From Aphelocoma coerulescens (Eukaryota; Chordata; Aves; Passeriformes; Corvidae): a stretch of DNA of 64,000 bases. Under the pieces are notes generated by a model, which searched no databases, was not told the origin of the DNA, and worked only from the letters and a program-made list of their open reading frames with translations. The stretch spans positions 335,634 through 399,633 of the forward strand of contig NW_027183513.1 in NCBI RefSeq assembly GCF_041296385.1, in the 5' to 3' direction. Shown one piece after another: positions 1-64,000 of this stretch. Position 1 is the stretch's first letter; each line of letters begins with the position of its first letter. Position numbers and translations under genes: made by a program.

Positions 1-467
1 CCAGCATCCCCACGGTCTGCAGAGCTCCCCGAGCTTCTGTGGTGTCACAGTGGAGGCAGGGTTGCATCAGGTTCCATAGCATCAGCACGGTCTCCAGGGC
101 TCCCAGAGGTTCTGTGGTGTCACAGTGGAGGCAGGGTTGCATCAGGTTCCATAGCATCACCACAGTCTCCAGGGCTCCCTGAGCTTCTGTGGTGTCACAG
201 TGGAGGCAGGGTTGCATCAGGTTCCATAGCATCAGCACGGTCTCCAGGGCTCCCAGAGGTTCTGTGGTGTCACAGAGGAGGCAGGGTTGCATCAGGTTCC
301 ATAGCATCACCACGGTCTCCAGGGCTCCAAGAGCTTCTGTGGTGTCACAGAGGAGGCAGGGTTGCATCAGGTTCAATAGCATCAGCACGGTCTCCAGGGC
401 TCCCCTGAGCTTCTGTGGTGGTGTCACAGAGGAGCCAGGCTTCCTTGTAGTTCCCCAGCATCACAAA
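1..467. repeat. Satellite unit, partial (right end)
   Basis: The window opens inside a unit just before its 75-bp block. Five canonical subrepeats are present and the partial unit ends at ACAAA (463-467), the sequence used elsewhere as the ERV target site. Confidence 0.95.
39..414. repeat. 75-bp minisatellite block inside the satellite unit (canonical five-copy form)
   Basis: Five tandem copies begin at GTGGTGTCACAG. Copies 1-4 are 75 bp and copy 5 is 76 bp. The copies can be told apart: 1 and 3 end CCCAGAGGTTCT, 2 ends CCCTGAGCTTCT, 4 has CACAGAGGAG and ends CCAAGAGCTTCT, and 5 has CAATAGC in place of CCATAGC. A degenerate sixth copy follows. The same block recurs once per unit (for example 2307-2682). 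Because the period is 25 codons, all frames stay open through it, giving artificial 25-residue repeat proteins. Confidence 0.95.
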
Positions 468-2735
468 GGCTCTCCTGGGAGCCACGGGTCACAAAGCACC
501 GTGGGCTCTGTGCAGCCCCGCTGTGTCACAATGGCCGCTGGCTTCCACGAGCCCCCGCAGTGTCCCAGTGGGCCCCGTGGCTTTAGGAGTGGGTGGCTGG
601 GAGTTGGTGCCAGCGGCTGGGGGAGCAGCAGCAGGGACTGTGTGTGGACAGTGCCATGGCCACTTGTGTGGCCACTGGTGTCTCTGTGCCAGGCACAGCC
701 GTGGTGTGTAACACCGGCTCTGGGTCCTTTGGCTGTGCAGGTGGCAGTCACGGCCTGGAGCAGGGCTGCTCCCGGGGGACAGCCTGGGGCAGGAGGCTGC
801 TGGAGATTCATTCCCCACACTCCTTGTCATGAGGTGCTCAGAGTGATTGGAAAGGCTGTTGGCAGCAGGCAGTTCTCTGGGTTCAAGCTGTGGAGCTGTC
901 AGCGGGAATGCAAAGGCCAAGCTGGTGAGCCTTTTGTCCTGGTGCCTTTAGTGTGTGAGCAGTCCCTGGTGCCGTTGTCTTTGGATCCTGAGTGTGGGAG
1001 AGGCAAGGCTTAGGATGGTGCGTAGAGCTGAGAAGGAAAGTGCCGAGAGCAGCGTGTGTGCTGCTGCTTTGAGGGGTGCAGTTGAAGTTGTAGGCAGCAA
1101 GAGCTTTCTCAGCTGGCCCTTTTGTGAGCTCTGCTTTTGCCAGATGACTTCCATCTTACCCTCTTACCATCTTAGCCTCTCATTTTTGCATATCCCAAAC
1201 CCCCTTCCAAACATCCAGCAGCTGCTTGTAAAGAAGAAGTCCTAGAACAAAAAGCCAGTGCTGCCTTTCATAGCCCCTTTGCTGTCTATGAAGTAGAGGA
1301 AAGAAGCTAGTGAGACGCACTTTCTTTCTCAACTCCATAGAGCGCATCCTTCTCTCAAGGTGGCAGAGTCCTTGGCGGAAGTGAAGCATCTGCAGCTGCA
1401 GTTCAGACTGAGAGATGTGCCAGGACAGGAAACATTTGCTGACCTTCCCTGTTCCCTGTGCAACATGATTCTCGCATCCCAGTCACTTTCACATACCTTC
1501 GGTATCCCTGAGTCCAAGCAGCTAAAGCTCACAGAGACAGAAGTGTCAGGAAGGAAAACGTTCCAAAAGCACCCCCTTCTCTTATCAGCATATAAATTGT
1601 GCACAACAGGCTGCGGCACCGAACCTTCCTTCTCAGATAGACATGCCATCACACTTTTCACTCTTGCAGCTCGGTTGAAAAGCTCCAGCAGCTGCTCCCG
1701 CAATAGCAAAAGGTTCTAGAAGTGAAAGCCAGTTTGGGGCTGCACCTTCTCCTTGCCGCATGTAAGCCACACCAAACTCCCTGATGCACTCTGTCCTCCC
1801 CTTCTCAAAGGAGTAGACGGTGGCATCAGGACACACCTGTGTCCCAGCAGCTGGGTGCCCAGCCGGGAGCAGGAGCAGGGCTGGGGCTGCTCCCAAAGTT
1901 GCCCCGCCCCAATGCCAGAGCCGGACATATGCTGAGGGGGGGCTGGATCAGGCTTTATTGTCCAGCTGCATGCCAGGAGTGAGCACAAAATCTACCTGCA
2001 TTCTCTGCAGCATGCCATCCTGGAGCAGAGCCATTGCCAAAGGAAGCCGTGAGCCCGTGCCAAGCCAGTGCCGGAGTGGGATCCTAGCAGCACCTGTGGA
2101 AGCCGGGAGAGAGGAGCCCACCTGGAGCAGGTTCGTGCAGGATTAATCATCCCGTGGCTTCCCACCAGGGTCCTGTTGCTTCCAAAAGGCCCCACAGTGT
2201 CACTGTGGCCCCTCGGTTCCACCAGGTTCCATAGCGTCACTGTGGTGCCCAGGGTTCCGTCAGCTTCGCCAGCATCCCCACGGTCTGCAGAGGTCCCCGA
2301 GCTTCTGTGGTGTCACAGTGGAGGCAGGGTTGCATCAGGTTCCATAGCATCAGCACGGTCTCCAGGGCTCCCAGAGGTTCTGTGGTGTCACAGTGGAGGC
2401 AGGGTTGCATCAGGTTCCATAGCATCACCACAGTCTCCAGGGCTCCCTGAGCTTCTGTGGTGTCACAGTGGAGGCAGGGTTGCATCAGGTTCCATAGCAT
2501 CAGCACGGTCTCCAGGGCTCCCAGAGGTTCTGTGGTGTCACAGAGGAGGCAGGGTTGCATCAGGTTCCATAGCATCACCACGGTCTCCAGGGCTCCAAGA
2601 GCTTCTGTGGTGTCACAGAGGAGGCAGGGTTGCATCAGGTTCAATAGCATCAGCACGGTCTCCAGGGCTCCCCTGAGCTTCTGTGGTGGTGTCACAGAGG
2701 AGCCAGGCTTCCTTGTAGTTCCCCAGCATCACAAA
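468..2735. repeat. Satellite unit U1 (2,268 bp)
   Basis: This is a modal-length unit with five subrepeats (2307-2682). It carries the variant AGAGGTCCCC in place of AGAGCTCCCC at 2293, shared with U5, U11 and U12. Landmarks repeated in other units are: the palindrome CTGCAGCTGCAG at 1390-1401, TATAAA near 1590, a run of seven G at 1936-1942, a minus-strand AATAAA at 1954-1959, and a 17-bp palindrome at 2192-2208. Confidence 0.95.
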
Positions 2736-5004
2736 GGCTCTCCTGGGAGCCACGGGTCACAAAGCACCGTGGGCTCTGTGCAGCCCCGCTGTGTCACAAT
2801 GGCCGCTGGCTTCCACGAGCCCCCGCAGTGTCCCAGTGGGCCCCGTGGCTTTAGGAGTGGGTGGCTGGGAGTTGGTGCCAGCGGCTGGGGGAGCAGCAGC
2901 AGGGACTGTGTGTGGACAGTGCCATGGCCACTTGTGTGGCCACTGGTGTCTCTGTGCCAGGCACAGCCGTGGTTGTGTAACACCGGCTCTGGGTCCTTTG
3001 GCTGTGCAGGTGGCAGTCACGGCCTGGAGCAGGGCTGCTCCCGGGGGACAGCCTGGGGCAGGAGGCTGCTGGAGATTCATTCCCCACACTCCTTGTCATG
3101 AGGTGCTCAGAGTGATTGGAAAGGCTGTTGGCAGCAGGCAGTTCTCTGGGTTCAAGCTGTGGAGCTGTCAGCGGGAATGCAAAGGCCAAGCTGGTGAGCC
3201 TTTTGTCCTGGTGCCTTTAGTGTGTGAGCAGTCCCTGGTGCCGTTGTCTTTGGATCCTGAGTGTGGGAGAGGCAAGGCTTAGGATGGTGCGTAGAGCTGA
3301 GAAGGAAAGTGCCGAGAGCAGCGTGTGTGCTGCTGCTTTGAGGGGTGCAGTTGAAGTTGTAGGCAGCAAGAGCTTTCTCAGCTGGCCCTTTTGTGAGCTC
3401 TGCTTTTGCCAGATGACTTCCATCTTACCCTCTTACCATCTTAGCCTCTCATTTTTGCATATCCCAAACCCCCTTCCAAACATCCAGCAGCTGCTTGTAA
3501 AGAAGAAGTCCTAGAACAAAAAGCCAGTGCTGCCTTTCATAGCCCCTTTGCTGTCTATGAAGTAGAGGAAAGAAGCTAGTGAGACGCACTTTCTTTCTCA
3601 ACTCCATAGAGCGCATCCTTCTCTCAAGGTGGCAGAGTCCTTGGCGGAAGTGAAGCATCTGCAGCTGCAGTTCAGACTGAGAGATGTGCCAGGACAGGAA
3701 ACATTTGCTGACCTTCCCTGTTCCCTGTGCAACATGATTCTCGCATCCCAGTCACTTTCACATACCTTCGGTATCCCTGAGTCCAAGCAGCTAAAGCTCA
3801 CAGAGACAGAAGTGTCAGGAAGGAAAACGTTCCAAAAGCACCCCCTTCTCTTATCAGCATATAAATTGTGCACAACAGGCTGCGGCACCGAACCTTCCTT
3901 CTCAGATAGACATGCCATCACACTTTTCACTCTTGCAGCTCGGTTGAAAAGCTCCAGCAGCTGCTCCCGCAATAGCAAAAGGTTATAGAAGTGAAAGCCA
4001 GTTTGGGGCTGCACCTTCTCCTTGCCGCATGTAAGCCACACCAAACTCCCTGATGCACTCTGTCCTCCCCTTCTCAAAGGAGTAGACGGTGGCATCAGGA
4101 CACACCTGTGTCCCAGCAGCTGGGTGCCCAGCCGGGAGCAGGAGCAGGGCTGGGGCTGCTCCCAAAGTTGCCCCGCCCCAATGCCAGAGCCGGACATATG
4201 CTGAGGGGGGGCTGGATCAGGCTTTATTGTCCAGCTGCATGCCAGGAGTGAGCACAAAATCTACCTGCATTCTCTGCAGCATGCCATCCTGGAGCAGAGC
4301 CATTGCCAAAGGAAGCCGTGAGCCCGTGCCAAGCCAGTGCCGGAGTGGGATCCTAGCAGCACCTGTGGAAGCCGGGAGAGAGGAGCCCACCTGGAGCAGG
4401 TTCGTGCAGGATTAATCATCCCGTGGCTTCCCACCAGGGTCCTGTTGCTTCCAAAAGGCCCCACAGTGTCACTGTGGCCCCTCGGTTCCACCAGGTTCCA
4501 TAGCGTCACTGTGGTGCCCAGGGTTCCGTCAGCTTCGCCAGCATCCCCACGGTCTGCAGAGCTCCCCGAGCTTCTGTGGTGTCACAGTGGAGGCAGGGTT
4601 GCATCAGGTTCCATAGCATCAGCACGGTCTCCAGGGCTCCCAGAGGTTCTGTGGTGTCACAGTGGAGGCAGGGTTGCATCAGGTTCCATAGCATCACCAC
4701 AGTCTCCAGGGCTCCCTGAGCTTCTGTGGTGTCACAGTGGAGGCAGGGTTGCATCAGGTTCCATAGCATCAGCACGGTCTCCAGGGCTCCCAGAGGTTCT
4801 GTGGTGTCACAGAGGAGGCAGGGTTGCATCAGGTTCCATAGCATCACCACGGTCTCCAGGGCTCCAAGAGCTTCTGTGGTGTCACAGAGGAGGCAGGGTT
4901 GCATCAGGTTCAATAGCATCAGCACGGTCTCCAGGGCTCCCCTGAGCTTCTGTGGTGGTGTCACAGAGGAGCCAGGCTTCCTTGTAGTTCCCCAGCATCA
5001 CAAA
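2736..5004. repeat. Satellite unit U2 (2,269 bp)
   Basis: One base longer than the modal unit because of an extra T at 2973 (CGTGGTTGTG). It also carries GGTTATAG at 3985 where the norm is GGTTCTAG. Both variants recur together in U6, four units away. Confidence 0.95.
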
Positions 5005-7272
5005 GGCTCTCCTGGGAGCCACGGGTCACAAAGCACCGTGGGCTCTGTGCAGCCCCGCTGTGTCACAATGGCCGCTGGCTTCCACGAGCCCCCGCAGTGT
5101 CCCAGTGGGCCCCGTGGCTTTAGGAGTGGGTGGCTGGGAGTTGGTGCCAGCGGCTGGGGGAGCAGCAGCAGGGACTGTGTGTGGACAGTGCCATGGCCAC
5201 TTGTGTGGCCACTGGTGTCTCTGTGCCAGGCACAGCCGTGGTGTGTAACACCGGCTCTGGGTCCTTTGGCTGTGCAGGTGGCAGTCACGGCCTGGAGCAG
5301 GGCTGCTCCCGGGGGACAGCCTGGGGCAGGAGGCTGCTGGAGATTCATTCCCCACACTCCTTGTCATGAGGTGCTCAGAGTGATTGGAAAGGCTGTTGGC
5401 AGCAGGCAGTTCTCTGGGTTCAAGCTGTGGAGCTGTCAGCGGGAATGCAAAGGCCAAGCTGGTGAGCCTTTTGTCCTGGTGCCTTTAGTGTGTGAGCAGT
5501 CCCTGGTGCCGTTGTCTTTGGATCCTGAGTGTGGGAGAGGCAAGGCTTAGGATGGTGCGTAGAGCTGAGAAGGAAAGTGCCGAGAGCAGCGTGTGTGCTG
5601 CTGCTTTGAGGGGTGCAGTTGAAGTTGTAGGCAGCAAGAGCTTTCTCAGCTGGCCCTTTTGTGAGCTCTGCTTTTGCCAGATGACTTCCATCTTACCCTC
5701 TTACCATCTTAGCCTCTCATTTTTGCATATCCCAAACCCCCTTCCAAACATCCAGCAGCTGCTTGTAAAGAAGAAGTCCTAGAACAAAAAGCCAGTGCTG
5801 CCTTTCATAGCCCCTTTGCTGTCTATGAAGTAGAGGAAAGAAGCTAGTGAGACGCACTTTCTTTCTCAACTCCATAGAGCGCATCCTTCTCTCAAGGTGG
5901 CAGAGTCCTTGGCGGAAGTGAAGCATCTGCAGCTGCAGTTCAGACTGAGAGATGTGCCAGGACAGGAAACATTTGCTGACCTTCCCTGTTCCCTGTGCAA
6001 CATGATTCTCGCATCCCAGTCACTTTCACATACCTTCGGTATCCCTGAGTCCAAGCAGCTAAAGCTCACAGAGACAGAAGTGTCAGGAAGGAAAACGTTC
6101 CAAAAGCACCCCCTTCTCTTATCAGCATATAAATTGTGCACAACAGGCTGCGGCACCGAACCTTCCTTCTCAGATAGACATGCCATCACACTTTTCACTC
6201 TTGCAGCTCGGTTGAAAAGCTCCAGCAGCTGCTCCCGCAATAGCAAAAGGTTCTAGAAGTGAAAGCCAGTTTGGGGCTGCACCTTCTCCTTGCCGCATGT
6301 AAGCCACACCAAACTCCCTGATGCACTCTGTCCTCCCCTTCTCAAAGGAGTAGACGGTGGCATCAGGACACACCTGTGTCCCAGCAGCTGGGTGCCCAGC
6401 CGGGAGCAGGAGCAGGGCTGGGGCTGCTCCCAAAGTTGCCCCGCCCCAATGCCAGAGCCGGACATATGCTGAGGGGGGGCTGGATCAGGCTTTATTGTCC
6501 AGCTGCATGCCAGGAGTGAGCACAAAATCTACCTGCATTCTCTGCAGCATGCCATCCTGGAGCAGAGCCATTGCCAAAGGAAGCCGTGAGCCCGTGCCAA
6601 GCCAGTGCCGGAGTGGGATCCTAGCAGCACCTGTGGAAGCCGGGAGAGAGGAGCCCACCTGGAGCAGGTTCGTGCAGGATTAATCATCCCGTGGCTTCCC
6701 ACCAGGGTCCTGTTGCTTCCAAAAGGCCCCACAGTGTCACTGTGGCCCCTCGGTTCCACCAGGTTCCATAGCGTCACTGTGGTGCCCAGGGTTCCGTCAG
6801 CTTCGCCAGCATCCCCACGGTCTGCAGAGCTCCCCGAGCTTCTGTGGTGTCACAGTGGAGGCAGGGTTGCATCAGGTTCCATAGCATCAGCACGGTCTCC
6901 AGGGCTCCCAGAGGTTCTGTGGTGTCACAGTGGAGGCAGGGTTGCATCAGGTTCCATAGCATCACCACAGTCTCCAGGGCTCCCTGAGCTTCTGTGGTGT
7001 CACAGTGGAGGCAGGGTTGCATCAGGTTCCATAGCATCAGCACGGTCTCCAGGGCTCCCAGAGGTTCTGTGGTGTCACAGAGGAGGCAGGGTTGCATCAG
7101 GTTCCATAGCATCACCACGGTCTCCAGGGCTCCAAGAGCTTCTGTGGTGTCACAGAGGAGGCAGGGTTGCATCAGGTTCAATAGCATCAGCACGGTCTCC
7201 AGGGCTCCCCTGAGCTTCTGTGGTGGTGTCACAGAGGAGCCAGGCTTCCTTGTAGTTCCCCAGCATCACAAA
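5005..7272. repeat. Satellite unit U3 (2,268 bp)
   Basis: Modal length with five subrepeats. No private variant was noticed, so it serves as a good consensus copy. Confidence 0.95.
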
Positions 7273-9518
7273 GGCTCTCCTGGGAGCCACGGGTCACAAA
7301 GCACCGTGGGCTCTGTGCAGCCCCGCTGTGTCACAATGGCCGCTGGCTTCCACGAGCCCCCGCAGTGTCCCAGTGGGCCCCGTGGCTTTAGGAGTGGGTG
7401 GCTGGGAGTTGGTGCCAGCGGCTGGGGGAGCAGCAGCAGGGACTGTGTGTGGACAGTGCCATGGCCACTTGTGTGGCCACTGGTGTCTCTGTGCCAGGCA
7501 CAGCCGTGGTGTGTAACACCGGCTCTGGGTCCTTTGGCTGTGCAGGTGGCAGTCACGGCCTGGAGCAGGGCTGCTCCCGGGGGACAGCCTGGGGCAGGAG
7601 GCTGCTGGAGATTCATTCCCCACACTCCTTGTCATGAGGTGCTCAGAGTGATTGGAAAGGCTGTTGGCAGCAGGCAGTTCTCTGGGTTCAAGCTGTGGAG
7701 CTGTCAGCGGGAATGCAAAGGCCAAGCTGGTGAGCCTTTTGTCCTGGTGCCTTTAGTGTGTGAGCAGTCCCTGGTGCCGTTGTCTTTGGATCCTGAGTGT
7801 GGGAGAGGCAAGGCTTAGGATGGTGCGTAGAGCTGAGAAGGAAAGTGCCGAGAGCAGCGTGTGTGCTGCTGCTTTGAGGGGTGCAGTTGAAGTTGTAGGC
7901 AGCAAGAGCTTTCTCAGCTGGCCCTTTTGTGAGCTCTGCTTTTGCCAGATGACTTCCATCTTACCCTCTTACCATCTTAGCCTCTCATTTTTGCATATCC
8001 CAAACCCCCTTCCAAACATCCAGCAGCTGCTTGTAAAGAAGAAGTCCTAGAACAAAAAGCCAGTGCTGCCTTTCATAGCCCCTTTGCTGTCTATGAAGTA
8101 GAGGAAAGAATTCTCTCAAGGTTGGCAGAGTCCTTGGCGGAAGTGAAGCATCTGCCAGCTGCAGTTCAGACTGAGAGATGTGCCAGGACAGGAAACATTT
8201 GCTGACCTTCCCTGTTTCCCTGTGCAACATGATTCTCGCATCCCCAGTCACTTTCACATACCTTCGGTATCCCTGAGTCCAAGCAGCTAGAAGCTCACAG
8301 AGACAGAAGTGTCAGGAAGAAAACGTTCCAAAAGCACCCCCTTCTCTTATCAGCATATAAATTGTGCACAACAGGCTGCGGCACCGAACCTTCCTTCTCA
8401 GATAGACATGCCATCACACTTTTCACTCTTGCAGCTCGGTTGAAAAGCTCCAGCAGCTGCTCCCGCAATAGCAAAAGGTTCTAGAAGTGAAAGCCAGTTT
8501 GGGGCTGCACCTTCTCCTTGCCGCTTGTAAGCCACACCAAACTCCCTGTATGCACTCTGTCCTCCCCTTCTCAAAAGGAGTAGACGGTGGCATCAGGACA
8601 CACCTGTGTCCCAGCAGCTGGGTGCCCAGCCGGGAGCAGGAGCAGGGCTGGGGCTGCTCCCAAAGTTGCCACCGCCCCAATGCCAGAGCCGGACATATGC
8701 CTGAGGGGGGGGCTGGATCAGGCTTTATTGTCCAGCTGCATGCCAGGAGTGAGCACAAAATCTACCTGCATTCTCTGCAGCATGCCATCCTGGGAGCAGA
8801 GCCATTGCCAAAGGAAGCCGTGAGCCCGTGCCAAGCCAGTGCCGAGGTGGGATCCTAGCAGCACTGTGGAAGCCGCGGAGAGAGAGGAGCCCACCTGGAG
8901 CAGGTTCGTGCAGGATTAATCATCCCGTGGCTTCCCACCAGGGTCCTGTTGCTTCCAAAAAGCCCCACAGTTGTCACTGTGGCCCCTCGGTCTCCACCAG
9001 GTTCCATAGCGTGCACTGTGGTGCCCAGGGTTCCCGTCAGCTTCGCCAGCAATCCCCACGGTCTGCAGAGCTCCCCGAGCTTCTGTGGTGTCACAGTGGA
9101 GGCAGGGTTGCATCAGGTTCCATAGCATCAGCACGGTCTCCAGGGCTCCCAGAGGTTCTGTGGTGGTCACAGTGGAGGCAGGGTTGCATCAGGGTTCCAT
9201 AGCATCACCACAGTCTCCAGGGCTCCCTGAGCTTCTGTGGTGTCACAGTGGAGGCAGGGTTGCATCAGGTTCCACTAGCATCAGCACGGTCTCCAGGGCT
9301 CCCAGAGGTTCTGTGGTGTCACAGAGGAGGCAGGGTTGCATCAGGTTCCATAGCATCACCACGGTCTCCAGGGCTCCAAGAGCTTCTGTGGTGTCACAGA
9401 GGAGGCAGGGTTGCATCAGGTTCAATAGCATCAGCACGGTCTCCAGGGCTCCCCTGAGCTTCTGTGCGTGGTGTCACAGAGGAGCCAGGCTTCCTTGTAG
9501 TTCCCCCAGCATCACAAA
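7273..9518. repeat. Satellite unit U4 (2,246 bp), indel-rich second half
   Basis: The first about 840 bp match the consensus. After 8110 a 44-bp segment is missing and more than a dozen 1-bp insertions or deletions follow (for example near 8131, 8154, 8216, 8289, 8549, 8577, 8671, 8701, 8791). This pattern is foreign to the rest of the array and suggests unpolished sequence. Confidence 0.93.
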
Positions 9519-11799
9519 GGCTCTCCTGGGAGCCACGGGTCACAAAGCACCGTGGGCTCTGTGCAGCCCCGCTGTGTCACAATGGCCGCTGGCTTCCACG
9601 AGCCCACCGCAGTGTCCCAGTGGGCCCCGTGGCTTTAGGAGTGGGTGGCTGGGAGTTGGTGCCAGCGGCTGGGGGAGCAGCAGCAGGGACTGTGTGTGGA
9701 CAGTGCCATGGCCACTTGTGTGGCCACTGGTGTCCTCCTGTGCCAGGCACAGCCGTGGTGTGTAACACCGGCTCTGGGTCCTTTGGCTGTGCAGGGTGGC
9801 AGTCACGGCTGGAGCAGGGCTGCTCCCGGGGGACAGCCTGGGGCAGGAGGCTGCTGGAGATTCATTCCCCACACTCCTTGTCATGAGGTGCTCAGAGTGA
9901 TTGGAAAGGCTGTTGGCAGCAGGCAGTTCTCTGGGTTCAAGCTGTGGAGCTGTCAGCGGGAATGCAAAGGCCAAGCTGGTGAGCCTTTTGTCCTGGTGCC
10001 TTTAGTGTGTGAGCAGTCCCTGGTGCCGTTGTCTTTGGATCCTGAGTGTGGGAGAGGCAAGGCTTAGGATGGTGCGTAGAGCTGAGAAGGAAAGTGCCGA
10101 GAGCAGCGTGTGTGCTGCTGCTTTGAGGGGGTGGCAGTTGAAGTTGTAGGCAGCAAGAGCTTTCTCAGCTGGCCCTTTTGTGAGCTCTGCTTTTGCCAGA
10201 TGACTTCCATCTTACCCTCTTACCATCTTAGCCTCTCATTTTTGCATATCCCAAACCCCCTTCCAAACATCCAGCAGCTGCTTGTAAAGAAGAAGTCCTA
10301 GAACAAAAAGCCAGTGCTGCCTTTCATAGCCCCTTTTGCTGTCTATGAAGTAGAGGAAAGAAGCTAGTGAGACGCACTTTCTTTCTCAACTCCATAGAGC
10401 GCATCCTTCTCTCAAGGTGGCAGAGTCCCTTGGCGGAAGTGAAGCATCTGCAGCTGCAGTTCAGACTGAGAGATGTGCCAGGACAGGAAACATTTGCTGA
10501 CCTTCCCTGTTCCCTGTGCAACATGATTCTCGCATCCCAGTCACTTTCACATACCTTCGGTATCCCTGAGTCCAAGCAGCTAAAGCTCACAGAGACAGAA
10601 GTGTCAGGAAGGAAAACGTTCCAAAAGCACCCCCCTTCTCTTATCAGCATATAAATTGTGCACAACAGGCTGCGGCACCGAACCTTCCTTCTCAGATAGA
10701 CATGCCATCACACTTTTCACTCTTGCAGCTCGGTTGAAAAGCTCCAGCAGCTGCTCCCGCAATAGCAAAAGGTTCTAGAAGTGAAAGCCAGTTTGGGGCT
10801 GCACCCTTCTCCTTGCCGCATGTAAGCCACACCAAACTCCCTGATGCACTCTGTCCTCCCCTTCTCAAAGGAGTAGACGGTGGCATCAGGACACACCTGT
10901 GTCCCAGCAGCTGGGTGCCCAGCCGGGAGCAGGAGCAGGGCTGGGGCTGCTCCCAAAGTTGCCCCCGCCCCAATGCCAGAGCCGGACATATGCTGAGGGG
11001 GGGCTGGATCAGGCTTTATTGTCCAGCTGCATGCCAGGAGTGAGCACAAAATCTACCCTGCATTCTCTGCAGCATGCCATCCTGGAGCAGAGCCCATTGC
11101 CAAAGGAAGCCGTGAGCCCGTGCCAAGCCAGTGCCGGAGTGGGATCCTAGCAGCACCTGTGGAAGCCGGGAGAGAGGAGCCCACCTGGAGCAGGTTCGTG
11201 CAGGATTAATCATCCCGTGGCTTCCCACCAGGGTCCTGTTGCTTCCAAACAAGGCCCCACAGTGTCACTGTGGCCCCTCGGTTCCACCAGGTTCCATAGC
11301 GTCACTGTGGTGCCAGGGTTCCGTCAGCTTCGCCAGCATCCCCACGGTCTGCAGAGGTCCCGAGCTTCTGTGGTGTCACAGTGGAGGCAGGGTTGCATCA
11401 GGTTCCATAGCATCAGCACGGTCTCCAGGGCTCCCAGAGGTTCTGTGGTGTCACAGTGGAGGCAGGGTTGCATCAGGTTCCATAGCATCACCACAGTCTC
11501 CCAGGGCTCCCTGAGCTTCTGTGGTGTCACAGTGGAGGCAGGGTTGCATCAGGTTCCATAGCATCAGCACGGTCTCCAGGGCTCCCAGAGGTTCTGTGGT
11601 GTCACAGAGGAGGCAGGTTGCATCAGGTTCCATAGCATCACCACGGTCTCCAGGGCTCCAAGAGCTTCTGTGGTGTCACAGAGGAGGCAGGGTTGCATCA
11701 GGTTCAATAGCATCAGCACGGGTCTCCAGGGCTCCCCTGAGCTTCTGTGGTGGTGTCACAGAGGAGCCAGGCTTCCTTGTAGTTCCCCAGCATCACATA
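9519..11799. repeat. Satellite unit U5 (2,281 bp), indel-rich
   Basis: Single-base indels are scattered through the unit, for example extra C in homopolymers near 10631 and 10804 and missing bases near 11311. It carries AGAGGTCCC at 11357, a variant shared with U1. Confidence 0.93.
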
Positions 11800-14077
11800 G
11801 GCTCTCCTGGGAGCCACGGGTCACAAAGCACCGTGGGCTCTGGTGCAGCCCCGCTGTGTCACAATGGCCGCTGGCTTCCACGAGCCCCCGCAGTGTCCCA
11901 GTGGGCCCCGTGGCTTTAGGAGTGGGTGGCTGGGAGTTGGTGCCAGCGGCTGGGGGAGCAGCAGCAGGGACTCGTGTGTGGACAGTGCCATGGCCACTTG
12001 TGTGGCCACTGGTGTCTCTGTGCCAGGCACAGCCGTGGTTGTGTAACACCGGCTCTGGGTCCTTTGGCTGTGCAGGTGGCAGTCAACGGCCTGGAGCAGG
12101 GCTGCTCCCGGGGGACAGCCTGGGGCAGGAGGCTGCTGGAGATTCATTCCCCACACTCCTTGTCATGAGGTGCTCAGAGTGATTGGAAAGGCTGTTGGCA
12201 GCAGGCAGTTCTCTGGGTTCAAGCTGTGGAGCTGTCAGCGGGAATGCAAAAGGCCAAGCTGGTGAGCCTTTTGTCCTGGTGCCTTTAGTGTGTGAGCAGT
12301 CCCTGGTGCCGTTGTCTTTGGATCCTGAGTGTGGGAGAGGCAAGGCTTAGGATGGTGCGTAGAGCTGAGAAGGAAAGTGCCGAGAGCAGCGTGTGTGCTG
12401 CTGCTTTGAGGGGTGCAGTTGAAGTTGTAGGCAGCAAGAGCTTTCTCAGCTGGCCCGTTTGTGAGCTCTGCTTTTGCCAGATGACTTCCATCTTACCCTC
12501 TTACCATCTTAGCCTCTCATTTTTGCATATCCCAAACCCCCCTTCCAAACATCCAGCAGCTGCTTGTAAAGAAGAAGTCCTAGAACAAAAAGCCAGTGCT
12601 GCCTTTCATAGCCCCTTTGCTGTCTATGAAGTAGAGGAAAGAAGCTAGTGAGACGCACTTTCTTTCTCAACTCCATAGAGCGCATCCTTCTCTCAAGGTG
12701 GCAGAGTCCTTGGCGGAAGTGAAGCATCTGCAGCTGCAGTTCAGACTGAGAGATGTGCCAGGACAGGAGAAACATTTGCTGACCTTCCCTGTTCCCTGTG
12801 CAACATGATTCTCGCATCCCAGTCACTTTCACATACCTTCGGTATCCCTGAGTCCAAGCAGCTAAAGCTCACAGAGACAGAAGTGTCAGGAAGGAAAACG
12901 TTCCAAAAGCACCCCCCTTCTCTTATCAGCATATAAATTGTGCACAACAGGCTGCGGGCACCGAACCTTCCTTCTCAGATAGACATGCCATCACACTTTT
13001 CACTCTTGCAGCTCGGTTGAAAAGCTCCAGCAGCTGCTCCCGCAATAGCAAAAGGTTATAGAAGTGAAAGCCAGTTTGGGGCTGCACCTTCTCCTTGCCG
13101 CATGTAAGCCACACCAAACTCCCTGATGCACTCTGTCCTCCCCTTCTCAAAGGAGTAGACGGTGGCATCAGGACACACCTGTGTCCCAGCAGCTGGGTGC
13201 CCAGCCGGGAGCAGGAGCAGGGCTGGGGCTGCTCCCAAAGTTGCCCCGCCCCAATGCCAGAGCCGGACATATGCTGAGGGGGGGCTGGATCAGGCTTTAT
13301 TGTCCAGCTGCATGCCAGGAGTGAGCACAAAATCTACCTGCATTCTCTGCAGCATGCCATCCTGGAGCAGAGCCATTGCCAAAGGAAGCCGTGAGCCCGT
13401 GCCAAGCCAGTGCCGGAGTGGGATCCTAGCAGCACCTGTGGAAGCCGGGAGAGAGGAGCCCACCTGGAGCAGGTTCGTGCAGGATTAATCATCCCGTGGC
13501 TTCCCACCAGGGTCCTGTTGCTTCCAAAAGGCCCCACAGTGTCACTGTGGCCCCTCGGTTCCACCAGGTTCCATAGCGTCACTGTGGTGCCCAGGGTTCC
13601 GTCAGCTTCGCCAGCATCCCCACGGTCTGCAGAGCTCCCCGAGCTTCTGTGGTGTCACAGTGGAGGCAGGGTTGCATCAGGTTCCATAGCATCAGCACGG
13701 TCTCCAGGGCTCCCAGAGGTTCTGTGGTGTCACAGTGGAGGCAGGGTTGCATCAGGTTCCATAGCATCACCACAGTCTCCAGGGCTCCCTGAGCTTCTGT
13801 GGTGTCACAGTGGAGGCAGGGTTGCATCAGGTTCCATAGCATCAGCACGGTCTCCAGGGCTCCCAGAGGTTCTGTGGTGTCACAGAGGAGGCAGGGTTGC
13901 ATCAGGTTCCATAGCATCACCACGGTCTCCAGGGCTCCAAGAGCTTCTGTGGTGTCACAGAGGAGGCAGGGTTGCATCAGGTTCAATAGCATCAGCACGG
14001 TCTCCAGGGCTCCCCTGAGCTTCTGTGGTGGTGTCACAGAGGAGCCAGGCTTCCTTGTAGTTCCCCAGCATCACAAA
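11800..14077. repeat. Satellite unit U6 (2,278 bp), indel-rich first half
   Basis: Indels continue to about 12960, after which the unit returns to consensus. It carries the extra T at 12039 and GGTTATAG at 13058, the same pair seen in U2. Confidence 0.93.
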
Positions 14078-16345
14078 GGCTCTCCTGGGAGCCACGGGTC
14101 ACAAAGCACCGTGGGCTCTGTGCAGCCCCGCTGTGTCACAATGGCCGCTGGCTTCCACGAGCCCCCGCAGTGTCCCAGTGGGCCCCGTGGCTTTAGGAGT
14201 GGGTGGCTGGGAGTTGGTGCCAGCGGCTGGGGGAGCAGCAGCAGGGACTGTGTGTGGACAGTGCCATGGCCACTTGTGTGGCCACTGGTGTCTCTGTGCC
14301 AGGCACAGCCGTGGTGTGTAACACCGGCTCTGGGTCCTTTGGCTGTGCAGGTGGCAGTCACGGCCTGGAGCAGGGCTGCTCCCGGGGGACAGCCTGGGGC
14401 AGGAGGCTGCTGGAGATTCATTCCCCACACTCCTTGTCATGAGGTGCTCAGAGTGATTGGAAAGGCTGTTGGCAGCAGGCAGTTCTCTGGGTTCAAGCTG
14501 TGGAGCTGTCAGCGGGAATGCAAAGGCCAAGCTGGTGAGCCTTTTGTCCTGGTGCCTTTAGTGTGTGAGCAGTCCCTGGTGCCGTTGTCTTTGGATCCTG
14601 AGTGTGGGAGAGGCAAGGCTTAGGATGGTGCGTAGAGCTGAGAAGGAAAGTGCCGAGAGCAGCGTGTGTGCTGCTGCTTTGAGGGGTGCAGTTGAAGTTG
14701 TAGGCAGCAAGAGCTTTCTCAGCTGGCCCTTTTGTGAGCTCTGCTTTTGCCAGATGACTTCCATCTTACCCTCTTACCATCTTAGCCTCTCATTTTTGCA
14801 TATCCCAAACCCCCTTCCAAACATCCAGCAGCTGCTTGTAAAGAAGAAGTCCTAGAACAAAAAGCCAGTGCTGCCTTTCATAGCCCCTTTGCTGTCTATG
14901 AAGTAGAGGAAAGAAGCTAGTGAGACGCACTTTCTTTCTCAACTCCATAGAGCGCATCCTTCTCTCAAGGTGGCAGAGTCCTTGGCGGAAGTGAAGCATC
15001 TGCAGCTGCAGTTCAGACTGAGAGATGTGCCAGGACAGGAAACATTTGCTGACCTTCCCTGTTCCCTGTGCAACATGATTCTCGCATCCCAGTCACTTTC
15101 ACATACCTTCGGTATCCCTGAGTCCAAGCAGCTAAAGCTCACAGAGACAGAAGTGTCAGGAAGGAAAACGTTCCAAAAGCACCCCCTTCTCTTATCAGCA
15201 TATAAATTGTGCACAACAGGCTGCGGCACCGAACCTTCCTTCTCAGATAGACATGCCATCACACTTTTCACTCTTGCAGCTCGGTTGAAAAGCTCCAGCA
15301 GCTGCTCCCGCAATAGCAAAAGGTTCTAGAAGTGAAAGCCAGTTTGGGGCTGCACCTTCTCCTTGCCGCATGTAAGCCACACCAAACTCCCTGATGCACT
15401 CTGTCCTCCCCTTCTCAAAGGAGTAGACGGTGGCATCAGGACACACCTGTGTCCCAGCAGCTGGGTGCCCAGCCGGGAGCAGGAGCAGGGCTGGGGCTGC
15501 TCCCAAAGTTGCCCCGCCCCAATGCCAGAGCCGGACATATGCTGAGGGGGGGCTGGATCAGGCTTTATTGTCCAGCTGCATGCCAGGAGTGAGCACAAAA
15601 TCTACCTGCATTCTCTGCAGCATGCCATCCTGGAGCAGAGCCATTGCCAAAGGAAGCCGTGAGCCCGTGCCAAGCCAGTGCCGGAGTGGGATCCTAGCAG
15701 CACCTGTGGAAGCCGGGAGAGAGGAGCCCACCTGGAGCAGGTTCGTGCAGGATTAATCATCCCGTGGCTTCCCACCAGGGTCCTGTTGCTTCCAAAAGGC
15801 CCCACAGTGTCACTGTGGCCCCTCGGTTCCACCAGGTTCCATAGCGTCACTGTGGTGCCCAGGGTTCCGTCAGCTTCGCCAGCATCCCCACGGTCTGCAG
15901 AGCTCCCCGAGCTTCTGTGGTGTCACAGTGGAGGCAGGGTTGCATCAGGTTCCATAGCATCAGCACGGTCTCCAGGGCTCCCAGAGGTTCTGTGGTGTCA
16001 CAGTGGAGGCAGGGTTGCATCAGGTTCCATAGCATCACCACAGTCTCCAGGGCTCCCTGAGCTTCTGTGGTGTCACAGTGGAGGCAGGGTTGCATCAGGT
16101 TCCATAGCATCAGCACGGTCTCCAGGGCTCCCAGAGGTTCTGTGGTGTCACAGAGGAGGCAGGGTTGCATCAGGTTCCATAGCATCACCACGGTCTCCAG
16201 GGCTCCAAGAGCTTCTGTGGTGTCACAGAGGAGGCAGGGTTGCATCAGGTTCAATAGCATCAGCACGGTCTCCAGGGCTCCCCTGAGCTTCTGTGGTGGT
16301 GTCACAGAGGAGCCAGGCTTCCTTGTAGTTCCCCAGCATCACAAA
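14078..16345. repeat. Satellite unit U7 (2,268 bp)
   Basis: Modal length with five subrepeats. No private variant was noticed. Confidence 0.95.
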
Positions 16346-18613
16346 GGCTCTCCTGGGAGCCACGGGTCACAAAGCACCGTGGGCTCTGTGCAGCCCCGCT
16401 GTGTCACAATGGCCGCTGGCTTCCACGAGCCCCCGCAGTGTCCCAGTGGGCCCCGTGGCTTTAGGAGTGGGTGGCTGGGAGTTGGTGCCAGCGGCTGGGG
16501 GAGCAGCAGCAGGGACTGTGTGTGGACAGTGCCATGGCCACTTGTGTGGCCACTGGTGTCTCTGTGCCAGGCACAGCCGTGGTGTGTAACACCGGCTCTG
16601 GGTCCTTTGGCTGTGCAGGTGGCAGTCACGGCCTGGAGCAGGGCTGCTCCCGGGGGACAGCCTGGGGCAGGAGGCTGCTGGAGATTCATTCCCCACACTC
16701 CTTGTCATGAGGTGCTCAGAGTGATTGGAAAGGCTGTTGGCAGCAGGCAGTTCTCTGGGTTCAAGCTGTGGAGCTGTCAGCGGGAATGCAAAGGCCAAGC
16801 TGGTGAGCCTTTTGTCCTGGTGCCTTTAGTGTGTGAGCAGTCCCTGGTGCCGTTGTCTTTGGATCCTGAGTGTGGGAGAGGCAAGGCTTAGGATGGTGCG
16901 TAGAGCTGAGAAGGAAAGTGCCGAGAGCAGCGTGTGTGCTGCTGCTTTGAGGGGTGCAGTTGAAGTTGTAGGCAGCAAGAGCTTTCTCAGCTGGCCCTTT
17001 TGTGAGCTCTGCTTTTGCCAGATGACTTCCATCTTACCCTCTTACCATCTTAGCCTCTCATTTTTGCATATCCCAAACCCCCTTCCAAACATCCAGCAGC
17101 TGCTTGTAAAGAAGAAGTCCTAGAACAAAAAGCCAGTGCTGCCTTTCATAGCCCCTTTGCTGTCTATGAAGTAGAGGAAAGAAGCTAGTGAGACGCACTT
17201 TCTTTCTCAACTCCATAGAGCGCATCCTTCTCTCAAGGTGGCAGAGTCCTTGGCGGAAGTGAAGCATCTGCAGCTGCAGTTCAGACTGAGAGATGTGCCA
17301 GGACAGGAAACATTTGCTGACCTTCCCTGTTCCCTGTGCAACATGATTCTCGCATCCCAGTCACTTTCACATACCTTCGGTATCCCTGAGTCCAAGCAGC
17401 TAAAGCTCACAGAGACAGAAGTGTCAGGAAGGAAAACGTTCCAAAAGCACCCCCTTCTCTTATCAGCATATAAATTGTGCACAACAGGCTGCGGCACCGA
17501 ACCTTCCTTCTCAGATAGACATGCCATCACACTTTTCACTCTTGCAGCTCGGTTGAAAAGCTCCAGCAGCTGCTCCCGCAATAGCAAAAGGTTCTAGAAG
17601 TGAAAGCCAGTTTGGGGCTGCACCTTCTCCTTGCCGCATGTAAGCCACACCAAACTCCCTGATGCACTCTGTCCTCCCCTTCTCAAAGGAGTAGACGGTG
17701 GCATCAGGACACACCTGTGTCCCAGCAGCTGGGTGCCCAGCCGGGAGCAGGAGCAGGGCTGGGGCTGCTCCCAAAGTTGCCCCGCCCCAATGCCAGAGCC
17801 GGACATATGCTGAGGGGGGGCTGGATCAGGCTTTATTGTCCAGCTGCATGCCAGGAGTGAGCACAAAATCTACCTGCATTCTCTGCAGCATGCCATCCTG
17901 GAGCAGAGCCATTGCCAAAGGAAGCCGTGAGCCCGTGCCAAGCCAGTGCCGGAGTGGGATCCTAGCAGCACCTGTGGAAGCCGGGAGAGAGGAGCCCACC
18001 TGGAGCAGGTTCGTGCAGGATTAATCATCCCGTGGCTTCCCACCAGGGTCCTGTTGCTTCCAAAAAGCCCCACAGTGTCACTGTGGCCCCTCGGTTCCAC
18101 CAGGTTCCATAGCGTCACTGTGGTGCCCAGGGTTCCGTCAGCTTCGCCAGCATCCCCACGGTCTGCAGAGCTCCCCGAGCTTCTGTGGTGTCACAGTGGA
18201 GGCAGGGTTGCATCAGGTTCCATAGCATCAGCACGGTCTCCAGGGCTCCCAGAGGTTCTGTGGTGTCACAGTGGAGGCAGGGTTGCATCAGGTTCCATAG
18301 CATCACCACAGTCTCCAGGGCTCCCTGAGCTTCTGTGGTGTCACAGTGGAGGCAGGGTTGCATCAGGTTCCATAGCATCAGCACGGTCTCCAGGGCTCCC
18401 AGAGGTTCTGTGGTGTCACAGAGGAGGCAGGGTTGCATCAGGTTCCATAGCATCAGCACGGTCTCCAGGGCTCCAAGAGCTTCTGTGGTGTCACAGAGGA
18501 GGCAGGGTTGCATCAGGTTCAATAGCATCAGCACGGTCTCCAGGGCTCCCCTGAGCTTCTGTGGTGGTGTCACAGAGGAGCCAGGCTTCCTTGTAGTTCC
18601 CCAGCATCACAAA
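16346..18613. repeat. Satellite unit U8 (2,268 bp)
   Basis: Carries CCAAAAAGCCCC at 18066 (G to A), shared with its neighbour U9. Its fourth subrepeat has CATCAGCACGG where other units have CATCACCACGG. Confidence 0.95.
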
Positions 18614-20881
18614 GGCTCTCCTGGGAGCCACGGGTCACAAAGCACCGTGGGCTCTGTGCAGCCCCGCTGTGTCACAATGGCCGCTGGCTTCCACGAGCCC
18701 CCGCAGTGTCCCAGTGGGCCCCGTGGCTTTAGGAGTGGGTGGCTGGGAGTTGGTGCCAGCGGCTGGGGGAGCAGCAGCAGGGACTGTGTGTGGACAGTGC
18801 CATGGCCACTTGTGTGGCCACTGGTGTCTCTGTGCCAGGCACAGCCGTGGTGTGTAACACCGGCTCTGGGTCCTTTGGCTGTGCAGGTGGCAGTCACGGC
18901 CTGGAGCAGGGCTGCTCCCGGGGGACAGCCTGGGGCAGGAGGCTGCTGGAGATTCATTCCCCACACTCCTTGTCATGAGGTGCTCAGAGTGATTGGAAAG
19001 GCTGTTGGCAGCAGGCAGTTCTCTGGGTTCAAGCTGTGGAGCTGTCAGCGGGAATGCAAAGGCCAAGCTGGTGAGCCTTTTGTCCTGGTGCCTTTAGTGT
19101 GTGAGCAGTCCCTGGTGCCGTTGTCTTTGGATCCTGAGTGTGGGAGAGGCAAGGCTTAGGATGGTGCGTAGAGCTGAGAAGGAAAGTGCCGAGAGCAGCG
19201 TGTGTGCTGCTGCTTTGAGGGGTGCAGTTGAAGTTGTAGGCAGCAAGAGCTTTCTCAGCTGGCCCTTTTGTGAGCTCTGCTTTTGCCAGATGACTTCCAT
19301 CTTACCCTCTTACCATCTTAGCCTCTCATTTTTGCATATCCCAAACCCCCTTCCAAACATCCAGCAGCTGCTTGTAAAGAAGAAGTCCTAGAACAAAAAG
19401 CCAGTGCTGCCTTTCATAGCCCCTTTGCTGTCTATGAAGTAGAGGAAAGAAGCTAGTGAGACGCACTTTCTTTCTCAACTCCATAGAGCGCATCCTTCTC
19501 TCAAGGTGGCAGAGTCCTTGGCGGAAGTGAAGCATCTGCAGCTGCAGTTCAGACTGAGAGATGTGCCAGGACAGGAAACATTTGCTGACCTTCCCTGTTC
19601 CCTGTGCAACATGATTCTCGCATCCCAGTCACTTTCACATACCTTCGGTATCCCTGAGTCCAAGCAGCTAAAGCTCACAGAGACAGAAGTGTCAGGAAGG
19701 AAAACGTTCCAAAAGCACCCCCTTCTCTTATCAGCATATAAATTGTGCACAACAGGCTGCGGCACCGAACCTTCCTTCTCAGATAGACATGCCATCACAC
19801 TTTTCACTCTTGCAGCTCGGTTGAAAAGCTCCAGCAGCTGCTCCCGCAATAGCAAAAGGTTCTAGAAGTGAAAGCCAGTTTGGGGCTGCACCTTCTCCTT
19901 GCCGCATGTAAGCCACACCAAACTCCCTGATGCACTCTGTCCTCCCCTTCTCAAAGGAGTAGACGGTGGCATCAGGACACACCTGTGTCCCAGCAGCTGG
20001 GTGCCCAGCCGGGAGCAGGAGCAGGGCTGGGGCTGCTCCCAAAGTTGCCCCGCCCCAATGCCAGAGCCGGACATATGCTGAGGGGGGGCTGGATCAGGCT
20101 TTATTGTCCAGCTGCATGCCAGGAGTGAGCACAAAATCTACCTGCATTCTCTGCAGCATGCCATCCTGGAGCAGAGCCATTGCCAAAGGAAGCCGTGAGC
20201 CCGTGCCAAGCCAGTGCCGGAGTGGGATCCTAGCAGCACCTGTGGAAGCCGGGAGAGAGGAGCCCACCTGGAGCAGGTTCGTGCAGGATTAATCATCCCG
20301 TGGCTTCCCACCAGGGTCCTGTTGCTTCCAAAAAGCCCCACAGTGTCACTGTGGCCCCTCGGTTCCACCAGGTTCCATAGCGTCACTGTGGTGCCCAGGG
20401 TTCCGTCAGCTTCGCCAGCATCCCCACGGTCTGCAGAGCTCCCCGAGCTTCTGTGGTGTCACAGTGGAGGCAGGGTTGCATCAGGTTCCATAGCATCAGC
20501 ACGGTCTCCAGGGCTCCCAGAGGTTCTGTGGTGTCACAGTGGAGGCAGGGTTGCATCAGGTTCCATAGCATCACCACAGTCTCCAGGGCTCCCTGAGCTT
20601 CTGTGGTGTCACAGTGGAGGCAGGGTTGCATCAGGTTCCATAGCATCAGCACGGTCTCCAGGGCTCCCAGAGGTTCTGTGGTGTCACAGAGGAGGCAGGG
20701 TTGCATCAGGTTCCATAGCATCACCACGGTCTCCAGGGCTCCAAGAGCTTCTGTGGTGTCACAGAGGAGGCAGGGTTGCATCAGGTTCAATAGCATCAGC
20801 ACGGTCTCCAGGGCTCCCCTGAGCTTCTGTGGTGGTGTCACAGAGGAGCCAGGCTTCCTTGTAGTTCCCCAGCATCACAAA
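18614..20881. repeat. Satellite unit U9 (2,268 bp)
   Basis: Shares the G to A change of U8 at 20334, exactly one unit length away. Otherwise consensus. Confidence 0.95.
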
Positions 20882-23149
20882 GGCTCTCCTGGGAGCCACG
20901 GGTCACAAAGCACCGTGGGCTCTGTGCAGCCCCGCTGTGTCACAATGGCCGCTGGCTTCCACGAGCCCCCGCAGTGTCCCAGTGGGCCCCGTGGCTTTAG
21001 GAGTGGGTGGCTGGGAGTTGGTGCCAGCGGCTGGGGGAGCAGCAGCAGGGACTGTGTGTGGACAGTGCCATGGCCACTTGTGTGGCCACTGGTGTCTCTG
21101 TGCCAGGCACAGCCGTGGTGTGTAACACCGGCTCTGGGTCCTTTGGCTGTGCAGGTGGCAGTCACGGCCTGGAGCAGGGCTGCTCCCGGGGGACAGCCTG
21201 GGGCAGGAGGCTGCTGGAGATTCATTCCCCACACTCCTTGTCATGAGGTGCTCAGAGTGATTGGAAAGGCTGTTGGCAGCAGGCAGTTCTCTGGGTTCAA
21301 GCTGTGGAGCTGTCAGCGGGAATGCAAAGGCCAAGCTGGTGAGCCTTTTGTCCTGGTGCCTTTAGTGTGTGAGCAGTCCCTGGTGCCGTTGTCTTTGGAT
21401 CCTGAGTGTGGGAGAGGCAAGGCTTAGGATGGTGCGTAGAGCTGAGAAGGAAAGTGCCGAGAGCAGCGTGTGTGCTGCTGCTTTGAGGGGTGCAGTTGAA
21501 GTTGTAGGCAGCAAGAGCTTTCTCAGCTGGCCCTTTTGTGAGCTCTGCTTTTGCCAGATGACTTCCATCTTACCCTCTTACCATCTTAGCCTCTCATTTT
21601 TGCATATCCCAAACCCCCTTCCAAACATCCAGCAGCTGCTTGTAAAGAAGAAGTCCTAGAACAAAAAGCCAGTGCTGCCTTTCATAGCCCCTTTGCTGTC
21701 TATGAAGTAGAGGAAAGAAGCTAGTGAGACGCACTTTCTTTCTCAACTCCATAGAGCGCATCCTTCTCTCAAGGTGGCAGAGTCCTTGGCGGAAGTGAAG
21801 CATCTGCAGCTGCAGTTCAGACTGAGAGATGTGCCAGGACAGGAAACATTTGCTGACCTTCCCTGTTCCCTGTGCAACATGATTCTCGCATCCCAGTCAC
21901 TTTCACATACCTTCGGTATCCCTGAGTCCAAGCAGCTAAAGCTCACAGAGACAGAAGTGTCAGGAAGGAAAACGTTCCAAAAGCACCCCCTTCTCTTATC
22001 AGCATATAAATTGTGCACAACAGGCTGCGGCACCGAACCTTCCTTCTCAGATAGACATGCCATCACACTTTTCACTCTTGCAGCTCGGTTGAAAAGCTCC
22101 AGCAGCTGCTCCCGCAATAGCAAAAGGTTCTAGAAGTGAAAGCCAGTTTGGGGCTGCACCTTCTCCTTGCCGCATGTAAGCCACACCAAACTCCCTGATG
22201 CACTCTGTCCTCCCCTTCTCAAAGGAGTAGACGGTGGCATCAGGACACACCTGTGTCCCAGCAGCTGGGTGCCCAGCCGGGAGCAGGAGCAGGGCTGGGG
22301 CTGCTCCCAAAGTTGCCCCGCCCCAATGCCAGAGCCGGACATATGCTGAGGGGGGGCTGGATCAGGCTTTATTGTCCAGCTGCATGCCAGGAGTGAGCAC
22401 AAAATCTACCTGCATTCTCTGCAGCATGCCATCCTGGAGCAGAGCCATTGCCAAAGGAAGCCGTGAGCCCGTGCCAAGCCAGTGCCGGAGTGGGATCCTA
22501 GCAGCACCTGTGGAAGCCGGGAGAGAGGAGCCCACCTGGAGCAGGTTCGTGCAGGATTAATCATCCCGTGGCTTCCCACCAGGGTCCTGTTGCTTCCAAA
22601 AGGCCCCACAGTGTCACTGTGGCCCCTCGGTTCCACCAGGTTCCATAGCGTCACTGTGGTGCCCAGGGTTCCGTCAGCTTCGCCAGCATCCCCACGGTCT
22701 GCAGAGCTCCCCGAGCTTCTGTGGTGTCACAGTGGAGGCAGGGTTGCATCAGGTTCCATAGCATCAGCACGGTCTCCAGGGCTCCCAGAGGTTCTGTGGT
22801 GTCACAGTGGAGGCAGGGTTGCATCAGGTTCCATAGCATCACCACAGTCTCCAGGGCTCCCTGAGCTTCTGTGGTGTCACAGTGGAGGCAGGGTTGCATC
22901 AGGTTCCATAGCATCAGCACGGTCTCCAGGGCTCCCAGAGGTTCTGTGGTGTCACAGAGGAGGCAGGGTTGCATCAGGTTCCATAGCATCACCACGGTCT
23001 CCAGGGCTCCAAGAGCTTCTGTGGTGTCACAGAGGAGGCAGGGTTGCATCAGGTTCAATAGCATCAGCACGGTCTCCAGGGCTCCCCTGAGCTTCTGTGG
23101 TGGTGTCACAGAGGAGCCAGGCTTCCTTGTAGTTCCCCAGCATCACAAA
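20882..23149. repeat. Satellite unit U10 (2,268 bp)
   Basis: Modal length with five subrepeats. No private variant was noticed. Confidence 0.95.
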
Positions 23150-25418
23150 GGCTCTCCTGGGAGCCACGGGTCACAAAGCACCGTGGGCTCTGTGCAGCCC
23201 CGCTGTGTCACAATGGCCGCTGGCTTCCACGAGCCCCCGCAGTGTCCCAGTGGGCCCCGTGGCTTTAGGAGTGGGTGGCTGGGAGTTGGTGCCAGCGGCT
23301 GGGGGAGCAGCAGCAGGGACTGTGTGTGGACAGTGCCATGGCCACTTGTGTGGCCACTGGTGTCTCTGTGCCAGGCACAGCCGTGGTTGTGTAACACCGG
23401 CTCTGGGTCCTTTGGCTGTGCAGGTGGCAGTCACGGCCTGGAGCAGGGCTGCTCCCGGGGGACAGCCTGGGGCAGGAGGCTGCTGGAGATTCATTCCCCA
23501 CACTCCTTGTCATGAGGTGCTCAGAGTGATTGGAAAGGCTGTTGGCAGCAGGCAGTTCTCTGGGTTCAAGCTGTGGAGCTGTCAGCTGGAATGCAAAGGC
23601 CAAGCTGGTGAGCCTTTTGTCCTGGTGCCTTTAGTGTGTGAGCAGTCCCTGGTGCCGTTGTCTTTGGATCCTGAGTGTGGGAGAGGCAAGGCTTAGGATG
23701 GTGCGTAGAGCTGAGAAGGAAAGTGCCGAGAGCAGCGTGTGTGCTGCTGCTTTGAGGGGTGCAGTTGAAGTTTTAGGCAGCAAGAGCTTTCTCAGCTGGC
23801 CCTTTTGTGAGCTCTGCTTTTGCCAGATGACTTCCATCTTACCCTCTTACCATCTTAGCCTCTCATTTTTGCATATCCCAAACCCCCTTCCAAACATCCA
23901 GCAGCTGCTTGTAAAGAAGAAGTCCTAGAACAAAAAGCCAGTGCTGCCTTTCATAGCCCCTTTGCTGTCTATGAAGTAGAGGAAAGAAGCTAGTGAGACG
24001 CACTTTCTTTCTCAACTCCATAGAGCGCATCCTTCTCTCAAGGTGGCAGAGTCCTTGGCGGAAGTGAAGCATCTGCAGCTGCAGTTCAGACTGAGAGATG
24101 TGCCAGGACAGGAAACATTTGCTGACCTTCCCTGTTCCCTGTGCAACATGATTCTCGCATCCCAGTCACTTTCACATACCTTCGGTATCCCTGAGTCCAA
24201 GCAGCTAAAGCTCACAGAGACAGAAGTGTCAGGAAGGAAAACGTTCCAAAAGCACCCCCTTCTCTTATCAGCATATAAATTGTGCACAACAGGCTGCGGC
24301 ACCGAACCTTCCTTCTCAGATAGACATGCCATCACACTTTTCACTCTTGCAGCTCGGTTGAAAAGCTCCAGCAGCTGCTCCCGCAATAGCAAAAGGTTCT
24401 AGAAGTGAAAGCCAGTTTGGGGCTGCACCTTCTCCTTGCCGCATGTAAGCCACACCAAACTCCCTGATGCACTCTGTCCTCCCCTTCTCAAAGGAGTAGA
24501 CGGTGGCATCAGGACACACCTGTGTCCCAGCAGCTGGGTGCCCAGCCGGGAGCAGGAGCAGGGCTGGGGCTGCTCCCAAAGTTGCCCCGCCCCAATGCCA
24601 GAGCCGGACATATGCTGAGGGGGGGCTGGATCAGGCTTTATTGTCCAGCTGCATGCCAGGAGTGAGCACAAAATCTACCTGCATTCTCTGCAGCATGCCA
24701 TCCTGGAGCAGAGCCATTGCCAAAGGAAGCCGTGAGCCCGTGCCAAGCCAGTGCCGGAGTGGGATCCTAGCAGCACCTGTGGAAGCCGGGAGAGAGGAGC
24801 CCACCTGGAGCAGGTTCGTGCAGGATTAATCATCCCGTGGCTTCCCACCAGGGTCCTGTTGCTTCCAAAAGGCCCCACAGTGTCACTGTGGCCCCTCGGT
24901 TCCACCAGGTTCCATAGCGTCACTGTGGTGCCCAGGGTTCCGTCAGCTTCGCCAGCATCCCCACGGTCTGCAGAGGTCCCCGAGCTTCTGTGGTGTCACA
25001 GTGGAGGCAGGGTTGCATCAGGTTCCATAGCATCAGCACGGTCTCCAGGGCTCCCAGAGGTTCTGTGGTGTCACAGTGGAGGCAGGGTTGCATCAGGTTC
25101 CATAGCATCACCACAGTCTCCAGGGCTCCCTGAGCTTCTGTGGTGTCACAGTGGAGGCAGGGTTGCATCAGGTTCCATAGCATCAGCACGGTCTCCAGGG
25201 CTCCCAGAGGTTCTGTGGTGTCACAGAGGAGGCAGGGTTGCATCAGGTTCCATAGCATCACCACGGTCTCCAGGGCTCCAAGAGCTTCTGTGGTGTCACA
25301 GAGGAGGCAGGGTTGCATCAGGTTCAATAGCATCAGCACGGTCTCCAGGGCTCCCCTGAGCTTCTGTGGTGGTGTCACAGAGGAGCCAGGCTTCCTTGTA
25401 GTTCCCCAGCATCACAAA
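23150..25418. repeat. Satellite unit U11 (2,269 bp)
   Basis: Carries the extra T at 23387, CAGCTGGAAT at 23587 (shared only with U15), a private GTTTTAGG near 23772, and AGAGGTCCCC at 24976. Confidence 0.95.
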
Positions 25419-27686
25419 GGCTCTCCTGGGAGCCACGGGTCACAAAGCACCGTGGGCTCTGTGCAGCCCCGCTGTGTCACAATGGCCGCTGGCTTCCACG
25501 AGCCCCCGCAGTGTCCCAGTGGGCCCCGTGGCTTTAGGAGTGGGTGGCTGGGAGTTGGTGCCAGCGGCTGGGGGAGCAGCAGCAGGGACTGTGTGTGGAC
25601 AGTGCCATGGCCACTTGTGTGGCCACTGGTGTCTCTGTGCCAGGCACAGCCGTGGTGTGTAACACCGGCTCTGGGTCCTTTGGCTGTGCAGGTGGCAGTC
25701 ACGGCCTGGAGCAGGGCTGCTCCCGGGGGACAGCCTGGGGCAGGAGGCTGCTGGAGATTCATTCCCCACACTCCTTGTCATGAGGTGCTCAGAGTGATTG
25801 GAAAGGCTGTTGGCAGCAGGCAGTTCTCTGGGTTCAAGCTGTGGAGCTGTCAGCGGGAATGCAAAGGCCAAGCTGGTGAGCCTTTTGTCCTGGTGCCTTT
25901 AGTGTGTGAGCAGTCCCTGGTGCCGTTGTCTTTGGATCCTGAGTGTGGGAGAGGCAAGGCTTAGGATGGTGCGTAGAGCTGAGAAGGAAAGTGCCGAGAG
26001 CAGCGTGTGTGCTGCTGCTTTGAGGGGTGCAGTTGAAGTTGTAGGCAGCAAGAGCTTTCTCAGCTGGCCCTTTTGTGAGCTCTGCTTTTGCCAGATGACT
26101 TCCATCTTACCCTCTTACCATCTTAGCCTCTCATTTTTGCATATCCCAAACCCCCTTCCAAACATCCAGCAGCTGCTTGTAAAGAAGAAGTCCTAGAACA
26201 AAAAGCCAGTGCTGCCTTTCATAGCCCCTTTGCTGTCTATGAAGTAGAGGAAAGAAGCTAGTGAGACGCACTTTCTTTCTCAACTCCATAGAGCGCATCC
26301 TTCTCTCAAGGTGGCAGAGTCCTTGGCGGAAGTGAAGCATCTGCAGCTGCAGTTCAGACTGAGAGATGTGCCAGGACAGGAAACATTTGCTGACCTTCCC
26401 TGTTCCCTGTGCAACATGATTCTCGCATCCCAGTCACTTTCACATACCTTCGGTATCCCTGAGTCCAAGCAGCTAAAGCTCACAGAGACAGAAGTGTCAG
26501 GAAGGAAAACGTTCCAAAAGCACCCCCTTCTCTTATCAGCATATAAATTGTGCACAACAGGCTGCGGCACCGAACCTTCCTTCTCAGATAGACATGCCAT
26601 CACACTTTTCACTCTTGCAGCTCGGTTGAAAAGCTCCAGCAGCTGCTCCCGCAATAGCAAAAGGTTCTAGAAGTGAAAGCCAGTTTGGGGCTGCACCTTC
26701 TCCTTGCCGCATGTAAGCCACACCAAACTCCCTGATGCACTCTGTCCTCCCCTTCTCAAAGGAGTAGACGGTGGCATCAGGACACACCTGTGTCCCAGCA
26801 GCTGGGTGCCCAGCCGGGAGCAGGAGCAGGGCTGGGGCTGCTCCCAAAGTTGCCCCGCCCCAATGCCAGAGCCGGACATATGCTGAGGGGGGGCTGGATC
26901 AGGCTTTATTGTCCAGCTGCATGCCAGGAGTGAGCACAAAATCTACCTGCATTCTCTGCAGCATGCCATCCTGGAGCAGAGCCATTGCCAAAGGAAGCCG
27001 TGAGCCCGTGCCAAGCCAGTGCCGGAGTGGGATCCTAGCAGCACCTGTGGAAGCCGGGAGAGAGGAGCCCACCTGGAGCAGGTTTGTGCAGGATTAATCA
27101 TCCCGTGGCTTCCCACCAGGGTCCTGTTGCTTCCAAAAGGCCCCACAGTGTCACTGTGGCCCCTCGGTTCCACCAGGTTCCATAGCGTCACTGTGGTGCC
27201 CAGGGTTCCGTCAGCTTCGCCAGCATCCCCACGGTCTGCAGAGGTCCCCGAGCTTCTGTGGTGTCACAGTGGAGGCAGGGTTGCATCAGGTTCCATAGCA
27301 TCAGCACGGTCTCCAGGGCTCCCAGAGGTTCTGTGGTGTCACAGTGGAGGCAGGGTTGCATCAGGTTCCATAGCATCACCACAGTCTCCAGGGCTCCCTG
27401 AGCTTCTGTGGTGTCACAGTGGAGGCAGGGTTGCATCAGGTTCCATAGCATCAGCACGGTCTCCAGGGCTCCCAGAGGTTCTGTGGTGTCACAGAGGAGG
27501 CAGGGTTGCATCAGGTTCCATAGCATCACCACGGTCTCCAGGGCTCCAAGAGCTTCTGTGGTGTCACAGAGGAGGCAGGGTTGCATCAGGTTCAATAGCA
27601 TCAGCACGGTCTCCAGGGCTCCCCTGAGCTTCTGTGGTGGTGTCACAGAGGAGCCAGGCTTCCTTGTAGTTCCCCAGCATCACAAA
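25419..27686. repeat. Satellite unit U12 (2,268 bp)
   Basis: Carries GGTTTGTGC at 27085 (shared with U17) and AGAGGTCCCC at 27244 (shared with U11). Five subrepeats. Confidence 0.95.
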
Positions 27687-29954
27687 GGCTCTCCTGGGAG
27701 CCACGGGTCACAAAGCACCGTGGGCTCTGTGCAGCCCCGCTGTGTCACAATGGCCGCTGGCTTCCACGAGCCCCCGCAGTGTCCCAGTGGGCCCCGTGGC
27801 TTTAGGAGTGGGTGGCTGGGAGTTGGTGCCAGCGGCTGGGGGAGCAGCAGCAGGGACTGTGTGTGGACAGTGCCATGGCCACTTGTGTGGCCACTGGTGT
27901 CTCTGTGCCAGGCACAGCCGTGGTGTGTAACACCGGCTCTGGGTCCTTTGGCTGTGCAGGTGGCAGTCACGGCCTGGAGCAGGGCTGCTCCCGGGGGACA
28001 GCCTGGGGCAGGAGGCTGCTGGAGATTCATTCCCCACACTCCTTGTCATGAGGTGCTCAGAGTGATTGGAAAGGCTGTTGGCAGCAGGCAGTTCTCTGGG
28101 TTCAAGCTGTGGAGCTGTCAGCGGGAATGCAAAGGCCAAGCTGGTGAGCCTTTTGTCCTGGTGCCTTTAGTGTGTGAGCAGTCCCTGGTGCCGTTGTCTT
28201 TGGATCCTGAGTGTGGGAGAGGCAAGGCTTAGGATGGTGCGTAGAGCTGAGAAGGAAAGTGCCGAGAGCAGCGTGTGTGCTGCTGCTTTGAGGGGTGCAG
28301 TTGAAGTTGTAGGCAGCAAGAGCTTTCTCAGCTGGCCCTTTTGTGAGCTCTGCTTTTGCCAGATGACTTCCATCTTACCCTCTTACCATCTTAGCCTCTC
28401 ATTTTTGCATATCCCAAACCCCCTTCCAAACATCCAGCAGCTGCTTGTAAAGAAGAAGTCCTAGAACAAAAAGCCAGTGCTGCCTTTCATAGCCCCTTTG
28501 CTGTCTATGAAGTAGAGGAAAGAAGCTAGTGAGACGCACTTTCTTTCTCAACTCCATAGAGCGCATCCTTCTCTCAAGGTGGCAGAGTCCTTGGCGGAAG
28601 TGAAGCATCTGCAGCTGCAGTTCAGACTGAGAGATGTGCCAGGACAGGAAACATTTGCTGACCTTCCCTGTTCCCTGTGCAACATGATTCTCGCATCCCA
28701 GTCACTTTCACATACCTTCGGTATCCCTGAGTCCAAGCAGCTAAAGCTCACAGAGACAGAAGTGTCAGGAAGGAAAACGTTCCAAAAGCACCCCCTTCTC
28801 TTATCAGCATATAAATTGTGCACAACAGGCTGCGGCACCGAACCTTCCTTCTCAGATAGACATGCCATCACACTTTTCACTCTTGCAGCTCGGTTGAAAA
28901 GCTCCAGCAGCTGCTCCCGCAATAGCAAAAGGTTCTAGAAGTGAAAGCCAGTTTGGGGCTGCACCTTCTCCTTGCCGCATGTAAGCCACACCAAACTCCC
29001 TGATGCACTCTGTCCTCCCCTTCTCAAAGGAGTAGACGGTGGCATCAGGACACACCTGTGTCCCAGCAGCTGGGTGCCCAGCCGGGAGCAGGAGCAGGGC
29101 TGGGGCTGCTCCCAAAGTTGCCCCGCCCCAATGCCAGAGCCGGACATATGCTGAGGGGGGGCTGGATCAGGCTTTATTGTCCAGCTGCATGCCAGGAGTG
29201 AGCACAAAATCTACCTGCATTCTCTGCAGCATGCCATCCTGGAGCAGAGCCATTGCCAAAGGAAGCCGTGAGCCCGTGCCAAGCCAGTGCCGGAGTGGGA
29301 TCCTAGCAGCACCTGTGGAAGCCGGGAGAGAGGAGCCCACCTGGAGCAGGTTCGTGCAGGATTAATCATCCCGTGGCTTCCCACCAGGGTCCTGTTGCTT
29401 CCAAAAGGCCCCACAGTGTCACTGTGGCCCCTCGGTTCCACCAGGTTCCATAGCGTCACTGTGGTGCCCAGGGTTCCGTCAGCTTCGCCAGCATCCCCAC
29501 GGTCTGCAGAGCTCCCCGAGCTTCTGTGGTGTCACAGTGGAGGCAGGGTTGCATCAGGTTCCATAGCATCAGCACGGTCTCCAGGGCTCCCAGAGGTTCT
29601 GTGGTGTCACAGTGGAGGCAGGGTTGCATCAGGTTCCATAGCATCACCACAGTCTCCAGGGCTCCCTGAGCTTCTGTGGTGTCACAGTGGAGGCAGGGTT
29701 GCATCAGGTTCCATAGCATCAGCACGGTCTCCAGGGCTCCCAGAGGTTCTGTGGTGTCACAGAGGAGGCAGGGTTGCATCAGGTTCCATAGCATCACCAC
29801 GGTCTCCAGGGCTCCAAGAGCTTCTGTGGTGTCACAGAGGAGGCAGGGTTGCATCAGGTTCAATAGCATCAGCACGGTCTCCAGGGCTCCCCTGAGCTTC
29901 TGTGGTGGTGTCACAGAGGAGCCAGGCTTCCTTGTAGTTCCCCAGCATCACAAA
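27687..29954. repeat. Satellite unit U13 (2,268 bp)
   Basis: Modal length with five subrepeats. No private variant was noticed. Confidence 0.95.
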
Positions 29955-32218
29955 GGCTCTCCTGGGAGCCACGGGTCACAAAGCACCGTGGGCTCTGTGC
30001 AGCCCCGCTGTGTCACAATGGCCGCTGGCTTCCACGAGCCCCCGCAGTGTCCCAGTGGGCCCCGTGGCTTTAGGAGTGGGTGGCTGGGAGTTGGTGCCAG
30101 CGGCTGGGGGAGCAGCAGCAGGGACTGTGTGTGGACAGTGCCATGGCCACTTGTGTGGCCACTGGTGTCTCTGTGCCAGGCACAGCCGTGGTGTGTAACA
30201 CCGGCTCTGGGTCCTTTGGCTGTGCAGGTGGCAGTCACGGCCTGGAGCAGGGCTGCTCCCGGGGGACAGCCTGGGGCAGGAGGCTGCTGGAGATTCATTC
30301 CCCACACTCCTTGTCATGAGGTGCTCAGAGTGATTGGAAAGGCTGTTGGCAGCAGGCAGTTCTCTGGGTTCAAGCTGTGGAGCTGTCAGCGGGAATGCAA
30401 AGGCCAAGCTGGTGAGCCTTTTGTCCTGGTGCCTTTAGTGTGTGAGCAGTCCCTGGTGCCGTTGTCTTTGGATCCTGAGTGTGGGAGAGGCAAGGCTTAG
30501 GATGGTGCGTAGAGCTGAGAAGGAAAGTGCCGAGAGCAGCGTGTGTGCTGCTGCTTTGAGGGGTGCAGTTGAAGTTGTAGGCAGCAAGAGCTTTCTCAGC
30601 TGGCCCTTTTGTGAGCTCTGCTTTTGCCAGATGACTTCCATCTTACCCTCTTACCATCTTAGCCTCTCATTTTTGCATATCCCAAACCCCCTTCCAAACA
30701 TCCAGCAGCTGCTTGTAAAGAAGAAGTCCTAGAACAAAAAGCCAGTGCTGCCTTTCATAGCCCCTTTGCTGTCTATGAAGTAGAGGAAAGAAGCTAGTGA
30801 GACGCACTTTCTTTCTCAACTCCATAGAGCGCATCCTTCTCTCAAGGTGGCAGAGTCCTTGGCGGAAGTGAAGCATCTGCAGCTGCAGTTCAGACTGAGA
30901 GATGTGCCAGGACAGGAAACATTTGCTGACCTTCCCTGTTCCCTGTGCAACATGATTCTCGCATCCCAGTCACTTTCACATACCTTCGGTATCCCTGAGT
31001 CCAAGCAGCTAAAGCTCACAGAGACAGAAGTGTCAGGAAGGAAAACGTTCCAAAAGCACCCCCTTCTCTTATCAGCATATAAATTGTGCACAACAGGCTG
31101 CGGCACCGAACCTTCCTTCTCAGACATGCCATCACACTTTTCACTCTTGCAGCTCGGTTGAAAAGCTCCAGCAGCTGCTCCCGCAATAGCAAAAGGTTCT
31201 AGAAGTGAAAGCCAGTTTGGGGCTGCACCTTCTCCTTGCCGCATGTAAGCCACACCAAACTCCCTGATGCACTCTGTCCTCCCCTTCTCAAAGGAGTAGA
31301 CGGTGGCATCAGGACACACCTGTGTCCCAGCAGCTGGGTGCCCAGCCGGGAGCAGGAGCAGGGCTGGGGCTGCTCCCAAAGTTGCCCCGCCCCAATGCCA
31401 GAGCCGGACATATGCTGAGGGGGGGCTGGATCAGGCTTTATTGTCCAGCTGCATGCCAGGAGTGAGCACAAAATCTACCTGCATTCTCTGCAGCATGCCA
31501 TCCTGGAGCAGAGCCATTGCCAAAGGAAGCCGTGAGCCCGTGCCAAGCCAGTGCCGGAGTGGGATCCTAGCAGCACCTGTGGAAGCCGGGAGAGAGGAGC
31601 CCACCTGGAGCAGGTTCGTGCAGGATTAATCATCCCGTGGCTTCCCACCAGGGTCCTGTTGCTTCCAAAAGGCCCCACAGTGTCACTGTGGCCCCTCGGT
31701 TCCACCAGGTTCCATAGCGTCACTGTGGTGCCCAGGGTTCCGTCAGCTTCGCCAGCATCCCCACGGTCTGCAGAGCTCCCCGAGCTTCTGTGGTGTCACA
31801 GTGGAGGCAGGGTTGCATCAGGTTCCATAGCATCAGCACGGTCTCCAGGGCTCCCAGAGGTTCTGTGGTGTCACAGTGGAGGCAGGGTTGCATCAGGTTC
31901 CATAGCATCACCACAGTCTCCAGGGCTCCCTGAGCTTCTGTGGTGTCACAGTGGAGGCAGGGTTGCATCAGGTTCCATAGCATCAGCACGGTCTCCAGGG
32001 CTCCCAGAGGTTCTGTGGTGTCACAGAGGAGGCAGGGTTGCATCAGGTTCCATAGCATCACCACGGTCTCCAGGGCTCCAAGAGCTTCTGTGGTGTCACA
32101 GAGGAGGCAGGGTTGCATCAGGTTCAATAGCATCAGCACGGTCTCCAGGGCTCCCCTGAGCTTCTGTGGTGGTGTCACAGAGGAGCCAGGCTTCCTTGTA
32201 GTTCCCCAGCATCACAAA
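29955..32218. repeat. Satellite unit U14 (2,264 bp)
   Basis: Lacks 4 bp (a TAGA/ATAG step) near 31124, where other units read CAGATAGACATG and this one reads CAGACATG. This joins two minus-strand frames into a longer artificial one, which shows how little the frames mean. Confidence 0.95.
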
Positions 32219-34337
32219 GGCTCTCCTGGGAGCCACGGGTCACAAAGCACCGTGGGCTCTGTGCAGCCCCGCTGTGTCACAATGGCCGCTGGCTTCCACG
32301 AGCCCCCGCAGTGTCCCAGTGGGCCCCGTGGCTTTAGGAGTGGGTGGCTGGGAGTTGGTGCCAGCGGCTGGGGGAGCAGCAGCAGGGACTGTGTGTGGAC
32401 AGTGCCATGGCCACTTGTGTGGCCACTGGTGTCTCTGTGCCAGGCACAGCCGTGGTTGTGTAACACCGGCTCTGGGTCCTTTGGCTGTGCAGGTGGCAGT
32501 CACGGCCTGGAGCAGGGCTGCTCCCGGGGGACAGCCTGGGGCAGGAGGCTGCTGGAGATTCATTCCCCACACTCCTTGTCATGAGGTGCTCAGAGTGATT
32601 GGAAAGGCTGTTGGCAGCAGGCAGTTCTCTGGGTTCAAGCTGTGGAGCTGTCAGCTGGAATGCAAAGGCCAAGCTGGTGAGCCTTTTGTCCTGGTGCCTT
32701 TAGTGTGTGAGCAGTCCCTGGTGCCGTTGTCTTTGGATCCTGAGTGTGGGAGAGGCAAGGCTTAGGATGGTGCGTAGAGCTGAGAAGGAAAGTGCCGAGA
32801 GCAGCGTGTGTGCTGCTGCTTTGAGGGGTGCAGTTGAAGTTGTAGGCAGCAAGAGCTTTCTCAGCTGGCCCTTTTGTGAGCTCTGCTTTTGCCAGATGAC
32901 TTCCATCTTACCCTCTTACCATCTTAGCCTCTCATTTTTGCATATCCCAAACCCCCTTCCAAACATCCAGCAGCTGCTTGTAAAGAAGAAGTCCTAGAAC
33001 AAAAAGCCAGTGCTGCCTTTCATAGCCCCTTTGCTGTCTATGAAGTAGAGGAAAGAAGCTAGTGAGACGCACTTTCTTTCTCAACTCCATAGAGCGCATC
33101 CTTCTCTCAAGGTGGCAGAGTCCTTGGCGGAAGTGAAGCATCTGCAGCTGCAGTTCAGACTGAGAGATGTGCCAGGACAGGAAACATTTGCTGACCTTCC
33201 CTGTTCCCTGTGCAACATGATTCTCGCATCCCAGTCACTTTCACATACCTTCGGTATCCCTGAGTCCAAGCAGCTAAAGCTCACAGAGACAGAAGTGTCA
33301 GGAAGGAAAACGTTCCAAAAGCACCCCCTTCTCTTATCAGCATATAAATTGTGCACAACAGGCTGCGGCACCGAACCTTCCTTCTCAGATAGACATGCCA
33401 TCACACTTTTCACTCTTGCAGCTCGGTTGAAAAGCTCCAGCAGCTGCTCCCGCAATAGCAAAAGGTTCTAGAAGTGAAAGCCAGTTTGGGGCTGCACCTT
33501 CTCCTTGCCGCATGTAAGCCACACCAAACTCCCTGATGCACTCTGTCCTCCCCTTCTCAAAGGAGTAGACGGTGGCATCAGGACACACCTGTGTCCCAGC
33601 AGCTGGGTGCCCAGCCGGGAGCAGGAGCAGGGCTGGGGCTGCTCCCAAAGTTGCCCCGCCCCAATGCCAGAGCCGGACATATGCTGAGGGGGGGCTGGAT
33701 CAGGCTTTATTGTCCAGCTGCATGCCAGGAGTGAGCACAAAATCTACCTGCATTCTCTGCAGCATGCCATCCTGGAGCAGAGCCATTGCCAAAGGAAGCC
33801 GTGAGCCCGTGCCAAGCCAGTGCCGGAGTGGGATCCTAGCAGCACCTGTGGAAGCCGGGAGAGAGGAGCCCACCTGGAGCAGGTTCGTGCAGGATTAATC
33901 ATCCCGTGGCTTCCCACCAGGGTCCTGTTGCTTCCAAAAGGCCCCACAGTGTCACTGTGGCCCCTCGGTTCCACCAGGTTCCATAGCGTCACTGTGGTGC
34001 CCAGGGTTCCGTCAGCTTCGCCAGCATCCCCACGGTCTGCAGAGCTCCCCGAGCTTCTGTGGTGTCACAGTGGAGGCAGGGTTGCATCAGGTTCCATAGC
34101 ATCAGCACGGTCTCCAGGGCTCCCAGAGGTTCTGTGGTGTCACAGTGGAGGCAGGGTTGCATCAGGTTCCATAGCATCACCACAGTCTCCAGGGCTCCCT
34201 GAGCTTCTGTGGTGTCACAGTGGAGGCAGGGTTGCATCAGGTTCCATAGCATCACCACGGTCTCCAGGGCTTCCCTGAGCTTCTGTGGTGGTGTCACAGA
34301 GGAGCCAGGCTTCCTTGTAGTTCCCCAGCATCACAAA
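32219..34337. repeat. Satellite unit U15 (2,119 bp), three subrepeats
   Basis: Two 75-bp subrepeats are missing. The last retained copy is a hybrid with a repeat-3-like start and a repeat-5-like end (GGCTTCCCTGAG near 34268), as expected from unequal crossing-over inside the block. Also carries the extra T at 32456 and CAGCTGGAAT at 32656, both shared with U11. Confidence 0.95.
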
Positions 34338-36605
34338 GGCTCTCCTGGGAGCCACGGGTCACAAAGCACCGTGGGCTCTGTGCAGCCCCGCTGTGTCACA
34401 ATGGCCGCTGGCTTCCACGAGCCCCCGCAGTGTCCCAGTGGGCCCCGTAGCTTTAGGAGTGGGTGGCTGGGAGTTGGTGCCAGCGGCTGGGGGAGCAGCA
34501 GCAGGGACTGTGTGTGGACAGTGCCATGGCCACTTGTGTGGCCACTGGTGTCTCTGTGCCAGGCACAGCCGTGGTGTGTAACACCGGCTCTGGGTCCTTT
34601 GGCTGTGCAGGTGGCAGTCACGGCCTGGAGCAGGGCTGCTCCCGGGGGACAGCCTGGGGCAGGAGGCTGCTGGAGATTCATTCCCCACACTCCTTGTCAT
34701 GAGGTGCTCAGAGTGATTGGAAAGGCTGTTGGCAGCAGGCAGTTCTCTGGGTTCAAGCTGTGGAGCTGTCAGCGGGAATGCAAAGGCCAAGCTGGTGAGC
34801 CTTTTGTCCTGGTGCCTTTAGTGTGTGAGCAGTCCCTGGTGCCGTTGTCTTTGGATCCTGAGTGTGGGAGAGGCAAGGCTTAGGATGGTGCGTAGAGCTG
34901 AGAAGGAAAGTGCCGAGAGCAGCGTGTGTGCTGCTGCTTTGAGGGGTGCAGTTGAAGTTGTAGGCAGCAAGAGCTTTCTCAGCTGGCCCTTTTGTGAGCT
35001 CTGCTTTTGCCAGATGACTTCCATCTTACCCTCTTACCATCTTAGCCTCTCATTTTTGCATATCCCAAACCCCCTTCCAAACATCCAGCAGCTGCTTGTA
35101 AAGAAGAAGTCCTAGAACAAAAAGCCAGTGCTGCCTTTCATAGCCCCTTTGCTGTCTATGAAGTAGAGGAAAGAAGCTAGTGAGACGCACTTTCTTTCTC
35201 AACTCCATAGAGCGCATCCTTCTCTCAAGGTGGCAGAGTCCTTGGCGGAAGTGAAGCATCTGCAGCTGCAGTTCAGACTGAGAGATGTGCCAGGACAGGA
35301 AACATTTGCTGACCTTCCCTGTTCCCTGTGCAACATGATTCTCGCATCCCAGTCACTTTCACATACCTTCGGTATCCCTGAGTCCAAGCAGCTAAAGCTC
35401 ACAGAGACAGAAGTGTCAGGAAGGAAAACGTTCCAAAAGCACCCCCTTCTCTTATCAGCATATAAATTGTGCACAACAGGCTGCGGCACCGAACCTTCCT
35501 TCTCAGATAGACATGCCATCACACTTTTCACTCTTGCAGCTCGGTTGAAAAGCTCCAGCAGCTGCTCCCGCAATAGCAAAAGGTTCTAGAAGTGAAAGCC
35601 AGTTTGGGGCTGCACCTTCTCCTTGCCGCATGTAAGCCACACCAAACTCCCTGATGCACTCTGTCCTCCCCTTCTCAAAGGAGTAGACGGTGGCATCAGG
35701 ACACACCTGTGTCCCAGCAGCTGGGTGCCCAGCCGGGAGCAGGAGCAGGGCTGGGGCTGCTCCCAAAGTTGCCCCACCCCAATGCCAGAGCCGGACATAT
35801 GCTGAGGGGGGGCTGGATCAGGCTTTATTGTCCAGCTGCATGCCAGGAGTGAGCACAAAATCTACCTGCATTCTCTGCAGCATGCCATCCTGGAGCAGAG
35901 CCATTGCCAAAGGAAGCCGTGAGCCCGTGCCAAGCCAGTGCCGGAGTGGGATCCTAGCAGCACCTGTGGAAGCCGGGAGAGAGGAGCCCACCTGGAGCAG
36001 GTTCGTGCAGGATTAATCATCCCGTGGCTTCCCACCAGGGTCCTGTTGCTTCCAAAAGGCCCCACAGTGTCACTGTGGCCCCTCGGTTCCACCAGGTTCC
36101 ATAGCGTCACTGTGGTGCCCAGGGTTCCGTCAGCTTCGCCAGCATCCCCACGGTCTGCAGAGCTCCCCGAGCTTCTGTGGTGTCACAGTGGAGGCAGGGT
36201 TGCATCAGGTTCCATAGCATCAGCACGGTCTCCAGGGCTCCCAGAGGTTCTGTGGTGTCACAGTGGAGGCAGGGTTGCATCAGGTTCCATAGCATCACCA
36301 CAGTCTCCAGGGCTCCCTGAGCTTCTGTGGTGTCACAGTGGAGGCAGGGTTGCATCAGGTTCCATAGCATCAGCACGGTCTCCAGGGCTCCCAGAGGTTC
36401 TGTGGTGTCACAGAGGAGGCAGGGTTGCATCAGGTTCCATAGCATCACCACGGTCTCCAGGGCTCCAAGAGCTTCTGTGGTGTCACAGAGGAGGCAGGGT
36501 TGCATCAGGTTCAATAGCATCAGCACGGTCTCCAGGGCTCCCCTGAGCTTCTGTGGTGGTGTCACAGAGGAGCCAGGCTTCCTTGTAGTTCCCCAGCATC
36601 ACAAA
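34338..36605. repeat. Satellite unit U16 (2,268 bp)
   Basis: Carries GCCCCGTAGC at 34449 (shared with U20) and a private CCCCACCCC near 35776. Five subrepeats. Confidence 0.95.
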
Positions 36606-38799
36606 GGCTCTCCTGGGAGCCACGGGTCACAAAGCACCGTGGGCTCTGTGCAGCCCCGCTGTGTCACAATGGCCGCTGGCTTCCACGAGCCCCCGCAGTG
36701 TCCCAGTGGGCCCCGTGGCTTTAGGAGTGGGTGGCTGGGAGTTGGTGCCAGCGGCTGGGGGAGCAGCAGCAGGGACTGTGTGTGGACAGTGCCATGGCCA
36801 CTTGTGTGGCCACTGGTGTCTCTGTGCCAGGCACAGCCGTGGTTGTGTAACACCGGCTCTGGGTCCTTTGGCTGTGCAGGTGGCAGTCACGGCCTGGAGC
36901 AGGGCTGCTCCCGGGGGACAGCCTGGGGCAGGAGGCTGCTGGAGATTCATTCCCCACACTCCTTGTCATGAGGTGCTCAGAGTGATTGGAAAGGCTGTTG
37001 GCAGCAGGCAGTTCTCTGGGTTCAAGCTGTGGAGCTGTCAGCGGGAATGCAAAGGCCAAGCTGGTGAGCCTTTTGTCCTGGTGCCTTTAGTGTGTGAGCA
37101 GTCCCTGGTGCCGTTGTCTTTGGATCCTGAGTGTGGGAGAGGCAAGGCTTAGGATGGTGCGTAGAGCTGAGAAGGAAAGTGCCGAGAGCAGCGTGTGTGC
37201 TGCTGCTTTGAGGGGTGCAGTTGAAGTTGTAGGCAGCAAGAGCTTTCTCAGCTGGCCCTTTTGTGAGCTCTGCTTTTGCCAGATGACTTCCATCTTACCC
37301 TCTTACCATCTTAGCCTCTCATTTTTGCATATCCCAAACCCCCTTCCAAACATCCAGCAGCTGCTTGTAAAGAAGAAGTCCTAGAACAAAAAGCCAGTGC
37401 TGCCTTTCATAGCCCCTTTGCTGTCTATGAAGTAGAGGAAAGAAGCTAGTGAGACGCACTTTCTTTCTCAACTCCATAGAGCGCATCCTTCTCTCAAGGT
37501 GGCAGAGTCCTTGGCGGAAGTGAAGCATCTGCAGCTGCAGTTCAGACTGAGATATGTGCCAGGACAGGAAACATTTGCTGACCTTCCCTGTTCCCTGTGC
37601 AACATGATTCTCGCATCCCAGTCACTTTCACATACCTTCGGTATCCCTGAGTCCAAGCAGCTAAAGCTCACAGAGACAGAAGTGTCAGGAAGGAAAACGT
37701 TCCAAAAGCACCCCCTTCTCTTATCAGCATATAAATTGTGCACAACAGGCTGCGGCACCGAACCTTCCTTCTCAGATAGACATGCCATCACACTTTTCAC
37801 TCTTGCAGCTCGGTTGAAAAGCTCCAGCAGCTGCTCCCGCAATAGCAAAAGGTTCTAGAAGTGAAAGCCAGTTTGGGGCTGCACCTTCTCCTTGCCGCAT
37901 GTAAGCCACACCAAACTCCCTGATGCACTCTGTCCTCCCCTTCTCAAAGGAGTAGACGGTGGCATCAGGACACACCTGTGTCCCAGCAGCTGGGTGCCCA
38001 GCCGGGAGCAGGAGCAGGGCTGGGGCTGCTCCCAAAGTTGCCCCGCCCCAATGCCAGAGCCGGACATATGCTGAGGGGGGGCTGGATCAGGCTTTATTGT
38101 CCAGCTGCATGCCAGGAGTGAGCACAAAATCTACCTGCATTCTCTGCAGCATGCCATCCTGGAGCAGAGCCATTGCCAAAGGAAGCCGTGAGCCCGTGCC
38201 AAGCCAGTGCCGGAGTGGGATCCTAGCAGCACCTGTGGAAGCCGGGAGAGAGGAGCCCACCTGGAGCAGGTTTGTGCAGGATTAATCATCCCGTGGCTTC
38301 CCACCAGGGTCCTGTTGCTTCCAAAAGGCCCCACAGTGTCACTGTGGCCCCTCGGTTCCACCAGGTTCCATAGCGTCACTGTGGTGCCCAGGGTTCCGTC
38401 AGCTTCGCCAGCATCCCCACGGTCTGCAGAGCTCCCCGAGCTTCTGTGGTGTCACAGTGGAGGCAGGGTTGCATCAGGTTCCATAGCATCAGCACGGTCT
38501 CCAGGGCTCCCAGAGGTTCTGTGGTGTCACAGTGGAGGCAGGGTTGCATCAGGTTCCATAGCATCAGCACGGTCTCCAGGGCTCCCAGAGGTTCTGTGGT
38601 GTCACAGAGGAGGCAGGGTTGCATCAGGTTCCATAGCATCACCACGGTCTCCAGGGCTCCAAGAGCTTCTGTGGTGTCACAGAGGAGGCAGGGTTGCATC
38701 AGGTTCAATAGCATCAGCACGGTCTCCAGGGCTCCCCTGAGCTTCTGTGGTGGTGTCACAGAGGAGCCAGGCTTCCTTGTAGTTCCCCAGCATCACAAA
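36606..38799. repeat. Satellite unit U17 (2,194 bp), four subrepeats
   Basis: One subrepeat of the second type is missing (order 1-3-4-5). Carries the extra T at 36843, a private GAGATATGTG near 37553, and GGTTTGTGC at 38273. Confidence 0.95.
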
Positions 38800-41067
38800 G
38801 GCTCTCCTGGGAGCCACGAGTCACAAAGCACCGTGGGCTCTGTGCAGCCCCGCTGTGTCACAATGGCCGCTGGCTTCCACGAGCCCCCGCAGTGTCCCAG
38901 TGGGCCCCGTGGCTTTAGGAGTGGGTGGCTGGGAGTTGGTGCCAGTGGCTGGGGGAGCAGCAGCAGGGACTGTGTGTGGACAGTGCCATGGCCACTTGTG
39001 TGGCCACTGGTGTCTCTGTGCCAGGCACAGCCGTGGTGTGTAACACCGGCTCTGGGTCCTTTGGCTGTGCAGGTGGCAGTCACGGCCTGGAGCAGGGCTG
39101 CTCCCGGGGGACAGCCTGGGGCAGGAGGCTGCTGGAGATTCATTCCCCACACTCCTTGTCATGAGGTGCTCAGAGTGATTGGAAAGGCTGTTGGCAGCAG
39201 GCAGTTCTCTGGGTTCAAGCTGTGGAGCTGTCAGCGGGAATGCAAAGGCCAAGCTGGTGAGCCTTTTGTCCTGGTGCCTTTAGTGTGTGAGCAGTCCCTG
39301 GTGCCGTTGTCTTTGGATCCTGAGTGTGGGAGAGGCAAGGCTTAGGATGGTGCGTAGAGCTGAGAAGGAAAGTGCCGAGAGCAGCGTGTGTGCTGCTGCT
39401 TTGAGGGGTGCAGTTGAAGTTGTAGGCAGCAAGAGCTTTCTCAGCTGGCCCTTTTGTGAGCTCTGCTTTTGCCAGATGACTTCCATCTTACCCTCTTACC
39501 ATCTTAGCCTCTCATTTTTGCATATCCCAAACCCCCTTCCAAACATCCAGCAGCTGCTTGTAAAGAAGAAGTCCTAGAACAAAAAGCCAGTGCTGCCTTT
39601 CATAGCCCCTTTGCTGTCTATGAAGTAGAGGAAAGAAGCTAGTGAGACGCACTTTCTTTCTCAACTCCATAGAGCGCATCCTTCTCTCAAGGTGGCAGAG
39701 TCCTTGGCGGAAGTGAAGCATCTGCAGCTGCAGTTCAGACTGAGAGATGTGCCAGGACAGGAAACATTTGCTGACCTTCCCTGTTCCCTGTGCAACATGA
39801 TTCTCGCATCCCAGTCACTTTCACATACCTTCGGTATCCCTGAGTCCAAGCAGCTAAAGCTCACAGAGACAGAAGTGTCAGGAAGGAAAACGTTCCAAAA
39901 GCACCCCCTTCTCTTATCAGCATATAAATTGTGCACAACAGGCTGCGGCACCGAACCTTCCTTCTCAGATAGACATGCCATCACACTTTTCACTCTTGCA
40001 GCTCGGTTGAAAAGCTCCAGCAGCTGCTCCCGCAATAGCAAAAGGTTCTAGAAGTGAAAGCCAGTTTGGGGCTGCACCTTCTCCTTGCCGCATGTAAGCC
40101 ACACCAAACTCCCTGATGCACTCTGTCCTCCCCTTCTCAAAGGAGTAGACGGTGGCATCAGGACACACCTGTGTCCCAGCAGCTGGGTGCCCAGCCGGGA
40201 GCAGGAGCAGGGCTGGGGCTGCTCCCAAAGTTGCCCCGCCCCAATGCCAGAGCCGGACATATGCTGAGGGGGGGCTGGATCAGGCTTTATTGTCCAGCTG
40301 CATGCCAGGAGTGAGCACAAAATCTACCTGCATTCTCTGCAGCATGCCATCCTGGAGCAGAGCCATTGCCAAAGGAAGCCGTGAGCCCGTGCCAAGCCAG
40401 TGCCGGAGTGGGATCCTAGCAGCACCTGTGGAAGCCGGGAGAGAGGAGCCCACCTGGAGCAGGTTCGTGCAGGATTAATCATCCCGTGGCTTCCCACCAG
40501 GGTCCTGTTGCTTCCAAAAGGCCCCACAGTGTCACTGTGGCCCCTCGGTTCCACCAGGTTCCATAGCGTCACTGTGGTGCCCAGGGTTCCGTCAGCTTCG
40601 CCAGCATCCCCACGGTCTGCAGAGCTCCCCGAGCTTCTGTGGTGTCACAGTGGAGGCAGGGTTGCATCAGGTTCCATAGCATCAGCACGGTCTCCAGGGC
40701 TCCCAGAGGTTCTGTGGTGTCACAGTGGAGGCAGGGTTGCATCAGGTTCCATAGCATCACCACAGTCTCCAGGGCTCCCTGAGCTTCTGTGGTGTCACAG
40801 TGGAGGCAGGGTTGCATCAGGTTCCATAGCATCAGCACGGTCTCCAGGGCTCCCAGAGGTTCTGTGGTGTCACAGAGGAGGCAGGGTTGCATCAGGTTCC
40901 ATAGCATCACCACGGTCTCCAGGGCTCCAAGAGCTTCTGTGGTGTCACAGAGGAGGCAGGGTTGCATCAGGTTCAATAGCATCAGCACGGTCTCCAGGGC
41001 TCCCCTGAGCTTCTGTGGTGGTGTCACAGAGGAGCCAGGCTTCCTTGTAGTTCCCCAGCATCACAAA
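38800..41067. repeat. Satellite unit U18 (2,268 bp)
   Basis: Carries CCACGAGTC at 38819 and CCAGTGGCTG at 38946, both found again one unit later in U19. Confidence 0.95.
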
Positions 41068-43185
41068 GGCTCTCCTGGGAGCCACGAGTCACAAAGCACC
41101 GTGGGCTCTGTGCAGCCCCGCTGTGTCACAATGGCCGCTGGCTTCCACGAGCCCCCGCAGTGTCCCAGTGGGCCCCGTGGCTTTAGGAGTGGGTGGCTGG
41201 GAGTTGGTGCCAGTGGCTGGGGGAGCAGCAGCAGGGACTGTGTGTGGACAGTGCCATGGCCACTTGTGTGGCCACTGGTGTCTCTGTGCCAGGCACAGCC
41301 GTGGTGTGTAACACCGGCTCTGGGTCCTTTGGCTGTGCAGGTGGCAGTCACGGCCTGGAGCAGGGCTGCTCCCGGGGGACAGCCTGGGGCAGGAGGCTGC
41401 TGGAGATTCATTCCCCACACTCCTTGTCATGAGGTGCTCAGAGTGATTGGAAAGGCTGTTGGCAGCAGGCAGTTCTCTGGGTTCAAGCTGTGGAGCTGTC
41501 AGCGGGAATGCAAAGGCCAAGCTGGTGAGCCTTTTGTCCTGGTGCCTTTAGTGTGTGAGCAGTCCCTGGTGCCGTTGTCTTTGGATCCTGAGTGTGGGAG
41601 AGGCAAGGCTTAGGATGGTGCGTAGAGCTGAGAAGGAAAGTGCCGAGAGCAGCGTGTGTGCTGCTGCTTTGAGGGGTGCAGCTGAAGTTGTAGGCAGCAA
41701 GAGCTTTCTCAGCTGGCCCTTTTGTGAGCTCTGCTTTTGCCAGATGACTTCCATCTTACCCTCTTACCATCTTAGCCTCTCATTTTTGCATATCCCAAAC
41801 CCCCTTCCAAACATCCAGCAGCTGCTTGTAAAGAAGAAGTCCTAGAACAAAAAGCCAGTGCTGCCTTTCATAGCCCCTTTGCTGTCTATGAAGTAGAGGA
41901 AAGAAGCTAGTGAGATGCACTTTCTTTCTCAACTCCATAGAGCGCATCCTTCTCTCAAGGTGGCAGAGTCCTTGGCGGAAGTGAAGCATCTGCAGCTGCA
42001 GTTCAGACTGAGAGATGTGCCAGGACAGGAAACATTTGCTGACCTTCCCTGTTCCCTGTGCAACATGATTCTCGCATCCCAGTCACTTTCACATACCTTC
42101 GGTATCCCTGAGTCCAAGCAGCTAAAGCTCACAGAGACAGAAGTGTCAGGAAGGAAAACGTTCCAAAAGCACCCCCTTCTCTTATCAGCATATAAATTGT
42201 GCACAACAGGCTGCGGCACCGAACCTTCCTTCTCAGATAGACATGCCATCACACTTTTCACTCTTGCAGCTCGGTTGAAAAGCTCCAGCAGCTGCTCCCG
42301 CAATAGCAAAAGGTTCTAGAAGTGAAAGCCAGTTTGGGGCTGCACCTTCTCCTTGCCGCATGTAAGCCACACCAAACTCCCTGATGCACTCTGTCCTCCC
42401 CTTCTCAAAGGAGTAGACGGTGGCATCAGGACACACCTGTGTCCCAGCAGCTGGGTGCCCAGCCGGGAGCAGGAGCAGGGCTGGGGCTGCTCCCAAAGTT
42501 GCCCCGCCCCAATGCCAGAGCCGGACATATGCTGAGGGGGGGCTGGATCAGGCTTTATTGTCCAGCTGCATGCCAGGAGTGAGCACAAAATCTACCTGCA
42601 TTCTCTGCAGCATGCCATCCTGGAGCAGAGCCATTGCCAAAGGAAGCCGTGAGCCCGTGCCAAGCCAGTGCCGGAGTGGGATCCTAGCAGCACCTGTGGA
42701 AGCCGGGAGAGAGGAGCCCACCTGGAGCAGGTTCGTGCAGGATTAATCATCCCGTGGCTTCCCACCAGGGTCCTGTTGCTTCCAAAAGGCCCCACAGTGT
42801 CACTGTGGCCCCTCGGTTCCACCAGGTTCCATAGCGTCACTGTGGTGCCCAGGGTTCCGTCAGCTTCGCCAGCATCCCCACGGTCTGCAGAGCTCCCCGA
42901 GCTTCTGTGGTGTCACAGTGGAGGCAGGGTTGCATCAGGTTCCATAGCATCAGCACGGTCTCCAGGGCTCCCAGAGGTTCTGTGGTGTCACAGAGGAGGC
43001 AGGGTTGCATCAGGTTCCATAGCATCACCACGGTCTCCAGGGCTCCAAGAGCTTCTGTGGTGTCACAGAGGAGGCAGGGTTGCATCAGGTTCAATAGCAT
43101 CAGCACGGTCTCCAGGGCTCCCCTGAGCTTCTGTGGTGGTGTCACAGAGGAGCCAGGCTTCCTTGTAGTTCCCCAGCATCACAAA
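41068..43185. repeat. Satellite unit U19 (2,118 bp), three subrepeats
   Basis: Shares the two U18 variants (41087, 41214). Has private changes GCAGCTGAAG near 41682 and GAGATGCAC near 41916. Subrepeats 2 and 3 are missing (order 1-4-5), so this loss is independent of the one in U15. Confidence 0.95.
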
Positions 43186-45453
43186 GGCTCTCCTGGGAGC
43201 CACGGGTCACAAAGCACCGTGGGCTCTGTGCAGCCCCGCTGTGTCACAATGGCCGCTGGCTTCCACGAGCCCCCGCAGTGTCCCAGTGGGCCCCGTAGCT
43301 TTAGGAGTGGGTGGCTGGGAGTTGGTGCCAGCGGCTGGGGGAGCAGCAGCAGGGACTGTGTGTGGACAGTGCCATGGCCACTTGTGTGGCCACTGGTGTC
43401 TCTGTGCCAGGCACAGCCGTGGTGTGTAACACCGGCTCTGGGTCCTTTGGCTGTGCAGGTGGCAGTCACGGCCTGGAGCAGGGCTGCTCCCGGGGGACAG
43501 CCTGGGGCAGGAGGCTGCTGGAGATTCATTCCCCACACTCCTTGTCATGAGGTGCTCAGAGTGATTGGAAAGGCTGTTGGCAGCAGGCAGTTCTCTGGGT
43601 TCAAGCTGTGGAGCTGTCAGCGGGAATGCAAAGGCCAAGCTGGTGAGCCTTTTGTCCTGGTGCCTTTAGTGTGTGAGCAGTCCCTGGTGCCGTTGTCTTT
43701 GGATCCTGAGTGTGGGAGAGGCAAGGCTTAGGATGGTGCGTAGAGCTGAGAAGGAAAGTGCCGAGAGCAGCGTGTGTGCTGCTGCTTTGAGGGGTGCAGT
43801 TGAAGTTGTAGGCAGCAAGAGCTTTCTCAGCTGGCCCTTTTGTGAGCTCTGCTTTTGCCAGATGACTTCCATCTTACCCTCTTACCATCTTAGCCTCTCA
43901 TTTTTGCATATCCCAAACCCCCTTCCAAACATCCAGCAGCTGCTTGTAAAGAAGAAGTCCTAGAACAAAAAGCCAGTGCTGCCTTTCATAGCCCCTTTGC
44001 TGTCTATGAAGTAGAGGAAAGAAGCTAGTGAGACGCACTTTCTTTCTCAACTCCATAGAGCGCATCCTTCTCTCAAGGTGGCAGAGTCCTTGGCGGAAGT
44101 GAAGCATCTGCAGCTGCAGTTCAGACTGAGAGATGTGCCAGGACAGGAAACATTTGCTGACCTTCCCTGTTCCCTGTGCAACATGATTCTCGCATCCCAG
44201 TCACTTTCACATACCTTCGGTATCCCTGAGTCCAAGCAGCTAAAGCTCACAGAGACAGAAGTGTCAGGAAGGAAAACGTTGCAAAAGCACCCCCTTCTCT
44301 TATCAGCATATAAATTGTGCACAACAGGCTGCGGCACCGAACCTTCCTTCTCAGATAGACATGCCATCACACTTTTCACTCTTGCAGCTCGGTTGAAAAG
44401 CTCCAGCAGCTGCTCCCGCAATAGCAAAAGGTTCTAGAAGTGAAAGCCAGTTTGGGGCTGCACCTTCTCCTTGCCGCATGTAAGCCACACCAAACTCCCT
44501 GATGCACTCTGTCCTCCCCTTCTCAAAGGAGTAGACGGTGGCATCAGGACACACCTGTGTCCCAGCAGCTGGGTGCCCAGCCGGGAGCAGGAGCAGGGCT
44601 GGGGCTGCTCCCAAAGTTGCCCCGCCCCAATGCCAGAGCCGGACATATGCTGAGGGGGGGCTGGATCAGGCTTTATTGTCCAGCTGCATGCCAGGAGTGA
44701 GCACAAAATCTACCTGCATTCTCTGCAGCATGCCATCCTGGAGCAGAGCCATTGCCAAAGGAAGCCGTGAGCCCGTGCCAAGCCAGTGCCGGAGTGGGAT
44801 CCTAGCAGCACCTGTGGAAGCCGGGAGAGAGGAGCCCACCTGGAGCAGGTTCGTGCAGGATTAATCATCCCGTGGCTTCCCACCAGGGTCCTGTTGCTTC
44901 CAAAAGGCCCCACAGTGTCACTGTGGCCCCTCGGTTCCACCAGGTTCCATAGCGTCACTGTGGTGCCCAGGGTTCCGTCAGCTTCGCCAGCATCCCCACG
45001 GTCTGCAGAGCTCCCCGAGCTTCTGTGGTGTCACAGTGGAGGCAGGGTTGCATCAGGTTCCATAGCATCAGCACGGTCTCCAGGGCTCCCAGAGGTTCTG
45101 TGGTGTCACAGTGGAGGCAGGGTTGCATCAGGTTCCATAGCATCACCACAGTCTCCAGGGCTCCCTGAGCTTCTGTGGTGTCACAGTGGAGGCAGGGTTG
45201 CATCAGGTTCCATAGCATCAGCACGGTCTCCAGGGCTCCCAGAGGTTCTGTGGTGTCACAGAGGAGGCAGGGTTGCATCAGGTTCCATAGCATCACCACG
45301 GTCTCCAGGGCTCCAAGAGCTTCTGTGGTGTCACAGAGGAGGCAGGGTTGCATCAGGTTCAATAGCATCAGCACGGTCTCCAGGGCTCCCCTGAGCTTCT
45401 GTGGTGGTGTCACAGAGGAGCCAGGCTTCCTTGTAGTTCCCCAGCATCACAAA
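43186..45453. repeat. Satellite unit U20 (2,268 bp)
   Basis: Carries GCCCCGTAGC at 43297 (as U16) and a private AACGTTGCAAAAG near 44281. Five subrepeats. Confidence 0.95.
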
Positions 45454-47721
45454 GGCTCTCCTGGGAGCCACGGGTCACAAAGCACCGTGGGCTCTGTGCA
45501 GCCCCGCTGTGTCACAATGGCCGCTGGCTTCCACGAGCCCCCGCAGTGTCCCAGTGGGCCCCGTGGCTTTAGGAGTGGGTGGCTGGGAGTTGGTGCCAGC
45601 GGCTGGGGGAGCAGCAGCAGGGACTGTGTGTGGACAGTGCCATGGCCACTTGTGTGGCCACTGGTGTCTCTGTGCCAGGCACAGCCGTGGTGTGTAACAC
45701 CGGCTCTGGGTCCTTTGGCTGTGCAGGTGGCAGTCACGGCCTGGAGCAGGGCTGCTCCCGGGGGACAGCCTGGGGCAGGAGGCTGCTGGAGATTCATTCC
45801 CCACACTCCTTGTCATGAGGTGCTCAGAGTGATTGGAAAGGCTGTTGGCAGCAGGCAGTTCTCTGGGTTCAAGCTGTGGAGCTGTCAGCGGGAATGCAAA
45901 GGCCAAGCTGGTGAGCCTTTTGTCCTGGTGCCTTTAGTGTGTGAGCAGTCCCTGGTGCCGTTGTCTTTGGATCCTGAGTGTGGGAGAGGCAAGGCTTAGG
46001 ATGGTGCGTAGAGCTGAGAAGGAAAGTGCCGAGAGCAGCGTGTGTGCTGCTGCTTTGAGGGGTGCAGTTGAAGTTGTAGGCAGCAAGAGCTTTCTCAGCT
46101 GGCCCTTTTGTGAGCTCTGCTTTTGCCAGATGACTTCCATCTTACCCTCTTACCATCTTAGCCTCTCATTTTTGCATATCCCAAACCCCCTTCCAAACAT
46201 CCAGCAGCTGCTTGTAAAGAAGAAGTCCTAGAACAAAAAGCCAGTGCTGCCTTTCATAGCCCCTTTGCTGTCTATGAAGTAGAGGAAAGAAGCTAGTGAG
46301 ACGCACTTTCTTTCTCAACTCCATAGAGCGCATCCTTCTCTCAAGGTGGCAGAGTCCTTGGCGGAAGTGAAGCATCTGCAGCTGCAGTTCAGACTGAGAG
46401 ATGTGCCAGGACAGGAAACATTTGCTGACCTTCCCTGTTCCCTGTGCAACATGATTCTCGCATCCCAGTCACTTTCACATACCTTCGGTACCCCTGAGTC
46501 CAAGCAGCTAAAGCTCACAGAGACAGAAGTGTCAGGAAGGAAAACGTTCCAAAAGCACCCCCTTCTCTTATCAGCATATAAATTGTGCACAACAGGCTGC
46601 GGCACCGAACCTTCCTTCTCAGATAGACATGCCATCACACTTTTCACTCTTGCAGCTCGGTTGAAAAGCTCCAGCAGCTGCTCCCGCAATAGCAAAAGGT
46701 TCTAGAAGTGAAAGCCAGTTTGGGGCTGCACCTTCTCCTTGCCGCATGTAAGCCACACCAAACTCCCTGATGCACTCTGTCCTCCCCTTCTCAAAGGAGT
46801 AGACGGTGGCATCAGGACACACCTGTGTCCCAGCAGCTGGGTGCCCAGCCGGGAGCAGGAGCAGGGCTGGGGCTGCTCCCAAAGTTGCCCCGCCCCAATG
46901 CCAGAGCCGGACATATGCTGAGGGGGGGCTGGATCAGGCTTTATTGTCCAGCTGCATGCCAGGAGTGAGCACAAAATCTACCTGCATTCTCTGCAGCATG
47001 CCATCCTGGAGCAGAGCCATTGCCAAAGGAAGCCGTGAGCCCGTGCCAAGCCAGTGCCGGAGTGGGATCCTAGCAGCACCTGTGGAAGCCGGGAGAGAGG
47101 AGCCCACCTGGAGCAGGTTCGTGCAGGATTAATCATCCCGTGGCTTCCCACCAGGGTCCTGTTGCTTCCAAAAGGCCCCACAGTGTCACTGTGGCCCCTC
47201 GGTTCCACCAGGTTCCATAGCGTCACTGTGGTGTCCAGGGTTCCGTCAGCTTCGCCAGCATCCCCACGGTCTGCAGAGCTCCCCGAGCTTCTGTGGTGTC
47301 ACAGTGGAGGCAGGGTTGCATCAGGTTCCATAGCATCAGCACGGTCTCCAGGGCTCCCAGAGGTTCTGTGGTGTCACAGTGGAGGCAGGGTTGCATCAGG
47401 TTCCATAGCATCACCACAGTCTCCAGGGCTCCCTGAGCTTCTGTGGTGTCACAGTGGAGGCAGGGTTGCATCAGGTTCCATAGCATCACCACGGTCTCCA
47501 GAGCTCCCAGAGGTTCTGTGGTGTTACAGAGGAGGCAGGGTTGCATCAGGTTCCATAGCATCACCACGGTCTCCAGGGCTCCAAGAGCTTCTGTGGTGTC
47601 ACAGAGGAGGCAGGGTTGCATCAGGTTCAATAGCATCAGCACGGTCTCCAGGGCTCCCCTGAGCTTCTGTGGTGGTGTCACAGAGGAGCCAGGCTTCCTT
47701 GTAGTTCCCCAGCATCACAAA
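45454..47721. repeat. Satellite unit U21 (2,268 bp)
   Basis: Private GGTACCCCTG near 46491 and GGTGTCCAGG near 47234. Its subrepeat block begins the variant-rich segment (47502, 47525) that is repeated one unit later. Confidence 0.95.
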
Positions 47722-49989
47722 GGCTCTCCTGGGAGCCACGGGTCACAAAGCACCATGGGCTCTGTGCAGCCCCGCTGTGTCACAATGGCCGCTGGCTTCC
47801 ACGAGCCCCCGCAGTATCCCAGTGGGCCCCGTGGCTTTAGGAGTGGGTGGCTGGGAGTTGGTGCCAGCGGCTGGGGGAGCAGCAGCAGGGACTGTGTGTG
47901 GACAGTGCCATGGCCACTTGTGTGGCCACTGGTGTCTCTGTGCCAGGCACAGCCGTGGTGTGTAACACCGGCTCTGGGTCCTTTGGCTGTGCAGGTGGCA
48001 GTCACGGCCTGGAGCAGGGCTGCTCCCGGGGGACAGCCTGGGGCAGGAGGCTGCTGGAGATTCATTCCCCACACTCCTTGTCATGAGGTGCTCAGAGTGA
48101 TTGGAAAGGCTGTTGGCAGCAGGCAGTTCTCTGGGTTCAAGCTGTGGAGCTGTCAGCGGGAATGCAAAGGCCAAGCTGGTGAGCCTTTTGTCCTGGTGCC
48201 TTTAGTGTGTGAGCAGTCCCTGGTGCCGTTGTCTTTGGATCCTGAGTGTGGGAGAGGCAAGGCTTAGGATGGTGCGTAGAGCTGAGAAGGAAAGTGCCGA
48301 GAGCAGCGTGTGTGCTGCTGCTTTGAGGGGTGCAGTTGAAGTTGTAGGCAGCAAGAGCTTTCTCAGCTGGCCCTTTTGTGAGCTCTGCTTTTGCCAGATG
48401 ACTTCCATCTTACCCTCTTACCATCTTAGCCTCTCATTTTTGCATATCCCAAACCCCCTTCCAAACATCCAGCAGCTGCTTGTAAAGAAGAAGTCCTAGA
48501 ACAAAAAGCCAGTGCTGCCTTTCATAGCCCCTTTGCTGTCTATGAAGTAGAGGAAAGAAGCTAGTGAGACGCACTTTCTTTCTCAACTCCATAGAGCGCA
48601 TCCTTCTCTCAAGGTGGCAGAGTCCTTGGCGGAAGTGAAGCATCTGCAGCTGCAGTTCAGACTGAGAGATGTGCCAGGACAGGAAACATTTGCTGACCTT
48701 CCCTGTTCCCTGTGCAACATGATTCTCGCATCCCAGTCACTTTCACACACCTTCGGTATCCCTGAGTCCAAGCAGCTAAAGCTCACAGAGACAGAAGTGT
48801 CAGGAAGGAAAACGTTCCAAAAGCACCCCCTTCTCTTATCAGCATATAAATTGTGCACAACAGGCTGCGGCACCGAACCTTCCTTCTCAGATAGACATGC
48901 CATCACACTTTTCACTCTTGCAGCTCGGTTGAAAAGCTCCAGCAGCTGCTCCCGCAATAGCAAAAGGTTCTAGAAGTGAAAGCCAGTTTGGGGCTGCACC
49001 TTCTCCTTGCCGCATGTAAGCCACACCAAACTCCCTGATGCACTCTGTCCTCCCCTTCTCAAAGGAGTAGACGGTGGCATCAGGACACACCTGTGTCCCA
49101 GCAGCTGGGTGCCCAGCCGGGAGCAGGAGCAGGGCTGGGGCTGCTCCCAAAGTTGCCCCGCCCCAATGCCAGAGCCGGACATATGCTGAGGGGGGGCTGG
49201 ATCAGGCTTTATTGTCCAGCTGCATGCCAGGAGTGAGCACAAAATCTACCTGCATTCTCTGCAGCATGCCATCCTGGAGCAGAGCCATTGCCAAAGGAAG
49301 CCGTGAGCCCGTGCCAAGCCAGTGCCGGAGTGGGATCCTAGCAGCACCTGTGGAAGCCGGGAGAGAGGAGCCCACCTGGAGCAGGTTCGTGCAGGATTAA
49401 TCATCCCGTGGCTTCCCACCAGGGTCCTGTTGCTTCCAAAAGGCCCCACAGTGTCACTGTGGCCCCTCGGTTCCACCAGGTTCCATAGCGTCACTGTGGT
49501 GCCCAGGGTTCCGTCAGCTTCGCCAGCATCCCCACGGTCTGCAGAGCTCCCCGAGCTTCTGTGGTGTCACAGTGGAGGCAGGGTTGCATCAGGTTCCATA
49601 GCATCAGCACGGTCTCCAGGGCTCCCAGAGGTTCTGTGGTGTCACAGTGGAGGCAGGGTTGCATCAGGTTCCATAGCATCACCACAGTCTCCAGGGCTCC
49701 CTGAGCTTCTGTGGTGTCACAGTGGAGGCAGGGTTGCATCAGGTTCCATAGCATCACCACGGTCTCCAGAGCTCCCAGAGGTTCTGTGGTGTTACAGAGG
49801 AGGCAGGGTTGCATCAGGTTCCATAGCATCACCACGGTCTCCAGGGCTCCAAGAGCTTCTGTGGTGTCACAGAGGAGGCAGGGTTGCATCAGGTTCAATA
49901 GCATCAGCACGGTCTCCAGGGCTCCCCTGAGCTTCTGTGGTGGTGTCACAGAGGAGCCAGGCTTCCTTGTAGTTCCCCAGCATCACAAA
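47722..49989. repeat. Satellite unit U22 (2,268 bp)
   Basis: Carries CACCATGGGC at 47755, GCAGTATCCC at 47816 and TTTCACACACC at 48748. All three recur exactly 2,268 bp later. Confidence 0.95.
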
Positions 49990-52182
49990 GGCTCTCCTGG
50001 GAGCCACGGGTCACAAAGCACCATGGGCTCTGTGCAGCCCCGCTGTGTCACAATGGCCGCTGGCTTCCACGAGCCCCCGCAGTATCCCAGTGGGCCCCGT
50101 GGCTTTAGGAGTGGGTGGCTGGGAGTTGGTGCCAGCGGCTGGGGGAGCAGCAGCAGGGACTGTGTGTGGACAGTGCCATGGCCACTTGTGTGGCCACTGG
50201 TGTCTCTGTGCCAGGCACAGCCGTGGTGTGTAACACCGGCTCTGGGTCCTTTGGCTGTGCAGGTGGCAGTCACGGCCTGGAGCAGGGCTGCTCCCGGGGG
50301 ACAGCCTGGGGCAGGAGGCTGCTGGAGATTCATTCCCCACACTCCTTGTCATGAGGTGCTCAGAGTGATTGGAAAGGCTGTTGGCAGCAGGCAGTTCTCT
50401 GGGTTCAAGCTGTGGAGCTGTCAGCGGGAATGCAAAGGCCAAGCTGGTGAGCCTTTTGTCCTGGTGCCTTTAGTGTGTGAGCAGTCCCTGGTGCCGTTGT
50501 CTTTGGATCCTGAGTGTGGGAGAGGCAAGGCTTAGGATGGTGCGTAGAGCTGAGAAGGAAAGTGCCGAGAGCAGCGTGTGTGCTGCTGCTTTGAGGGGTG
50601 CAGTTGAAGTTGTAGGCAGCAAGAGCTTTCTCAGCTGGCCCTTTTGTGAGCTCTGCTTTTGCCAGATGACTTCCATCTTACCCTCTTACCATCTTAGCCT
50701 CTCATTTTTGCATATCCCAAACCCCCTTCCAAACATCCAGCAGCTGCTTGTAAAGAAGAAGTCCTAGAACAAAAAGCCAGTGCTGCCTTTCATAGCCCCT
50801 TTGCTGTCTATGAAGTAGAGGAAAGAAGCTAGTGAGACGCACTTTCTTTCTCAACTCCATAGAGCGCATCCTTCTCTCAAGGTGGCAGAGTCCTTGGCGG
50901 AAGTGAAGCATCTGCAGCTGCAGTTCAGACTGAGAGATGTGCCAGGACAGGAAACATTTGCTGACCTTCCCTGTTCCCTGTGCAACATGATTCTCGCATC
51001 CCAGTCACTTTCACACACCTTCGGTATCCCTGAGTCCAAGCAGCTAAAGCTCACAGAGACAGAAGTGTCAGGAAGGAAAACGTTCCAAAAGCACCCCCTT
51101 CTCTTATCAGCATATAAATTGTGCACAACAGGCTGCGGCACCGAACCTTCCTTCTCAGATAGACATGCCATCACACTTTTCACTCTTGCAGCTCGGTTGA
51201 AAAGCTCCAGCAGCTGCTCCCGCAATAGCAAAAGGTTCTAGAAGTGAAAGCCAGTTTGGGGCTGCACCTTCTCCTTGCCGCATGTAAGCCACACCAAACT
51301 CCCTGATGCACTCTGTCCTCCCCTTCTCAAAGGAGTAGACGGTGGCATCAGGACACACCTGTGTCCCAGCAGCTGGGTGCCCAGCCGGGAGCAGGAGCAG
51401 GGCTGGGGCTGCTCCCAAAGTTGCCCCGCCCCAATGCCAGAGCCGGACATATGCTGAGGGGGGGCTGGATCAGGCTTTATTGTCCAGCTGCATGCCAGGA
51501 GTGAGCACAAAATCTACCTGCATTCTCTGCAGCATGCCATCCTGGAGCAGAGCCATTGCCAAAGGAAGCCGTGAGCCCGTGCCAAGCCAGTGCCGGAGTG
51601 GGATCCTAGCAGCACCTGTGGAAGCCGGGAGAGAGGAGCCCACCTGGAGCAGGTTCGTGCAGGATTAATCATCCCGTGGCTTCCCACCAGGGTCCTGTTG
51701 CTTCCAAAAGGCCCCACAGTGTCACTGTGGCCCCTCGGTTCCACCAGGTTCCATAGCGTCACTGTGGTGCCCAGGGTTCCGTCAGCTTCGCCAGCATCCC
51801 CACGGTCTGCAGAGCTCCCCGAGCTTCTGTGGTGTCACAGTGGAGGCAGGGTTGCATCAGGTTCCATAGCATCAGCACGGTCTCCAGGGCTCCCAGAGGT
51901 TCTGTGGTGTCACAGTGGAGGCAGGGTTGCATCAGGTTCCATAGCATCAGCACGGTCTCCAGGGCTCCCAGAGGTTCTGTGGTGTCACAGAGGAGGCAGG
52001 GTTGCATCAGGTTCCATAGCATCACCACGGTCTCCAGGGCTCCAAGAGCTTCTGTGGTGTCACAGAGGAGGCAGGGTTGCATCAGGTTCAATAGCATCAG
52101 CACGGTCTCCAGGGCTCCCCTGAGCTTCTGTGGTGGTGTCACAGAGGAGCCAGGCTTCCTTGTAGTCCCCCAGCATCACAAA
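49990..52182. repeat. Satellite unit U23 (2,193 bp), four subrepeats, ends at provirus 1
   Basis: Shares the U22 variants (50023, 50084, 51016), lacks one subrepeat (order 1-3-4-5) and has a private T to C at 52167. It ends with ACAAA (52178-52182), the left target-site duplication of provirus 1. Confidence 0.95.
52178..52182. repeat. Target-site duplication of provirus 1, left copy (ACAAA)
   Basis: ACAAA precedes the LTR terminus TGTCGAAA. Uninterrupted satellite units read CATCACAAAGGCTC here, with a single ACAAA. Confidence 0.93.
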
Positions 52183-52290
52183 TGTCGAAATTGATGGCGA
52201 TGATGGTGATGAGGGTGTGGGTTCGGTCGGGCCCGGCTGGAGATGGACGGCGACGAGAGATCTCTATAAGCAGGTCTTTGGAGCATGCAG

Positions 52291-52296
52291 TTTATT
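52291..52296 (-). promoter_or_regulatory. Poly(A) signal AATAAA in the 3' LTR
   Basis: AATAAA on the minus strand within CTGCAATAAACTGC, about 110 bp before the LTR end, a usual position relative to U5. The same hexamer occurs in the 5' LTR at 57563-57568. Confidence 0.7.
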
Positions 52297-52362
52297 GCAG
52301 AGGGCGTGGGTACAGGGGCACTGCTTAGAGCTGCCAGCTGCAGCTCCAAGCAGGCCCAAGGT

Positions 52363-52600
52363 GTAAGAGAGGGAGAGAGAGTGAGCGAGAGAGCTAGAGC
52401 AAGAGGCTGAGAGCTAAGAGTGTAAAGAGCAAGAGAGACAAACTAAGAGGAGAGCTGAATTAAGAGGAAGAAGAAGAGCAAGAGAGTTACTAAGAGAGCT
52501 ACTAAGAGGAGAAGAGCATTACTAAGAGAGCTACTAAGAGAGTTACTAAGAGCGTTACTAAGAGGAGAAGAGCATTACTAAGAGGAGAGGAGTTAAGAGA
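52363..52600. repeat. Purine-rich tract with short tandem repeats inside the LTR
   Basis: A (GA)-rich stretch leads into imperfect 10-15-bp repeats of the form TTACTAAGAG and CTACTAAGAG with GAGAAGAGCA insertions (about 52482-52590). In sense RNA this is a pyrimidine-rich strand. It is copied in every LTR of the window. Confidence 0.8.
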
Positions 52601-52902
52601 GCGAGGAGCTTGTTACAATACAATAAATCATCTTCTGTAGTGAATATTCTAATTCTCAGTAGCCAATCTAATACAAGGTACAAATCCTATAGCATTTACA
52701 TACAGCCTATAAGAGTTCTTACATTACCATAGAGTGTTACATTTTAACTTCTAAAAACTACTCTTTGGACCCCTTCTGCTGAGCTAGTAGGGTCTGCTCT
52801 GACCCTTGGACCTGTCTGCAAGCAGAGGGTATTGTTCAATCAAGAGGGGATTACCTTCAGCCGGCTATACCATTGTTTTCCAGTTGTTCAGTAACTAAGA
52901 CT

Positions 52903-54261
52903 CTATATCTCAAAGATGGCCTTCATTTCGATGTCGCTCACAGTTTTCATATTCCCAGAATCTTTTGTTAGGCAATCATATTTATAAGGCTTTCCTGTTT
53001 CATCTTCCCCAACATCTCCCCCGTTCTGATGAACAACTAAGATATTAGATACAGTCCTACTCGTTATTTTTTGCACACACTGGAGCATACAAGGTACTGC
53101 TACTAAAACTATAATTATTACTACTAGAATAATCAAGCCTATTTTACAGAGTTCCCTTAGCCAAGGTGCAAAGCTCCAATCATCAAACAAACTGTCCAGC
53201 CAAGACGGGTCATCTGTTCTAATTTGGTTAGCTAGATCCTTTAGGTTTTGTAGCTGTTTGTGAATGGAAACAGAATGATCGGATAAGTTCATACAGCATA
53301 ATCCTTCAAAATCTTCACAGCCGTGCCCATGTGCTAATAAAAGATAATCAACGGCAGCTCTATTTTGTAAAGTGGCATGTCTGACTGCCTCTTCATCGGT
53401 TAACAGATCACTGATCATAGTAGAGGTGGCATTTACCTCCTTGCTGAGCCAACATCCCAACTTGTTTAACTGTTTTAAAGCAATTGAGGAGCTTAACTGA
53501 GGTAGAAAAATGCTTGCAACAATTGATTTTCCAGAGTTCCAAGGGTGGAAGTCACTATCACAGTCACTATCGTACTGATGTCCCCAGGAAGATCTGATCT
53601 TTCTGCTTTTCTTTTTGATTACCTCTTTGACACTGGGAGCAATAATTGTAAGTTGTCCCAGAGCACAAGGGCCACCATCTATTTTTGAAGGTATACCTTG
53701 CCAGGCCCTGTCTCCACAGATGAGCCAAATTCCTCTGGGGAATCGAATAGGAAGTTTGCTAAAACGATCTGCATGAGGTTCGTCATATATAAGAAGCTTA
53801 ACTTGACTACACCAAGAAGTTACATTGCTATAAGCTGGGTGATATGGGGTAACATTTAAATGGGGACCGTTTTCTCCTTGAAAGTGAAAGAAATAGCAGG
53901 TATCCATAGTTAACGAACCTAGGATTTCTAGCTCTTGAAGGTCAGATTTATCAATTTTAGAATTATCAATATAAGTTTGGTGTCTATGGCTGGGAGTTGG
54001 AGATACATGATGATCGTCATATGGCCAATACTTATCAAGAGTAATATTATCAAAACCTTCTGGAAGAGGTACTCCAACTAAACAGGTTGAAAAAGGTTTG
54101 TCAGGGCTTGTGTCAGATAGACAGATGGTATCGGAGCCTGCGGATTTGGCTAAAGCAACCCAGACATTTGTCTTTGGTTGATTCACAGGTAAAGCTTCAC
54201 TACAAAAACTAAAACAAAAGAATAAAAGCAACATGCACGCGCGCAAATGAGAAAACTCCAT
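52903..54261 (-). CDS. env: Retroviral envelope glycoprotein (Env), intact frame, provirus 1
   Basis: A single open frame of 452 codons from the ATG at 54261. The frame extends 10 codons further upstream but only to a GTG, so the ATG is preferred. It would make the virion surface and membrane-fusion glycoprotein. Visible features are: a hydrophobic signal peptide at about residues 9-22; N-glycosylation sequons near 72, 136, 146, 277 and 325; a basic stretch at about 217-223 with an RKIR step that could be the surface/transmembrane cleavage site; a hydrophobic segment after it; the conserved heptad and immunosuppressive-type region at about 298-314; CX6CC at 315-323; and a membrane anchor at about 375-395. 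The organisation resembles avian alpharetroviral Env, but the surface subunit seems short (about 200 residues). The last 37 residues are encoded within the 3' LTR. Expression would need splicing from the donor at 56856. Fusion competence is unknown. Confidence 0.92.
   Translation of the reverse strand: MEFSHLRACMLLLFFCFSFCSEALPVNQPKTNVWVALAKSAGSDTICLSDTSPDKPFSTCLVGVPLPEGFDNITLDKYWPYDDHHVSPTPSHRHQTYIDNSKIDKSDLQELEILGSLTMDTCYFFHFQGENGPHLNVTPYHPAYSNVTSWCSQVKLLIYDEPHADRFSKLPIRFPRGIWLICGDRAWQGIPSKIDGGPCALGQLTIIAPSVKEVIKKKSRKIRSSWGHQYDSDCDSDFHPWNSGKSIVASIFLPQLSSSIALKQLNKLGCWLSKEVNATSTMISDLLTDEEAVRHATLQNRAAVDYLLLAHGHGCEDFEGLCCMNLSDHSVSIHKQLQNLKDLANQIRTDDPSWLDSLFDDWSFAPWLRELCKIGLIILVVIIIVLVAVPCMLQCVQKITSRTVSNILVVHQNGGDVGEDETGKPYKYDCLTKDSGNMKTVSDIEMKAIFEI
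53015..53025 (-). promoter_or_regulatory. Polypurine tract of provirus 1
   Basis: Sense AACGGGGGAGA directly abuts the LTR start TGTTGGGG. By family knowledge this is the RNase H-resistant primer for plus-strand synthesis. It lies inside the env frame, where it encodes Asn-Gly-Gly plus part of Asp. Confidence 0.9.
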
Positions 54262-54315
54262 TCTTTTCTTGAGCTGTTTTTGGCAGATCACTTTCTTCTG
54301 GTGATTCTGCGCAGT

Positions 54316-55467
54316 TCAGGTCTGGGTGCTTGCTTCCTGGCTTCCACTTGCAGAGTCACTGGCTGGTGTGGTGGCATCAGCAGGCTTTGATGCGAGGTAT
54401 GGCTTCACGTTTTTTGCTGGAACCCACTTGATTCCTTCACCTGTGGAAACACATGCAAACCCCTTCCCCCACATTATAAGATTGTATGGTCCTTCTATTT
54501 TTCCTGAGTCTAGATTTTTAATCAAAACTGGGGGGCGCTCTTTCAGTTTTGCTTTTTTGTTGTTCAAAAAATGTCTATAAATGGGGGGATCAGGCTCTTC
54601 TGCAGAGCTATTCAAAAAATTGTAAACATACAAAGCCTTGTTCAACCTCCTTTGAGGTGTATCCTGGACTTCTCCCCCTCTCTGTTGATCTAAAATGCGT
54701 TTTAGGGTTTGATGTGTTCTTTTTAGGGTACTTTTTAGCAGTTGTTTAAGATACGGTGAGCAAATACCACTATCTCTTACAGCCCTTCTTAGTTCTTTAA
54801 TTTCGTGAGTGGGGATGGGAACCCACGTTTTGGGACTGTCAGGCTGTTGGCTAGCTATCACAGGCTTAGCTAATAGACTTTCATCTTTACAGCTTTGGAG
54901 TCTTATTTCATGCCAATCTGTTAATTGAGAATAATCTGAGCACTTTGGAGGATTTTTTGATTCAGAAAGTAGCGCTAACAAACTCTCAGAACTCGTTTTC
55001 TCCTTATGGGTTGCAAGATCCCAGCCGCTCGCTGGCGGGACTCTGGGGCTCATTGCAAACAAATCTGGCTGCTTTTCAGGGTTTCCTGGTGTTAGATTTA
55101 AAGCATCAGCTCGGGCAGAGCGGCTCTCCGTCTTCCCTGCCACTGGAGCTGCACCACTGCCCTCCGTTCCCCCCCTGTTTGCGGCTTGTGAGGCGAGGCT
55201 GAGCTGCGCGGAGGGATGTTGCTGGGCGGCGGTAGCCGAGGGATACAGCTGTGCGGTGCCGGAGGGCCCCGGCGGGGGCGGCGATGGCACTGCCGATCTC
55301 CGCGGTGGCGGGCGAGGAGGCGGGGGGGCCGCGAGCAACCGGCTCCGCGGCAGCGGGCGAGGGGGTGCGGGTGGCTCTATTGAAGGCGAGGTGAAAGCCG
55401 TGGGGGGCGGTGGCGGAGCTAGTTCCGTGAGCAGTGCTGTGGTTGGAGAAGTGTGAGCGTGCGTGGG
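54316..55467 (-). pseudogene. Gag capsid N-terminus fused in frame to integrase C-terminus (deletion remnant)
   Basis: An open stretch from just after an in-frame TAA (55468) to TGA at 54316. It has no ATG near its 5' end. The first ATG lies about 94 codons downstream of a TTG at 55338. It begins with Pro-rich sequence, then a polar Gag spacer, then about 45 residues resembling a capsid N-terminus (WVPIPTHEIKELRRAV, 54822-54775). At about 54719-54738 it changes to the end of the integrase core (RTHQTLK) and the integrase DNA-binding domain, with GPYNLIMWGKGFACV and KWVPAKNVKPYL. The D,D(35)E catalytic residues are absent, so no integrase activity is expected. The env ATG lies 54 bp beyond its stop. 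Identity of the capsid and integrase parts is by motif recognition. Confidence 0.85.
54719..54738 (-). other. Deletion junction between capsid and integrase sequence
   Basis: Two copies of CTTTTTAG (+ strand) at 54719-54726 and 54731-54738 lie where capsid-like coding changes to integrase-like coding. Short direct repeats at such a joint fit a reverse-transcriptase template jump. The joint keeps the reading frame. Confidence 0.65.
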
Positions 55468-56834
55468 TTACGCCATCAGGTCAACGTGGCGGACTGTGAT
55501 GGCCGCTGTCTGTGTGTCGGGGAGAGCGGGAGGTGGCAGGGCTGTCCCGTCGGCAGGAGACGATCCCGGGGCTGCGGGAGGCGGGAGGGCCGGCGTGGAG
55601 GCGGCGGGAGTATGTTGCGGTGGGGCCATGGCGAACGGTGGGCCAGTCGGCGGCTGGACCGCGGCGTGCTGCCGCTGGGAGTTTGCAGGCTGGGCTGGTG
55701 TGGCTGCCGGCGCGGCGGTGCCAGGAGACGGGGCTGGAGCAGCGGCAGGCACGGGAGAGGCAGCAGCCATCTGTGTAGGCGCTGCAGCGCCGGCACCAGG
55801 TGGCTGGCGGGGCTGGGGCGCTCCGTGTCCCACGGACGCGGACGGGACGTTGACCACCACCGGCGCCGTGTCGGTGGCGGCGAGGGGGACCTGGGGGGCT
55901 GGAAGAAGGGTCGCCGCCTGGCTTTGCGGGGGGCCGGCTATGATGGTGGCTACAGCCATAACAGGCGCGGCTAGGGGAGCGGTAGGACCCGTAGGTGGCT
56001 GGGGAGCAGCCGCTGGCCCCGCGGGGCTATCGGCGGGGGGCGGGGCCGCGAAGGCGCTGGCGGACGGGGTGGGAGGAGCGAGGGACGGGGCCGCGAAGAC
56101 GCTGGAGCCGAGGGCGGGGACCGCGGGAGCCGGGGCAGCAGGGAGGAACGGGATGGGGGGGGCGGGGATGGGGGGAGCGGTGGAGGGGGTCGTAGGGTCC
56201 GGTGGGACAGGGGTGACGGCTGCCAGGACAGCGGGGGCGGGGGGCGGGGCGGCACGAGTCAGTCGGACCGCGGCTACCGGAGCCGCGAGAGGCGGGACAG
56301 CAGGGACTAACGGGACCGTGGGGGTGGAGATGACGGGGGCGGTGGGGGGGGGGCGGTGGAGTCCGGTGGGGCAGGGGTGACCGGTGCAGGGACCGCGGGG
56401 GGGTGGGGCGGGGCGGCACGAGACAGCTGGACCGCGGGTACTGGAGCCGTGAGGTCCGGCGGCGGGGCGGGGGCCGTGCCCGGTTGCAGGCTCGCGGCGG
56501 CAAGGGGCGGGCTCGCAGCAGGAGCGGGACCCGGCGAGGTGGCTGCTGCGGGCGGCGCCTTCACAGCAAACAGCTCCACGAGCGCTCTGCAAGCCGGGAC
56601 CAGCTCCGCGGCAGCCCAATCCCGGCGGGAGATATTATTAAAGAGTTTAACCCGAACTGTGTCCCAGAAGTCTCTTGTAAAGACGGCTGAACGGTCAGCA
56701 TTTGGGAAATTAATCAGAGTCCATTCTAAGAGGTTTTTTAGCTCCTGTTTAGGTAATTGACTTGGACCGGAGCTTAGTAAGTACTTAAGTTGTTTATAGA
56801 GATGTCTGTCATGGGCAGAGTGAGTTTGTCCCAT
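55468..56834 (-). pseudogene. gag: gag 5' part: matrix and long Pro/Ala-rich region, frameshifted and stopped
   Basis: Starts at ATG 56834 with MGQ, so an N-terminal myristoylation signal is plausible. About the first 95 residues form a betaretrovirus-like matrix domain that would direct Gag to the membrane. A very long Pro/Ala-rich region follows. The starting frame closes at 56307. The Pro/Ala-rich coding continues in the next frame from a run of ten G (+ strand) at 56344-56353, so one base appears to be missing in that homopolymer. The second frame runs to an in-frame TAA at 55468-55470, which is also present in provirus 2 (63845-63847). Repeated DNA about 164 bp apart (56251 and 56415) supports a 1-bp loss from a 165-bp coding repeat. 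The frameshift may be a sequencing error; the TAA is less likely to be one. Confidence 0.85.
56344..56353 (-). other. Ten-base homopolymer at the gag frameshift
   Basis: Ten consecutive G on the + strand, placed where the matrix frame ends within 50 bp and the Pro/Ala frame takes over. Provirus 2 leaves the window before reaching this point, so it cannot arbitrate. Confidence 0.75.
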
Positions 56835-56850
56835 TATTGACCAGTATGAT

Positions 56851-56860
56851 ACTCACCTAG
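56851..56860 (-). promoter_or_regulatory. Predicted major splice donor
   Basis: The sense sequence CTAG|GTGAGT places the GT at 56856-56855, a near-perfect donor 22 bases before the gag ATG. Simple retroviruses use such a donor to make spliced env mRNA. I could not single out the matching acceptor upstream of env. Confidence 0.7.
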
Positions 56861-56958
56861 ATGTCGCAGGGGGCAGGGTCCTTAATCAGAAGTCCGTCGT
56901 GGGGGGCTGGCCAGGCTCTCCACACGGCGCTCAGGACGCTGCTGTCGGGTCCCTCCTC

Positions 56959-57368
56959 AGAGCTCCGGTTTCAGGCGTCGCTTGGCAACGGCTTTCCGTG
57001 CTCGGGACCTCGCAGGTGTCTCCACTCAGAGCTCCAGCGCGGGCGGTGCTGAGCAATACCCGCCTGTGCTCGGGCGCGCGGCTGGATCCCTCCTAAGAGC
57101 TCCGGTCTGCACTGCTTAGCAGCGTGTCCGTGCTCGAGGGGTACCACGGCAAACTTCCTCAAAGAGCTCCAGGTAACCGCTGCGCAGCAGTGGCCGTCTG
57201 TGCTCGAGGACTGCCAGGCAATTTCCTCCCTCCGAGAGCTCCAGGTAATTGCTACGAAGTAACGGCTCCCCGTGCTCGAGGGCTGCCTCAGCAGAGTTAT
57301 AGAGCTCCGGCTTTTACGCTGCGCAGCAACGGTATGCCGTGCTCACGACACGTTCCAGGTGGCTATAA
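56959..57368 (-). repeat. Leader repeats: six diverged copies of about 68 bp
   Basis: AGAGCTCC recurs at 56959, 57028, 57096, 57163, 57235 and 57301, spaced 69, 68, 67, 72 and 66 bp. Each copy also holds a relative of GCTGCGCAGCAACGG followed by CCGTGCTCGAGG. GAGCTC, CTCGAG and GCTGCGCAGC are self-complementary. The copies occupy the untranslated leader between the primer site and gag, where retroviral packaging and dimerisation signals normally sit. They do not match the 75-bp satellite subrepeat. Confidence 0.85.
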
Positions 57369-57433
57369 CTGGTCTTTTAGTTACCGTCCATGGCGAAGTC
57401 TCTCACAGGTGGAAGAAGCTGAATCAGGCCTTC

Positions 57434-57451
57434 ACTCACGTTTGGGCGCCA
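57434..57451 (-). promoter_or_regulatory. Primer-binding site, tRNA-Lys type
   Basis: Sense TGGCGCCCAAACGTGAGT lies three bases after the 5' LTR end. TGGCGCCC is complementary to the 3' end of tRNA-Lys, and the remainder resembles the Lys-1,2 class with small differences. This is the primer class of betaretroviruses and ERVK elements. Confidence 0.88.
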
Positions 57452-57454
57452 GTT

Positions 57455-58286
57455 TGTCGAAATTGATGGCGATGATGGTGATGAGGGTGTGGGTTCGGTC
57501 GGGCCCGGCTGGAGATGGACGGCGACGAGAGATCTCTATAAGCAGGTCTTTGGAGCATGCAGTTTATTGCAGAGGGCGTGGGTACAGGGGCACTGCTTAG
57601 AGCTGCCAGCTGCAGCTCCAAGCAGGCCCAAGGTGTAAGAGAGGGAGAGAGAGTGAGCGAGAGAGCTAGAGCAAGAGGCTGAGAGCTAAGAGTGTAAAGA
57701 GCAAGAGAGACAAACTAAGAGGAGAGCTGAATTAAGAGGAAGAAGAAGAGCAAGAGAGTTACTAAGAGAGCTACTAAGAGGAGAAGAGCATTACTAAGAG
57801 AGCTACTAAGAGAGTTACTAAGAGCGTTACTAAGAGGAGAAGAGCATTACTAAGAGGAGAGGAGTTAAGAGAGCGAGGAGCTTGTTACAATACAATAAAT
57901 CATCTTCTGTAGTGAATATTCTAATTCTCAGTAGCCAATCTAATACAAGGTACAAATCCTATAGCATTTACATACAGCCTATAAGAGTTCTTACATTACC
58001 ATAGAGTGTTACATTTTAACTTCTAAAAACTACTCTTTGGACCCCTTCTGCTGAGCTAGTAGGGTCTGCTCTGACCCTTGGACCTGTCTGCAAGCAGAGG
58101 GTATTGTTCAATCAAGAGGGGATTACCTTCAGCCGGCTATACCATTGTTTTCCAGTTGTTCAGTAACTAAGACTCTATATCTCAAAGATGGCCTTCATTT
58201 CGATGTCGCTCACAGTTTTCATATTCCCAGAATCTTTTGTTAGGCAATCATATTTATAAGGCTTTCCTGTTTCATCTTCCCCAACA
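57455..58286 (-). repeat. 5' LTR of provirus 1 (832 bp)
   Basis: Same length as the 3' LTR and identical to it as far as I can compare by eye. It therefore also carries the env tail codons near its 58286 end, without the rest of env. It would contain the promoter for the minus-strand provirus. Satellite sequence resumes five bases beyond it. Confidence 0.95.
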
Positions 58287-58291
58287 ACAAA
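58287..58291. repeat. Target-site duplication of provirus 1, right copy (ACAAA)
   Basis: ACAAA follows the LTR end CCCCAACA and precedes GGCTCTCC, where satellite sequence resumes in register. Confidence 0.93.
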
Positions 58292-60559
58292 GGCTCTCCT
58301 GGGAGCCACGGGTCACAAAGCACCGTGGGCTCTGTGCAGCCCCGCTGTGTCACAATGGCCGCTGGCTTCCACGAGCCCCCGCAGTGTCCCAGTGGGCCCC
58401 GTGGCTTTAGGAGTGGGTGGCTGGGAGTTGGTGCCAGCGGCTGGGGGAGCAGCAGCAGGGACTGTGTGTGGACAGTGCCATGGCCACTTGTGTGGCCACT
58501 GGTGTCTCTGTGCCAGGCACAGCCGTGGTGTGTAACACCGGCTCTGGGTCCTTTGGCTGTGCAGGTGGCAGTCACGGCCTGGAGCAGGGCTGCTCCCGGG
58601 GGACAGCCTGGGGCAGGAGGCTGCTGGAGATTCATTCCCCACACTCCTTGTCATGAGGTGCTCAGAGTGATTGGAAAGGCTGTTGGCAGCAGGCAGTTCT
58701 CTGGGTTCAAGCTGTGGAGCTGTCAGCGGGAATGCAAAGGCCAAGCTGGTGAGCCTTTTGTCCTGGTGCCTTTAGTGTGTGAGCAGTCCCTGGTGCCGTT
58801 GTCTTTGGATCCTGAGTGTGGGAGAGGCAAGGCTTAGGATGGTGCGTAGAGCTGAGAAGGAAAGTGCCGAGAGCAGCGTGTGTGCTGCTGCTTTGAGGGG
58901 TGCAGTTGAAGTTGTAGGCAGCAAGAGCTTTCTCAGCTGGCCCTTTTGTGAGCTCTGCTTTTGCCAGATGACTTCCATCTTACCCTCTTACCATCTTAGC
59001 CTCTCATTTTTGCATATCCCAAACCCCCTTCCAAACATCCAGCAGCTGCTTGTAAAGAAGAAGTCCTAGAACAAAAAGCCAGTGCTGCCTTTCATAGCCC
59101 CTTTGCTGTCTATGAAGTAGAGGAAAGAAGCTAGTGAGACGCACTTTCTTTCTCAACTCCATAGAGCGCATCCTTCTCTCAAGGTGGCAGAGTCCTTGGC
59201 GGAAGTGAAGCATCTGCAGCTGCAGTTCAGACTGAGAGATGTGCCAGGACAGGAAACATTTGCTGACCTTCCCTGTTCCCTGTGCAACATGATTCTCGCA
59301 TCCCAGTCACTTTCACATACCTTCGGTATCCCTGAGTCCAAGCAGCTAAAGCTCACAGAGACAGAAGTGTCAGGAAGGAAAACGTTCCAAAAGCACCCCC
59401 TTCTCTTATCAGCATATAAATTGTGCACAACAGGCTGCGGCACCGAACCTTCCTTCTCAGATAGACATGCCATCACACTTTTCACTCTTGCAGCTCGGTT
59501 GAAAAGCTCCAGCAGCTGCTCCCGCAATAGCAAAAGGTTCTAGAAGTGAAAGCCAGTTTGGGGCTGCACCTTCTCCTTGCCGCATGTAAGCCACACCAAA
59601 CTCCCTGATGCACTCTGTCCTCCCCTTCTCAAAGGAGTAGACGGTGGCATCAGGACACACCTGTGTCCCAGCAGCTGGGTGCCCAGCCGGGAGCAGGAGC
59701 AGGGCTGGGGCTGCTCCCAAAGTTGCCCCGCCCCAATGCCAGAGCCGGACATATGCTGAGGGGGGGCTGGATCAGGCTTTATTGTCCAGCTGCATGCCAG
59801 GAGTGAGCACAAAATCTACCTGCATTCTCTGCAGCATGCCATCCTGGAGCAGAGCCATTGCCAAAGGAAGCCGTGAGCCCGTGCCAAGCCAGTGCCGGAG
59901 TGGGATCCTAGCAGCACCTGTGGAAGCCGGGAGAGAGGAGCCCACCTGGAGCAGGTTCGTGCAGGATTAATCATCCCGTGGCTTCCCACCAGGGTCCTGT
60001 TGCTTCCAAAAGGCCCCACAGTGTCACTGTGGCCCCTCGGTTCCACCAGGTTCCATAGCGTCACTGTGGTGCCCAGGGTTCCGTCAGCTTCGCCAGCATC
60101 CCCACGGTCTGCAGAGCTCCCCGAGCTTCTGTGGTGTCACAGTGGAGGCAGGGTTGCATCAGGTTCCATAGCATCAGCACGGTCTCCAGGGCTCCCAGAG
60201 GTTCTGTGGTGTCACAGTGGAGGCAGGGTTGCATCAGGTTCCATAGCATCACCACAGTCTCCAGGGCTCCCTGAGCTTCTGTGGTGTCACAGTGGAGGCA
60301 GGGTTGCATCAGGTTCCATAGCATCAGCACGGTCTCCAGGGCTCCCAGAGGTTCTGTGGTGTCACAGAGGAGGCAGGGTTGCATCAGGTTCCATAGCATC
60401 ACCACGGTCTCCAGGGCTCCAAGAGCTTCTGTGGTGTCACAGAGGAGGCAGGGTTGCATCAGGTTCAATAGCATCAGCACGGTCTCCAGGGCTCCCCTGA
60501 GCTTCTGTGGTGGTGTCACAGAGGAGCCAGGCTTCCTTGTAGTTCCCCAGCATCACAAA
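58292..60559. repeat. Satellite unit U24 (2,268 bp) between the two proviruses
   Basis: Exactly modal length, five subrepeats, no private variant noticed. It begins at GGCTCTCC after the right target duplication of provirus 1 and ends with ACAAA (60555-60559), the left duplication of provirus 2. Confidence 0.95.
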
Positions 60560-61391
60560 TGTCGAAATTGATGGCGATGATGGTGATGAGGGTGTGGGTT
60601 CGGTCGGGCCCGGCTGGAGATGGACGGCGACGAGAGATCTCTATAAGCAGGTCTTTGGAGCATGCAGTTTATTGCAGAGGGCGTGGGTACAGGGGCACTG
60701 CTTAGAGCTGCCAGCTGCAGCTCCAAGCAGGCCCAAGGTGTAAGAGAGGGAGAGAGAGTGAGCGAGAGAGCTAGAGCAAGAGGCTGAGAGCTAAGAGTGT
60801 AAAGAGCAAGAGAGACAAACTAAGAGGAGAGCTGAATTAAGAGGAAGAAGAAGAGCAAGAGAGTTACTAAGAGAGCTACTAAGAGGAGAAGAGCATTACT
60901 AAGAGAGCTACTAAGAGAGTTACTAAGAGCGTTACTAAGAGGAGAAGAGCATTACTAAGAGGAGAGGAGTTAAGAGAGCGAGGAGCTTGTTACAATACAA
61001 TAAATCATCTTCTGTAGTGAATATTCTAATTCTCAGTAGCCAATCTAATACAAGGTACAAATCCTATAGCATTTACATACAGCCTATAAGAGTTCTTACA
61101 TTACCATAGAGTGTTACATTTTAACTTCTAAAAACTACTCTTTGGACCCCTTCTGCTGAGCTAGTAGGGTCTGCTCTGACCCTTGGACCTGTCTGCAAGC
61201 AGAGGGTATTGTTCAATCAAGAGGGGATTACCTTCAGCCGGCTATACCATTGTTTTCCAGTTGTTCAGTAACTAAGACTCTATATCTCAAAGATGGCCTT
61301 CATTTCGATGTCGCTCACAGTTTTCATATTCCCAGAATCTTTTGTTAGGCAATCATATTTATAAGGCTTTCCTGTTTCATCTTCCCCAACA
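60560..61391 (-). repeat. 3' LTR of provirus 2 (832 bp)
   Basis: Same termini (TGTCGAAATT, CCCCAACA) and length as the LTRs of provirus 1. The poly(A) signal falls at 60668-60673 and the polypurine tract abuts at 61392. Confidence 0.95.
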
Positions 61392-62638
61392 TCTCCCCCG
61401 TTCTGATGAACAACTAAGATATTAGATACAGTCCTACTCGTTATTTTTTGCACACACTGAAGCATACAAGGTACTGCTACTAAAACTATAATTATTACTA
61501 CTAGAATAATCAAGCCTATTTTACAGAGTTCCCTTAGCCAAGGTGCAAAGCTCCAATCATCAAACAAACTGTCCAGCCAAGACGGGTCATCTGTTCTAAT
61601 TTGGTTAGCTAGATCCTTTAGGTTTTGTAGCTGTTTGTGAATGGAAACAGAATGATCGGATAAGTTCATACAGCATAATCCTTCAAAATCTTCACAGCCG
61701 TGCCCATGTGCTAATAAAAGATAATCAACGGCAGCTCTATTTTGTAAAGTGGCATGTCTGACTGCCTCTTCATCGGTTAACAGATCACTGATCATAGTAG
61801 AGGTGGCATTTACCTCCTTGCTGAGCCAACATCCCAACTTGTTTAACTGTTTTAAAGCAATTGAGGAGCTTAACTGAGGTAGAAAAATGCTTGCAACAAT
61901 TGATTTTCCAGAGTTCCAAGGGTGGAAGTCACTATCACAGTCACTATCGTACTGATGTCCCCAGGAAGATCTGATCTTTCTGCTTTTCTTTTTGATTACC
62001 TCTTTGACACTGGGAGCAATAATTGTAAGTTGTCCCAGAGCACAAGGGCCACCATCTATTTTTGAAGGTATACCTTGCCAGGCCCTGTCTCCACAGATGA
62101 GCCAAATTCCTCTGGGGAATCGAATAGGAAGTTTGCTAAAACGATCTGCATGAGGTTCGTCATATATAAGAAGCTTAACTTGACTACACCAAGAAGTTAC
62201 ATTGCTATAAGCTGGGTGATATGGGGTAACATTTAAATGGGGACCGTTTTCTCCTTGAAAGTGAAAGAAATAGCAGGTATCCATAGTTAACGAACCTAGG
62301 ATTTCTAGCTCTTGAAGGTCAGATTTATCAATTTTAGAATTATCAATATAAGTTTGGTGTCTATGGCTGGGAGTTGGAGATACATGATGATCGTCATATG
62401 GCCAATACTTATCAAGAGTAATATTATCAAAACCTTCTGGAAGAGGTACTCCAACTAAACAGGTTGAAAAAGGTTTGTCAGGGCTTGTGTCAGATAGACA
62501 GATGGTATCGGAGCCTGCGGATTTGGCTAAAGCAACCCAGACATTTGTCTTTGGTTGATTCACAGGTAAAGCTTCACTACAAAAACTAAAACAAAAGAAT
62601 AAAAGCAACATGCACGCGCGCAAATGAGAAAACTCCAT
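61280..62638 (-). CDS. env: Retroviral envelope glycoprotein (Env), intact frame, provirus 2
   Basis: 452 codons from the ATG at 62638, with the same predicted protein as the env of provirus 1. The one nucleotide difference noticed (61460 A versus 53083 G) changes one leucine codon to another. Signal peptide, sequons, basic cleavage-like stretch, CX6CC motif, membrane anchor and LTR-encoded tail are all as in the first copy. Two intact copies this close are explained by satellite duplication, so their being open reflects recency and is not by itself evidence of selection. Confidence 0.92.
   Translation of the reverse strand: MEFSHLRACMLLLFFCFSFCSEALPVNQPKTNVWVALAKSAGSDTICLSDTSPDKPFSTCLVGVPLPEGFDNITLDKYWPYDDHHVSPTPSHRHQTYIDNSKIDKSDLQELEILGSLTMDTCYFFHFQGENGPHLNVTPYHPAYSNVTSWCSQVKLLIYDEPHADRFSKLPIRFPRGIWLICGDRAWQGIPSKIDGGPCALGQLTIIAPSVKEVIKKKSRKIRSSWGHQYDSDCDSDFHPWNSGKSIVASIFLPQLSSSIALKQLNKLGCWLSKEVNATSTMISDLLTDEEAVRHATLQNRAAVDYLLLAHGHGCEDFEGLCCMNLSDHSVSIHKQLQNLKDLANQIRTDDPSWLDSLFDDWSFAPWLRELCKIGLIILVVIIIVLVAVPCMLQCVQKITSRTVSNILVVHQNGGDVGEDETGKPYKYDCLTKDSGNMKTVSDIEMKAIFEI
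61392..61402 (-). promoter_or_regulatory. Polypurine tract of provirus 2
   Basis: Sense AACGGGGGAGA directly before the LTR, identical to provirus 1. Confidence 0.88.
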
Positions 62639-62692
62639 TCTTTTCTTGAGCTGTTTTTGGCAGATCACTTTCTTCTGGTGATTCTGCGCAGT

Positions 62693-63844
62693 TCAGGTCT
62701 GGGTGCTTGCTTCCTGGCTTCCACTTGCAGAGTCACTGGCTGGTGTGGTGGCATCAGCAGGCTTTGATGCGAGGTATGGCTTCACGTTTTTTGCTGGAAC
62801 CCACTTGATTCCTTCACCTGTGGAAACACATGCAAACCCCTTCCCCCACATTATAAGATTGTATGGTCCTTCTATTTTTCCTGAGTCTAGATTTTTAATC
62901 AAAACTGGGGGGCGCTCTTTCAGTTTTGCTTTTTTGTTGTTCAAAAAATGTCTATAAATGGGGGGATCAGGCTCTTCTGCAGAGCTATTCAAAAAATTGT
63001 AAACATACAAAGCCTTGTTCAACCTCCTTTGAGGTGTATCCTGGACTTCTCCCCCTCTCTGTTGATCTAAAATGCGTTTTAGGGTTTGATGTGTTCTTTT
63101 TAGGGTACTTTTTAGCAGTTGTTTAAGATACGGTGAGCAAATACCACTATCTCTTACAGCCCTTCTTAGTTCTTTAATTTCGTGAGTGGGGATGGGAACC
63201 CACGTTTTGGGACTGTCAGGCTGTTGGCTAGCTATCACAGGCTTAGCTAATAGACTTTCATCTTTACAGCTTTGGAGTCTTATTTCATGCCAATCTGTTA
63301 ATTGAGAATAATCTGAGCACTTTGGAGGATTTTTTGATTCAGAAAGTAGCGCTAACAAACTCTCAGAACTCGTTTTCTCCTTATGGGTTGCAAGATCCCA
63401 GCCGCTCGCTGGCGGGACTCTGGGGCTCATTGCAAACAAATCTGGCTGCTTTTCAGGGTTTCCTGGTGTTAGATTTAAAGCATCAGCTCGGGCAGAGCGG
63501 CTCTCCGTCTTCCCTGCCACTGGAGCTGCACCACTGCCCTCCGTTCCCCCCCTGTTTGCGGCTTGTGAGGCGAGGCTGAGCTGCGCGGAGGGATGTTGCT
63601 GGGCGGCGGTAGCCGAGGGATACAGCTGTGCGGTGCCGGAGGGCCCCGGCGGGGGCGGCGATGGCACTGCCGATCTCCGCGGTGGCGGGCGAGGAGGCGG
63701 GGGGGCCGCGAGCAACCGGCTCCGCGGCAGCGGGCGAGGGGGTGCGGGTGGCTCTATTGAAGGCGAGGTGAAAGCCGTGGGGGGCGGTGGCGGAGCTAGT
63801 TCCGTGAGCAGTGCTGTGGTTGGAGAAGTGTGAGCGTGCGTGGG
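62693..63844 (-). pseudogene. Capsid-integrase fusion remnant, provirus 2
   Basis: Copy of 54316-55467 with the same joint (about 63096-63115), the same TGA end and the same absence of catalytic residues. Confidence 0.85.
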
Positions 63845-64000
63845 TTACGCCATCAGGTCAACGTGGCGGACTGTGATGGCCGCTGTCTGTGTGTCGGGGA
63901 GAGCGGGAGGTGGCAGGGCTGTCCCGTCGGCAGGAGACGATCCCGGGGCTGCGGGAGGCGGGAGGGCCGGCGTGGAGGCGGCGGGAGTATGTTGCGGTGG
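63845..64000 (-). pseudogene. gag: gag Pro/Ala-rich region, provirus 2, truncated by window edge
   Basis: Begins at the shared in-frame TAA (63845-63847) and continues as Pro/Ala-rich coding to the window end. The matrix part, the homopolymer, the leader and the 5' LTR would lie beyond 64000. Confidence 0.8.

What the first reader, a model, noticed from the sequence alone, without database searches (positions are those of the whole stretch)
52183..64000. An endogenous retrovirus has become part of a satellite repeat unit and is amplified with it
Two provirus copies sit at exactly the same base of the satellite unit, in the same orientation and with the same internal defects. Their spacing of 8,377 bp equals 6,104 + 5 + 2,268. 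Two independent insertions at one site with one deletion are implausible, so one insertion was followed by duplication of a unit containing it. Satellite dynamics can thus multiply a retroviral env and LTR promoters without retrotransposition.
Basis: partly seen in the sequence, partly recalled or inferred. Interest (0 to 1): 0.88.

Follow-up and report, generated by a model that had tools for sequence, protein, structure and literature searches.

The report
Duplicated retrovirus inside bird satellite array
A defective bird retrovirus that landed once in a long tandem repeat appears to have been copied into the next repeat unit by the repeat's own recombination, a real but small example of a process already known from humans and fruit flies.

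Summary
The window is an array of a 2,268-bp satellite. A 6,104-bp provirus (52183-58286, two identical 832-bp LTRs, TSD ACAAA) sits at one base of the unit. A second copy starts 8,377 bp later (60560) at the same base and orientation, and differs at 1 of 3,441 visible positions. The other 23 of 25 sites are empty.

One insertion followed by local copying is the best reading, but two supports fail. The 'same internal defect' (gag capsid fused to the end of integrase) is family-wide: 6 of 10 protein relatives, from crow, barn swallow and an unnamed sample, carry the same junction, so it says nothing about these two copies. And the left flanks differ: the unit before copy 1 has five variants that the unit before copy 2 lacks, one 16 bp from the provirus. 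Either that flank changed after an unequal exchange, or the provirus was transferred by gene conversion.

'Part of the satellite unit and amplified' is too strong: one duplication is seen, and copy 2 is cut by the window end. An assembly or haplotype mis-join is not excluded; three units of the array are indel-rich. Human K111/K222 and Drosophila invader4 are precedents.

The parts
1..52182 (.). Satellite array, 2,268-bp unit, with an inner block of about 4-6 copies of a 75-bp repeat in each unit; 23 empty insertion sites
49988..52182 (.). Satellite unit left of copy 1: G36A, G97A, T1029C, 75-bp deletion at 1913-1987, T2255C against the unit consensus
52178..52182 (.). Target-site duplication ACAAA, left of copy 1
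52183..58286 (-). Provirus copy 1, 6,104 bp, TG...CA ends, coding on the - strand
52183..53014 (-). 3' LTR of copy 1, 832 bp, identical to the 5' LTR
52903..54291 (-). env-like ORF (462 aa in the mechanical listing): Avian_gp85 E=4.8e-13, TLV_coat E=1.1e-11; best solved relatives 5h9c (Envelope glycoprotein gp95) and 4jpr (ASLV fusion TM); open in both copies
54316..55338 (-). Fusion ORF (340 aa): proline-rich part, first 36 positions of Gag_p24, then the C-terminal part of integrase
55100..57454 (-). Leader / gag 5' part, 55-81% G+C per 250 bp, with tandem repeats; no Pfam match in the 3 minus-strand ORFs and 1 plus-strand ORF tested
57455..58286 (-). 5' LTR of copy 1, 832 bp; a lysine-tRNA-like primer site starts 3 bases after it (tRNA name recalled)
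58287..58291 (.). Target-site duplication ACAAA, right of copy 1
58292..60559 (.). Single satellite unit between the two proviruses (2,268 bp), 0 substitutions against the unit consensus, ending in ACAAA
60560..64000 (-). Provirus copy 2, cut by the window end: 3,441 of 6,104 bp visible, 1 difference from copy 1

Best explanation
A pol-deleted, non-autonomous ERV of a bird (probably a songbird, judged from its nearest relatives; the host was not identified) integrated once in one unit of a 2,268-bp satellite, presumably with enzymes supplied in trans, and made a 5-bp target duplication (shown: TSD, purine tract, primer site, identical LTRs; the trans supply is inferred). Recombination between near-identical satellite units then copied the provirus with some of its surroundings into the next position of the array (inferred). 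The likeliest route is misaligned sister-chromatid exchange with the breakpoint in the unit between the copies, followed by small changes in the unit left of copy 1 (loss of one 75-bp subrepeat, one substitution) and one change in a provirus copy. Gene conversion of the provirus into the neighbouring empty unit is a close variant that needs no later flank changes. The visible result is one duplication, not an established composite satellite.
For: Same base, same orientation, spacing 6,104+5+2,268 exactly. A second independent insertion in that unit would hit the same base and orientation about once in 4,536 by simple counting (2 x 2,268; inference). The copies differ by 1/3,441 (0.029%) against a mean of 0.148% between 21 of 24 units over unit positions 1-1850. 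Array turnover next door: U45452 carries variants at 2038, 2051 and 2074, U49988 carries variants at 36, 97 and 1029, and U47720 between them carries both sets, the mark of a one-unit tandem duplication. 10 of 14 informative shared variants have adjacent carriers against 1.84 expected by shuffling unit order, P = 5e-5; linked variants were counted separately, so this P is too small.
Against: The unit left of copy 1 has five variants that the unit left of copy 2 lacks, T2255C only 16 bp from the provirus, so the copied piece did not carry this flank as it is now. The 75-bp deletion is the same 75 bp as in U36604, so it may be old and not a later change. Copy 2's right side is unseen. No reads or host genome could be examined (genome search did not complete).
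Confidence: 0.78

Rival explanations
1. Assembly or haplotype artefact: one provirus per chromosome, and two alleles or two passes through the array were joined in tandem during assembly.
For: Near-identical units make mis-joins easy (inference). Three units (7271-14075) carry 23, 18 and 9 short indels against 0-1 in the other 21 of 24 units, so this contig has a stretch that looks poorly corrected. Copies 1 and 2 differ little (1/3,441 plus a changed left flank), as alleles could.
Against: No indel separates the two copies over the 3,441 shared bases or the LTRs; the left flanks differ by five variants, so it is not the same sequence used twice.
Confidence: 0.17
2. Two independent insertions of the same non-autonomous ERV family at the same base of neighbouring units.
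For: The internal deletion is family-wide (6 of 10 relatives), so two insertions would share it anyway; left flanks differ.
Against: Same base, same orientation, 23 other sites empty; integrase site preference is weak (general knowledge); 1/3,441 difference.
Confidence: 0.03
3. The 8,377-bp piece is a unit of a larger composite satellite that continues beyond 64000, with many provirus-bearing units (overlaps the best explanation).
For: Copy 2 runs off the window end; 6 of 24 units have no substitution against the consensus, so the array homogenises.
Against: Only 2 of 25 sites filled in 64 kb, both at one end; nothing beyond 64000 could be read.
Confidence: 0.2

Closest known systems
[quoted passage not shown] abstract and passages seen)
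   Same: A provirus in a satellite-type repeat, multiplied according to its authors by recombination or gene conversion of the repeat; recombinants with exchanged flanks reported
   Different: Human; several chromosomes; K111 target GAATTC (6 bp) against 5 bp here; here two copies in tandem with identical LTRs, so probably far younger
invader4 array in Drosophila subtelomeric TAS mini-satellites (PMC1794594; passages seen)
   Same: LTR element (type recalled) embedded in a satellite and tandemly duplicated
   Different: Insect; an established array; here one duplication
Three tandem full-length Kronos_I ERVs at the chicken chr32 centromere core, and HINT1W in a 5,648-bp satellite x52 (PMC9974502; passages seen)
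   Same: Bird; tandem ERV copies; another sequence multiplied as a satellite
   Different: Kronos copies lie at a centromere core; no satellite unit around them is described in the passages seen
Kangaroo endogenous retrovirus KERV (review PMC10815390; passages seen)
   Same: ERV amplified at centromeric loci
   Different: Tied to demethylation in a hybrid; no unit duplication described in the passages seen

Membership tests
Endogenous retrovirus (LTR provirus) | Two LTRs with TG...CA ends flanked by a target-site duplication | tested here: met
   832/832 identical LTRs, TSD ACAAA
Endogenous retrovirus (LTR provirus) | Primer-binding site after the 5' LTR and polypurine tract before the 3' LTR | tested here: met
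   TGGCGCCCAAACGTGAG starting 3 bases after the 5' LTR, GGGGGAGA right before the 3' LTR; lysine assignment recalled
Endogenous retrovirus (LTR provirus) | gag, pol and env genes | tested here: inconclusive
   env-like ORF present; of gag and pol only a Gag_p24 start fused to the integrase end was recognised in the six ORFs scanned
Non-autonomous ERV family with gag-integrase fusion | Same internal deletion at dispersed loci | tested here: met
   At protein level: 6 of 10 relatives carry the same junction (two crow contigs, three barn swallow contigs, one unnamed sample); 3 of 10 have a normal integrase core; 1 of 10 lacks the region
Provirus copied by satellite recombination (K111-like) | Several copies share the same integration site in the repeat | tested here: met
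   Two copies at the same unit base, same TSD on the three visible sides
Provirus copied by satellite recombination (K111-like) | Flanking repeat sequence copied along with the provirus | tested here: inconclusive
   Left flanks differ in five variants; right flank of copy 2 unseen
Composite satellite with provirus in its unit | Regular tandem array of the 8,377-bp unit | tested here: not met
   Not met within the window: one interval, 2 of 25 sites filled; beyond 64000 unknown
Two copies on one molecule | Single reads spanning both copies | not testable with these tools
   No reads held; host genome search unanswered

The most novel reading that the evidence does not exclude
The window catches the birth of a composite satellite: a defective ERV with an open env-like ORF and 832-bp LTRs has begun to spread through a fast-homogenising bird array by gene conversion from unit to unit, each transfer leaving the recipient's own flank variants in place, so that an element without its own pol gains a second way of multiplying.
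Probability: 0.15. Interest if true: 0.62.

Novelty: new member of a known kind. Interest (0 to 1): 0.36.

Why it matters
It is a base-resolved, apparently young example of a provirus copied by satellite recombination: empty sites, target duplication and flanking variants are all in view, so exchange and conversion can be told apart once the right flank of copy 2 is read. It also warns that ERV copy counts in satellite arrays may measure satellite turnover, and that a shared internal deletion is no proof of duplication when the deletion is a family trait.

Tried and rejected
Rejected as evidence: the shared internal deletion (family-wide). Considered and rejected: tandem proviruses by LTR-LTR exchange, which would leave copies sharing an LTR with no satellite between them; here a full 2,268-bp unit plus TSD lies between. 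Considered: the satellite unit as a gene. Nine ORFs of one unit gave no family at its cut-off (one DUF1258 match at 16.8 bits, cut-off 33.1), and the 274-aa frame had 2 relatives, both of unnamed sources. Led nowhere: a scan of viral contigs with the fusion ORF (37 stretches matched a pattern, 0 confirmed) and the host genome (genome search not answered). Paper searches aimed at an ERV in a bird or other satellite saw listings only, often 20 or fewer of those found; no listed title or abstract start pointed to this unit, but the listed papers were mostly not read and only open-licence papers are held. Rough ages (95% bound 0.4-0.9 My for the LTR pair, point 0.03-0.08 My for the copy pair) use recalled bird mutation rates and assume no gene conversion, so they carry no weight here.

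Full report
WHAT IS THERE. The window is a tandem array. Self-matches peak at 2,268 bp. Anchoring units near the insertion point gives 24 complete units; 15 of 24 are 2,268 or 2,269 bp, and the unit between the proviruses, listed as 2,270 because the anchor fell 2 bases early, is 2,268 when counted from the base after the TSD. Each unit has an inner block of 75-bp repeats, 3.8 to 6.0 copies. 6 of 24 units have no substitution against the consensus: U5003, U14076, U20880 and U27685 are identical to it, U29953 lacks 4 bp, and the unit between the proviruses has only the 2 boundary bases. Mean pairwise substitution divergence between 21 units over positions 1-1850 is 0.148%; the three units left out (7271-14075) are rich in short indels.

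THE PROVIRUS. At 52183 the array is interrupted by a 6,104-bp provirus, coding on the minus strand: 832-bp LTRs at 52183-53014 and 57455-58286 without a difference, a 5-bp target duplication ACAAA, a lysine-tRNA-like primer site 3 bases after the 5' LTR and a purine tract right before the 3' LTR (the tRNA name is recalled). The env-like ORF (52903-54291) matches Avian_gp85 and TLV_coat and, by sequence, the solved ASLV fusion TM among 14 matches. It has one CX6CC motif and a C-terminal hydrophobic stretch; the patterns R-X-[KR]-R and CXXC were not found. Its nearest relative among 201 proteins is a 460-aa Hirundo rustica protein, 85% identical over the whole query. The second ORF (54316-55338) begins proline-rich, has the first 36 positions of the Gag_p24 profile and then runs into the C-terminal part of integrase. 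Protease, reverse transcriptase, RNase H, the rest of capsid and most of integrase were not recognised in the six ORFs scanned.

THE SECOND COPY. A second provirus starts at 60560, exactly 8,377 bp later, at the same base of the unit and in the same orientation, with one 2,268-bp unit and the 5-bp duplication in between. It is cut at 64000 after 3,441 bp and differs from copy 1 there at one base, which changes no residue of the env-like ORF. Its other LTR, right target duplication and right flank are not in the window. Of 25 insertion sites in the window 23 are empty (22 exact, 1 with a variant base). No LTR 16-mer lies outside the three LTRs (both strands), and no interior 20-mer lies on the plus strand of the array left of copy 1.

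THE SHARED DEFECT IS NO EVIDENCE. A protein search with the fusion ORF found 10 relatives. In 6 of 10 (P0001 of an unnamed sample; P0002 and P0003 of Corvus cornix cornix, on two contigs; P0004, P0005 and P0009 of Hirundo rustica rustica, on three contigs) the capsid stretch runs into the integrase end at the same place; 3 of 10 (P0006-P0008) have a normal integrase core; 1 of 10 (P0010) lacks the region (one search shows a full alignment of 6 of the 10). So the deletion is dispersed and family-wide, as expected of a non-autonomous ERV moved in trans (inference). Two independent insertions would share it too. This rests on predicted proteins; no DNA of the other loci was seen.

WHAT STILL SUPPORTS ONE INSERTION. 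The same base and the same strand. By simple counting a second insertion in that unit would hit the same base and orientation about once in 4,536; integrases have only weak site preference (general knowledge), and 23 other copies of the site are empty. The array also shows the required process next door: U45452 carries variants at 2038, 2051 and 2074 (2038 also occurs in U32217); U49988 carries variants at 36, 97 and 1029; U47720 between them carries both sets. That is what a one-unit tandem duplication with a breakpoint between 1029 and 2038 leaves. U45452 also has two substitutions (1040, 1783) that U47720 lacks, so either these are later or the breakpoint lies beyond 1783. Over the whole array 10 of 14 informative shared variants have adjacent carriers against 1.84 expected when unit order is shuffled (P = 5e-5). 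The 17 block variants shared by U32217 and U41066 (not adjacent) were left out of that count, the three noisy units were kept, and linked variants were counted one by one, so the P is too small.

WHAT DOES NOT FIT A PLAIN DUPLICATION. The unit left of copy 1 differs from the consensus by G36A, G97A, T1029C, a 75-bp deletion (1913-1987) and T2255C; the unit left of copy 2 has none of these. T2255C (window 52167) lies 16 bp from the provirus. If the 75-bp loss and T2255C came after the duplication, an unequal exchange with its breakpoint in the middle unit explains the rest. If they are older (the same 75 bp are missing in U36604, and 344 compared bases there are equal but for T2255C), the provirus must have reached the middle unit's end with almost none of its old left flank, which is what gene conversion of an insertion into an empty homologous site would do. 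The right flank of copy 2 would decide, and it is outside the window.

ARTEFACT. Three consecutive units (7271-14075) have 23, 18 and 9 short indels against 0-1 in the other 21 of 24 units, which looks like poorly corrected long reads (inference). No such indel separates the two proviruses or the LTRs. A tandem mis-join of two alleles would also give two nearly identical proviruses with different left flanks, and cannot be excluded without reads. The host-genome search was requested five times and never answered.

KNOWN KINDS. K111 and K222 in human centromeric and pericentromeric repeats are proviruses that their authors hold to be multiplied by recombination or gene conversion (PMC4425911, abstract and passages). 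In Drosophila, invader4 forms a tandemly duplicated array within subtelomeric mini-satellites (PMC1794594, passages). In chicken, three tandem Kronos_I ERVs form one centromere core and HINT1W is multiplied in a 5,648-bp satellite (PMC9974502, passages). KERV is amplified at kangaroo centromeric loci (PMC10815390, passages). The present case is a bird member of that kind, seen at the stage of two copies.

VERDICT. Observation confirmed for the part in view; interpretation partly supported. One insertion plus local copying is likely (0.78), artefact possible (0.17), independent insertion unlikely (0.03). The reading of a composite array that continues beyond the window (0.2) overlaps the first.

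Noticed in passing
window 7271-14075: Three consecutive satellite units with 23, 18 and 9 short indels against 0-1 in the other 21 units, probably a poorly corrected stretch of the assembly.
   Followed up: partly
window 45452-52182: Unit U47720 combines variants of its two neighbours, the mark of a one-unit tandem duplication with a breakpoint between unit positions 1029 and 2038.
   Followed up: yes
window 32217-34335 and 41066-43183: Two units four steps apart share a rearranged 75-bp block (17 shared substitutions at positions 2058-2114 and a 154-bp loss); the units after them share G114A, suggesting a longer segmental copy.
   Followed up: partly
window 54316-55338: Relatives of the gag-integrase fusion ORF carry host-gene names: 'protein VASP homolog' in Corvus cornix cornix, and 'sulfated surface glycoprotein 185-like' for a partial relative in Corvus kubaryi.
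   Followed up: partly
window 55100-57454: Unusually G+C-rich (up to 81% per 250 bp) leader/gag part of the provirus with a 164-bp tandem repeat and no Pfam match in the four ORFs tested.
   Followed up: no
window 52903-55338: The integrase end is nearest by sequence to 7usf (MMTV integrase, name recalled) and then RSV integrase, while the env-like ORF is ASLV-like, so the element may join a betaretrovirus-like pol with an alpharetrovirus-like env.
   Followed up: no
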